Shown here piece after piece: positions 1 through 45,075 of a stretch of 45,075 bases of DNA. The stretch is from contig CAIUAN010000010.1 of the NCBI GenBank assembly GCA_903897145.1, forward strand, positions 1 through 45,075, read 5' to 3'. The notes beneath the pieces are model-generated. The model saw only the letters and a list, made by a program, of their open reading frames with translations. It made no database searches and was not told the DNA's origin. Position 1 is the stretch's first letter; every line of letters begins with the position of its first letter. The stretch comes from an uncultured Bacteroidia bacterium (GTDB lineage Bacteria > Bacteroidota > Bacteroidia > Bacteroidales > Prolixibacteraceae). Position numbers and translations under genes: made by a program.

Positions 1-1
1 A

Positions 2-721
2 ACACAGGGTCGGATAGCCATCACTCTGAGCGTTGGAGAGCAAACCGATGAGGTTTATAAAAGATGGTATGAGGCAGGTGCAAAACGCTATTTGTTGCGT
101 ATCGAAACAACAAATCCTTTGCTGTATCGATCCATTCATCCGCAAAATAAACTCCATAATTACTACCGTCGCCTCGATTGTCTCTACTCGCTAAAACGTA
201 TCGGCTACCAAACAGGGACTGGCGTTATGATTGGACTTCCTGGCCAAACTGTGGATGACCTAGCTGACGATCTTCTATTTTTTGAAGAATTTGGAATTGA
301 TATGGTTGGCATGGGTCCCTATCTTGAATCGGCAAATACTCCGCTTTTGGAATCACAAAACAAGACGTTGATTCCACTCCAACAACGCTACGAACTTTCA
401 TTGAAAATGATAGCAGCGCTAAGACTCTTAATGCGAGACATCAATATTGCCGCTACATCCGCTCTTCAAACCATTAACCCCTCTGGCAAAGAGTTCGGCT
501 TAAAAGTTGGTGCCAATGTGATTATGCCAAATCTGACACCCGCTATTTATGTGAACCGATATCTTCTCTATGACAATAAGCCGGTTATTACAGGTAATTT
601 GCCTGAGTACCTTCGTAATTTGGAAGCGAACCTTCAGCCACTAAATCTTCAACTTGGTTATGGAGAATCTGGTACCTCCCCATATTTTGAAAGTCGCAAA
701 CAATTTGAAGCAAATTGTTGA
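2..721 (+). CDS. hydE: HydE, [FeFe]-hydrogenase H-cluster radical SAM maturase (3' part)
   Basis: The reading frame is open from base 2 and its start lies outside the window, so about 239 C-terminal residues are seen. HydE is a radical SAM enzyme of the BioB-like group that helps build the diiron subcluster of [FeFe]-hydrogenase. The CxxxCxxC cluster motif must lie upstream. Visible family signs are the barrel strand motif TGTGVMIGLPGQT and the later GMGPYLESANTPL, which corresponds to the GxGPfxxxxxTPL signature of HydE and separates it from biotin synthase. The ending is normal (TGA). No HydF, HydG or hydrogenase gene lies in the window. HydE is the best call; the related PylB/BioB group is the alternative. 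Confidence 0.85.
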   Translation, partial: TQGRIAITLSVGEQTDEVYKRWYEAGAKRYLLRIETTNPLLYRSIHPQNKLHNYYRRLDCLYSLKRIGYQTGTGVMIGLPGQTVDDLADDLLFFEEFGIDMVGMGPYLESANTPLLESQNKTLIPLQQRYELSLKMIAALRLLMRDINIAATSALQTINPSGKEFGLKVGANVIMPNLTPAIYVNRYLLYDNKPVITGNLPEYLRNLEANLQPLNLQLGYGESGTSPYFESRKQFEANC

Positions 722-845
722 TCATTGAGAATAAGCCATCCTGTTCTTTCTTTCATACAATCTATAAATTTAAAAGAATTATGTTTAACTTTAGGGGAAT
801 TAGTGACGCTTGATTTTACAGTATTTACCCTAATAAATTCTAGTC

Positions 846-1739
846 ATGAACGCAATTATCTCACTCGTAGCACTTGTTTTATTTCTGTTTTTTCTCGCTG
901 GCATCCGAATCGTCCGTCCAACCCATCGGGCCTTAGTTGAACGTTTGGGTAAATATCACCGTTTTGCAGGTTATGGCTTTAATTGGATCATTCCATTTAT
1001 TGACGTGATGTATAAGATTAATATTACGGAGCAGATGATAAACGCGGAACCTCAAGAGATTATAACAAACGATAATTTGAATGCAAAGGTCGATGCTCAA
1101 GTTTATTTTAAGATCAAGTCGGATGAGCAGAGTGTGAAAAATTCGCAATACAATGTCAATAGCATCGAATATCAAATAGTGAATCTCGCCAGGACCACCT
1201 TGCGAAATATCATTGGAACCATGACTTTGAAATCTGCCAATAGCGAACGGGGAAAGATTAATAAGGAATTACATGGTACTTTGCTCGACGAGACGATGAA
1301 CTGGGGGATCGAAATTGTGCGCACCGAACTTAAAGAGATCGATCCACCGAAAGATGTGCAAGAGACCATGAATAAGATTGTGAAGGCTGAAAACGAAAAG
1401 ATTGCTGCAATAGATTTCGCGACCGCGACTGAGACAAAAGCAGATGGTGAGAAACGTGCCGAAATACGCCGAGCCGAAGGGATCAAGCAAGGTGAAATCC
1501 TGCGAGCAGAGGGCGAGGCACAGGCCATTCAACTTGTGAATGAGTCTGCCGAGAAATATTTCGTTGGGAATGCTCAACTCTTACGTCGTATCCAAGCCAT
1601 GGAGACATCACTGAAAGATAATTCAAAGATCGTGGTTCCGACAGGCTCCGATCTCGTGAATGTGATGGGTGAGATGGGTGGTGTGTTGCCGATTAATACG
1701 AAGAAAAATAAAACAGACCCAGATTCCGCTAAAAGCTAA
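846..1739 (+). CDS. SPFH/Band 7 (stomatin/paraslipin-like) membrane protein
   Basis: This 297-residue protein has one N-terminal membrane anchor (about residues 3-21), then a Band 7/SPFH domain (about 22-190), then a long Ala/Glu/Lys-rich coiled coil (about 165-240, with repeated RAEG and EKxAA units) typical of stomatins, paraslipins and QmcA. Family members oligomerise in membrane microdomains and are linked to membrane protein quality control. The ATG at 846 places the anchor at the very N-terminus. NfeD, the usual partner gene, is not adjacent: the next gene, comEC, is convergent and its stop lies only 4 bases away. The exact role is unknown. Confidence 0.9.
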   Translation: MNAIISLVALVLFLFFLAGIRIVRPTHRALVERLGKYHRFAGYGFNWIIPFIDVMYKINITEQMINAEPQEIITNDNLNAKVDAQVYFKIKSDEQSVKNSQYNVNSIEYQIVNLARTTLRNIIGTMTLKSANSERGKINKELHGTLLDETMNWGIEIVRTELKEIDPPKDVQETMNKIVKAENEKIAAIDFATATETKADGEKRAEIRRAEGIKQGEILRAEGEAQAIQLVNESAEKYFVGNAQLLRRIQAMETSLKDNSKIVVPTGSDLVNVMGEMGGVLPINTKKNKTDPDSAKS

Positions 1740-1743
1740 TTTT

Positions 1744-3861
1744 CTATTGACTGCTAAAATATCCAACCTTTAAATCCTTTGGAGCTCCAGTCGAGGTGAC
1801 TTGGAACTGAATATCCACCGAACCTCCATGCTCTGTGCTGAAATGCCGTGTATGGTTCTCTTCCGTGTCTGCTATCTGAAGTTTGCCGGGGCTTTGTTTT
1901 AATCTCGCGTCAACTACTATGGCATTCGGACAATAACGATTCAATAAGCCATAATCTAGCTTCCTTTTGCTAATGAGAATAATTAAATCAGCCGATGGTA
2001 ATCTCCTCCAGCTCGCTTCATTCATTACTTGGTTTCTGAAAATCCAGATTCTAAACCCGCTTAGATTTATAAAATCGCCCAAATGACTGAGTGAGCTGCT
2101 AAGTGCAAATATGGTGTCAGATAGATTAAAGATCCCCGATTTCAAAATCCCTCTATAGCCCTCATAAGGCTTTATGTAAGGTTTTAATTTGTCAGGACCA
2201 ATACTCGAGTCGGCACTGAGCCAATAAGTCGTTCTTGCTGCTGTAAATGCAATTAATGATCGTTGTGGTAAATTGAATACCACAACTTCATGGCGCGTTA
2301 ATTGATCCATTTGGGTTGCTACTCCAATTAAAAACAAGATGATTATGACAATTAGACCTAACCGAAGGTTGTTTATCTTCTTCGTGATCACAAATAGTGC
2401 AGTGGAAATTGCAACAACTATTATTAGCAACATAGTACTATCCGAGGGATACAACCCTTCGATGATCGAATAGGGTAGATGTTCAACAAAACGGACAGAA
2501 AATAGCATCCCTTGTCCCGCTAGGTCTAAGACACGTGTTAGCCAGATTCCTAAGATCGGAAACAATGGAGCTATAGCAAAGACAATAAATGAGAGGTATA
2601 AGATCAGTGTGACAAGGGGAATCACCATCAGGTTAGCAAGCAAAAACCAGGTTGGGAATTGATGGAAATAATGTAGTAGGAATGGTAAAGTGCCAATCTG
2701 AGCTGCCATCGAAACCGTTAACATAATCCATATCTGGTCAATTACCCAATATTTGCAATAAACAAGTCCATAGAGATATGGGTGAAAATAAACAATAGAC
2801 AATACGGCCAGATACGAAAGCTGAAATCCAACATCATAAATAAGAGCCGGATGATAGCATAATAGCACAAAGGCTGAAGCAGCAAGGGTGTTGTAGATAT
2901 TGGCATTCCGATTTAAACTCTTTCCAATAACAATAAACGAGAACATCACAGCAGCCCTTAGCACTGAAGCCGATAATCCGGTTATTAAGGCATATCCCCA
3001 AACGGCACCTAAAATAATTAGTGTTTGCAGAAAGATTCCCCATCTTTTGCGGTTCAAAAATCGTAACAGCACTTCAAGCACGACATAGATAATCGCTACG
3101 TTCATCCCCGATACAGCTAGCACATGTGTCACGCCGGTCTTTGAGAAACTTTGTGTCGTCTCGGGCTCTAATTCCTCGCGCGCTCCTAAGGCTACGGCTG
3201 AGACTAAATGTAAGGCTTCACCTTTAAGGCCGCAATTTTCTAAAATATGTATGAGTTGAGCTCGAATAACTATCGAATATTCGGCTAGGTTAGGCTTACT
3301 CTTTACTTTTAAAACATGATAATCGGTCGGTTTTATGAATAGTTTATAACCGAGATTATTTCGAAGGGCATAGGTTTGATAATCAAACTCAAAGGGATTG
3401 CCTGTCTTTTGAATGACTTCCGGCTTTCCCCTGAACCAAACAATTGTTCCTGGCTCAAGCTTTGGCATGCTGTCTGATTTTCCAAAATAAGCTAATACTC
3501 TCTGATCGGAATCAACAAGACGCACAATTGCTCGATATGATTTCTCTCTTTCAAGCGGATATTCATCAACTATTGCATAATATAGTCCATTAACAAAAGG
3601 CTTTGGTTGGTATCTTAAGGTCGTATTCGTGAAAAGACCAAAAAAGAAAAATGCCACAAATGCCACCAGACCGAAAAAAGATTTTTGTTTGAAATTGGCA
3701 TTTAATAGAAATGGCAGGGTTAAAATAGAGGCTAAACAGAGCCATAAAAATATCCATTTCCAGTCTGATTGGCAGTTTTCACCAGCTAATATTCCAATAC
3801 AAAAAGGGATAAGGACTCTGATAAATGGCGCACTTTTTAACTTATCTTTGAGGGAATTCAT
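1744..3861 (-). CDS. comEC: ComEC/Rec2-family DNA uptake channel protein
   Basis: A 705-residue polytopic inner membrane protein. Order: N-terminal membrane segments with an OB-like DUF4131 region (about 30-190), then the Competence domain (about 215-490) with the family motif HVLAVSGMNV at residues 246-255, followed by many hydrophobic helices. In competent bacteria this protein carries single-stranded DNA across the inner membrane. The last 190 residues occupy the place of the metallo-beta-lactamase domain but show no HxHxDH metal motif, so that domain looks degenerate, and the protein is shorter than long-form ComEC. A -7-like TAACTTTA (minus strand, near 3885) lies just upstream of the ATG. 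Confidence 0.88.
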   Translation of the reverse strand: MNSLKDKLKSAPFIRVLIPFCIGILAGENCQSDWKWIFLWLCLASILTLPFLLNANFKQKSFFGLVAFVAFFFFGLFTNTTLRYQPKPFVNGLYYAIVDEYPLEREKSYRAIVRLVDSDQRVLAYFGKSDSMPKLEPGTIVWFRGKPEVIQKTGNPFEFDYQTYALRNNLGYKLFIKPTDYHVLKVKSKPNLAEYSIVIRAQLIHILENCGLKGEALHLVSAVALGAREELEPETTQSFSKTGVTHVLAVSGMNVAIIYVVLEVLLRFLNRKRWGIFLQTLIILGAVWGYALITGLSASVLRAAVMFSFIVIGKSLNRNANIYNTLAASAFVLLCYHPALIYDVGFQLSYLAVLSIVYFHPYLYGLVYCKYWVIDQIWIMLTVSMAAQIGTLPFLLHYFHQFPTWFLLANLMVIPLVTLILYLSFIVFAIAPLFPILGIWLTRVLDLAGQGMLFSVRFVEHLPYSIIEGLYPSDSTMLLIIVVAISTALFVITKKINNLRLGLIVIIILFLIGVATQMDQLTRHEVVVFNLPQRSLIAFTAARTTYWLSADSSIGPDKLKPYIKPYEGYRGILKSGIFNLSDTIFALSSSLSHLGDFINLSGFRIWIFRNQVMNEASWRRLPSADLIILISKRKLDYGLLNRYCPNAIVVDARLKQSPGKLQIADTEENHTRHFSTEHGGSVDIQFQVTSTGAPKDLKVGYFSSQ

Positions 3862-3947
3862 ACCATGGGTAAGTCTTAGAATAAAGTTACAGGAATTAAA
3901 TTTAAAATGTGAAAAAAACCAATTTTGGTTTGACTTGTTGTTAGATT

Positions 3948-5966
3948 ATGAAAAAGCAAAATAGGTTGTCAATGGCTAGTAGCCCATACTTAAAGCAACA
4001 TGCAGATAATCCTGTAGACTGGTTTGAATGGGGTGAAGAAGCGCTGTTAAAGGCGAAGATTGAAAATAAACCATTGATTATCAGCATTGGTTATGCGGCC
4101 TGTCATTGGTGTCATGTGATGGCAAATGAGTCGTTTATGAACGAGGAGATTGCAACTTGGATGAATACTCACTTCATATGCATCAAGATAGATAGGGAAG
4201 AAAGACCCGATATTGATCGAATCTATATGGAAGCAGCGCAGCTTCTAAGTGGCCGTGGCGGATGGCCACTTAACGCTTTTGCACTTCCTGATGGTCGACC
4301 ATTTTATGCGGCAACTTATTTTCCTCCCGACCAATGGCTCGACGCTCTCAATCAATTAAGTCATCTGTATTCAACTGATTATCCTCGACTAGAACTGGCA
4401 GCCGAAGGGTTAACGGAAGGTATTCGAAGTAATTCGTTTGTTGAATTAGTTGATTCAACGCCTTTTGAACGAACAGAATATCAGGCATCTTATCAGGCAC
4501 ATATTCGAAAAATTGATTTTGAATTAGGCGGATATTTAGGAGCTCCCAAATTTATGATGCCCACTGGATTGGAGTTTTTGCTACAATATCATCACCTCAC
4601 CAATGGCCCACTAGCTCTCGAGGCTGTTGGCGTCTCTTTGGCTGCGATGGCTCAAGGAGGTATTTACGATCAGATTGGTGGAGGCTTCGCTCGTTATTCA
4701 ACCGATGAAAATTGGCTGGTTCCCCATTTTGAGAAGATGCTATATGACAACGCACAGCTGATTAGTCTCTATGCACATGCTTATCAAGTAACTCAAAAGC
4801 CGCTATATGCTGAGATCATAACTCAAACTATTGCATTTCTAGAACGTGAAATGAGGCATTCTAATGGAGGTTTTTATGCCGCGATTGATGCAGATAGCGA
4901 GCATGAAGAGGGAAAATTTTATGTCTGGACAAAGGAAGAGATTGAATCAATTATTGATCCTCAAGATCTTAAGTTGATCCTTCGATTTTATCAGATTTCA
5001 GACTTTGGTAACTGGGAGGAGCAAAAAAATATTCTTCATTACAAAGAGCCTAAAGCCGATTTTGCTGCAAAAAATAACCTCTCTCTAGAGTCGTTTCAAC
5101 ACATTCTTTCCAAAGCGAATAAAGCTTTGTTGGAGCATCGAAACCAACGTATCCGACCAGCTACGGATGATAAAATCCTTACCTCCTGGAATGCTTTGAT
5201 GATTACAGGATATGTCAATGCCTATAAGGCTTTAGGTGAGCCATTTTATTTAATAGAGGCATTAAAAACAGCTCAATTCTTGGCCGAGAGAATGGTCGCG
5301 TCTTCAGGTATCTTATATCGAGTTTTCAAAGATGAAAAAGTCACGGTTGAGGCATTTTTAGACGATTACGCCTTGTTTGCCGAGGCATCTCTTAATCTTT
5401 ATGAGGTGACCTTTGATTTGAAGTGGCTTTCGCTAAGTGAACAGCTTGTTACGCAGATATGGGACCACTTTATTGATCCCCCCAACCATCTTTTTTATTA
5501 CACCTCAGACCAATCTGAAGAGCTTATTGCGCGTAAACATGAGACTTCAGACAATGTAATTCCTGCATCTAATTCTGTTACTGCCCATGTTTTATATCGA
5601 CTAGGAACACTAACCGAGCAACAGCAGTATATTCATATGGCTTCCCAGATGGGACTTAATTTAAAGAGTGAGATTTTGAACCATGGCGCTTATTACGCAA
5701 ACTGGGCCATGCTCCTTGGGCGTCTGACTTATCCAAAAGTTGAGGTTGCAATTTTGGGTTCAGAATCGCTCTCTTTAGCACATGAATTACAACGAAATTA
5801 CCTTCCGACTGTCTGTTTTGCTGGCGGAAAGCAAGAAGATTTGCCGCTTCTCAAACACCGACTGGTTCAGGAACGTACCGTCGTCTATGTCTGCAAGGAC
5901 CAAGTCTGCAGTTTGCCTGTTTCGAGTGCCGACATGGCCTTGGGATTGTTACGTGCAAGTCAATAG
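3948..5966 (+). CDS. Thioredoxin-domain protein of the YyaL/SPATA20 (DUF255) family
   Basis: A 672-residue soluble protein without a signal peptide. The N-terminal DUF255 thioredoxin-like domain (about 5-165) contains the characteristic [14 protein letters not shown], the redox motif C52-H-W-C55 and DREERPDID. The remainder is an (alpha/alpha)6-barrel-like region resembling N-acylglucosamine 2-epimerases and cellobiose epimerases. Length and architecture match the family closely. The biochemical function is not established; a redox or sugar-related role is inference. The chosen start is the first ATG; a second ATG at 3972 (before ASSPYLK) is possible. It is divergent from comEC with an 86-base gap. 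Confidence 0.92.
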
Positions 5967-6020
5967 TTAAATCATTTTGATTTTTTTCGGTTCGTCTCGT
6001 AGCTCTAATTGAGGGTTTTT

Positions 6021-6028
6021 TATCTTTG
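6021..6028 (+). promoter_or_regulatory. -7 box TATCTTTG upstream of the GH127 gene
   Basis: TATCTTTG matches the Bacteroidota housekeeping -7 consensus TAnnTTTG exactly and lies 64 bases before the ATG at 6093. No TTTG is found at the ideal 19-21 base distance upstream; the nearest T-rich run is about 28 bases away. Confidence 0.5.
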
Positions 6029-6092
6029 TGTGTAAATCCATTGAATGCCTTTGGAACCTGCAAAACCTAACCTACTATTCCATTGACCTATT

Positions 6093-8156
6093 ATGCTAAA
6101 AATTAGTGCCTCCATTTGCATTATCCTATTGTTATTCTCTTGTATTTCTCCAATTTCTGCTAATGCACAATCAGATCGATCACGCATCGTAATGCTTGAT
6201 CGACCTATTCTCGAGACAGCTAACTTAAACTATCTCGGAAATCGCAAACCTCTTCAGCCGTTGAATTTTATTAAACTTCCAGTTGTGGCTATAAAACCGG
6301 ATGGCTGGCTGAAAAAGACATTGGAATTGCAGCGCGACGGCCTATCTGGACACCTTGGTGAGATTAGCGCTTGGCTGAATAAGAAAAATAATGCATGGCT
6401 AAATGCTGGAGGTCAATATGGTTGGGAAGAGCTCCCATACTGGCTAAAAGGATATGGTAATTTGGCCTATATTCTTAACGATTCATCCATGATTGCTGAG
6501 ACCAAAATATGGATTGAGGCTGTTTTAAATAGTGTTCAGTCAGACGGTTATTTTGGTCCGACAACACTTCGAAAAGGCCGAAAAGATCTCTGGGCGAATA
6601 TGATCATGCTTTGGGCGCTTCAGTCTTACTATGAATACTCAGGTGACAAAAGAGTCATTTCCTTAATGACCAACTATTTTAAATGGCAGTTAACGGTTCC
6701 TGATGCAGCTTTCTTAAAAGACTATTGGGAGAACAGTCGAGCAGGCGATAATTTGCTTAGCGTTTATTGGTTGTATAATATAACTGGTGACTCATTCTTA
6801 TTACAACTCGGAGACAAGATACATCGCAATACCGCCAACTGGATGGATAAATCGTGGCTTCCAAATTGGCATAATGTAAATGTGGCGCAATGTTTCAGAG
6901 AACCTGCGACCTATTCGATGCAAACTGGGGATCCTCAGATGTTACAGGCATCTTATACGGTGTTTAATTTAATCCGACGTATCTATGGACAAGTTCCAGG
7001 TGGAATGTTTGGTTCCGATGAAAATGCTCGCATGGGATATATCGATCCACGTCAAGGGACCGAAACATGCGGATTTGTTGAGCAAATGTCTTCCGATGAG
7101 ATAATGCTCCGAATTTCTGGAGATCCATTTTGGGCCGAAAATGCCGAAAATGTAGCCTTTAACTCCTATCCAGCTGCATTGATGCCCGATTTCAAAGCAC
7201 TTCGCTATATCACCTGCCCGAATGAGGTGGTCAGTGATTCCAAAGACCACAGTCCTGGGATTCAAAACGAAGGTCCTTTTTTAGCTATGAACCCTTTTAG
7301 CAGTCGCTGTTGTCAACATAATCACGCTCAAGGATGGCCCTATTATGTCGAGCATCTTGCATTGGCTACTCCAGATAATGGCGTGGCTGTTGCTTTGTAT
7401 GGCGCTTGTACGGTAAATGTACGTGTTGCAAATAATATTCCTGTCACAATTAAAGAACAGACGAATTACCCTTTTGAGGAGGCTGTGAGTTTTCACTTAA
7501 ATACAACGAAAGAGGTGACCTTCCCACTCTATTTAAGGATTCCTTCTTGGTGCAAGAATGGCTCCGTGAAAATTAATGGAGTGGTGCAATCTACGAAACT
7601 CGAGCCAGGTAAATACGCGATGATTCAGCGTAAATGGAGTAATGAAGATGTTGTGTCACTTGATCTACCGATGGAACTGTCACTGAAAACATGGCAGTTG
7701 AACAAGAATAGCGTCTCAGTTAATTACGGACCACTGACCATGTCTCTTAAGATTAAAGAGCGCTATGATAAGCTGGATAGTAAGAGTGCTGTTATTGGTG
7801 ATTCGAAATGGCAGGAGGGGGCTGATGCCTCTAAGTGGCCTACTTTTGAGATTTATCCAGAGTCAGCTTGGAATTATACACTCCGATTGGATAAAAACTT
7901 CCCCTTGAAAGGACTTACGGTGATAAAGAAGCCATGGGTGAAGAATTCATTCCCATTTACTGTTGGATCAGTGCCCATTGAAGTTCATGCGAAGGGTCAA
8001 CGAATCCCATCTTGGGGAATTGATGAGTATGGATTATGTGGCATCTTGCCAGATGCAAATGCACCGATAGATGAAAAGGTTGAGGATATTGTCTTAATCC
8101 CAATGGGTGCTGCACGATTACGGATTTCGGCTTTCCCAACGACAGTAGGGAATTAA
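6093..8156 (+). CDS. Secreted GH127-like glycoside hydrolase (DUF1680, beta-L-arabinofuranosidase family)
   Basis: A 687-residue protein with a signal peptide (hydrophobic core about 8-20, cleavage near SANA-Q26). The body is the DUF1680/GH127 (alpha/alpha)6 barrel. Family landmarks are a glutamate and cysteine in GTETCG (E324, C326) and the vicinal cysteines C406-C407 in SRCCQHNHAQG. In characterised GH127 arabinofuranosidases such residues form a zinc-thiolate site with a cysteine nucleophile. A beta-sandwich C-terminus follows. It probably removes sugar residues from plant or microbial glycans in the periplasm or outside. The related families GH146 and other DUF1680 groups cannot be excluded, so the substrate is unknown. 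No SusC/SusD pair is nearby, so this is not an obvious polysaccharide utilisation locus. Confidence 0.87.
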   Translation: MLKISASICIILLLFSCISPISANAQSDRSRIVMLDRPILETANLNYLGNRKPLQPLNFIKLPVVAIKPDGWLKKTLELQRDGLSGHLGEISAWLNKKNNAWLNAGGQYGWEELPYWLKGYGNLAYILNDSSMIAETKIWIEAVLNSVQSDGYFGPTTLRKGRKDLWANMIMLWALQSYYEYSGDKRVISLMTNYFKWQLTVPDAAFLKDYWENSRAGDNLLSVYWLYNITGDSFLLQLGDKIHRNTANWMDKSWLPNWHNVNVAQCFREPATYSMQTGDPQMLQASYTVFNLIRRIYGQVPGGMFGSDENARMGYIDPRQGTETCGFVEQMSSDEIMLRISGDPFWAENAENVAFNSYPAALMPDFKALRYITCPNEVVSDSKDHSPGIQNEGPFLAMNPFSSRCCQHNHAQGWPYYVEHLALATPDNGVAVALYGACTVNVRVANNIPVTIKEQTNYPFEEAVSFHLNTTKEVTFPLYLRIPSWCKNGSVKINGVVQSTKLEPGKYAMIQRKWSNEDVVSLDLPMELSLKTWQLNKNSVSVNYGPLTMSLKIKERYDKLDSKSAVIGDSKWQEGADASKWPTFEIYPESAWNYTLRLDKNFPLKGLTVIKKPWVKNSFPFTVGSVPIEVHAKGQRIPSWGIDEYGLCGILPDANAPIDEKVEDIVLIPMGAARLRISAFPTTVGN

Positions 8157-8183
8157 TCAGGTGATACTTAAAATTTCAACTTC

Positions 8184-10373
8184 TTATTTAAGGTTCTCTT
8201 TCAAGAAATTGTCGAACATCGTGTAGAGGTGCATAGAGGTGTTTCCGCCTCTGATGCCATGATTGCGATTTGCATACGACATGCTCTGAAACTGCACGCC
8301 AGCCTGAACCATTGCCTCTTGAAATTCAACAGCATTCTGATAATGTACATTGTCATCAGCCATGCCATGAACCACAAGAAGCTTTCCTTTAATCCCTTTG
8401 GCTAGGGTAATCGGCGAATTATCGTCATAGCCTTCCGGATTCTGACTAGGCAAGCCTAAATAACGTTCGGTATAAATGGTGTCATAAAAACGAAAGTTTG
8501 TAACTGCTGCAATTGCTATTCCTGCTTTAAAAACATCGCCTCCTTTAGCAAGACATAGATCCACTACTGTGGCGCCAAAGCTCCATCCCCAGATGGCGAT
8601 ATTTTTGCCATCAACAAATGGAAGTGTGGCAATATATTTAGCCCCTTCTATCTGATCGTCTGACTCATATTTGCCAAGTTGTCCATAGGTGCATTTTCTG
8701 AATTCTTCCCCCCGTGCTCCAGTGCCTCGACCATCAAAGCAGACTACTAAATAACCATTCTCGGCTATGTAGTTTTCCCAACCAATACTATATTGGTCAA
8801 GCACCTTTTGGCTATTTGGTCCGCTATATTGCGTCATCAAGACCGGATATCTTTTAGAAGGATCAAAATCAGATGGTTTAATCATCCACCCATTCAGTGT
8901 TTCACCGGTTGAATTGTTAAATGTGATAAACTCTTTACCCGGGATCTTCCGATCGGATTCAACCACTTTTAAAGCGTTGTTTTCTTTTAATACTCTCAAT
9001 TGCTTTCCTGTAATATCATGCAAAGTCGACTCCAACGGGGTAGTGAGCGTTGAATAGTCGTTGACGTAATATTTGAAGGTGCTACTAAACGAAACGGAGT
9101 TGGTCCCTTTCTTGGTCGTTAATTGAATTTTTTTCTTTAGATCCAGGCTAACTCCATAAACCTCACGCTGAAGTGGAGAGACGGCAGCTGCTTGATAATA
9201 GAAAATCTTACTTGCGTTATCATACCCGTAATATTTCAAAACATCAAACTTGCCTTTGGTAAGCTGAGTTATTCTAACGCCGCTGGTATCATAGAGGTAA
9301 AGGTGTTTGTAGCCATCTTGCTCGCTTAATATTACAAAGCTTTTGTCATCAGAAAGGAATGTGAAATTGTCCAAGAAGTCAGTCTCGATGTAACGTTTGT
9401 TTTTTTCGGTGTAGATCAGTCTCGCGTCGCCGCTATGTGAGTTCGCGAAAAAAAGTTCGGCCTTATTTTGGAGCCTGTTAACCTTGAATATGCCCAGGTT
9501 TTTTCCCGAGTAGGTCCAGCTAATCTTTGGAACGTAATAGTCTTTGTCGTTTCCAAGATCCATCTCAATATTTTGACCTGCCTTGATGTCATAAACCCAA
9601 ACCGATACAGCTGCATTTCTCTCTCCAGCCTTGGGATATTTATACCTGAATTCATTCGGATAAAGCGCATTTTCTGACTTTGTAGGATTTGATCCTTTAT
9701 AGAGTGTAAATCCAAATGAGGGAACTTCCGACTCGTCAAACTTTAAATAAGCCACTTGTTTGCTGTCAGGCGACCATTCAAAGCCTCTGATAAATTCAAA
9801 TTCCTCTTCATAAACCCAGTCTGGAACGCCATTGATGATTTTATTCACTTCGCCATCGATGGTCATCTGACGTTCAGTGCCAAAACGTAAGCTCTTGACA
9901 AACAGATTGTTGTTTCGAACGAATGCAACACGTTCGCCATCTGGTGACAAGGTTGCCACTTGCTGTCTTCCCTCAGACAGGCGAGTGAGCTCTTTGGTGA
10001 TTAAATTATAGACAAAATAGATTGCTGTAAATGATCTTCGATAGATTGATTTTCTGTTGCTTAATAAAAGCACCTTCGTTTCGTCGGCACTAAAGGTATA
10101 TTCGCTAATGGAAGTAAGAGAATCGTTTTTAAGGGATTTAATATCAAGAACCACAGACACTTTTAGTCCTGTTTTATAGCTGTATTTAACGATCTCTTTT
10201 CCCCCGTTTTCAAGCAAAGTATAGTTTAGACCATCCTTTGTGGAGGCTAATCCAGTCACAGCTGTTTGTCTGAAAGTTCCTTTAGTTAATAGTTCTTCTA
10301 AAGATATTTTTTGAGCATAAAGCGAGCTGCAGCCAATGAAAAAAAGAAATAAAAGGATGGTGATTCTGCGCAT
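8184..10373 (-). CDS. Secreted S9 family dipeptidyl peptidase (DPP-IV type)
   Basis: A 729-residue protein with a signal peptide (residues 1-20, ending SLYA-Q). The N-terminal beta-propeller (about 40-480) carries the DPP-IV hallmark DWVYEEEF (residues 185-192), whose glutamates bind the substrate N-terminus. The C-terminal alpha/beta hydrolase has the triad Ser598 in GWSFG, Asp673 in HGMADDNVH and His705 in NRNHGI. It is expected to release Xaa-Pro/Ala dipeptides from peptides in the periplasm, feeding amino acid fermentation. All catalytic residues are present. A GC just before SS gives a weak lipobox look (FIGC), but signal peptidase I cleavage is more likely. It is convergent with the GH127 gene and divergent from thrS. 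Confidence 0.93.
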   Translation of the reverse strand: MRRITILLFLFFIGCSSLYAQKISLEELLTKGTFRQTAVTGLASTKDGLNYTLLENGGKEIVKYSYKTGLKVSVVLDIKSLKNDSLTSISEYTFSADETKVLLLSNRKSIYRRSFTAIYFVYNLITKELTRLSEGRQQVATLSPDGERVAFVRNNNLFVKSLRFGTERQMTIDGEVNKIINGVPDWVYEEEFEFIRGFEWSPDSKQVAYLKFDESEVPSFGFTLYKGSNPTKSENALYPNEFRYKYPKAGERNAAVSVWVYDIKAGQNIEMDLGNDKDYYVPKISWTYSGKNLGIFKVNRLQNKAELFFANSHSGDARLIYTEKNKRYIETDFLDNFTFLSDDKSFVILSEQDGYKHLYLYDTSGVRITQLTKGKFDVLKYYGYDNASKIFYYQAAAVSPLQREVYGVSLDLKKKIQLTTKKGTNSVSFSSTFKYYVNDYSTLTTPLESTLHDITGKQLRVLKENNALKVVESDRKIPGKEFITFNNSTGETLNGWMIKPSDFDPSKRYPVLMTQYSGPNSQKVLDQYSIGWENYIAENGYLVVCFDGRGTGARGEEFRKCTYGQLGKYESDDQIEGAKYIATLPFVDGKNIAIWGWSFGATVVDLCLAKGGDVFKAGIAIAAVTNFRFYDTIYTERYLGLPSQNPEGYDDNSPITLAKGIKGKLLVVHGMADDNVHYQNAVEFQEAMVQAGVQFQSMSYANRNHGIRGGNTSMHLYTMFDNFLKENLK

Positions 10374-10400
10374 GATAGAGGATGTTAATGCTTATTTATT

Positions 10401-10424
10401 CCTCAAAAATATTAAATTTTGAGG
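10401..10424. promoter_or_regulatory. Palindrome overlapping a -7 box in front of the S9 peptidase gene
   Basis: CCTCAAAA (10401-10408) and TTTTGAGG (10417-10424) form a perfect 8-bp inverted repeat with an 8-base spacer. Read on the minus strand, its first arm contains TATTTTTG (10411-10404), a match to TAnnTTTG, about 30 bases before the peptidase ATG. TTTG at 10438-10435 (minus) could be the -33 element, although the 23-base spacing is long. Confidence 0.4.
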
Positions 10425-10483
10425 AGTCTAACGTCAAAGATTACTAACATTGAGAAAAAATGGCGATTAAACTTCGCGATAAT

Positions 10484-10515
10484 TTTGAAGAACAAGCGGA
10501 TAATCGTTAAATTTG
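10484..10515 (+). promoter_or_regulatory. Consensus Bacteroidota promoter of thrS-infC-rpmI-rplT
   Basis: TTTG (10484-10487), 20 bases, then TAAATTTG (10508-10515) fit the TTTG-N19-21-TAnnTTTG consensus exactly. Transcription should begin around 10522, leaving a leader of only about 15 bases before the thrS ATG. No long T-box-like leader fits in that space. Confidence 0.75.
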
Positions 10516-10537
10516 CACCTCGAAAAAAATTGTATCG

Positions 10538-12487
10538 ATGATAAAAATTACATTTCCAGATGGCTCGGTTCGCGAGTTTGAAAAAGGAATAACAGGTTTA
10601 GGCGTTGCTGAAGCCATTAGCAGCCGCTTAGCTCAGGATGTACTCTCAATAGCTGTCGACGGAGAGGTCAGAGACCTTTTACGTCCAATTGATAAGGATG
10701 CTAGTATCAAGTTGTTCCTTTGGGATGACCTGCAAGGTCGCGAGACATTCTGGCACTCTTCGGCGCATATCATGGCTGAGGCTATCGAGTTTTTTCATCC
10801 AGGGACCAAGTTTGGTATCGGTCCAACCGTCGAGAATGGCTTTTATTACGATATCGATCTTCCCGATGGTAAGATGCTTACCGACAAAGATCTTGCGAGT
10901 ATAGAGCAGAAAATTCTTGAGCTTGCTCGTTTGAAATCTGCTATTGTACGCAGTGAGATTTCAAAAGCTGATGCATTGAAAATGTTTACAGCGAAAGGCG
11001 ATCCTTACAAAGTTGAGTTGATTACCGATCTTGTAGATGGTACCATAACTTTATACAACCAGGGTAATTTCACCGATCTCTGTAGAGGTCCTCACTTACC
11101 GCACACTGGATTTATCAAGGCTGTTAAATTGACCAATATCGCTGGTGCATACTGGCGTGGTAACGATAAAAATAAGATGCTTACGCGTGTTTATGGTATC
11201 ACTTTCCCAAAACAGAAACTTCTTGAGGAGTATATGGTTTTGGTTGAAGAGGCCAAAAAACGCGACCATCGTAAGATTGGCAAGGAGATGGAGCTATTCC
11301 ATTTCTCTCCAAATGTAGGTATGGGACTTCCACTTTGGCTTCCTAAAGGGGCTATGCTTCGTGAGCAGCTTGAGAAGTTCTTGAAAAAAGTTCAAAAGAA
11401 ATTCGGTTACGAGCAGGTGATCACTCCTCATATTGGTGATGTTGCCTTGTATAAAACTTCGGGCCATTTCCAGAAATATGGGAAAGATTCGTTTCAACCT
11501 ATCCGCACACCGAATGAAGGTGAAGAGTATTTATTGAAACCAATGAACTGTCCTCATCACTGTGAGATTTATAAGTTTAAGCCACGTTCATACAAAGATC
11601 TGCCAGTTCGTATGGCTGAGTTTGGTACCGTTTATCGTTATGAGCAGAGTGGTGAGCTTCATGGATTGACACGTGTTCGTAGTTTTACGCAAGATGATGC
11701 GCATATCTTCTGTCGTCCTGATCAGCTGAAGGAAGAGTTTTTAAAAGTTATCGATATCATCTTCATTATTTTTAAAGCATTAGACTTTAAAGATTACAAG
11801 GCTCAGATCTCTTTGCGTGATCCAAAAAATAAAGAGAAATATATTGGCTCGGATGAAAACTGGGAAAAAGCTGAACGTGCCATTATTGAGGCGTGTGAAG
11901 AAAAAGGGTTAAATACGATCACCGAATTAGGTGAAGCAGCGTTTTACGGCCCGAAACTTGACTTTATGATCAAGGATGCTTTGGGAAGAAGCTGGCAGCT
12001 GGGAACTATTCAGGTGGACTATAATTTACCTGAACGTTTTGAATTAGAATATGTTGGATCTGACGATAAGCGCCACAGACCGGTGATGATACACCGTGCG
12101 CCGTTTGGATCGATGGAGCGTTTCTGTGCTGTTTTGATCGAACATACGGCAGGTAAATTTCCATTATGGTTAACTCCAGAGCAGGTTGTGGTGTTGCCAA
12201 TCAGCGAAAAGTACAACGAATATGCGCAAAAAGTTTCAAATCAATTAAATATTTCCGATATTCGCGCCGGAATTGACGACCGTAACGAAAAAATCGGCAG
12301 AAAGATTCGAGACAATGAGATGAAGCGTATTCCATACCTTTTGATCGTTGGGGAGAAAGAATTTGAAGATAATACGGTAGCAGTTCGACGCCAAGGCGAA
12401 GGTGACCAAGGTACAATGACAATCGATGAGTTCGCGTTGTTTATTGGTAATGAGGTCAATGCCGCTTTAGCAGATGCATATAAATAG
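10538..12487 (+). CDS. thrS: Threonyl-tRNA synthetase
   Basis: A 649-residue class II synthetase that charges tRNA-Thr in the cytoplasm. Order: TGS domain (about 1-62), second N-terminal editing domain with H73-SSA-H77 and CRGPH (about 182-186), catalytic core with the zinc cysteine in MNCPHH (C338) and class II motif 2 around [15 protein letters not shown], then the C-terminal anticodon-binding domain (about 545-640). Full length, with both editing and synthetic sites. It is first in the operon with infC, rpmI and rplT, an order common across bacteria, and is driven by the promoter at 10484-10515. Confidence 0.98.
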
Positions 12488-12505
12488 TTTAATAAATTAA
12501 TAAAT

Positions 12506-12511
12506 AGGAGG
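12506..12511 (+). promoter_or_regulatory. Perfect Shine-Dalgarno AGGAGG for infC
   Basis: AGGAGG lies 8 bases before the ATA at 12520. Most genes in this window show no such motif, as expected for Bacteroidota, so this site decides the infC start. Confidence 0.85.
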
Positions 12512-12519
12512 ATAAAGCC

Positions 12520-13080
12520 ATAGCAGTAATTAGAGGCAATGGGCCAAGAGGTCCCAAAGAGGAAGAAAAATCACCATTTCGGGTTAATCATCAGATTCGT
12601 GTTGCAGAGGTAAGATTGGTTGGAGAGAATATTGAAAATCCTGGGGTTTTCAGAATTCAAGATGCCCTTCGTCTGGCCGATGAGTTGGAGCTTGATCTAG
12701 TTGAGATCTCTCCAAATGCGGAGCCGCCTGTATGTCGAGTTACTGACTTTCAGAAATTTCTTTACGAACAGAAGAAAAAGCAGAAAGAGCTGAAAGCCAA
12801 AGCATCGAAGATCATTGTTAAAGAGATTCGATTTGGCCCCAATACGGATGATCACGATTATAACTTTAAATTAAAGCATGCTGAGAAGTTCCTTCAAGAA
12901 GGGGCTAAAGTTAAGGCATACGTATTTTTTAAAGGGCGGTCGATATTATATAATGAGCAAGGAGAGATCTTGCTGCTTCGTTTTGCCAATGCCTTGGAAG
13001 AGGTGGGCAAGGTTGAACAGCTTCCGAAGCTCGAAGGAAAAAGAATGACAATATTTATTTCGCCTAAAAAGAAAAAATAA
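12520..13080 (+). CDS. infC: Translation initiation factor IF-3, starting at ATA
   Basis: IF-3 binds the 30S subunit, prevents early 50S joining and proofreads start codon choice. From ATA at 12520 the protein has 186 residues: a short basic N-terminus ([12 protein letters not shown]), the N-domain beginning [15 protein letters not shown], the linker with [11 protein letters not shown], and the C-domain ending ISPKKKK. No ATG, GTG or TTG precedes the conserved FRVNHQIR; the later TTG at 12616 would remove the start of the N-domain. The AGGAGG 8 bases upstream fits ATA precisely. Rare start codons (AUU, AUC, AUA) are a known conserved feature of infC and allow autoregulation, because IF-3 discriminates against them. 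It is 32 bases behind thrS and 4 bases before rpmI. Confidence 0.93.
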
Positions 13081-13084
13081 CAAG

Positions 13085-13282
13085 ATGCCTAAAATGAAAA
13101 CGAATGCCGGGGCTAAGAAGCGTTTCCTTCTAACCGGCTCAGGAAAAATCAAAAGGAAACATGCTTATAAGAGTCATATTTTGACCAAAAAAAGCACTAA
13201 ACGCAAAAGAAACCTAACCAAATGGGCTCTAGTTGCCGATGTTGACACGAATCATGTCAAACGGTTATTAGCCATGAGGTAA
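13085..13282 (+). CDS. rpmI: 50S ribosomal protein L35 (bL35)
   Basis: A 65-residue basic protein with the L35 landmarks [14 protein letters not shown], then [14 protein letters not shown] and the middle KRKRNL. It packs into the large subunit. It is translated 4 bases after the infC stop, within the infC-rpmI-rplT unit. Confidence 0.97.
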
Positions 13283-13378
13283 TCATTTCTATTGACGAGT
13301 TATAGTTAAGTTTAACCGGTCAGTGAGCACCAAAAGATTCCTTTAACTAGGAACGCCATTGTCCTAAAACACAAAAAA

Positions 13379-13723
13379 ATGCCAAGATCAGTAAATCATG
13401 TAGCATCAAAAGCGCGAAGAAAAAAATTGCTGCTACTTACCAGAGGATACTTTGGATCGCGTAAAAATGTCTGGACGGTTGCCAAAAACACATACGAAAA
13501 AGGATTAGGGTATGCGTACCGTGACAGAAAAACTAAGAAAAGATTATTCCGTGCTTTGTGGATTCAACGTATCAACGCTGCTGTTCGCACCGAAGGGTTA
13601 TCTTACTCCGTATTTATGGGGAAATTGAAAAGTGCGAACATCGAAATCAACCGTAAGGTTTTGGCCGATCTAGCTATGAACAATCCCGCTGCTTTCAGCG
13701 CTATTGTTAAAAAAGTTAAGTAA
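13379..13723 (+). CDS. rplT: 50S ribosomal protein L20 (bL20)
   Basis: A 114-residue basic protein with the typical start [16 protein letters not shown] and the RGYFGSRKN segment; its long N-terminal helix binds 23S rRNA early in assembly. The 96-base gap after rpmI contains a small hairpin (TTCCT at 13338-13342 with AGGAA at 13349-13353) and a -7-like TAAGTTTA near 13308. In several phyla L20 represses its operon through a leader structure, so local control here is possible but not shown. The gene is followed by a strong terminator. Confidence 0.97.
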
Positions 13724-13755
13724 TTTGAAAAATTAGGCGAAATAAATTTTCAGAT

Positions 13756-13785
13756 AAAAAAAGGAGCTCATTGAGCTCCTTTTTT
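13756..13785 (+). terminator. Rho-independent terminator after rplT
   Basis: AAGGAGCTC, ATT, GAGCTCCTT form a perfect stem flanked by A5 before and T5 after. The symmetrical A/T tails would let it work in both directions. Confidence 0.9.
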
Positions 13786-13836
13786 AGTTTCAACTATTTC
13801 TTTTTATTTCTTTATATTTAGTATAAAAATAAAAAG

Positions 13837-14061
13837 ATGAGCTACGAAGAGCAGACCGCCCGAATTGAAAGACTTGTCGTTTTAATCTCCCACACCAACA
13901 CTGGGACAGCGGAGGAACTGGCTCGAAAACTCGGTGTCTCGCGCCGAACCGTCTTTAATGACCTCGATTTTTTAAAAGGGAGAGGTTGTCAGATTGTGTT
14001 CCGTCACTCTGCCTCCACGTACCATTTTGAGGTGAAACAAAATAAGCCATTGCAGTTTTAA
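13837..14061 (+). CDS. Small HTH DNA-binding protein (HTH_11/DeoR-like)
   Basis: A 74-residue protein made almost only of a winged helix-turn-helix: ARIERLVVLISHTNTGTAEE, then LARKLGVSRRTVFNDLDFLKGRG, where the recognition helix SRRTVFNDLDFL matches DeoR/HTH_11 domains. The usual C-terminal effector domain is absent, so it is either a minimal regulator or a partner for another protein. A -7-like TATATTTA (13813-13820) lies 16 bases before the ATG. A palindromic site just downstream (14110-14130) is a candidate target. Confidence 0.8.
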   Translation: MSYEEQTARIERLVVLISHTNTGTAEELARKLGVSRRTVFNDLDFLKGRGCQIVFRHSASTYHFEVKQNKPLQF

Positions 14062-14109
14062 TTTCCCATTACAAATTTCTTGGGTTTTTAGCACAAATCT
14101 TTCTCCACT

Positions 14110-14130
14110 AGTGCATCCGGAGTGCACTCC
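14110..14130. promoter_or_regulatory. Operator-like palindrome and repeat before the DUF2059 gene
   Basis: GGAGTGCACTCC (14119-14130) is a perfect 12-bp palindrome. AGTGCA occurs twice, at 14110-14115 and 14121-14126, 11 bases apart, which is about one helical turn. The site lies in the only gap between the HTH gene and the next gene, 43 bases before its ATG. Binding by the HTH protein is inference. Confidence 0.4.
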
Positions 14131-14172
14131 TCTGTTTTACCTTTCGTCCTTAATCCCTAAAACAGAGATCCT

Positions 14173-14661
14173 ATGAAATCAATTTTTAAAACCAGTTTGT
14201 TTTGTTTGTTAGCTCTTACCATGTCTGCAAACACTCTCCAAGCGCAATCCGATTCTTTTAGTGCAGATCTTAGTAAGATGTTAGTAGTTAATGGTTCGGC
14301 AGCCACTACCAATGGTCTTTATGCTCAAGTGGTCGCTCAGCTTAAACCCTCTAAGCCCGATGTTACAGAGAGTCAATGGACGGCCTTAAAACTCGAAGTC
14401 TTCGACGTTGAGGTGGCCGCCTTAAATGAGCAGCTTATTCCGATCTATAAGAAGTTTTATACCCATGAGGATGTCAAGGCGATTATTGCCTTTTACGAGA
14501 CCTCTGTTGGCAAGAAGATGGCTTCGGTATTACCTCAGCTGAATCAAGAACAAATGCGTATCTCTCAAACCTGGGGGATGGGTCTGATGGGCAAGATTCA
14601 ATCCTTCCTAGATAAGCCCGCTAAAGCTGGTCCACCCATCGGGATAAAAAGTGGGGAGTGA
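14173..14661 (+). CDS. Secreted DUF2059-domain protein
   Basis: A 162-residue protein with a signal peptide (residues 1-24, cleavage near LQA-Q) and a helical DUF2059 domain, recognised by IPIYKKFYTHEDVKAIIAFY and ETSVGKKM. Members are periplasmic and of unknown function. The tail is Pro/Gly-rich (AKAGPPIGIKSGE). Its stop overlaps a possible GTG of the next frame, but the next credible gene starts at 14727. Confidence 0.85.
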   Translation: MKSIFKTSLFCLLALTMSANTLQAQSDSFSADLSKMLVVNGSAATTNGLYAQVVAQLKPSKPDVTESQWTALKLEVFDVEVAALNEQLIPIYKKFYTHEDVKAIIAFYETSVGKKMASVLPQLNQEQMRISQTWGMGLMGKIQSFLDKPAKAGPPIGIKSGE

Positions 14662-14726
14662 AAATTGTGGTTGAAAGATTAAGAAGAATGATGAATTATT
14701 TCACGAGTATAATAAACTTACATGAT

Positions 14727-14888
14727 ATGAAAATCTTTTTAGTGCTTATTTTACTGTTGATTTTTATAATTCTAGTTCTCGAATTTTTTGAGATAATATC
14801 AAATCCTTATGTATTTACAATGACCTTTTTAATATTGACTATTCTTATGTATTTTTTAGTATTTCAAAAAAGGAAGGATAAACAATAG
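14727..14888 (+). CDS. Small two-helix membrane protein, unknown
   Basis: A 53-residue, very AT-rich gene. The product has two hydrophobic stretches (MKIFLVLILLLIFIILVLEF and a second from about residue 29 to 45) and a basic tail KRKDKQ. An extended frame begins with GTG at 14658, overlapping the previous stop, but would add a charged segment before the membrane helix, so the ATG at 14727 is preferred. No family is recognised. Its position before the bacteriocin-like locus allows an immunity or accessory role (inference). A perfect hairpin follows at once. Confidence 0.45.
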   Translation: MKIFLVLILLLIFIILVLEFFEIISNPYVFTMTFLILTILMYFLVFQKRKDKQ

Positions 14889-14891
14889 TTA

Positions 14892-14927
14892 TTAAAGTTG
14901 AGATCTTTAATGAGATCTCAACTTTAA
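14892..14927. terminator. Perfect 15-bp inverted repeat
   Basis: TTAAAGTTGAGATCT (14892-14906), loop TTAATG, then AGATCTCAACTTTAA (14913-14927), with no mismatch. No T-tract follows, but AT-rich stem bases could serve the same purpose. It sits 3 bases after the small gene ending at 14888 and can act in both directions. Confidence 0.6.
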
Positions 14928-14964
14928 CGGATATTCTTATTTGGTTTAGATGTTTTTTTAGCTT

Positions 14965-15261
14965 TTGTTATTTATAAAAATGTATAAAATGAACTTCTCT
15001 GAACGATTGATAATGAATTTTAGGTTAAAGGGTTTATCTGAGCGTCAGATTAGGTTTAACATAGAACGCTACTATTTGTATGTTAGTTTAATATTGTTGC
15101 TGTTTTTGCTGACCTTGATTTTTCTATTTTTCAATGATCTGCTTAACAGTGAAAATCTATCTTCTTTAACTTTATTCTTTATTTGGTTTGTAGTTATTCT
15201 TAGGGTGTTTTTACAATTAAGAAATCAGACTAAAATTGATAGATTCAAAAGATTTAAATAA
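14965..15261 (+). CDS. Small membrane protein, unknown
   Basis: Up to 98 residues; the ATG at 14989 (MNFSERLIMNF) is an alternative start giving 90 residues. A basic amphipathic N-terminus is followed by two transmembrane helices (YVSLILLLFLLTLIFLFF and SLTLFFIWFVVILRVFL) and a strongly basic tail (KIDRFKRFK). No family is recognised. Base composition is AT-rich like its neighbours up to about 16.1 kb. It directly precedes the bacteriocin-like precursor and could be an immunity protein; this is inference from position and size only. Confidence 0.5.
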   Translation: MLFIKMYKMNFSERLIMNFRLKGLSERQIRFNIERYYLYVSLILLLFLLTLIFLFFNDLLNSENLSSLTLFFIWFVVILRVFLQLRNQTKIDRFKRFK

Positions 15262-15335
15262 TTTTTACTTGATATATAAGTGTTCTCATTCTAAGGAGAC
15301 AGTCTTTTTTATTTATTCATTAATACTTAGTAATC

Positions 15336-15551
15336 ATGAAAACGTTAACTGTTGAAAGTATGGAATTGATCGAAGGGGGTGGCCTTTTTTCATGTGCAGC
15401 TGCGGTTGTTTCAACCGGCTTGTTTTTTGGTACTCTGCTTGCTATTCCTGGACCAGGGTGGGCACTTGGTTTATATTTGGCAAATGCTGTGCTAGGACCA
15501 ACACTTTCTGGAATCGGATTAGCAACGGGGTGCTTTGGTGCAAAGTTGTGA
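15336..15551 (+). CDS. Double-glycine-leader bacteriocin-like peptide precursor
   Basis: A 71-residue precursor. The leader MKTLTVESMELIEGG has the pattern of C39-peptidase substrates: hydrophobic residues at -4, -7 and -12 relative to the GG, and acidic residues before it. Cleavage after G15 leaves a 56-residue core beginning GLFSCAAAV, rich in Gly, Ala and Leu. It has two cysteines (C20 and C66, core positions 5 and 51), a PGPGW turn in the middle and almost no charge, so it is predicted to be a disulfide-linked membrane-active peptide. The C39 ABC exporter and thioredoxin-like protein encoded downstream supply processing, export and possibly disulfide formation. No precursor of known class was recognised by sequence. 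An overlapping frame (15392-15580) is a shadow. Confidence 0.75.
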   Translation: MKTLTVESMELIEGGGLFSCAAAVVSTGLFFGTLLAIPGPGWALGLYLANAVLGPTLSGIGLATGCFGAKL

Positions 15552-15580
15552 TTTGTAATTTAAGTGTATATCTAATTTAG

Positions 15581-15611
15581 GAGGTTGTCTTAGTTATACT
15601 GAGACAATCTC
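15581..15611 (+). terminator. 13-bp hairpin behind the precursor gene (attenuator candidate)
   Basis: GAGGTTGTCTTAG (15581-15593), loop TTATA, CTGAGACAATCTC (15599-15611) pair over 13 positions with two G-U pairs. No T-tract follows. A hairpin between a peptide gene and its export genes often lowers read-through, so that more peptide than exporter is made. Confidence 0.6.
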
Positions 15612-15641
15612 AAGTTATTAAATTTTAAAATTGCAATTAAC

Positions 15642-16118
15642 ATGAAAAACAAGATTCTGCTTACACTCATTGTCTTTGTCTGCTTAATTATGTTCTTTTC
15701 CTTGTCACTGTATGTTAACTTCACTAATATGAAGCTCAATAAGGTTGAATTAATTAATCTGTGTTTGATCTCACTTTCATTTTTGAGTTTGTCATTTATT
15801 GCATCCCAACTAAAAGGAGATGTCAGTTACGACAAATCTCTGTCGATGAACAATGTAAAGATTAACTCAGAAATATTTTTGAGTAAGAGTTTCCCATTGC
15901 TTGTGATCTCTAATTTGATAATTTCTTTTAGCCTATATCTCTTTTCTGTCTCTGCGGGCTTTGTTTCATACGAAATAATTGGTGTTTTAGTTTCGATTCT
16001 TTTTTTATTTCAGGCTATTATGATGCTGGCTAATTATAAGCTAAATTATATATTAATGTGGATAGTAATTGACTCTGCTATTGTCTTTAATGTTTTTTCA
16101 TCGCTTAGAGAGTCCTAA
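15642..16118 (+). CDS. Four-helix membrane protein, unknown (immunity candidate)
   Basis: A 158-residue hydrophobic protein with about four to five predicted membrane helices: residues 5-25, 38-55, about 85-105 (LLVISNLIISFSLYLF), 110-128 and 135-150. A hydrophilic loop around residues 58-80 carries most charges. No known family is recognised. It is the first gene behind the peptide precursor and its hairpin, the usual place of an immunity gene, but this is position-based inference. AT-rich codon use resembles the precursor region rather than the housekeeping genes. Confidence 0.55.
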   Translation: MKNKILLTLIVFVCLIMFFSLSLYVNFTNMKLNKVELINLCLISLSFLSLSFIASQLKGDVSYDKSLSMNNVKINSEIFLSKSFPLLVISNLIISFSLYLFSVSAGFVSYEIIGVLVSILFLFQAIMMLANYKLNYILMWIVIDSAIVFNVFSSLRES

Positions 16119-16152
16119 AAAAATTATTTAATAACATTAACCTGTATTCGCT

Positions 16153-16818
16153 ATGTCAATAGTGTCTACCGCTTCTTCGTACTACTTAAACTTTAAAATC
16201 TGGAAATTACTAGCAACTCTTTTTGGGTTCACTGCACTTTTGGTGTTCACATTTAATGAACTCTTTGTCACCGAAAAACTATACTATCAATCGTTTGGGG
16301 AACAGATCGCTGCTGAGAGAATTGCAAACATGATTGCTACCTCTCAACATTGGCAATGGGTTGGTTATATCCTTGCATCCGCAATTACCCTTATTCGCGT
16401 AGCCTTTACTGCTTCTTGTCTTTATGTTGGTTGCGCCTTGCTGGAATATAAAATCAATTTTCGTGACCTATTTAAGATCTCAATTCTTGCTGATTTTGTC
16501 TTTGTCGCATCCGCAATTGTAAAGCTTGCTGTACTTATCTTTTTTAAAACAGTTAACAATCTCGAGGACTTGCAGTTTCAGCCATTCTCGCTGCTCGAAA
16601 TCTTCGATCGATCAAAAGTTCAGGTTTACCTAGTTTACCTCTATTCGGTAATCAATCTCTTCGAAATTGCCTATTGGGGAGTTTTAGCTTGGCTACTCAC
16701 ACAAATACTTGAAAGACCATTTGTTAAAACATTCCAAACGGTTCTATATTCGTATGTGCCTGGTCTAATGCTCTGGATATTATTTGCTATGTTCATAACA
16801 CTGAACCTGTCCACATGA
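16153..16818 (+). CDS. Polytopic membrane protein, unknown
   Basis: A 221-residue protein with about five membrane helices (near residues 15-37, 73-95, 112-135, 160-182 and 195-218). No family is recognised, although the layout recalls Yip1-like membrane proteins. Its last 4 bases (ATGA) overlap the start of the thioredoxin-like gene, so the two are translationally coupled, placing it firmly in the peptide export operon. A role in export or self-protection is inferred. Confidence 0.65.
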   Translation: MSIVSTASSYYLNFKIWKLLATLFGFTALLVFTFNELFVTEKLYYQSFGEQIAAERIANMIATSQHWQWVGYILASAITLIRVAFTASCLYVGCALLEYKINFRDLFKISILADFVFVASAIVKLAVLIFFKTVNNLEDLQFQPFSLLEIFDRSKVQVYLVYLYSVINLFEIAYWGVLAWLLTQILERPFVKTFQTVLYSYVPGLMLWILFAMFITLNLST

Positions 16819-17339
16819 GATTGATTATCAGGGTTGGTTTAGGGTTGCTAATCATTAGTGTTAGCATTTGGCTCTTGAGTTCTATCATTAAAGGTGCTGA
16901 ACACAAAAAAAAGATCGAGCAATCCATCCTAACCCTTAATCATTATGCTTTTCAAACCTTAGATGGTCGTTATCTATATCTCGATGAATTTAATCCGCGG
17001 CAACAAACGATAATCTTCTACTTTCATCCCGAATGCGAACATTGTCAGTATGAAGCGAAGGAGATTGGAAGGCACGCTGTTGAACTAGCCACAACGAATA
17101 TGATTCTAATTACTCCAGATGACTCAATCCGCAGGGTTGAAGACTTTGCATACACCTATAAGTTGTTCGCTGTTGATAACTTAACCATGTTCTTAGATCG
17201 AAACCATCGCTTTCAAACCTATTTTGGAAGTTCTGCTTTCCCATCAATATTGATCTATACGAAAGAAAAAAATCTGCTTCGACACTATAAAGGTGAAATT
17301 AAGATGGAAACAATCCTTAATTCTTTAGCATTAAAATGA
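16815..17339 (+). CDS. Membrane-anchored thioredoxin-like (TlpA-type) protein
   Basis: A 174-residue protein with one N-terminal membrane anchor (about 5-24) and a periplasmic thioredoxin fold. The redox motif is C74-E-H-C77 in HPECEHCQYE, and the cis-proline side is SAFPSILIY. Such proteins reduce, form or shuffle disulfides. The start overlaps the preceding gene by ATGA and the stop overlaps the ABC exporter start by ATGA, so the three are coupled. Since the peptide precursor has two cysteines, action on that peptide or on the exporter is a reasonable inference. Confidence 0.85.
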   Translation: MRLIIRVGLGLLIISVSIWLLSSIIKGAEHKKKIEQSILTLNHYAFQTLDGRYLYLDEFNPRQQTIIFYFHPECEHCQYEAKEIGRHAVELATTNMILITPDDSIRRVEDFAYTYKLFAVDNLTMFLDRNHRFQTYFGSSAFPSILIYTKEKNLLRHYKGEIKMETILNSLALK

Positions 17340-19525
17340 ATGACAAGCTAATTCGTCAGACTTTTTGCCTTCAACAAGATCAGTCAGATTGCGGCGTCGC
17401 TTGCTTGCGTTCAATTCTTCGCTATTATGGAGGTGATAAAAGTCTGGAGTCGATTCGAGAACTTAGCGGAACAACCAAGCAGGGGACAACTATGCTAGGC
17501 CTTTACCTGGCCTCTGGGCAGCTAGGCTTTGAAGCAAAAGGGTGCGAGGGGGATTTTGACTTCCTTCGGCAAATTAGTAATCCGGTAATTTTGCATGTGA
17601 TCCTTGATAATCGCTTACAACATTTTGTAGTTTGCTATGGGATCAGATCCGAAAAGTTTGTCATTGGTGATCCTGCCAAAGGAATTGTCGAATTATCGGA
17701 AATCGCATTGGCGGACATCTGGAAATCGAAATCATTTCTGGAACTTATCCCAACAGCGAATATTGAACAAGTTAAACAAGTGAATCGCGATAAGTGGCGT
17801 TGGTTTAAAACTCTTGTCAAAGATGATGCTGGATTGCTAGCTATAATATTTGGAATTAGTTTGATCATCTCGATCTTAGGAATGGCAATGGCTGTATTTT
17901 CTCAGCAATTAATAGATGATATTCTTCCATCTAAAAAAGCTGAGAAATTAGTTGGAGGACTTATTTTAATCGCTGTCCTTTTAATTGCTCGAGGCGGATT
18001 GAGTTATCTTGCTGGTACATTTGGTATAAGGCAAAGTCGCGACTTTAATAACCGGTTAATTAACCGATTTTTTAATAGCTTAATCTTTTTGCCAAAGTCA
18101 TTTTTCGATAGTCGTCGTATTGGAGAACTCGTTGAGCGTATGAACGATACAACAAGAATTCAAAGTGCCATTGCTGGGATTGCAGGTGAACTGCTGAAGA
18201 ATTTCTTGTTGGTTCTGGTTGGGGAGTTGATTCTATTTGTTTATTCTCCTGTTCTGGGCTTTACCTCGCTGCTAACCTTCCCTTGTTTTGGACTTCTCTC
18301 ATGGTATTACCAATCTCGAATTAGCACTGCTCAATCTGATGTGATGATAGCAAATGCGCATAAATCGAGCAATTACGTTGATTCTATTCATGGTATCGAG
18401 GCCATAAAATCAAACCATAAAGAGAAAGAGTTTGCCACACTAAATCAACTTATTTATGGATTCTTCCAGGATAAGATTTTTAGTCTTGGAAAGGTTAGTA
18501 TCTCACTTCAACTAATGGCCGAAATTACTTCCGTATTCGTTTCAATTCTTTTAATTGCAATTGGTTCATGGAAGATAATGACAAATGAATTGAGCATTGG
18601 GACCTTAATGGCTGTTTTGGGAATAAGTAGTGGTATTTTCCCTGCGGTAATCAGCTTGGCCTTTGCAAATATTACCCTTCAAGGGGCTAAAATTGCTTTT
18701 GATCGAATGTATGAATTCTCATCCATTAAACCTGAGTATCTCCTTGAATCTAATGAAACTAAAGATGTGTTACCCGAAATTCTATCGATTGAGGTGCAAG
18801 ACTTAGATTTTCGCTTTACGGGGAGGAAATTATTGATTAAAGGGGTCTCTTTTTCATGCTTTAAAGGTCAGATGGTTGCTTTGTTGGGTGAGAGTGGTTC
18901 TGGAAAAACTACAATCTTAAATATTTTACAGCGATTTTATAATTCTGAAAATGGAAAGTTGAGCCTAAATGGTAAGCCATTGGATCAGATTTCTATTTCG
19001 ACATGGCGTAAATATCTAGGAGTCTTGCCTCAGACCGTAAATATTTTTAATGGTTCGTTGATCTATAATATCTGTCTTTCTAGCGAGCCTATTGTGATGC
19101 AAAAGTGTTTTGATTTCTGTTCTCAAAGCCCCTTCCATTCTTATTTTTTAGATCTCGCTCAAGGTTATAATACCCTTTTGGGAGAGGAGGGTGTAAATAT
19201 TTCGGGAGGACAAATTCAGCTGGTCGGATTGGCCAGAGCACTTTGGAAAAATCCAATGTTCTTAATCCTCGACGAGCCAACCTCAGCCATGGACAGGAAT
19301 ATGGAGAACCTGGTTCTTAACTTTCTAATTAAAACAAAGGCTTTAAGAAGCACAATCTTAGTCACTCACCGGGTCAAAATCGCTCGCCTTTGCGACACTA
19401 TGCATATCCTTGAAAATGGCCGAATTGAGGCCAGCGGAGATCATGATCAGCTGATGCGCTCAGAGAATTTCTATAGCTGCGCTTTCCGCGAATTAATGGC
19501 TATGCACGAAGAACCTCTCCGCTGA
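17336..19525 (+). CDS. Peptidase-containing (C39) ABC exporter for double-glycine peptides
   Basis: A 729-residue fused exporter. The N-terminal C39 cysteine peptidase (about 8-135) has C19 in QQDQSDCGVAC, H96 in LQHFVV and D112 in GDPAKG, so the catalytic triad is complete with Q13 as oxyanion residue. The six-helix membrane domain spans about 165-450. The ATPase has Walker A GESGSGKTT (from residue 518), signature NISGGQIQL and Walker B FLILDEPTSAMD. It cuts leaders after the GG and exports the core peptide using ATP. The substrate is very likely the precursor at 15336. No HlyD-type adaptor is encoded in the same unit, so periplasmic adaptor and outer membrane exit are not explained locally. 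Confidence 0.93.
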   Translation: MNDKLIRQTFCLQQDQSDCGVACLRSILRYYGGDKSLESIRELSGTTKQGTTMLGLYLASGQLGFEAKGCEGDFDFLRQISNPVILHVILDNRLQHFVVCYGIRSEKFVIGDPAKGIVELSEIALADIWKSKSFLELIPTANIEQVKQVNRDKWRWFKTLVKDDAGLLAIIFGISLIISILGMAMAVFSQQLIDDILPSKKAEKLVGGLILIAVLLIARGGLSYLAGTFGIRQSRDFNNRLINRFFNSLIFLPKSFFDSRRIGELVERMNDTTRIQSAIAGIAGELLKNFLLVLVGELILFVYSPVLGFTSLLTFPCFGLLSWYYQSRISTAQSDVMIANAHKSSNYVDSIHGIEAIKSNHKEKEFATLNQLIYGFFQDKIFSLGKVSISLQLMAEITSVFVSILLIAIGSWKIMTNELSIGTLMAVLGISSGIFPAVISLAFANITLQGAKIAFDRMYEFSSIKPEYLLESNETKDVLPEILSIEVQDLDFRFTGRKLLIKGVSFSCFKGQMVALLGESGSGKTTILNILQRFYNSENGKLSLNGKPLDQISISTWRKYLGVLPQTVNIFNGSLIYNICLSSEPIVMQKCFDFCSQSPFHSYFLDLAQGYNTLLGEEGVNISGGQIQLVGLARALWKNPMFLILDEPTSAMDRNMENLVLNFLIKTKALRSTILVTHRVKIARLCDTMHILENGRIEASGDHDQLMRSENFYSCAFRELMAMHEEPLR

Positions 19526-19590
19526 ATGAGCGAAATAGCTGCACTGCTAAACATTTGGCCCTGCCCAGTTGTTTTTGTTCAAAAAAGAGA

Positions 19591-20241
19591 ATGAATTCAC
19601 CCAACAACACAACACTCGAGATTGACGAACTAAATACCTGGGAACTGCGCAAAAGAGCGCAGCTTATTAATTCATTAGGCGGCTTTAAAAGCGTCTGCCT
19701 TATAGGGACTCAGAATAAGGAACACCAGACTAATTTGGCCATCTTTAACTCGGTAATCCACCTGGGAGCAAACCCACCACTGATCGGTTTTATCCAGCGT
19801 CCCGACACCGCCGAGCGCCATACCCTATCCAATATCCTGGAAACTGGATACTATACCATTAACCATCTGAACGAACAAATCTATCGGCAGGCTCACCAAA
19901 CATCGGCCCGCTACCCAAATGAAATTTCTGAATTCGACGTGACGAACTTAAAGCCTGAATATAAAAATAACTTCTTTGCCCCTTTTGTCGCTCAAAGCCA
20001 TGTGCAGATCGGAGTTCAATTTAAGGAGCGGATTAATATCGCCCTGAATAACACTATTCTAATGATCGGCGAGATTAAAATGATCTCCTTTCCCAATGAG
20101 TGCCTAAGCTCAGATGGATTTCTTGATATCGAAAAAGCACAATCTATTACCTGCAGCGGACTGGATAGTTATCATAAAACAGTGCGCCTGTCCAGATTGT
20201 CCTACGCTAAACCCGATACCACTCCGCATGATATCGACTAA
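19591..20241 (+). CDS. Flavin reductase-like (FMN-binding split barrel) protein
   Basis: About 216 residues from the ATG at 19591. The fold is the FMN-binding split barrel of the flavin reductase family, with segments LINSLGGFKSVCLIGTQN, then HLGANPPLIGFIQRP and GYYTINHL. Such proteins reduce flavins or use bound FMN in redox reactions; the partner is unknown. It follows the exporter by 65 bases on the same strand but has a different composition, so it may not belong to the peptide operon. A longer frame from 19555 begins with TTG and adds a cysteine-rich, non-conserved stretch, and is rejected. Confidence 0.85.
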   Translation: MNSPNNTTLEIDELNTWELRKRAQLINSLGGFKSVCLIGTQNKEHQTNLAIFNSVIHLGANPPLIGFIQRPDTAERHTLSNILETGYYTINHLNEQIYRQAHQTSARYPNEISEFDVTNLKPEYKNNFFAPFVAQSHVQIGVQFKERINIALNNTILMIGEIKMISFPNECLSSDGFLDIEKAQSITCSGLDSYHKTVRLSRLSYAKPDTTPHDID

Positions 20242-20272
20242 AAAATCGTTCTGAACTCGTAATTTTTTTCGC

Positions 20273-20280
20273 TAACTTTA
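20273..20280 (+). promoter_or_regulatory. -7-like box TAACTTTA before the ABC/RND operon
   Basis: TAACTTTA differs from TAnnTTTG at the last position. It lies about 150 bases before the TTG start of the first ABC gene and just after the flavin reductase stop, so transcription from it would include the hairpin at 20301-20350 in the leader. Confidence 0.3.
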
Positions 20281-20300
20281 GCTCTATTTCTAGACAGCTA

Positions 20301-20350
20301 AATTCAAGAGCATTTAAGTTGTCAGGATCGCTCTTAAATTCCTGTTTTTT
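20301..20350 (+). terminator. Hairpin with T-tract in the leader of the ABC/RND operon
   Basis: AATTCAAGAGC (20301-20311) pairs with GCTCTTAAATT (20330-20340) except for one C-A mismatch, followed by CCTG and T6. Two alternative stems use the same bases: ATTTAAG (20312-20318) with CTTAAAT (20333-20339), and CAGGA (20323-20327) with TCCTG (20340-20344) directly before T6. It may simply end the flavin reductase transcript or act as an attenuator. Confidence 0.45.
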
Positions 20351-20431
20351 AGATTAAACCTTTTGAGAATGGTCGTGTCCAAATGCTAATGATAATCAGA
20401 ACCTAACCTAAGCTTATAATACTTCTGAAGT

Positions 20432-21328
20432 TTGAAAATCGAAATCAACGAACTGAATAAGGTTTATCCCAATGGTAATCATGCACTGAAAGATGTTACC
20501 ATGACCATCGAGAATGGGATGTTTGGTCTCTTAGGCCCCAATGGAGCCGGGAAATCAAGCCTCATGCGAATTCTAGTAACTCTGGCAAAACCTTCCTCGG
20601 GCCAGATACTCGTAAATGGCCTCGATCTGCAGAAGAATCGAAAAGAGGTGCGTACCATGCTCGGATACCTGCCTCAAGATTTCCGCTTCTTTGCGAAACT
20701 ACGCACCTACGAGTTTTTGGATTATATCGCTCGTCTATCGGGTATGAACCAGGGCTCTGTGCGTAAAGATGCCATTGAGAAAATGCTCGAAGAAGTGGGA
20801 CTTTACGAGGCTCGAAATCGCTTTGCCAATGATCTCTCAGGAGGTATGAAACGTCGATTGGGTATCGCACAGGCACTTATCGGGGAACCACAGATTATTA
20901 TTGTCGATGAACCAACTACGGGCCTTGATCCTGAAGAGCGAATTCGATTTAGAAATTTATTGACTCGTATCAGCGAGCGTGACGTGGTTATCATCTTATC
21001 AACCCATATCGTTGGTGACATCTCAAGTACATGCACCGATATGGCACTCATGAATAAAGGCGTTTTGGCCTTTAAAGGATCACCAGAGCTATTGATCAAT
21101 CAAGCCAAAGGTAATGTTTGGCGTATAAACGCAACCGCAACGGAATATTACGAAATTCAAGATAAGTTCCCGATAATCTCATCTATCCCATCGGAGGAGG
21201 GCTGGGAAGTTCAAGTGGTAGCCAAAACGATCGATGGCTATAAAGGGGAACAGATTGATCCTAACCTTGAGCATGCTTACGTAAACTTCATGGAACATGA
21301 ACTTAATCAACACTGGCATGAGATCTAA
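20432..21328 (+). CDS. ABC transporter ATP-binding protein (first gene of ABC/RND operon)
   Basis: A 298-residue ATPase of the ABC-2 (CcmA/NodI-like) type. Walker A is GPNGAGKS at residues 35-42, the Q-loop YLPQDF, signature DLSGGMKRRLGIAQ, Walker B IIIVDEPTTGLD and the switch histidine in LSTHIV. The start is TTG at 20432: it gives the usual KIEINELNKVYPNG beginning and no ATG lies close by. It should energise the permease encoded 57 bases downstream. It is strikingly similar to the ATPase fused to the second RND protein of the same operon, sharing ERIRFRNLL and STHIxxDISSxC. Confidence 0.93.
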   Translation: MKIEINELNKVYPNGNHALKDVTMTIENGMFGLLGPNGAGKSSLMRILVTLAKPSSGQILVNGLDLQKNRKEVRTMLGYLPQDFRFFAKLRTYEFLDYIARLSGMNQGSVRKDAIEKMLEEVGLYEARNRFANDLSGGMKRRLGIAQALIGEPQIIIVDEPTTGLDPEERIRFRNLLTRISERDVVIILSTHIVGDISSTCTDMALMNKGVLAFKGSPELLINQAKGNVWRINATATEYYEIQDKFPIISSIPSEEGWEVQVVAKTIDGYKGEQIDPNLEHAYVNFMEHELNQHWHEI

Positions 21329-21385
21329 TCAACTGGTTTTGCTGCCTTATGCCTTTTCCTCATCTGACCTTATACTCGACTAGCT

Positions 21386-24300
21386 ATGAAAGCAATTCAT
21401 AATATTTTAACAGTCTCTAAATACGAGTCAAAGACGCTGTTTAGAAGTTGGTTCTTTCGAATCTTCTCTATATTGGCGCTGATCTTTGTCTTTGTGTTTA
21501 ACCTCTTTACCCAGACAAGTATTGGATGGCCCATGGGTGATATGGTCGCACTTCCCGCCATGGTCCCTTTTGTCAATCTTTACATCATCAATATTGCACA
21601 GGCAATTATTGCAGTATTCCTGGCCTCCGACTTCTTAAAAAGAGATAAGAAACTAGATACCACGGAGGTTATTTATATGCGTTCGATGACCAATGCCGAC
21701 TACGTCATCGGTAAAACAATTGGAAATGTATGGGTGTTTTTCATGCTCAATTTTGTGGCCCTAGCAATGGTCGCAATTTTTAATGTCAGCTCTATATTTA
21801 GTCATTTTTCTCCGGCGCCTTATCTTTATTATTTCCTTTTGATAAGCTTGCCAACGCTGATTTTTATTCTTGGATTTTCGTTTTTCTTGATGTCTATAAT
21901 TAAAAATCAGGCAGTTACATTTGTGATCCTACTGGGGTATATTGCGGCAACACTCTTTTATCTTCAGAATGTTTATCATTATCTGTTTGATTACATGGCC
22001 TTTCATTTGCCAATGACCTTCTCTGATTTTGTTGGCTTTGGATCGTTGAACGAAATCTTAATTCATCGTGGGATATATCTATTTCTTGGCTTAGGATTTA
22101 TTTGTCTAACTATCTTACTTCTGCAACGTCTGCCTCAATCGACATTTGTTCGTAAGGTTACAATGGTCGCCAGCGTGGTATTTCTTTCTCTCGGTATTGG
22201 TTTAGGAGTTAAATATATCAACAAGATAAACAGCTACGATGCTCATCGTATTGAGATGTTAGCCTTAAATAACAACTATGCAAATAGCGCCAATGTCGAA
22301 ATTAAGAAGTGCGATTTAGTGCTTGAGCATGCTGGGGAACAAATCAAAACAGAAGCGACACTTACTTTGACCAATCCTTCTGTTGATCCATTAGCGAGCT
22401 TTGTCCTCACGCTAAATCCTGGATTGACAATTACGTCATTCAGTGGTGCTAATTACACCAGAGATCTTCAGATTCTAAAGATTACCCCAAATACACCTAT
22501 GCAGAAGGGTGAGGAGCTAACGCTGAAAATTAGCTACCAGGGGGATATTGATGAATCGTTCTGTTATTTGGATCTGAATCGCGAACGTCTTGATCTTTGG
22601 TTGCAGCGTGGCAATGGTATTGCCGATAAGAAACATGCTTTTGTCAGATCCGATTATTTGTTGCTTACCCCCGAGACACGCTGGTATCCGACCGCTGGCA
22701 TAAGTTATTCGACCAAGGGTTTGAAATGGCAGACGATGCAATTTATTGATTTTCATCTCCGCGTGAAAACTCGCAATGGACTTAAAGCAATCTCGCAGGG
22801 AAAAATAACCGATGATGGTAATGGATCCTTCGACTTCGCCCCTGAGCATAAAATGCCTCAGATGTCTTTAGCGATAGGAAAGTACGAATCTCGTTCAATT
22901 GTTGTCGATAAGATCAACTACAGCTTGAATTTTCTTAAAGGTCATAATACGTTTGATCCATTTTTTACAATTTTAAAGGACTCGATAAAACCCGTTATTC
23001 GCGATTTGCGAAAATCTTGGGAAGCCAAGGTTCGCTTTACATATCCTTACGAACGCTTGACCCTGGTCGAGATACCCGTACAGTTTTGTTCGTTTAGCCA
23101 TGTTTGGACGGGCGCTGGAGAGCAGGTTCAGCCTGAGACGGTCTATTTGCCTGAAGGTGGATTTAAACTGCCAAGTACGAATTTTGCTGAACAAAAAAAG
23201 ATTTCTGAGCGCTTCGGAGGTTATGATAATCAAACTATTAGTCCGAAGGAGACCGAGGAGAACTATTTCAAGCGTTTTGTAAATGATGTTTTATTAAGCA
23301 GTAAGACTTCTCCATCAAGGATGGGTATGGGTGGACCTGGGATTCATATTGGCTCCTATACTCCAGCTCAGGAAGAACTTAATCCGTATTTTATTTTTCC
23401 AAATTATTATACATACCTGACGTATATCAAATCAGATCAATATCCGATTGTTAATAGAGCCATTGAGTCATATCTATCTAAAGCAGCTACCGAGACAGGC
23501 AGTTCATTCATGCGAAGTTTTACTGGTCTTTCCGAAATTGAAAAGGGAAATATTGCGTTGCAGGATGCTTCCTTTGCCGAGATCTTAGATAAACAAGCCG
23601 ATCCTGATATCGTCAATAATGTCATCTTAACTAAGAGTGGTTTCTTATTCGCTTTAATGAAAGGGGCTGTTGGGCCAGATAAATTTGATGAGTTTATTCA
23701 CCGTTATATTGATCAGAAAAAATTTGAGTCTACATCTGTGGATATTTTGAATGATCAACTTAAAAACTCTTTTAGTCTAGATCTTAATCAGTACTTACCC
23801 ACCTGGTATAGCTCAAAGTCATTACCAGGCTATGTTGTTACGCATATCACCTCTGCAAAGCTTAAAAAAGATGACCAGATTAAAACAATGGTCTCCTTTG
23901 TAATTACGAATACAGAGAATGATCCTGGTGCAGTCTCGGTGACTTTCCGCATGGGTAGTAGCGGTAGAGGAGGCTTCAGAAGACGAGGCGGTGCTGGAAG
24001 TCCAGATGACAACATTGAAAAGACTGTTCTTATTGGGGGGAAAGTATCAAGAAAGATCACCTATCTTTTCAACCGCGAACCTCGTTCTATAACCGTTAAT
24101 ACTTTTGCTTCTCATAATATTCCTTCAAGTATCACGCAGCAGTTTGGGAAGATTGATATCGATGAGACCTTGCAAGCAGTAGATGACGATCAGGTAGTTG
24201 CCTATACCGAAGGTGTGGAGGCCAATGAAATTATTTGTGATAATGAAGATCGTGGATTTAAACTTAGTCAGCCAAAATCAAATAGCTTGATACAACGTTT

Positions 24301-24793
24301 GTTGATTCCTTCTGACGCGGATGGTTCTGGCGTTCTTCGTTCATCAGGAGCGAATGGGAAAAGTGAACAGGAGATCAAGTATAAAGGTTTGCTATTCTGG
24401 AATCCGCCAGTAGAATGGACTCTGACAACCAACGAGCAATTTTATGGGAAACAAATTCGCTCGGCTTATTACCTGAAGGGTGGAACAGGCGATCGTAAGG
24501 TGACTTGGAACGTGCCCGTGAAAGTTCCAGGGTATTATAAAGTATCTGCTTATTTGCCTAAGATAAGGTCTGGATGGGGTCGTGAAGAGCGTTTGGATGA
24601 AGATTATCATTTTACCATCTTCCATGACGATGGACAGGATCATCAAACTATTGAGATGAAAAATAACGATTCTGGTTGGATTGAGATCGGATCATACCAT
24701 CTATCTCCCGATTCCATTAAGATTGAATTATCTAATCTCACGAAGGCTCGCGCAATCTATGCCGATGCCGTTAAACTGGTTAAAATAAATTAA
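21386..24793 (+). CDS. ABC-2 permease fused to M1-peptidase-like and golvesin-like domains
   Basis: A 1135-residue protein. Residues 1-285 form an ABC-2 type membrane domain with about six to seven helices (20-40, 60-80, 110-135, 145-170, 175-195, 230-250, 258-276). From about 290 to 830 lies a periplasmic region resembling M1 aminopeptidases (beta-saddle, then helical part), but no HExxH zinc motif is present, so peptidase activity is not expected. A Gly/Arg-rich stretch (GSSGRGGFRRRGGAGS) follows near 855-875. The last 130 residues, with KVTWNVPVKVPGYYKVSAYL, resemble golvesin/carbohydrate-binding-like domains. The permease should pair with the ATPase upstream; the large periplasmic arm may contact the TolC-adaptor system encoded next, 16 bases downstream. 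The transported substrate is unknown. Confidence 0.8.
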   Translation: MKAIHNILTVSKYESKTLFRSWFFRIFSILALIFVFVFNLFTQTSIGWPMGDMVALPAMVPFVNLYIINIAQAIIAVFLASDFLKRDKKLDTTEVIYMRSMTNADYVIGKTIGNVWVFFMLNFVALAMVAIFNVSSIFSHFSPAPYLYYFLLISLPTLIFILGFSFFLMSIIKNQAVTFVILLGYIAATLFYLQNVYHYLFDYMAFHLPMTFSDFVGFGSLNEILIHRGIYLFLGLGFICLTILLLQRLPQSTFVRKVTMVASVVFLSLGIGLGVKYINKINSYDAHRIEMLALNNNYANSANVEIKKCDLVLEHAGEQIKTEATLTLTNPSVDPLASFVLTLNPGLTITSFSGANYTRDLQILKITPNTPMQKGEELTLKISYQGDIDESFCYLDLNRERLDLWLQRGNGIADKKHAFVRSDYLLLTPETRWYPTAGISYSTKGLKWQTMQFIDFHLRVKTRNGLKAISQGKITDDGNGSFDFAPEHKMPQMSLAIGKYESRSIVVDKINYSLNFLKGHNTFDPFFTILKDSIKPVIRDLRKSWEAKVRFTYPYERLTLVEIPVQFCSFSHVWTGAGEQVQPETVYLPEGGFKLPSTNFAEQKKISERFGGYDNQTISPKETEENYFKRFVNDVLLSSKTSPSRMGMGGPGIHIGSYTPAQEELNPYFIFPNYYTYLTYIKSDQYPIVNRAIESYLSKAATETGSSFMRSFTGLSEIEKGNIALQDASFAEILDKQADPDIVNNVILTKSGFLFALMKGAVGPDKFDEFIHRYIDQKKFESTSVDILNDQLKNSFSLDLNQYLPTWYSSKSLPGYVVTHITSAKLKKDDQIKTMVSFVITNTENDPGAVSVTFRMGSSGRGGFRRRGGAGSPDDNIEKTVLIGGKVSRKITYLFNREPRSITVNTFASHNIPSSITQQFGKIDIDETLQAVDDDQVVAYTEGVEANEIICDNEDRGFKLSQPKSNSLIQRLLIPSDADGSGVLRSSGANGKSEQEIKYKGLLFWNPPVEWTLTTNEQFYGKQIRSAYYLKGGTGDRKVTWNVPVKVPGYYKVSAYLPKIRSGWGREERLDEDYHFTIFHDDGQDHQTIEMKNNDSGWIEIGSYHLSPDSIKIELSNLTKARAIYADAVKLVKIN

Positions 24794-24809
24794 TAGAATA
24801 CATCATACT

Positions 24810-26303
24810 ATGAAGAATCATAAATTTATTCTCCTCTGCCTATTGACCTTCGTATTTAGTCAGGTCAGTGCGCAGTCGATCATTACCCTCGAGCAAGCAC
24901 TTGACTTGGCAGGTCAGAGCAGTCCGAGTTTGCAAAGTTCAATTTATAACCTTGAACGGACTACTGAATCATTAAATGCCCAGCGTGCTGCGTTAAAATC
25001 TCAGTTCTCCTTGAATGTTAATCCATTGGATTATAGCAATAGTCGTAAGTTCGATACCCGGCTTTCACAGTGGTTTACCAACAAGAGCACTGCATCATCA
25101 GGAACATTTCAAGTCGATCAGCCAATTTTGTTAACGGATGGAAAGATCTCACTAATGAACCAATTTGGTTGGCAGTCAAATTCTTCTGAAATTTCCGGTA
25201 TTACAAATGAGAACAAGGCCTTTTTTAATAACCTAAATCTAAGTCTTACACAGCCTTTGTTTACCTATAACAGAACGAAGATGGGAATTAAGAATGTAGA
25301 GTTGGATAATGAAAATGCAATGCTTAGCTATGCGATGCAGCGTTTGACATTGGAGAAAAATGTCTCTCAATTCTTCTACAATGTGTACCTCGCTCAAATG
25401 AGTCTGACAATCAAACAAGAAGAGCTAGTCAATACCGAGAAGAGTCACGAGATCATAAAAAATAAGGTTGAGGCTGGCCTTTCAGCAAAAGAAGAACTCT
25501 ATCAGTCGGAAGTTAACTTGTCGACATCGAAGTCTGGTGTTGAATCGGCTAGGGTGACTTTGGAGAGTGCGAAGGATCAGTTCAAACAATATATTGGAAT
25601 GGATATTTCAAAAGAGATTTCAGTGATGACTGATGTATCCGTAACTCCAATTGTGGTAGATGGAAAGAAAGCTTTGGCGCATGGTTTGGCCTCACGTATG
25701 GAGCTTCGTCAGCGTCAGATCGATGTAGAGACTTCTCAATTTGACTTGATTACTGTTAAAGCATCCAATGAGTTTAGAGGTGATATGGTTTTGTCGATGG
25801 GTCTTTCTGGTGACGATCCAACACTGACAAATATCTTTGACCGTTCGACAAAAAGTCCACATATTAGTCTAGGATTTAATATTCCAATTTTTGATTGGGG
25901 CCAGCGTAAGGCAAGAATAAAAGCGCAAGAGGCAGTAATCAATTCACAGAAGTTAAATCTTACGAATCAACAAACTCAGATACAGATAGATATCAGACAA
26001 GTAGTTCGAAATCTAAGCAACCTAAAAAACCAAATTGAGATAGCACTTCAAAATCAGAAAAATTCTCAGCTTACCTATGACATCAACTTGGAGCGTTATA
26101 AGAATGGTGATTTGACAAGTATGGATCTTAACCTTTTTCAAGTTCAATTGTCCGATAAGAAGATGGGTTATGCACAATCTTTGATCAATTATAAAGTTGA
26201 ATTATTAAACCTAAAGATTCAATCTTTGTTTGATTTTACAACCAATGAGGCCATTGTGCCAGAGAAATTTATACGTGATTTTCAGTCAGGAATTATAAAA
26301 TAG
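24810..26303 (+). CDS. TolC-family outer membrane efflux protein
   Basis: A 497-residue protein with a signal peptide (1-21, ending QVSA-Q). It has two repeats of long alpha-helical hairpins plus beta segments as in TolC/OprM (OEP domains, roughly 30-250 and 260-470), for example TLEQALDLAGQSSPSLQSS at the start and the repeat near LNLTNQQTQIQIDIRQVVR. It forms the trimeric outer membrane duct of a tripartite pump. There is no lipobox. Spacing of 16 bases to the permease and 21 to the adaptor shows operon membership. Confidence 0.92.
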   Translation: MKNHKFILLCLLTFVFSQVSAQSIITLEQALDLAGQSSPSLQSSIYNLERTTESLNAQRAALKSQFSLNVNPLDYSNSRKFDTRLSQWFTNKSTASSGTFQVDQPILLTDGKISLMNQFGWQSNSSEISGITNENKAFFNNLNLSLTQPLFTYNRTKMGIKNVELDNENAMLSYAMQRLTLEKNVSQFFYNVYLAQMSLTIKQEELVNTEKSHEIIKNKVEAGLSAKEELYQSEVNLSTSKSGVESARVTLESAKDQFKQYIGMDISKEISVMTDVSVTPIVVDGKKALAHGLASRMELRQRQIDVETSQFDLITVKASNEFRGDMVLSMGLSGDDPTLTNIFDRSTKSPHISLGFNIPIFDWGQRKARIKAQEAVINSQKLNLTNQQTQIQIDIRQVVRNLSNLKNQIEIALQNQKNSQLTYDINLERYKNGDLTSMDLNLFQVQLSDKKMGYAQSLINYKVELLNLKIQSLFDFTTNEAIVPEKFIRDFQSGIIK

Positions 26304-26324
26304 TCAATTAAAAAATATAAGATT

Positions 26325-27392
26325 ATGAATTTTAATTTATCAATAAGCAACAAATGGATCTTAGCAGCATTGATTCCAGTGCTAGCTTCATGCGCCAATC
26401 AAGGAAGTCAAGTTAGCAATGAGTTGGCAATCCCTGTCTCGGTAGCTGATGTGGTGAAGAAGCCAATTGTGCAATTTATTAGTACGACTGGAACTGCCAC
26501 TGCCGCAAGCCAAACAACCTTAAATACCGAAATGGCAGGCATCTATATGCTTGGGAAAAATCCGCGTACTGGGGCAGATTTTAAACTTGGTGATATCGTC
26601 GAAAAGGGTCAAGTTATTATTCGCTTAGAGAACCCTGAAACAGCCAATTCAATTGCGATCAAGACGAAGAAATTAAATCTTGATATCTCTGAACTGGAAA
26701 ATCAAAAGCAAAAGTCACTTTACGAAAAAGGTGGAGTAACCTTGCGTGAGATGAAAAATTCTGAAGTGGCTTTGGCTCAAGCAAATACTGATTTTGAGAA
26801 TGCTAGAATCCAATTGGCTAAAATGGAGATCATTGCACCTTTTAAGGGCGCAATCGTTGACTTGCCTCAAGTTACCAACGGAACTCAGGTGGTTTCAAAC
26901 GCGCCTGCAGTAACTCTTATGGATTATAGCAAACTTTATATGGAGATCAATCTTCCTGAGAAAAATATCGTATCGGTGCATGCTGGTCAAGATGTGGCTA
27001 TCACAAATTATACGTTGCCTAAGGATACTCTTAAAGCTAAGATTAATGAGTTGTCTCCAGTTGTGAGCACCGAGACCCGCACTTTCAAAGGTAAACTGAT
27101 CATTGAAAATTCAGAACTTAAACTGCGTCCAGGGATGTTCGTTAAGGCAGATATTGAAGTGGCTCGTCGCGATAGCGCAATTGTTATCTCAAAAGATATT
27201 ATCGTTTCGGGTAACCGCGGTAAAACAGTTTACGTTGTTGAGAAAGGTGCTGTAAGAGAACGTATCCTAACCGTAGGATTAGAGAATGAGACTTCCGTTG
27301 AAGTCATCGAAGGGCTAAAAGTTAATGAACGGGTAGTTACCAAAGGTTTCGAAACGTTACGTAGCAATTCTAAGGTTAAGATTATCAATTAA
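26325..27392 (+). CDS. RND efflux periplasmic adaptor (membrane fusion lipoprotein)
   Basis: A 355-residue HlyD/AcrA-type adaptor. The signal peptide ends in the lipobox LASC (C23), so it is lipid-anchored. Order: beta-barrel and lipoyl halves starting about 40 (TTGTATAASQTTLNTEMAG), a short helical hairpin (about 110-165), the second lipoyl half with APFKGAIVDLPQVTNGTQV (about 170-190), then the barrel with LRPGMFVKADIEV (about 265) and the membrane-proximal domain. It links the RND permeases encoded next to the TolC protein encoded before. The hairpin is short compared with AcrA. Confidence 0.93.
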   Translation: MNFNLSISNKWILAALIPVLASCANQGSQVSNELAIPVSVADVVKKPIVQFISTTGTATAASQTTLNTEMAGIYMLGKNPRTGADFKLGDIVEKGQVIIRLENPETANSIAIKTKKLNLDISELENQKQKSLYEKGGVTLREMKNSEVALAQANTDFENARIQLAKMEIIAPFKGAIVDLPQVTNGTQVVSNAPAVTLMDYSKLYMEINLPEKNIVSVHAGQDVAITNYTLPKDTLKAKINELSPVVSTETRTFKGKLIIENSELKLRPGMFVKADIEVARRDSAIVISKDIIVSGNRGKTVYVVEKGAVRERILTVGLENETSVEVIEGLKVNERVVTKGFETLRSNSKVKIIN

Positions 27393-27442
27393 TCATAACT
27401 AGTCGAATACATTACTTATAACATAATACTAAATTTTTTCGA

Positions 27443-30400
27443 GTGAAAAAACTGACCTCTTTTGCAGTTAATTACCCAGTAACCGTGCTAATGGCGATCA
27501 TGGGGATCTTGCTCCTCGGGGTGATCTCTTATCAGAAATTGGGGATCGATCTTTTTCCAGACCTGACCTCTCCACGTATTTTTGTAGAGATAAAATCGGG
27601 TGAGAGACCACCTGAAGAGATGGAGAAAATGTTTATCGAGAAAATCGAGGCGGTGGCAATTCGACAAAGTAACGTGCTGGAAGTCTCTTCTATATCCCGC
27701 ACTGGATCTGCTCAGATCACTGTCGAATATGCCTGGAATAAAGATATGAACGAAGCATTTCTAGACCTTCAAAAAGCCTTGACTTCCTTCTCTCAGAATA
27801 CCCTTATTGACGCCTTGACGATTACGCAGCTCGACCCAAATACGCAGCCAGTACTCATCGTAGGTCTATCGCATGAGACGATCACCGACATGAATGAGCT
27901 TCGAAAAGTAGCTACTAACTATGTTCGGAATGAGTTGGTTCGATTGGAAGGTATTGCTGACGTGGAACTTTCAGGCATCGAAGAGAGCGAAGTGCGCATC
28001 GACACTGATCCGTATAAGTTAGAAGCCTTTAATATTACCGTCGATCAGCTTTCACAAAAGATTCAAGCCTACAATAGAAGTATTTCAGGTGGCACAATAA
28101 CAGAGACAGGGTTGCAATATGTGGTTAAAGGGGTAAGCCTGCTTCAGCAAAAAGCCGACTTCGAAAATTTAATCATCGGGTATCAATCTCCTGTCTTAGG
28201 CAGCACTACCGCTCAGAAGACGGCAACTTTTCTGCGCGATGTAGCTACTGTAAGTTTTGCCAATAAAGATCCAATTAATATCGTTCGAATCAATGGTGTA
28301 CGGTGTTTGGCCTTGGCGATCTATAAAGAGACACGATACAATACCGTTAAAGCGGTTGATGATATCCAAAAAGCACTCGTTAATATCACCAAAGCACTTC
28401 CCGGATATAAATTTACCGTGGTTACCAACCAAGGAACATTTATTCGGACTGCCATCGACGAGGTTCAAAACACCATGGTTATAGGTGTTCTATTGGCTAT
28501 TTTAGTGTTATTTATCTTCCTTCGTAAGATTGGAACGACCTTAATTGTGAGTCTTGCCATACCGATCTCGATTATTGCAACTTTCAATCTGATGTATTTC
28601 AATCATCTGACTTTGAATATCATGACGCTTGGCGGACTTGCGCTGGGGGCCGGGATGTTAGTCGATAATGCGATTGTCGTGATGGAGAATATTTTCAGAA
28701 ATCATGAATTGGGTATGTCAGCCAAGGAGGCTGCAATCGTTGGAACGGCTGAAGTGGGTGGCGCAATTACCTCCTCTACATTAACCTCGATCGTTGTTTT
28801 CTTGCCTATTGTATATATTCACGGGGCTTCGGGAGAACTTTTTAAAGATCAAGCTTGGACCGTTGCTTTTTCCCATTTCTCTTCCCTATTTGTGGCGATG
28901 TTCTTAATCCCAATGCTGTATCATCAATTCTTTAAGAATAAAGGGATACAGGCGCCTAAAGGATCGAAATTCGCTGGTTATGGTAATTTCATCACAAGAA
29001 TACTTCCTCATCGTTGGGTGATCACGATCATATCTCTTGTTCTAATGGGCTTATCCTTCTTATTAATCCCTTATATTGGATCAGAATTTATGCCTAAGAC
29101 TGACAGCAAGGAATTTACTATAAACGTTAAGATGGCAGAAGGAACTTCGCTTCAGCGCACTTCTACCGCTATTGGATCAGTGGAGAACATGATTAAAGAG
29201 CTTTTAGGAGACGATATTCAAGCTGTTTATTCAAAAATTGGACCTTCTACCGGAACAACTACTTCTGCTGCGTCTGTTTATGAAGGGGAAAATACAGCTC
29301 AGATCAAGGTGATTCTAAAGCCGACTGGAAAATATGTGGCGTCTCAGGTTACTGAGGCTATTGCAAAATGGTATGCAGCAAATCCGCAGTTTCAAGTCAC
29401 CTTTACTCAAGACGAAACGGCCTTGCAAAGTATTCTAGGTACGCAGGAGGCTCCTATGGTTATTGAGGTAAAAGGGACCGATCTAAACGAAATAAAGAAA
29501 GTTGTAAAACAGGTAGAAGCTTCTGCGAAAGAGATTCCTGGATTGTACAATATTCAAACCAATATGGAAGGCGGCTATCCTGAGATCAATGTGCAAGTCG
29601 ATCGGTTTAGAGCAGGTTTATATAATCTGGCTGTAACGGATGTCGTTAATCAAGTAACCGCAAAATTAAAAGGTGTCACCGCTGGGCAGATGGATAAAAA
29701 TGGTGAATTGCAAGACATCACCATTCATGTTCCCAAAATTGGTGTCGCAGCGTTGGGTGATATGATCATTAAAAATGGCACTTCTGTGATTCGTCTATAT
29801 GAAGTGGCCAAATTGAATGAAGCATTGGCGCCAACAGAGATTTATCGCAGAAATCAAAGTCGTATTGGTAAGGTGATGGCTGAGCTCGATAAAGGAAAGG
29901 CATTAGATAAGGTTGTTGCGGAGGTACAAGCTAAAATAGCTCCAATTGCATTGCCTGCCGACTATTCCATTAAGGTTGCTGGAGAAGAGCAAAAACGACA
30001 AGAGTCGATGTCGAATCTTAAATTTGCACTGCTTCTTTCTATCGTGCTGGTATATATGGTTTTAGCAAGCCAGTTTGAGTCGCTAATTCACCCATTAATC
30101 GTCTTGTTGACGATCCCATTTGCTATTGTGGGTACAATTATTCTGTTCTTTATTATGGGACAGACCTTTAATATGATGGCTTTGATCGGAATTATTATGC
30201 TAGGGGGTATAGCCGTCAACGACTCCATCATACTCATAGATCGGATTAATCAGCTTCGGATGACGGGCATGGATAAGAAATTAGCTATTGCTTTAGGTAG
30301 TCAGCAGCGTCTTCGTCCAATATTGATGACCAGTATCATTACCGTTATTGCACTTCTACCCTTAACATTTGGATTTGGAGCAAGCGCTTCATTACGTTCT

Positions 30401-30517
30401 CCAATGGCTTATGCCGTGATCGGTGGGATGATCACAAGTACTCTGTTGACATTGCTCGTGATACCTTGTGTCTATGATCTTATGACTTCAAATAAACCGC
30501 TCAAACAAGAGGATTAG
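27443..30517 (+). CDS. RND efflux permease (HAE1/AcrB-like)
   Basis: A 1024-residue RND permease with 12 membrane helices in two halves, each with a large periplasmic loop. It starts at GTG, 50 bases after the adaptor; the beginning KKLTSFAVNYPVTVLMAIMG is typical. The helix 4 proton-relay region reads GAGMLVDNAIVVMENI with D408-N409, where AcrB has a DD pair. Helix 10 contains GGIAVNDSIILIDRIN. It should use the proton gradient to push substrates into the adaptor/TolC duct. Hydrophobic-amphiphilic drugs, bile components or lipids are possible substrates, not decided by sequence. Confidence 0.93.
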   Translation: MKKLTSFAVNYPVTVLMAIMGILLLGVISYQKLGIDLFPDLTSPRIFVEIKSGERPPEEMEKMFIEKIEAVAIRQSNVLEVSSISRTGSAQITVEYAWNKDMNEAFLDLQKALTSFSQNTLIDALTITQLDPNTQPVLIVGLSHETITDMNELRKVATNYVRNELVRLEGIADVELSGIEESEVRIDTDPYKLEAFNITVDQLSQKIQAYNRSISGGTITETGLQYVVKGVSLLQQKADFENLIIGYQSPVLGSTTAQKTATFLRDVATVSFANKDPINIVRINGVRCLALAIYKETRYNTVKAVDDIQKALVNITKALPGYKFTVVTNQGTFIRTAIDEVQNTMVIGVLLAILVLFIFLRKIGTTLIVSLAIPISIIATFNLMYFNHLTLNIMTLGGLALGAGMLVDNAIVVMENIFRNHELGMSAKEAAIVGTAEVGGAITSSTLTSIVVFLPIVYIHGASGELFKDQAWTVAFSHFSSLFVAMFLIPMLYHQFFKNKGIQAPKGSKFAGYGNFITRILPHRWVITIISLVLMGLSFLLIPYIGSEFMPKTDSKEFTINVKMAEGTSLQRTSTAIGSVENMIKELLGDDIQAVYSKIGPSTGTTTSAASVYEGENTAQIKVILKPTGKYVASQVTEAIAKWYAANPQFQVTFTQDETALQSILGTQEAPMVIEVKGTDLNEIKKVVKQVEASAKEIPGLYNIQTNMEGGYPEINVQVDRFRAGLYNLAVTDVVNQVTAKLKGVTAGQMDKNGELQDITIHVPKIGVAALGDMIIKNGTSVIRLYEVAKLNEALAPTEIYRRNQSRIGKVMAELDKGKALDKVVAEVQAKIAPIALPADYSIKVAGEEQKRQESMSNLKFALLLSIVLVYMVLASQFESLIHPLIVLLTIPFAIVGTIILFFIMGQTFNMMALIGIIMLGGIAVNDSIILIDRINQLRMTGMDKKLAIALGSQQRLRPILMTSIITVIALLPLTFGFGASASLRSPMAYAVIGGMITSTLLTLLVIPCVYDLMTSNKPLKQED

Positions 30518-30580
30518 TCCAAAATTAGAATGGTAGAAAATAAGACACAATTGAACAATGAAACTCCGAAAAGATAGCTT

Positions 30581-33500
30581 ATGAATTCTATAATAAATAG
30601 AAAAGTTCTGATTAGCATGCTCTTTTTCGGATTAAGCATGATGGGTTATTTCTCCTGGAAAAATCTCTCCATGGAGCTATTCCCAAATGCAGAACTTCCG
30701 ATGCTTTATGTTCAGGTTTCTAGCCAGCTAGAAGTTGATCCCAAATATATGGAGAGCCAAGCCATTGTGCCTCTCGAAGGGGCTATTGGAACGCTGCAAG
30801 GGATTGAGAATATGGAGTCGACAGCCCAGTCCAGACAGGGTTCTATCATGGTCGAATTCAATAAAAATATCAACTTTAAATATACCTATCTTAAAGTTCA
30901 AGAGAAAGTTGATGAGATAAAAGCATCACTGCCTGAGCAGTTTAAGGTTACCGTGGTTAAGGTCGACCTTAATCAGATGAAAAACCAGTTTATGCAACTG
31001 CAGGTACTGGGGAGTGGTGGTGTCGACCGGGTGCGTAACATTACCGATCTTAAAATTAAGACTGAGCTCGAGAATGTAAATGGGATTGCGGGTGTTAACG
31101 TATTTGGAGGCCGGGAGAAATCCGTTGAGATACAGCTCGACATGAACGTTTGTGAGGCTTACAAAATTACGGCCGCTACGATTCGGAATAAGATCACTCA
31201 AAATTATAAGGCTAGAGCTTTTACAGGTAATGTTTACGAGTCGAATAGGCAGTATTTTGTGCAGGTTACATCTGAATACGATGATCTAAAAGAGATTAGT
31301 AATCTTATTATCGCACCTGGACCAATCTTGCTGAAGGATGTCGCGAAGGTCTATTTTGGAACGAAAGAAGAAACTTCCTATTCGCGAGTGAATGGTAAGA
31401 ATTCAGTTTCTATAACCTTGGTTAATGATGCACAGTCAAACCTGATTGAACTTTCTCATAATACATTGGCTACCATTGCTCGGCTGAACAAAGATCTAGC
31501 TTCAAAAGACGTTCAGATCAAGGTTCAGAACAATGCCGCCGATACGATGGAGAAGAATCTGAACCAGATAGGGGAGCTGGCTTTGGTGGGCGGAATACTT
31601 GCAATTGTGGTTCTCTGGATCTTCTTGAAGAATTTTCAACTGGTATCAATCATTGCCTTAGCAATACCTATATCCGTCCTGACAGCATTTAATGTATTCT
31701 TCGGTGCAAACATCTCAATTAATAGCTTAACCTTGGTTGGAATGGCTCTTGCCGTTGGTATGCTGCTCGATAATAGTGTGGTAGTTCTGGAGAATATTTA
31801 TCGGCTCAGAGGGATCGGTCTCTCTCCGCGTGACTCAGTTATTCAAGGAACTACTGAGGTTTGGAGATCCGTTTTTGCCTCCACCTTAACCACGATCACC
31901 GTTTTCTTGCCTTTTATTTTTTCAGATAATTTCTTGATTACCCTGATAGGCAAAAATGTGGGTGTATCCATTATTTCAACCCTTACTATTTCCCTTTTTG
32001 TGGCCATGCTTCTGGTCCCGATGATGGCTTATTCATTTCTTCGAAAGGAAAATAGTAAGAAGTTAAGCTTTAACGTCGTCTCTACTCGGAATAAGTTGGT
32101 GCAGGCTTATGTTATGCTGATGAAATATTCGTTGCGTAAACCTGCCCAGACTATCATAGGAGTCTTACTCTTCTTCTTTATCTCGATCTTCCTATGTCTT
32201 GCCGTTAGTATGAATAATCTGACACAGGTTGAGACAAAAGCTTTCAGTATTAGTGTAACCATGCCTGTCGGATCAACAATCGAAGCGACAGACAAAATTG
32301 TTTCTCAGATCGAAGGTCGAATCGATTCTTTGAAAGAAAAGGAAGATGTTACAAGCAATATTCAATTGGCCAATGCAACTGTCAACGTGTTGCTAAAAGA
32401 GAACTTTAATAAGATTAGCAAAAGGACGATTGCCCAAATACGTGATGATGTTAGGTCTCGTGTGGAGGATGTCTCTGGCGCTATTATTGATATTTCGGAT
32501 GCTTCTGAGACAACTGCAAGCACTGGATCAGGTGGCGGTGGTGGCAGCGGAGGTCGTCAGACTAGTACTGGCTCCGGAAACATGATGAAGCTGCTAGGCG
32601 TAGGGGCTAATCAAGAGAGGATCTTGATTAAAGGCCAGGATTTTGATGTGATGAAGAATGTGGCCAGTGATCTCCAATATTACCTCGAGTCATTAGAGTC
32701 GATGAGTCGTGTAAGGGTTAGCTATTCTGATAACAGACCTGAAGTACATCTTCGTTTTCATCCCTTGACGATGAGTGAAAACAATGTTGCTTTAGGAAAT
32801 ATTTCTGGAGAGCTTAACTCATTTAATAAAGAGACCAATACAAATATTAAGTTCAAAGTAGGAACCGATGAGTACGATATTTTGATCAAAGAGCTTCCTA
32901 AACTCGGCACGACACTTGAGCAACAGAAAAAACCGCGAACTATCTATGAGCTTCGTAATCTTCCAATTCCTGATTCTAAAGGGGGACTGCATGAGCTTCA
33001 GAGTATCAGTGAAATTATTTATTCCTCTGGTGCGGCAAATATTACACGGGTTAATCGCGAAAAACAAATTGAAGTCTCCTACTCTTTTGTTGCAGCTGCG
33101 CAGGATTCAAAAGACCTCTTGACCTCCTATCGGGCCGATGTCGATAAGGTTGTGGAAGGGTATAAACTGCCTGCTGGGGTCGCCGTTCAGGTGCTTCATG
33201 AGGAAGATCCCTTAAAGGATTTCTATTTCCTGATCCTAGCAGCTTTTATTCTGATTTTTATGATTTTGGCCTCGGTGTTTGAATCGATCTCCACACCATT
33301 CGTGCTGATGTTCTCTATTCCATTGGCCGCAATTGGATCCTTTGTTGCACTAATTGTAACCCACAACTCGCTATTTAGCGCAAATACGTTAATTGGATTT
33401 ATCATTCTAATCGGAATTGTGGTCAATAATGGAATTATCCTGATTGACTACACCAATATCTTACGCAAAAGAGGTTTTCGCATGGAGAGAGCCTTGATCT

Positions 33501-35338
33501 TGGCCGGTATGTCCCGAATTCGTCCAATCTTAATCACCGCAATTGTTACTGTCATAGCGATGTTCCCATTAGCCATGGGTGATAACGAATATGTAGGCGC
33601 CATCGGTGCTCCATTTGCAATCACCGTTATTGGCGGATTGAGCATGAGTACCTTACTGACCCTGATATTTATTCCAACCTTCTATTTCGGTCTTGAAAAT
33701 GCCATTAATTGGATGAAAGGCCTTTCGCTTCGAACACGAATCATCCAAGGAGTTGTTGCGTTGTTGGGGATCTATCTGATTTATGCCCGTGTTGATTCGT
33801 TCTTATGGCAGATGCTCGATATGATCGCTTTAATTTTAGTTATTCCTGGCACTACCTGGTTTGTTAACAATAGTTTGCGCAAAGCCAAAGTATCTGTTGT
33901 CGATCCAAATGAACCGATTCAGATTCGGGTGCAAAATTTGGTGAAGATCTACAATTGGGGTGGACGTTTTAAACGTGAATGGATTGGGAACACCCGGATT
34001 CGCGAAAGAGCTGGTCAGGTGAAATATTACAAGAGCTGGCGCGATTTTGATGATTTTATCTGGCAAGTGCCTATCTTAGGTTTCTTGTTCTATTTTACTT
34101 TTGGGTATCTTCAAAATGGACTGTTTATGTTCCTTTTGTCTCATATCATTTTCTTCTTGTCGCTGTATCTTTGGGGACCTATCCGTCAATATCTTGACTA
34201 TAAAGGCGAACGAGACGGCATGAGTAGGCCATCAAGAGTCGGAAAAATGGGTTTTTTATTTATCTATTGGATTCTTCCATTGATCATGCTAATTCTCCTT
34301 TATCTGGCATGGACTTCGATTGGTTCTGTTGCTATGATTGGTATCTTGTGGTACTTCGCCCTGGCTGTTAATCAGACTGCTGAGATGCTCTATGTGCAGA
34401 ATGTCAATATCGAACGGCTTCAAGGTCGATTTGCTGGTTCACGCCGGATGTTCTTTAAACTTGTTGAGCAGATGCCAATTATTGGTCGTAAGAGAGATGC
34501 TTTCAAAGCTTTAAAAGGCGTTTCACTTCAGATAGATACCGGAATGATTGGGTTGTTAGGACCCAATGGCGCTGGCAAATCAACTATGATGCGAATTATC
34601 TGTGGTATTTATGAGCAGAGCTATGGGAAGGTTTGGATTAATGGGATCGATACACAAGAAAAACGTGAAGAGCTTCAAGGTCTTATTGGTTATTTGCCTC
34701 AGGAATTTGGGTCGTATGAGAATATGTCAGCTTATGAATATTTAGATTACCAAGCATTGCTTAAAGGGCTTACAAATCCTGTTGAGCGCGCCACTCGAAT
34801 CGAATATGTTCTTTCGTCAGTCCATCTTTGGAATCGCAAGGATGATAAGATTGGCGGGTTCTCTGGTGGTATGAAGCAACGAATAGGAATTGCTCAGATC
34901 TTACTTCATCTCCCACGTATACTTGTTGTCGATGAACCTACGGCAGGTCTGGATCCTCGTGAACGGATTCGATTTAGAAACCTTCTCGTTGAGCTAAGCC
35001 GCGAACGTGTCGTGATCTTCTCGACCCATATTATTGAAGATATCTCTAGTTCATGTAATCAGGTGGCTGTTGTGAATAGAGGTCAACTGCACTACGCAGG
35101 AAACCCAGGTGATATGGTTAAGTTGGCTGAAGGTCTAGTCTGGCAATATACCATTCCTGCTAAGGAATTTGATTCATTCCCAGCGAAAGATCGCGTGGTT
35201 CATCATTCGCGTGAGGGTGATCTAATCAAATTACGGTTCTTATCTGCTGAGAAACCTTCTGCTGAAGCTGTCTTGGTGAAGCCGGTACTTGAGGAAGCTT
35301 ATTTGTGCTTGCTTAAAGGGATTAAAGTGACCATTTAA
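30581..35338 (+). CDS. RND permease fused to an ABC ATPase (single 1585-residue protein)
   Basis: Residues 1-1040 are a complete RND permease: first helix near 8-25, helix 4 motif GMLLDNSVVVLENI with D397-N398, second half with GIVVNNGIILIDYTN. A Gly/Ser-rich insertion (about 644-667) lies in the second periplasmic loop. Residues about 1050-1290 add several membrane helices and a cytoplasmic stretch. Residues about 1300-1585 are a full ABC ATPase: Walker A GPNGAGKS from 1327, Q-loop YLPQEF, signature FSGGMKQRIGIAQ, Walker B ILVVDEPTAGLD, switch His in FSTHII. One uninterrupted frame covers all parts; no internal stop or frameshift is seen. The ABC part is a paralogue of the ATPase at 20432. 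The small permease 13 bases downstream could be its ABC partner. Confidence 0.9.
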   Translation: MNSIINRKVLISMLFFGLSMMGYFSWKNLSMELFPNAELPMLYVQVSSQLEVDPKYMESQAIVPLEGAIGTLQGIENMESTAQSRQGSIMVEFNKNINFKYTYLKVQEKVDEIKASLPEQFKVTVVKVDLNQMKNQFMQLQVLGSGGVDRVRNITDLKIKTELENVNGIAGVNVFGGREKSVEIQLDMNVCEAYKITAATIRNKITQNYKARAFTGNVYESNRQYFVQVTSEYDDLKEISNLIIAPGPILLKDVAKVYFGTKEETSYSRVNGKNSVSITLVNDAQSNLIELSHNTLATIARLNKDLASKDVQIKVQNNAADTMEKNLNQIGELALVGGILAIVVLWIFLKNFQLVSIIALAIPISVLTAFNVFFGANISINSLTLVGMALAVGMLLDNSVVVLENIYRLRGIGLSPRDSVIQGTTEVWRSVFASTLTTITVFLPFIFSDNFLITLIGKNVGVSIISTLTISLFVAMLLVPMMAYSFLRKENSKKLSFNVVSTRNKLVQAYVMLMKYSLRKPAQTIIGVLLFFFISIFLCLAVSMNNLTQVETKAFSISVTMPVGSTIEATDKIVSQIEGRIDSLKEKEDVTSNIQLANATVNVLLKENFNKISKRTIAQIRDDVRSRVEDVSGAIIDISDASETTASTGSGGGGGSGGRQTSTGSGNMMKLLGVGANQERILIKGQDFDVMKNVASDLQYYLESLESMSRVRVSYSDNRPEVHLRFHPLTMSENNVALGNISGELNSFNKETNTNIKFKVGTDEYDILIKELPKLGTTLEQQKKPRTIYELRNLPIPDSKGGLHELQSISEIIYSSGAANITRVNREKQIEVSYSFVAAAQDSKDLLTSYRADVDKVVEGYKLPAGVAVQVLHEEDPLKDFYFLILAAFILIFMILASVFESISTPFVLMFSIPLAAIGSFVALIVTHNSLFSANTLIGFIILIGIVVNNGIILIDYTNILRKRGFRMERALILAGMSRIRPILITAIVTVIAMFPLAMGDNEYVGAIGAPFAITVIGGLSMSTLLTLIFIPTFYFGLENAINWMKGLSLRTRIIQGVVALLGIYLIYARVDSFLWQMLDMIALILVIPGTTWFVNNSLRKAKVSVVDPNEPIQIRVQNLVKIYNWGGRFKREWIGNTRIRERAGQVKYYKSWRDFDDFIWQVPILGFLFYFTFGYLQNGLFMFLLSHIIFFLSLYLWGPIRQYLDYKGERDGMSRPSRVGKMGFLFIYWILPLIMLILLYLAWTSIGSVAMIGILWYFALAVNQTAEMLYVQNVNIERLQGRFAGSRRMFFKLVEQMPIIGRKRDAFKALKGVSLQIDTGMIGLLGPNGAGKSTMMRIICGIYEQSYGKVWINGIDTQEKREELQGLIGYLPQEFGSYENMSAYEYLDYQALLKGLTNPVERATRIEYVLSSVHLWNRKDDKIGGFSGGMKQRIGIAQILLHLPRILVVDEPTAGLDPRERIRFRNLLVELSRERVVIFSTHIIEDISSSCNQVAVVNRGQLHYAGNPGDMVKLAEGLVWQYTIPAKEFDSFPAKDRVVHHSREGDLIKLRFLSAEKPSAEAVLVKPVLEEAYLCLLKGIKVTI

Positions 35339-35351
35339 AAGTAAAAAAAGG

Positions 35352-36095
35352 ATGAATAAATCTTTTCAAATCATATCAAAAGAGAGCAAAACATATTTCT
35401 GGATCGACCTGATTCGGAAGATGGCTAAATATAATCTAAAAATTATTTTTGCTGGTCGGTTTATCTGGTTTGTTATAGCTGCGCTATTTTTCTTTTTGCT
35501 CTTATCTGTCAATTTAGTTTTTAATGTGCAGGGTTACGACTCTTCCAATGTTTATGGGATCTTAATCTTTCCTGGAATACTGCTGGTTTTTTATCCTACT
35601 GTCTTTGGTATACAGAGTGATGCCGATAATCGAATTCTGGAGATCTTATTTGGTATTCCCAACTATCGTTATAAGGTATGGCTTGTTAGATTGGTGATGA
35701 TCTTTTTACTCACCTGGTTCTTCCTATATCTCTTTTGTTGGGTAGGCTATTTTGGATTAATTCCATTCCCAGTTTTTGAGATGTCGTGGCAGCTTATGTT
35801 TCCTGTCTTATTCTTGGGCTCCTGTGCATTTTTAGTTTCTACCATGGTGAAGAATGGGAATGGCACTGCAGTGGTCATGATTATTATTGGGGTTTTACTC
35901 ATGATGTTTAGTGATTCGCTGAACCGAACACAGTGGAATGTGTTTCATAATCCATATACCATTCCAGGTAATATGAATGAGATGATCTGGTCACAGATCT
36001 CTCAGAAAAGCAGACTTTTCCTTGCTATCTCAAGTGTGGTATTCTTCTTGGGTGGAATGACTAATCTACAACAACGGGAGAAATTTCTGAAATAA
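35352..36095 (+). CDS. ABC-2-like permease, last gene of the ABC/RND operon
   Basis: A 247-residue membrane protein with about six helices (near 37-58, 70-90, 113-135, 142-165, 172-190 and 218-236). The layout, including SDADNRILEILFGIPNYRYKVWLVRLV as a coupling-helix region between helices 2 and 3, fits ABC-2 type permeases. It starts 13 bases after the RND-ABC fusion gene and so probably provides the transmembrane partner for the fused ATPase. No periplasmic extension is present, unlike the permease at 21386. Convergent with trpS. Confidence 0.75.
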   Translation: MNKSFQIISKESKTYFWIDLIRKMAKYNLKIIFAGRFIWFVIAALFFFLLLSVNLVFNVQGYDSSNVYGILIFPGILLVFYPTVFGIQSDADNRILEILFGIPNYRYKVWLVRLVMIFLLTWFFLYLFCWVGYFGLIPFPVFEMSWQLMFPVLFLGSCAFLVSTMVKNGNGTAVVMIIIGVLLMMFSDSLNRTQWNVFHNPYTIPGNMNEMIWSQISQKSRLFLAISSVVFFLGGMTNLQQREKFLK

Positions 36096-36116
36096 GAACT
36101 CTTGGTCTGCTTTGGA

Positions 36117-37112
36117 CTAGTAGAACTTCCTAAATCCAATAATTTCTCGAACTTCTTGAAGTGTTTTTGAGGCTGAGGCGCGCGCTTTCTCGGCACCAAT
36201 TCTCGCAACTTTTGAGAGATATTCTTGGTCTTTAACAATCTCTTCAATCTTGGTCCGAATAGGCGTGGTAAAGATGATAATGTCTTCTGCTAGCTGTTTC
36301 TTTAAATCGCCATAACGGATCGAACAATTGTTATAGGTCGTTTCAAAGTGAGCCACCGTATCAGGTGTCGATACAACCTCCATCAACGTAAAGAGATTTT
36401 TTATGACTTCAGGCTTTTGTTGATTGTCTTCCGTTGGACCTGCATCGGTTACGGCCCGCATAACTTTCTTACGGATGCTCTCAGGTGATTCAGCTAATGC
36501 GATGGCATTACCTTCCGATTTCCCCATCTTGCCTGAGCCATCCAAACCTGGAATTTTTACCATGTCTTTTCCTTCAAACGTATATGGACGAGGAATAGGG
36601 AACGTTTCTACGTTATACATTCGATTAAAACGACGAGCAAATGTGCGGGCCATCTCAAGATTTTGCTCTTGGTCTTTTCCTACAGGGACTAGATTTGCTT
36701 TGTGTATAATAATATCTGCAGCCATTAACACGGGATAAGTAAGAAGTCCAGCATTGACATTATCGGGTTGCTGACGCGCTTTATCTTTGAAGGATGTGGT
36801 GCGCTCGAGTTCGCCTAGATAGGCGTTCATATTTAATAAGAGGTAAAGTTCTGGGATCTCAGGGACATCACTTTGAACAAAGATCGTCGCTTTTTCTGGA
36901 TCGATGCCACACGCTAAATATTCAGCCATTACCTGCTTCACGTTGATGTGCAGATCGGCTGGAGTAGGATGTGTTGTGAGTGAATGAAAATCGGCGATGA
37001 AAAAATAGGTGCTGTGCTCGTTCTGCATCTCGATGAAATTCTTCACCGCTCCAAAATAGTTTCCTAAATGTAGATTTCCTGTTGAACGTATTCCACTTAC
37101 AACTGTTGGCAT
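36117..37112 (-). CDS. trpS: Tryptophanyl-tRNA synthetase
   Basis: A 331-residue class I synthetase that charges tRNA-Trp. The HIGH motif appears as TGNLHLGN (residues 11-18) and the KMSKS loop as GKMGKSEGN; FVQSDVPEIPELYLLLN and LLTYPVLMAADI are typical of TrpRS. Length is normal. It is last of three minus-strand genes (udk, exonuclease, trpS) but has a -7 box of its own. Confidence 0.97.
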   Translation of the reverse strand: MPTVVSGIRSTGNLHLGNYFGAVKNFIEMQNEHSTYFFIADFHSLTTHPTPADLHINVKQVMAEYLACGIDPEKATIFVQSDVPEIPELYLLLNMNAYLGELERTTSFKDKARQQPDNVNAGLLTYPVLMAADIIIHKANLVPVGKDQEQNLEMARTFARRFNRMYNVETFPIPRPYTFEGKDMVKIPGLDGSGKMGKSEGNAIALAESPESIRKKVMRAVTDAGPTEDNQQKPEVIKNLFTLMEVVSTPDTVAHFETTYNNCSIRYGDLKKQLAEDIIIFTTPIRTKIEEIVKDQEYLSKVARIGAEKARASASKTLQEVREIIGFRKFY

Positions 37113-37139
37113 GTGATAGACTTTATATTTTTATGTCTA

Positions 37140-37147
37140 CAAAAATA
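37140..37147 (-). promoter_or_regulatory. -7 box TATTTTTG upstream of trpS
   Basis: On the minus strand TATTTTTG fits TAnnTTTG and lies 27 bases before the trpS ATG, in the 58-base gap after the exonuclease gene. A good -33 element is not visible at the ideal distance. Confidence 0.45.
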
Positions 37148-37170
37148 TAAAATCCATCGCAATAGTTGTT

Positions 37171-37905
37171 CTAATCTTCATTTACTACGATTTCGTAGTT
37201 TTCTGGACTGATAAGTTCTTCTCCTTTAAAGCGAAGTACTAGCTGTGCAATAGCTAAAGTGTCTTTTTCGCAGTACCTGGCAATTCGTTGAATATTTCCC
37301 TCTTGATAATAGATATTCCCAACTTGACTGCCGTCGATGTCGTCTTTAGGCGTTGGGACATCAAAAATGGCACATAATAGCTCCAGGGAGGTGTAATGTT
37401 TATAGTCGCCAAACTTCCAAAGTTGCAAGGTGTCGATCATGATCTCTTTAAGCTCCCAAGGCTTAGCTCCTGCAATGTCTAAGGTTGGAGGGAGCGGTAG
37501 GCCGTTAATAAGCATCCGACGTGCTATGTATGGAAAATCAAATTCTTGTCCGTTGTGTGCACAGATTTTATGGGATGGATTACTCATAAACGCTGTAAGC
37601 ATCGCAGAGAATTCTTCTAGTATTATCCTCTCGTCAGACCCGCAATAGGACTTTACTCGATAGGCACGTTCTTTCCCTTTTCTGAAAATTTTCCCCGCGG
37701 AGATGCAAATAATTTTCCCAAATTCAGCGTAAATAGCTGCTCTGCCGTAGAGCTCTTCCGCTGTCTCGCCCTCCTTGCTTATCTGTGCTGCTTTTTTTAT
37801 CCAGAGTTTTTGAATTTTCTCAGGAGCATCATCAAGCTTTTGGTGTTGAGAGACAGTTTCAATATCAATAAATAATACATGTTCGGGTAAAAGTCGTGGA
37901 AGCAT
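37171..37905 (-). CDS. Predicted 3'-5' exonuclease (DEDD, PolB-like RNase H fold)
   Basis: A 244-residue protein with DEDD exonuclease motifs: Exo I D14-I-E16 in LFIDIETVSQ, Exo II in AHNGQEFDFPYIARRM and Exo III in YCEKDTLAIAQL (YxxxD). This matches the family of predicted 3'-5' exonucleases related to the proofreading domain of family B polymerases. There is no polymerase domain, so it is a stand-alone nuclease; DNA or RNA as substrate is open. It starts 9 bases after udk on the same strand, so the two are co-transcribed. Confidence 0.88.
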   Translation of the reverse strand: MLPRLLPEHVLFIDIETVSQHQKLDDAPEKIQKLWIKKAAQISKEGETAEELYGRAAIYAEFGKIICISAGKIFRKGKERAYRVKSYCGSDERIILEEFSAMLTAFMSNPSHKICAHNGQEFDFPYIARRMLINGLPLPPTLDIAGAKPWELKEIMIDTLQLWKFGDYKHYTSLELLCAIFDVPTPKDDIDGSQVGNIYYQEGNIQRIARYCEKDTLAIAQLVLRFKGEELISPENYEIVVNED

Positions 37906-37914
37906 TGGTCTGAT

Positions 37915-38532
37915 TTAAGTATTGTCGTGTAGGTGTTTTTTTATGTATTGCGTGATAATATCGATGGCAACTTTATTGTTTCCCCCTTCTGGGACAATAA
38001 TATCGGCATGTCTTTTCGTTGGTTCAATAAATTTCAAGTGACTCGGTCGAACCGTGTCGTCGTAGCGTTGGAGTACTTTAATGACATCTCTTCCCCGTTC
38101 GAGTATATCGCGTTTTATTACCCTGGATAGGCGAACATCCGCCTCACAGTCGACAAATATTTTAATATTCATCAAATCTCGGAGCTCCTTAGGGTGCAGA
38201 CATAGAATGCCTTCAATTATAATCACTTTCTGAGGGTTTACAAGCACAGACTCTTCCGAACGTGTGCACGTTATAAAGGAGTAGATAGGTTGCTTAATAA
38301 GCTCCCCTTTCTTTAATTTTTGGATGTTTTCTATAAGTAGTTCAAATTCAATACTGTCTGGATGGTCGAAGTTGATTTTTTGACGTTCTTCAAGTGGTAA
38401 TTGACTATTATCTCTATAATAAGAATCTTGCGAAATAACAGCAACGTCACTATTGTTTAATAGCGCTATAATCTCATCTACAACTGTAGTTTTTCCTGAA
38501 CCAGTTCCGCCTGCTATACCAATAATTAGCAT
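37915..38532 (-). CDS. udk: Uridine kinase
   Basis: A 205-residue P-loop kinase that phosphorylates uridine and cytidine in pyrimidine salvage. Walker A is GGTGSGKT (residues 8-15); DSYYRD with NFDHPDSIEF and IIEGILCLH follow, and RVIKRDILERGRD is the typical lid region. Length is standard. First gene of the minus-strand group. Confidence 0.95.
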   Translation of the reverse strand: MLIIGIAGGTGSGKTTVVDEIIALLNNSDVAVISQDSYYRDNSQLPLEERQKINFDHPDSIEFELLIENIQKLKKGELIKQPIYSFITCTRSEESVLVNPQKVIIIEGILCLHPKELRDLMNIKIFVDCEADVRLSRVIKRDILERGRDVIKVLQRYDDTVRPSHLKFIEPTKRHADIIVPEGGNNKVAIDIITQYIKKHLHDNT

Positions 38533-38713
38533 ATAAAGATTGATTATTTGTAAAAAATAAGCTTTAAATTACCATTGAAAAAACAACTGCATTTAGGGTA
38601 ATTTTTATGCCTGTTGAATGCAGCAAAATCTGTTATTCAAATTTAACCAAATATTCTGTTATTCTAATCAGTCATTTGGAAGTTCTTTTAAACTTAGATT
38701 GACTTTAAAGTGT

Positions 38714-38721
38714 TAGTTTTG
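38714..38721 (+). promoter_or_regulatory. -7 box TAGTTTTG before the Dabb gene
   Basis: TAGTTTTG fits TAnnTTTG and lies 22 bases before the ATG at 38744. No consensus -33 element is seen at 19-21 bases. It would drive the Dabb gene and manA. Confidence 0.5.
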
Positions 38722-38743
38722 CATTCAATAAATTTAATTTGTC

Positions 38744-39046
38744 ATGATTAACCACGTTGTCCTCTTTAAACTTAAGTCGTTTGAGACAGAAGTTGAAAAA
38801 TTAGAAGCAAAAAACAGGGTCATTGAGTCATTGTTGGCGCTTAAAGATAAAATATCAGAGATTCGCCACATCGAAGTGGGCGGTCATCATCAACTGGAGG
38901 ATGGCTCATTTGATATCTGTTTGATATCTCATTTCGACTCCTTTGAGGGGTTACAAGCTTACCAAGTCCATCCTGAACATCTTAAGGTGGTCGATATTGT
39001 TCGGGCAAACGCCTCGGATAGAGCTGTTGTTGACTTTCAATTCTAA
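38744..39046 (+). CDS. Dabb (stress-responsive alpha/beta barrel) family protein
   Basis: A 100-residue protein with the Dabb ferredoxin-like fold: MINHVVLFKLK at the start, the middle IRHIEVGGHH and the end AYQVHPEHLKVVDIVR. These small dimeric proteins have varied or unknown roles. It is followed by manA after 8 bases, so the two form a unit; no functional link is evident. Confidence 0.88.
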   Translation: MINHVVLFKLKSFETEVEKLEAKNRVIESLLALKDKISEIRHIEVGGHHQLEDGSFDICLISHFDSFEGLQAYQVHPEHLKVVDIVRANASDRAVVDFQF

Positions 39047-39054
39047 TTTTGCGA

Positions 39055-40041
39055 ATGAATAATCTCTATCCATTGAAATTCGCCCCCATTTGCAAAGACA
39101 AAATCTGGGGTGGTAATAAACTAAATGAGCTTTTAAATAAACAGTATCCTCAATTGCCTAATTGTGGAGAGTCCTGGGAATTATCAGGTATTCAGGGTGA
39201 TATATCCGTGGTTTCCAATGGCTTTTTAGAAGGGAATGACCTTGAGGAGTTGATTGAAGTTTACATGGGCGATTTAGTAGGGGAGAAGGTGTATGAGAAG
39301 TTTGGTACTGAATTTCCGCTACTAATCAAATTTATTGATGCCAATGACTACTTATCTATCCAAGTTCACCCGAACGATGAGTTGGCTCTGGAGAGGCACG
39401 ATGCATTTGGAAAAACAGAGATGTGGGTTGTGATTCAGGCTGATTCTGGATCCAAGCTTATCACAGGCTTCAATCGCAAAATTACAAAAGAACAGTATCT
39501 GGATCATCTAAATAAGGGGACTGTTGAGGATGTATTAAATTACGAAGTGGTGAAAGCCGGCGATGTGTTTTTTATGCCAGCGGGTAGAATTCATGCCATC
39601 GGCAAAGGTATTGTCGTTGCTGAGATTCAGCAAACCTCCGATGTGACCTATCGAATTTTTGATTTTAACCGCGTGGATGCCGATGGAAATTTGCGAGAAT
39701 TACACAATGATTTGGCACTAGATGCTATTGATTTTAGTTATCACTCAACATACCGGACAGCCTATCAATCAATCGATAATCAGCCTGTTCGTCTAGCTGA
39801 ATGTCCCTATTTTACGACAAATATCTTACCTTTAACGGCAACTGTTGATCGTGATTTTACCGATCAGGATACGTTTGTAATCTATATGTGCATTGAAGGG
39901 CAGGGTCAACTAGATTGGGATGGTCAAAAGATTGAGTTTGTTTTGGGAGATACTCTTCTAATACCTGCTCAACTAGGAAGCTTCTCGCTTTCAGCAGCTG
40001 CTGGAACCAAAGCCAATCTGATTGAGATTTATATCGCATAG
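39055..40041 (+). CDS. manA: Mannose-6-phosphate isomerase, class I
   Basis: About 328 residues. It interconverts mannose-6-phosphate and fructose-6-phosphate, linking glycolysis to GDP-mannose formation. The cupin-fold enzyme shows WGGNKLNE near the start, the zinc region IQVHPNDELALE, KTEMWVV and the second cupin part GDVFFMPAGRIHAIGKGIVVAEIQQ. The start at 39055 (MNNLYPLKFAPICKDKIWGG) is chosen; a TTG 6 bases earlier would only add two residues. Confidence 0.93.
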   Translation: MNNLYPLKFAPICKDKIWGGNKLNELLNKQYPQLPNCGESWELSGIQGDISVVSNGFLEGNDLEELIEVYMGDLVGEKVYEKFGTEFPLLIKFIDANDYLSIQVHPNDELALERHDAFGKTEMWVVIQADSGSKLITGFNRKITKEQYLDHLNKGTVEDVLNYEVVKAGDVFFMPAGRIHAIGKGIVVAEIQQTSDVTYRIFDFNRVDADGNLRELHNDLALDAIDFSYHSTYRTAYQSIDNQPVRLAECPYFTTNILPLTATVDRDFTDQDTFVIYMCIEGQGQLDWDGQKIEFVLGDTLLIPAQLGSFSLSAAAGTKANLIEIYIA

Positions 40042-40101
40042 TTTAGCTTGCCGGATATCGCTGAATCATACGTTTCAGCTAAGTATTTATAAAACAATCA
40101 A

Positions 40102-40704
40102 ATGATTATAAAAAAAGCAGAGTTTGTAATAAGTAATTCGGATCCAAAGCTTTGTCCTCCAACGGATTTGCCAGAGTTTGCATTTGTTGGCCGATCGAAT
40201 GTTGGAAAGTCTTCGCTTATAAATATGCTTACCGGCTTTGGCGACTTAGCCAAAGTCTCAGCCGCACCTGGTAAGACAAGGCTTATAAACCACTTTAATA
40301 TTAATGATGAATGGTTTCTGGTCGATCTTCCGGGTTATGGCTTTGCGAAAATTGGTCGTTCTTCGCGTCTTCAATGGCTCTCTTTTATCCGGGAGTATCT
40401 GGCTATCCGCGAAAATTTATACTGCGTCTTTGCACTAATCGACTCGCGACACAAGCCTCAAGCAAACGATTTAGAGTTTATGACCTATCTAGGTTATCAC
40501 GAAATCCCTTTTTCAATTGTTTTCACGAAGGCTGATAAAATGTCAAAACGCCAATTAGATCTAAATATTACAGCCTACAAAAATGAATTATTGAAGTCTT
40601 GGGAAGAACTTCCAACGATTTTCATTACCTCTTCAGGGACTAAACTTGGTCGCGACGAGATTCTTGGATTTATAGATCAGGTTGTTAAGCCGATCAAGAA
40701 CTGA
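40102..40704 (+). CDS. engB: Ribosome biogenesis GTPase EngB (YsxC/YihA)
   Basis: A 200-residue GTPase needed for large-subunit assembly. The motifs are G1 GRSNVGKS (30-37), G2 around GKTRLINHF, G3 DLPGYGFA, G4 TKADK and G5 TSSGT. Length is standard for the family. It sits 60 bases after manA on the same strand. Confidence 0.96.
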   Translation: MIIKKAEFVISNSDPKLCPPTDLPEFAFVGRSNVGKSSLINMLTGFGDLAKVSAAPGKTRLINHFNINDEWFLVDLPGYGFAKIGRSSRLQWLSFIREYLAIRENLYCVFALIDSRHKPQANDLEFMTYLGYHEIPFSIVFTKADKMSKRQLDLNITAYKNELLKSWEELPTIFITSSGTKLGRDEILGFIDQVVKPIKN

Positions 40705-40785
40705 TCTAATTGGGTTATTAACTATTGGGTGATAAAATCAGGAAAAAAAGATTGTTTTTCACTAATTTTCTGTTCTCAATATTTC

Positions 40786-40793
40786 TACTTTTG
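40786..40793 (+). promoter_or_regulatory. -7 box TACTTTTG upstream of prs
   Basis: TACTTTTG fits TAnnTTTG and lies 49 bases before the prs ATG. Upstream T-rich runs are present, but no TTTG at the ideal spacing. Confidence 0.45.
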
Positions 40794-40842
40794 TCCACAC
40801 AGAGCAGCTCATTATAAATTCAACTCAGAAAAAATATAGCCT

Positions 40843-41775
40843 ATGTCTACAGGATTTATTAAAATCTTTGCCGGTACTGAATCTAAATATTTAGCGGAAC
40901 AAATAGCCCAAAATGCTGGTATGGAATTGGGTAAGTCTTGTTGTCCGCGTTTTTCTGACGGTGAATTTGAGCCATGTTATGAAGAGACTATTCGTGGTTC
41001 ATTTACGTTTATTGTTCAGTCAACCTTTCCACCAGCAGATAATTTATTAGAACTGCTTTTTATGATTGATGCGGCAAAGCGTGCCTCTTCTTATAAGATT
41101 ATCGCTGTGATGCCTTATTTTGGATTTGCACGTCAAGATCGTAAAGATAGACCTAGGGTTTCAATCGGAGCTAAGGTTGTTGCGGATATGCTTTCAGTGG
41201 CGGGTATCGACCGTTTGATTACCATGGATCTGCATGCGGATCAGATTCAAGGATTTTTTGATGTTCCAGTAGATCACCTAAGTGCAGTTGCCTTGTTCGT
41301 CCCTTATATTCAAAAAATGGGATTAAAAGATATTATGGTTGCATCTCCTGATGTAGGTGGGACTAAGCGTGCGAATGTTTTTGCCAAACACCTAAAAACG
41401 GACTTAGTTATTTGTCATAAATTACGTAGTAAGGCCAATCAAGTGGATTCGATGACTCTGATTGGTGACGTGGAAGGTAAGGATGTGATTATTATTGACG
41501 ATATTATTGATACGGCTGGTACTGTAACGAAAGCTGCTGATGTCATGAAGGCTAAGGGCGCTCGCTCGGTAAGAGCTTTTGCGACACATGCGGTTCTTTC
41601 AGGTCCTGCCTATGAACGTATCGAAGCTTCCAGTCTTGATGAGCTGCTGGTAACCGATTCAATACCTCTTGCTCGCACTTCTTCAAAAATTACTGTTATC
41701 TCTTGTGCCCCTTTATTTGCGGATGTTATTCAAAAGGTTTACGAAAATAAATCAATCAGTACTGCATTTATCTAA
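40843..41775 (+). CDS. prs: Ribose-phosphate pyrophosphokinase (PRPP synthetase)
   Basis: A 310-residue class I enzyme that makes PRPP from ribose-5-phosphate and ATP for nucleotide, histidine and tryptophan synthesis. Motifs: FSDGEFEPCYEETIRG, the ATP region YFGFARQDRKDRPRVSI, the DLHADQIQGFFD signature and the PRPP loop IIIDDIIDTAGTV. The common variant QDRKDRPRV is typical of Bacteroidota. Confidence 0.97.
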   Translation: MSTGFIKIFAGTESKYLAEQIAQNAGMELGKSCCPRFSDGEFEPCYEETIRGSFTFIVQSTFPPADNLLELLFMIDAAKRASSYKIIAVMPYFGFARQDRKDRPRVSIGAKVVADMLSVAGIDRLITMDLHADQIQGFFDVPVDHLSAVALFVPYIQKMGLKDIMVASPDVGGTKRANVFAKHLKTDLVICHKLRSKANQVDSMTLIGDVEGKDVIIIDDIIDTAGTVTKAADVMKAKGARSVRAFATHAVLSGPAYERIEASSLDELLVTDSIPLARTSSKITVISCAPLFADVIQKVYENKSISTAFI

Positions 41776-41782
41776 GATTTAT

Positions 41783-41790
41783 TATCTTTG
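41783..41790 (+). promoter_or_regulatory. -7 box TATCTTTG upstream of rplY
   Basis: TATCTTTG fits TAnnTTTG just 8 bases after the prs stop. Transcription from about 41797 would give rplY a 100-base leader, which contains a 22-codon ORF (41824-41892). Confidence 0.5.
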
Positions 41791-41896
41791 CGCCCAGTTT
41801 TACAACATGCCTTTGGTGGTGTGATGCGGATACCTTGCTTTTCAGGAGGAGATCTGAGTAAACACTTAGTTACAAAACAGTTAATATTTTAATCAA

Positions 41897-42484
41897 ATGA
41901 AGAAATTTCAAATTAAAGGTACCGCTCGTTTGGGAGTTGGCAAAAAAGATTCTAAAGTACTGCGTTCAAGTGACATCGTTCCATGTGTTATTTATGGTGG
42001 TGAGAAAGTCGTTCATTTTCAAGCACACGAAAATGAGTTTCGTAAATTAGTCTATACTCCTAAAGTTTATGAGACTGAAATCGAAGTTGATGGAACGAAA
42101 TACAATGCATTTATGCAAGCTTTGCAATTTCATCCAGTAACAGATAAACTACTTCATATCGATTTCTTAGAAATCCGTGAAAATGTTCCAGTTAAACTTG
42201 AGATTCCTGTACGTTTAGATGGTTATGCGAAAGGTATTCAGCAAGGTGGACGTTTGAAGGCAAATCTACGTACTCTAAAAGCTAAAGGATTTTCAAAAGA
42301 TTTTCCAGATGAGATCGTTATCGATGTAACAGATCTTGCACTTAGCGAAAGCGTTCGTGTTGGTGATGTTAAAGTTGCTGGAATCGAAATCTTAAATGCA
42401 AAATCGGTACCAGTTGCTACCGTTGTTGTTACTCGTGCTGCTCGTGCTGCGATGGCAGATGCTGCAAGTGGAAAGAAAAAATAA
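41897..42484 (+). CDS. rplY: 50S ribosomal protein L25 (bL25, CTC family)
   Basis: A 195-residue long-form L25: the 5S rRNA-binding L25 domain (about 1-90) with YGGEKVVHFQAHENEF and HPVTDKLLHIDFLEI, then the TL5/CTC C-terminal beta domain (about 95-180) and an Ala/Lys-rich tail (ARAAMADAASGKKK). It is followed by pth after 12 bases, a frequent pairing. Confidence 0.96.
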   Translation: MKKFQIKGTARLGVGKKDSKVLRSSDIVPCVIYGGEKVVHFQAHENEFRKLVYTPKVYETEIEVDGTKYNAFMQALQFHPVTDKLLHIDFLEIRENVPVKLEIPVRLDGYAKGIQQGGRLKANLRTLKAKGFSKDFPDEIVIDVTDLALSESVRVGDVKVAGIEILNAKSVPVATVVVTRAARAAMADAASGKKK

Positions 42485-42496
42485 AACGTATACGTT

Positions 42497-43060
42497 TTGA
42501 AATACCTGATTGTTGGTCTAGGAAATATCGGGGAAGAATACGAAAATACCCGTCACAACATAGGATTTTGGATATTGGATGCCCTTGCTAGGGCGTCCAA
42601 TATTTCTTTTAGCGAGAACCGTTATGGTGCTACGGCAGAAGTCAAACATGCCGGACGTACCCTTATCTTGCTTAAGCCCAATACATTCATGAATCTTAGT
42701 GGACGGGCGGTTCAATATTGGATGCAGAAAGAGAAAATTGAACTCGATAAGGTCCTTATCCTCGTCGATGACCTCTCACTTCCGCTCGGTAAAGTGCGCA
42801 TGCGTTTGAAAGGGAGCGATGCCGGTCATAATGGATTGAAAAGTATTCATCAGATCTTAGGAAGTCAAGATTATGTTCGCGTTCGATTTGGCATCGGTAG
42901 CGACTTTCAACGTGGTCGTCAAGTGGAGTATGTGCTTGGTCGGTGGTCGCGTGAGGAGGAAGAGGTAATTCATTCGAAAATGGATAGCTGCATCGAAATC
43001 ATCAAGGCTTTTACAACCATGGGTGCAAATCAAGTCATGACTAAATTTAATCGCGATTAG
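42497..43060 (+). CDS. pth: Peptidyl-tRNA hydrolase
   Basis: A 187-residue enzyme that frees stalled peptidyl-tRNAs. The start is TTG at 42497 (KYLIVGLGNIGEEYENTRHNIGF), needed to include N10 and the catalytic H20. Other active-site regions are KPNTFMNLSG, VDDLSLPLGKVRMR and GSDAGHNGLKSI. Co-directional and 12 bases behind rplY. Confidence 0.96.
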   Translation: MKYLIVGLGNIGEEYENTRHNIGFWILDALARASNISFSENRYGATAEVKHAGRTLILLKPNTFMNLSGRAVQYWMQKEKIELDKVLILVDDLSLPLGKVRMRLKGSDAGHNGLKSIHQILGSQDYVRVRFGIGSDFQRGRQVEYVLGRWSREEEEVIHSKMDSCIEIIKAFTTMGANQVMTKFNRD

Positions 43061-43083
43061 CCATTTTAAAAGGTTTTATTCCA

Positions 43084-43467
43084 ATGGACGAACTCGTACG
43101 AATCGACAAGTGGTTATGGGCTGTAAGGCTCTTTAAAACCCGAACGCTGGCGACTGAAGAGTGCAAGAAAGGTCGTGTGACTATTGATGGTATGGCCGTG
43201 AAGCCTTCCCGCGTTCCCAAAATTGGTGAGGTTATCAAGGTTCGTAAATCCCCAGTTACTTATTCTTATAAAGTTGTTGATTTAATAGGTAAACGTGTCG
43301 GCGCTAAATTGGTTGGTTTGTATGTGTTAGATATTACTCCACCTGAGGAGCTGCATATTCTTGAAGTTCGGAAACAGATGGGCTTCTTCGAGCGTGATAA
43401 GGGTGCTGGACGTCCTACCAAAAAAGACCGTCGTGATCTGGAGCGTCTGCAGGAATATGACGATTAA
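43084..43467 (+). CDS. S4-domain RNA-binding protein (Hsp15/HslR-like)
   Basis: A 127-residue basic protein with an N-terminal S4 domain (about 4-65: RIDKWLWAVRLFKTRTLATE, then GRVTIDGMAVKPSRVPKIGE) and a charged C-terminus (RPTKKDRRDLERL), as in Hsp15. Hsp15 binds 50S subunits that still carry peptidyl-tRNA after premature release, which fits the neighbouring pth. It is 23 bases after pth. Its stop codon overlaps that of the convergent amidase in TTAA (43464-43467). Confidence 0.92.
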   Translation: MDELVRIDKWLWAVRLFKTRTLATEECKKGRVTIDGMAVKPSRVPKIGEVIKVRKSPVTYSYKVVDLIGKRVGAKLVGLYVLDITPPEELHILEVRKQMGFFERDKGAGRPTKKDRRDLERLQEYDD

Positions 43468-44297
43468 TTAGTTTTCTGATGATCGGCTATGACACCTTCA
43501 CATAGCCAACGCGCTAAGGCCTCCCGATTGTTTTCAATAATTAAACGTTGCTGGTCACGGTAATGATTAATATTTCCTAGTTCAATAAACACCGCTGTTG
43601 GAAGGGTATTTCGCAACATATATAACGATCGAGTAGACACATCACCGCTATATCCTCGGCCAGGCTGTTTTTGTTGGTATTTCCGATCTATCGCATTTCG
43701 CATAGTCATTGCAAGTCTCTCGCCCTCTTTGTTCCCTGGATTGTAATAAAAGAATAGATCGATGTTCTCTTTGGTTGATCGTGCGTCGACATGCAGTTCG
43801 ATACATCGCTTATATCCACTGGTTTTCTCGCTTTTGAATAGCACATTGATTGCATCAACACGCTGTTTTAACCGCTGGACTTGATTTAAAGGTGTTGGTT
43901 TATTTGGGTAGCAGACCTCGTCATTACTACTTCTAAGGTAGGGTTCGTTGCGGATTCCATCATGTGGATCACGAACGATAAAGTAAACCTTGGCTCCATG
44001 TCGGATTAGCTCTCTGCCAAAGCGGAGTGTGATATCATAAGCATATTCATCCTCGCAAAGGATGTTATCGGCAATCTTGCCCATCGCGCCCGGATCAGGA
44101 CCTCCATGACCACTTACAAGGTAAAAAATAGTTCCTTTTAGATGATGATCGATGATCTCAACTTGTTCGAACTCTTTTCCAAACAAGTTTTCGGTACTAT
44201 ATTTGGGTTGTATCGGAGTCGGACTTGCATTCTGTGCAAGAAGATTATGGCTGCACAGAAGAAGAAAGGAGAGTAAAAGTGCGTATGTGATCTTGAT
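43464..44297 (-). CDS. Secreted N-acetylmuramoyl-L-alanine amidase, apparent ATC start
   Basis: A zinc amidase (Amidase_3) that cuts the stem peptide from muramic acid in peptidoglycan. Motifs: metal histidine in VSGHGGPDPGAMGK, metal glutamate in EDEYAYDI, second histidine in CIELHVDA and catalytic glutamate in VFIELGNINHYRDQ. A TTG at 44186 opens a 240-residue frame but leaves no signal peptide. The same frame continues upstream and encodes a perfect one (KITYALLLSFLLLC, ending LLAQ), up to a TAA at 44312-44310. No ATG, GTG or TTG lies in that interval; ATC at 44297-44295, directly before KITY, is the best start and gives 277 residues. ATT at 44300 is another choice. Function is certain, the start is not. 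Confidence 0.85.
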   Translation of the reverse strand: MKITYALLLSFLLLCSHNLLAQNASPTPIQPKYSTENLFGKEFEQVEIIDHHLKGTIFYLVSGHGGPDPGAMGKIADNILCEDEYAYDITLRFGRELIRHGAKVYFIVRDPHDGIRNEPYLRSSNDEVCYPNKPTPLNQVQRLKQRVDAINVLFKSEKTSGYKRCIELHVDARSTKENIDLFFYYNPGNKEGERLAMTMRNAIDRKYQQKQPGRGYSGDVSTRSLYMLRNTLPTAVFIELGNINHYRDQQRLIIENNREALARWLCEGVIADHQKTN

Positions 44298-44321
44298 AAT
44301 AGTAGAAGTTTAAGAGGCAAC

Positions 44322-44506
44322 AAAAAACCGTATTAATTCGTGTTGAGTAAAACCCCGGATAAACAGGATTTGAGTGCCTGGCTGATCAAACTTCCAATGG
44401 TAGCCTAAGCTACTCTCGCAGAGCGAGATGAGGCCTGTTTTAGCGGCCAAAAGCTTTCTCGTTTAAAAAGAAATGTTGGGTTTACCAATCTGACAAATTA
44501 ATACGG
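44322..44506 (-). ncRNA. Rod-shaped structured RNA candidate, 6S-like
   Basis: CCGTATTAATT (44328-44338) and AATTAATACGG (44496-44506) are perfect 11-bp inverted repeats. Inside them TAAAACCC pairs with GGGTTTA (one bulge) and CCGGATAAACAGG with CCTGTTTTAGCGG (internal mismatches), leaving an asymmetric central loop. Two local hairpins (GTAGC-CTAA-GCTAC and TCTCGC-AGA-GCGAGA) sit at the tip. About 180 bases of a single rod with a central bubble is the layout of 6S RNA, the RNA polymerase-binding regulator. Read on the minus strand, the terminal stem is followed by T6 (44327-44322), as in an intrinsic terminator; this sets the strand. It might instead be a leader of the amidase gene, which begins 24 bases later. 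No sequence match to known 6S was checked. Confidence 0.42.
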
Positions 44507-44697
44507 TAATATCTTATTTTAAAAGAACGTGTGCTTCTAATTACACCACTAAATTAAGCATGTTTTACTGGTTTTCCAAGTGTTTTGGGGTATAATTTTG
44601 AACATTAATTTTTTCACTTGGTTGATCTTGAATATGAAGGCCTTAGGAGATTCTACAGCATAAGTTGAATTTTATTCCAATTTTTTTTGAGTTTTAT
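44507..44697. other. Non-coding AT-rich stretch between the structured RNA and tRNA-Ser
   Basis: No convincing gene in either direction. It contains one spaced inverted repeat, CCAAGTG (44576-44582) with CACTTGG (44615-44621), of unknown meaning, and a TATAAT at 44591-44596. Confidence 0.6.
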
Positions 44698-44728
44698 TTT
44701 GCCTAAGTGAAAATGATTCCTACATTTG
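44698..44728 (+). promoter_or_regulatory. Consensus promoter of tRNA-Ser
   Basis: TTTG (44698-44701), 19 bases, then TACATTTG (44721-44728) fit the Bacteroidota TTTG-N19-21-TAnnTTTG consensus exactly. The predicted start is about 10 bases before the mature tRNA end at 44745. Confidence 0.8.
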
Positions 44729-44744
44729 CACCACCCAAAAATCA

Positions 44745-44831
44745 GGAGAGATGGGTGAGTGGCTGAAACCAGCAGTTTGCTAAACTGCCGCACGGGCGAC
44801 CGTGTCGGGGGTTCGAATCCCCCTCTCTCCG
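44745..44831 (+). tRNA. tRNA-Ser (GCT anticodon)
   Basis: The acceptor stem is GGAGAGA/TCTCTCC with discriminator G. The anticodon arm is GCAGT, loop TTGCTAA, ACTGC, which gives anticodon GCT. A long variable arm (CACGG...CCGTG) is typical of serine tRNAs. The T arm is GGGGG-TTCGAAT-CCCCC. CCA is not encoded. It reads AGC/AGT codons. Confidence 0.95.
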
Positions 44832-44902
44832 CAACGTTTGGGTTGACAGTTTTATTCAGCCGTTATTAACGTGAAGAGTTCTGTTAAAAAGATGATAATT
44901 AT

Positions 44903-44977
44903 CGGGGTGTAGCGCAGCCCGGCTAGCGCACCTGGTTTGGGACCAGGGGGTCCCAGGTTCGAATCCGGGTACCCCGA
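44903..44977 (+). tRNA. tRNA-Pro (TGG anticodon)
   Basis: The acceptor stem is CGGGGTG/TACCCCG with discriminator A. The anticodon arm is CCTGG, loop TTTGGGA, CCAGG, which gives anticodon TGG. The T loop is TTCGAAT. CCA is not encoded. It reads CCN codons, mainly CCA/CCG. Confidence 0.95.
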
Positions 44978-44981
44978 CATA

Positions 44982-45015
44982 AAAGAGAGTAGATTTAGTT
45001 CTGCTCTCTTTTTTT
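44982..45015 (+). terminator. Rho-independent terminator after tRNA-Pro
   Basis: AAAGAGAG (44982-44989) pairs with CTCTCTTT (45004-45011); TAGA and TCTG extend the stem. A T-tract follows. It ends the tRNA transcript and lies just before the tRNA-like fragment. Confidence 0.85.
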
Positions 45016-45030
45016 GTTTTTGTGAAATTG

Positions 45031-45075
45031 GTTAGCGCATCCCGATTTTCATCGGGAGTGTCCCAGGTTCGAATC
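45031..45075 (+). pseudogene. 5'-truncated tRNA-like sequence at the window edge
   Basis: GGTTAGCGCA resembles the D loop of the tRNA-Pro upstream (GGCTAGCGCA). TCCCGA-TTTTCA-TCGGGA replaces the anticodon arm but has a 6-base loop. GTCCCAGGTTCGAATC copies the T arm of tRNA-Pro exactly. The acceptor stem and D stem on the 5' side are absent: the sequence before it is T-rich terminator. The 3' end is cut off by the window. Confidence 0.55.

Follow-up and report, generated by a model that had tools for sequence, protein, structure and literature searches.

In NosDFY, ATP is used for work on the periplasmic side of the membrane, and neither NosDFY nor GldAFG is known to include an RND pump. Mechanotransmission by MacB-type ABC proteins, in which ATP also serves periplasmic-side work, is described in PMC12646458 and PMC5985334. 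Tripartite exporters are classed by their inner-membrane engine as ABC, RND or MFS, and mixed RND trimers such as MdtBC are rare, according to PMC8277102. We analysed a seven-gene operon of an uncultured Bacteroidia bacterium that encodes ABC and RND components together, including an RND permease fused to an ABC ATPase. A prior description of a combined ABC and RND exporter with such a fusion was not found in searches of an open-access library.

Operon organization

The window (the whole stretch of DNA that was analysed, 45 075 nucleotides) contains seven co-oriented ORFs at 20432–36095, named A to G here and all located on the + strand (Table 1). The original prediction of a seven-gene run with gaps of 13–63 bases is confirmed by the ORF coordinates, which match those reported, and by Pfam and NCBIfam matches; the successive gaps from A to G are 57, 16, 21, 50, 63 and 13 bases. 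A scan of 19400–37200 found no terminator-like sites on the + strand between the seven genes. Neither promoter-like matches (36, with a shuffle mean of 44.5) nor terminator-like matches (8, with a shuffle mean of 13.5) are in excess over this range, and the A/B gap contains a single weak promoter-like match on the + strand. A Bacteroidota-type promoter pattern gives three matches in the window, which is not above chance, with none at the operon. The adaptor (D) and the TolC-type channel (C) are encoded alongside the RND genes in a conserved order; D scores 177 bits against the RND_mfp model (cut-off 94.9) and has a lipobox-like LASC that can be read directly in the sequence. A C39-peptidase ABC protein is encoded upstream of the operon (17336–19525).

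Table 1. Coordinates and assignments of the operon genes and their subregions.
Feature	Position	Strand	Assignment	Evidence
Gene A	20432..21328	+	ABC ATPase, 298 aa, NBD 1	ABC_tran 7.7e-32
Gene B	21386..24793	+	ABC-2 membrane half, M1-aminopeptidase-like periplasmic arm and C-terminal Golvesin_C, 1135 aa	
B tip, aa 1010–1132	24413..24781	+	Golvesin_C / CBM6-CBM35-like	PF25275 5.4e-17
Gene C	24810..26303	+	TolC-type outer membrane channel, 497 aa	OEP 1e-45
Gene D	26325..27392	+	RND-type periplasmic adaptor, probable lipoprotein, 355 aa	HlyD_D23 3.4e-22, RND_mfp 4.2e-52
Gene E	27443..30517	+	RND permease, 1024 aa	ACR_tran 1.7e-210
Gene F	30581..35338	+	RND permease fused to ABC ATPase, 1585 aa	ACR_tran 1.9e-156, ABC_tran 3.9e-28
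F linker, aa 1037–1114	33689..33922	+	Two predicted membrane helices	Hydropathy; model helices 14–33, 38–67
F ATPase first strand, aa 1115–1125	33923..33955	+	A-loop motif VKIY	Model strand 79–86; residue conservation
F insert in ATPase, ~aa 1126–1305	33956..34495	+	Four predicted membrane helices	Alignment and model
F remaining ATPase and C-terminal tail	34496..35335	+	NBD 2	ABC_tran 3.9e-28
Gene G	35352..36095	+	Second ABC-2 membrane half, 247 aa	Sub-threshold ABC2_membrane_3, 6.7e-4

Conservation among relatives

The synteny sample comprised 82 loci and four further stretches (86 loci), drawn from differing genome sets that may overlap (L085 and L086 are one MAG); L090, with an ABC match only (27%), was left out before the count. 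The A–G order is rearranged in none of the 86 loci. All seven genes are present in 18 of them (16 of the 82, plus two of the four further stretches), and at least two are present in 81 of the 82; absent genes mostly fall past contig or stretch ends. At L096 a transposase-like frame, judged by eye, follows F and no G was seen. With starts chosen mechanically, the median intergenic gaps across loci are 10–27 bases and the F and G frames overlap in 22/74 loci.

Among 119 genomes of the order, with absence judged among the capped number of candidates scored per genome, A and F are found in an identical set of 15, of which 14 also have B and E. The F RND orthologues in the 15 genomes have identities of 47–61%, and the next RND matches reach at most 31% among the matches listed. 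The protein is fused in all 11 genomes with an uncut gene; in the other four, the F gene ends less than 230 bases from a contig end. Separate occurrence of the ABC and RND genes in most relatives was thus checked and is not what these genomes show. With 86 loci free of rearrangement and joint presence across the 119 genomes, the two sets of genes form one conserved unit, as originally proposed, and this unit is conserved more strongly than the single sequence could reveal.

The source is a draft genome in 69 contigs, a setting in which a fused gene might result from an error of assembly or annotation. We give this explanation practically no weight: complete F fusions (1532–1633 aa) are present in 65/82 loci from many assemblies, including those of the isolates Labilibacter marinus and Plebeiobacterium marinum, and rule out an assembly joining error. 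The F frame is cut at an end in 14 further loci and short in three, where contig ends provide no explanation (L042, with 125 N nearby, and L065 and L084, with 2 N each); L029 has a short E frame without N that contig ends likewise do not explain. Nothing in the adjacent genes points to a substrate. A linked biosynthetic cluster was rejected, as recurring neighbours (in at most 22/82 loci) lie only downstream and appear housekeeping-like by eye, the upstream side being seen for few loci.

RND subunits and ATPases

Motif counts refer to complete ORFs over a length limit, available for A (15), B (17), C (58), D (61), E (62), F (65) and G (71) of the 82 loci. The ACR_tran match is full-length both in E (aa 5–1013) and in F (aa 3–1036), and MdtB is the best solved relative both of E (9lyq) and of the F RND part. 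Every one of the 22 NCBIfam models listed for E, like every RND model among the best 25 for F, scores below its curated cut-off. The relay positions of E and F were aligned by eye to MdtB. The Asp of TM4, which we take to correspond to D407 of the AcrB relay (D407/D408/K940), is invariant in E (Asp408; 62/62) and in F (65/65 complete homologues). The second relay Asp is N in 54/62 E and 60/65 F homologues and D in 8/62 and 1/65, respectively, and the Lys position is occupied by N or S in all 62 E and all 65 F homologues. The full Asp-Asp-Lys relay of HAE-type RND pumps is present in no complete E or F homologue; with the second Asp mostly and the Lys always replaced, proton drive is uncertain.

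In gene A, the Walker A Lys, Q-loop Gln, SGG, Walker B Asp, catalytic Glu, H-loop His and A-loop Tyr are invariant in 15/15 complete homologues. Its nearest paralogue in the genome is the F ATPase (43%), in which the catalytic residues are invariant in 65/65 complete homologues, as are V, K and Y of the A-loop motif. Since the catalytic ATPase residues and one Asp per RND protein are invariant, both motors look live at the sequence level, with the usual RND relay altered.

The ABC_tran match in F covers aa 1311–1455. An AlphaFold2 model of the F C-terminus only (pLDDT 73, pTM 0.49) places four predicted membrane helices (model residues 117–140, 144–176, 180–208 and 211–235; pLDDT 68–88 for the block) in the insert that splits the ATPase. 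The insert varies in size, being about 70 residues shorter in the L110 row, which rules out a fixed-size insert. A role as a third ABC membrane half was rejected, the insert giving no profile match (0.1–0.9). A Foldseek search with the F ATPase model returned NosF of NosDFY among the nearest ATPases.

A probable split ABC-2 transporter

The seven genes were originally predicted to contain two ABC modules bracketing the pump. The parts instead correspond to one full ABC transporter, as they include exactly two ATPases and two six-helix membrane halves, those of B (aa 1–285, six predicted helices) and G. At E ≤ 0.01, Pfam gives neither B nor G a MacB/FtsX-type match, and the Pfam matches of A–G include no ABC_membrane full exporter, the inner-membrane part of type 1 secretion (HlyB type). 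The relevant relatives are proteins of a common ABC-2 permease/M1-aminopeptidase family of Bacteroidota (ABC/M1, ~1200 aa), which have an ATPase gene within ~1.5 kb in all 31 loci examined and carry an HE..H motif in 25/28 cases, two of the three misses being truncated frames; the short L155 and L162 were left out before alignment. Against the ABC/M1 profile, the B half scores higher on TMD2 (98.7) than on TMD1 (95.6), and G matches TMD1 with moderate probability (73) and TMD2 with 0.7; B and G show no match with one another (0.4).

The ATPase tree was built from all 15 A rows, 25 of the 65 complete F rows, 29 ABC/M1 ATPases and eight paralogue outgroup rows, the outgroup branches being very long and two of its rows (L205 and L207) being the same frame. 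A, the F ATPase and the ABC/M1 ATPases form one group (98/94). Within this group, A is not the sister of the F ATPase but falls with the ABC/M1 ATPases at weak support (85/50). The inventory of parts, the profile comparisons and the tree all favour one transporter divided into two pieces, most likely a single ABC-2 transporter split open, in which A would pair with the F ATPase and B with G.

The operon might alternatively hold an ABC-2 exporter and an RND pump acting independently on related substrates, the fusion only equalizing their amounts. Each half on its own has the components of a familiar exporter type, genes with only loosely connected functions can share an operon, and the ABC/M1 relatives may work without a nearby RND gene, none being seen in the ~1.5 kb flanks of their 31 loci. 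Against this stand the gene order, which is never rearranged in the loci examined, the joint presence and absence of A, B, E and F, and the 65 complete fusions, and we regard independent exporters as quite improbable.

The arm of B

The large periplasmic arm of the original prediction is present, with ~850 aa lying outside the membrane half of B; as to its nature, it is M1-aminopeptidase-like without a zinc motif and has a CBM-like C-terminal end. The Peptidase_M1 match is sub-threshold (0.0025). HE..H is absent from 16/17 B homologues and lies near residue 884 in the other, beyond the M1-like match; an active M1 peptidase was rejected, as no zinc motif is in place. The tip matches xanthan lyase 6f2p (2.4e-7), and the Foldseek hits include 6f2p and CBM6 2cdp. 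The arm model has a mean pLDDT of 51 and is of low quality on the N-terminal side of its residue 466 (~B 750), since the usable relatives were all partial. Whole-model Foldseek scores were ~0.1 with many hits to other folds, so only CBM-sized hits were read.

By analogy with MacB and NosDFY, ATP might act as a lever, the ABC part moving the B arm to open, load or anchor the RND–adaptor–TolC assembly with no substrate carried. The length of the arm, its M1-like character without the zinc motif, its carbohydrate-binding-like tip, the proximity of NosF to the F ATPase and the mechanotransmission described for MacB-type proteins (PMC12646458, PMC5985334) are consistent with this reading. However, the peptidase zinc motif is present in 25/28 of the ABC/M1 relatives, whose membrane halves are the same, which suggests that substrate meets the arm there, and B and G are without the MacB/FtsX-type match. 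A pure lever is unlikely in our estimation.

A proposed double-motor exporter

What the sequence shows directly is the content and order of the genes, the fusion, the conserved motifs and the shared pattern of presence and absence. We propose that the seven genes probably encode one envelope-spanning exporter with two motors. A would pair with the F ATPase, and B with G in the membrane, to give one asymmetric ABC-2 transporter, while E would join the F RND part in a mixed RND trimer, as in MdtB/MdtC. As a member of both assemblies, F would hold the ABC transporter beside the RND trimer, and a 2E:1F stoichiometry would mean exactly one ABC transporter per pump. ATP-driven work on the inner side may flip an amphiphilic substrate or draw it out of the inner membrane, the B arm, which is M1-like without a zinc motif and has a glycan-binding-like tip, may guide it, and a proton-driven RND trimer could then pass it through adaptor D to the TolC channel C and out. 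The lipid or glycolipid cargo of the original prediction is conjecture, with no result speaking for or against it.

The chances seem to us even that this is a new class of exporter: a covalently linked double-motor machine in which a split ABC-2 transporter surrounds an RND–adaptor–TolC pump, one ATPase is joined to an RND subunit, and consecutive steps in moving one substrate from the cytoplasm or inner leaflet to the outside are powered by ATP and by the proton gradient. If true, two engines in one polypeptide would cross the division into ABC, RND and MFS exporters and provide a natural model for substrate hand-over from an inner-membrane transporter to an RND pump. The operon also offers a concrete test of mixed RND trimers, because just one of the two RND subunits bears an ATPase.

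Comparison with known systems

The ABC/M1 family resembles the operon in the membrane half and arm of B, in G and in both ATPases. There, however, one protein holds TMD1-TMD2-M1, whereas here the halves are separate genes (G and B) with an RND pump between them, and the HEXXH motif of the family is absent or, in one homologue, misplaced in B. MacAB–TolC also combines an ABC transporter with an adaptor and TolC; the operon differs in having no MacB/FtsX-type match and in having an RND pump as well. The F ATPase is structurally near NosF of NosDFY, among other ABC ATPases. On the GldA model of GldAFG, A and F reach 189.6 and 177.3, respectively, far under its cut-off of 402.6. HAE-type RND pumps differ in their relay, of which the second Asp is mostly, and the Lys always, replaced in E and F homologues. 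MdtABC–TolC likewise has a neighbouring pair of RND genes together with an adaptor and TolC, and includes the best solved relative of E and the F RND part; the operon differs in that F also bears an ABC ATPase and about six additional predicted helices, and in that the remaining components of an ABC-2 transporter are encoded with it.

Gene content and surroundings

The seven open reading frames of the operon (genes A–G) were all found at the coordinates given for them in the original prediction. The family scan identifies A as an ABC ATPase, C as an outer membrane efflux protein, D as an RND adaptor with a score exceeding the curated cut-off, E as a full RND permease, F as another full RND permease with an ABC ATPase after it, and G as a small protein whose ABC-2 match stays below the threshold. 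B consists of six predicted helices followed by a long arm, in which the scan finds a clear Golvesin_C domain and a sub-threshold Peptidase_M1 match. The best NCBIfam RND model gives E a score of 595 and F one of 426; its cut-off is 1250, and neither protein therefore receives a curated name. The neighbouring genes provide no clue to a substrate.

Features of the window around the operon
Feature	Position	Location
AhpC/TSA-like protein and two ORFs lacking Pfam matches, neighbours of the C39-peptidase exporter	including 16815–17339	upstream
C39-peptidase ABC exporter (peptide export type)	17336–19525	upstream of the operon
Flavin-reductase-like protein	19555–20241	between the peptide exporter and gene A
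Genes A–G	20432–36095 (+)	
tRNA-Ser(gct) and tRNA-Pro(tgg)	44745–44978	end of the window

The RND–ABC fusion

Among 119 genomes of the order, F is a single open frame of 1536–1640 residues in 11 of the 15 that carry its RND part; in the other four (G014, G022, G088 and G011) it breaks off no more than 230 bases from the end of a contig. Among the 82 loci compared, 65 have complete F frames (1532–1633 residues), 14 have frames truncated at an end and three are short for other reasons. Two additional helices come after the RND part; with an even number of helices, the ATPase of F would stay in the cytoplasm. The first strand of this ATPase carries the motif VKIY, whose V, K and Y never vary (65/65), and is split from the rest of the domain by about 180 residues, an unusual arrangement. 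The AlphaFold2 model (47 sequences; mean pLDDT 73.3, pTM 0.49) predicts four long helices for the insert (block pLDDT 68–88), followed by the ATPase core (pLDDT 65–88). The best 50 Foldseek matches to the model are ABC ATPases or transporters, including NosF and the ABCA family; alignments extending past the ATPase core have an r.m.s.d. of about 17 or more, which leaves the core alone informative. A natural variant at one locus (L110) has an insert shorter by about 70 residues, overlapping the predicted helices. Three other RND proteins (G064:C15, G089:C54 and G118:C68) have open frames of 1443–1492 residues, exceeding the length of a plain permease.

A probable single ABC transporter split in two

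A full ABC transporter requires two ATPases and two membrane halves, and the operon encodes exactly two of each. In the Bacteroidota ABC-2 permease/M1 aminopeptidase (ABC/M1) family, which 28 of 118 other Bacteroidia genomes carry, both membrane halves (TMD1 and TMD2) and the M1 domain form, in that order, a single protein of about 1200 residues. An ATPase gene lies within about 1.5 kb of the ABC/M1 gene at all 31 loci examined, and the aligned part of these ATPases shows 35–52% identity to A or F. In profile comparisons the membrane half of B scores 98.7 with TMD2 versus 95.6 with TMD1 and G scores 73 with TMD1 versus 0.7 with TMD2; the F insert matches neither. A tree of 77 ATPases joins A, F and their ABC/M1 counterparts in one group (98/94), within which each is a clade; given the long outgroup branches, this grouping is support rather than proof. 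The nearest paralogue of A in its own genome is the ATPase of F (43% identity; next, 37%).

The M1-like character of the B arm is supported by its profile similarity to solved M1 aminopeptidases (best 1.8e-4). The tip of the arm matches xanthan lyase (2.4e-7), with CBM6/CBM35 folds among the structure matches to a partly poor model. The zinc motif is present in 25 of 28 ABC/M1 proteins; of the 17 B proteins, 16 lack it and one has it in the wrong place.

Conservation and joint presence

The system is patchy, occurring in about one in nine sampled genomes of the order Bacteroidales and in few beyond it. The F linker has matches in 23 of 198 Bacteroidales genomes. Across 345 genomes of the phylum its profile found seven, four of them full-length fusions (own genome included) and three with matches too weak to be counted (E 9.5e-5 to 4.7e-4). 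Scanning the contigs of named genomes yielded 62 loci, of which 61 were kept (L090 is an unrelated ABC match); as the scan depends on shared short peptides, this number is a lower bound. By our reading, the labels are Bacteroidota or groups within it except for L060 and L070, and two loci are from isolates (Labilibacter marinus and Plebeiobacterium marinum). L060 and L070, whose MAG contigs bear the labels Actinomycetota and Calditrichota, both carry F and G, with F 56–60% identical to the nearest copies among the other loci; either mis-binning or transfer would account for this.

The 82-locus set comprises these 61 loci, 20 stretches of other genomes and the window; scan loci and added stretches may overlap in genomes. 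At least two of genes A–G are present at 81 loci and all seven at 16, with no rearrangement of A–G among the 82. Four further stretches comprise two with all seven genes in the same order and two truncated where the contig or stretch ends. With starts chosen mechanically, the median gaps from A to G are 13, 24.5, 19, 10, 27 and 15 bases and the frames of F and G overlap at 22 of 74 loci. At L096 a transposase-like frame with short internal repeats, seen by eye, occupies the expected place of G after F.

Joint presence was scored in 119 genomes of the order (F RND part, at least 47% identity; A, E ≤ 1e-85; permease E, E ≤ 1e-150; B, E ≤ 1e-50). F and A occur in the same 15 genomes, and permease E and B in the same 14 of these, the exception being G011, which is 61% complete; none of the four was found at these thresholds in the other 104. 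Across 295 genomes of the class, strong B matches occur in three (G000, G105 and G261), all of which hold F, and weak matches to parts of the membrane half, M1-like region or tip in 26 others. A second B copy (G088:C37:14331–17654) contains one internal stop codon.

Proposed machine and comparison with known pumps

Our preferred account of the observed gene content, fusion, conservation and joint presence is a single export machine, in which F would hold an ABC-2 transporter against an RND trimer. A would pair with the ATPase of F and B with G, and E and the RND part of F would form a mixed trimer; the stoichiometry, direction and substrate of export are likewise steps that we infer. Titles and the beginnings of abstracts in a largely open-access library yielded no description of an RND–ABC fusion or of the A–G operon, which is no proof of novelty.

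The main rival explanation is that ATP does mechanical work instead.

All complete homologues of A (15/15) and F (65/65) retain the Walker A Lys, Q-loop Gln, signature SGG, Walker B Asp, catalytic Glu and H-loop His. On the RND side, one Asp is retained at the TM4 relay position (E, 62/62; F, 65/65), the second relay Asp is mostly Asn and the relay Lys position is Asn or Ser in all; judged from these residues, proton coupling may be changed. The relay residues of E and F differ from those of their solved relative MdtB and also from those of AcrB.
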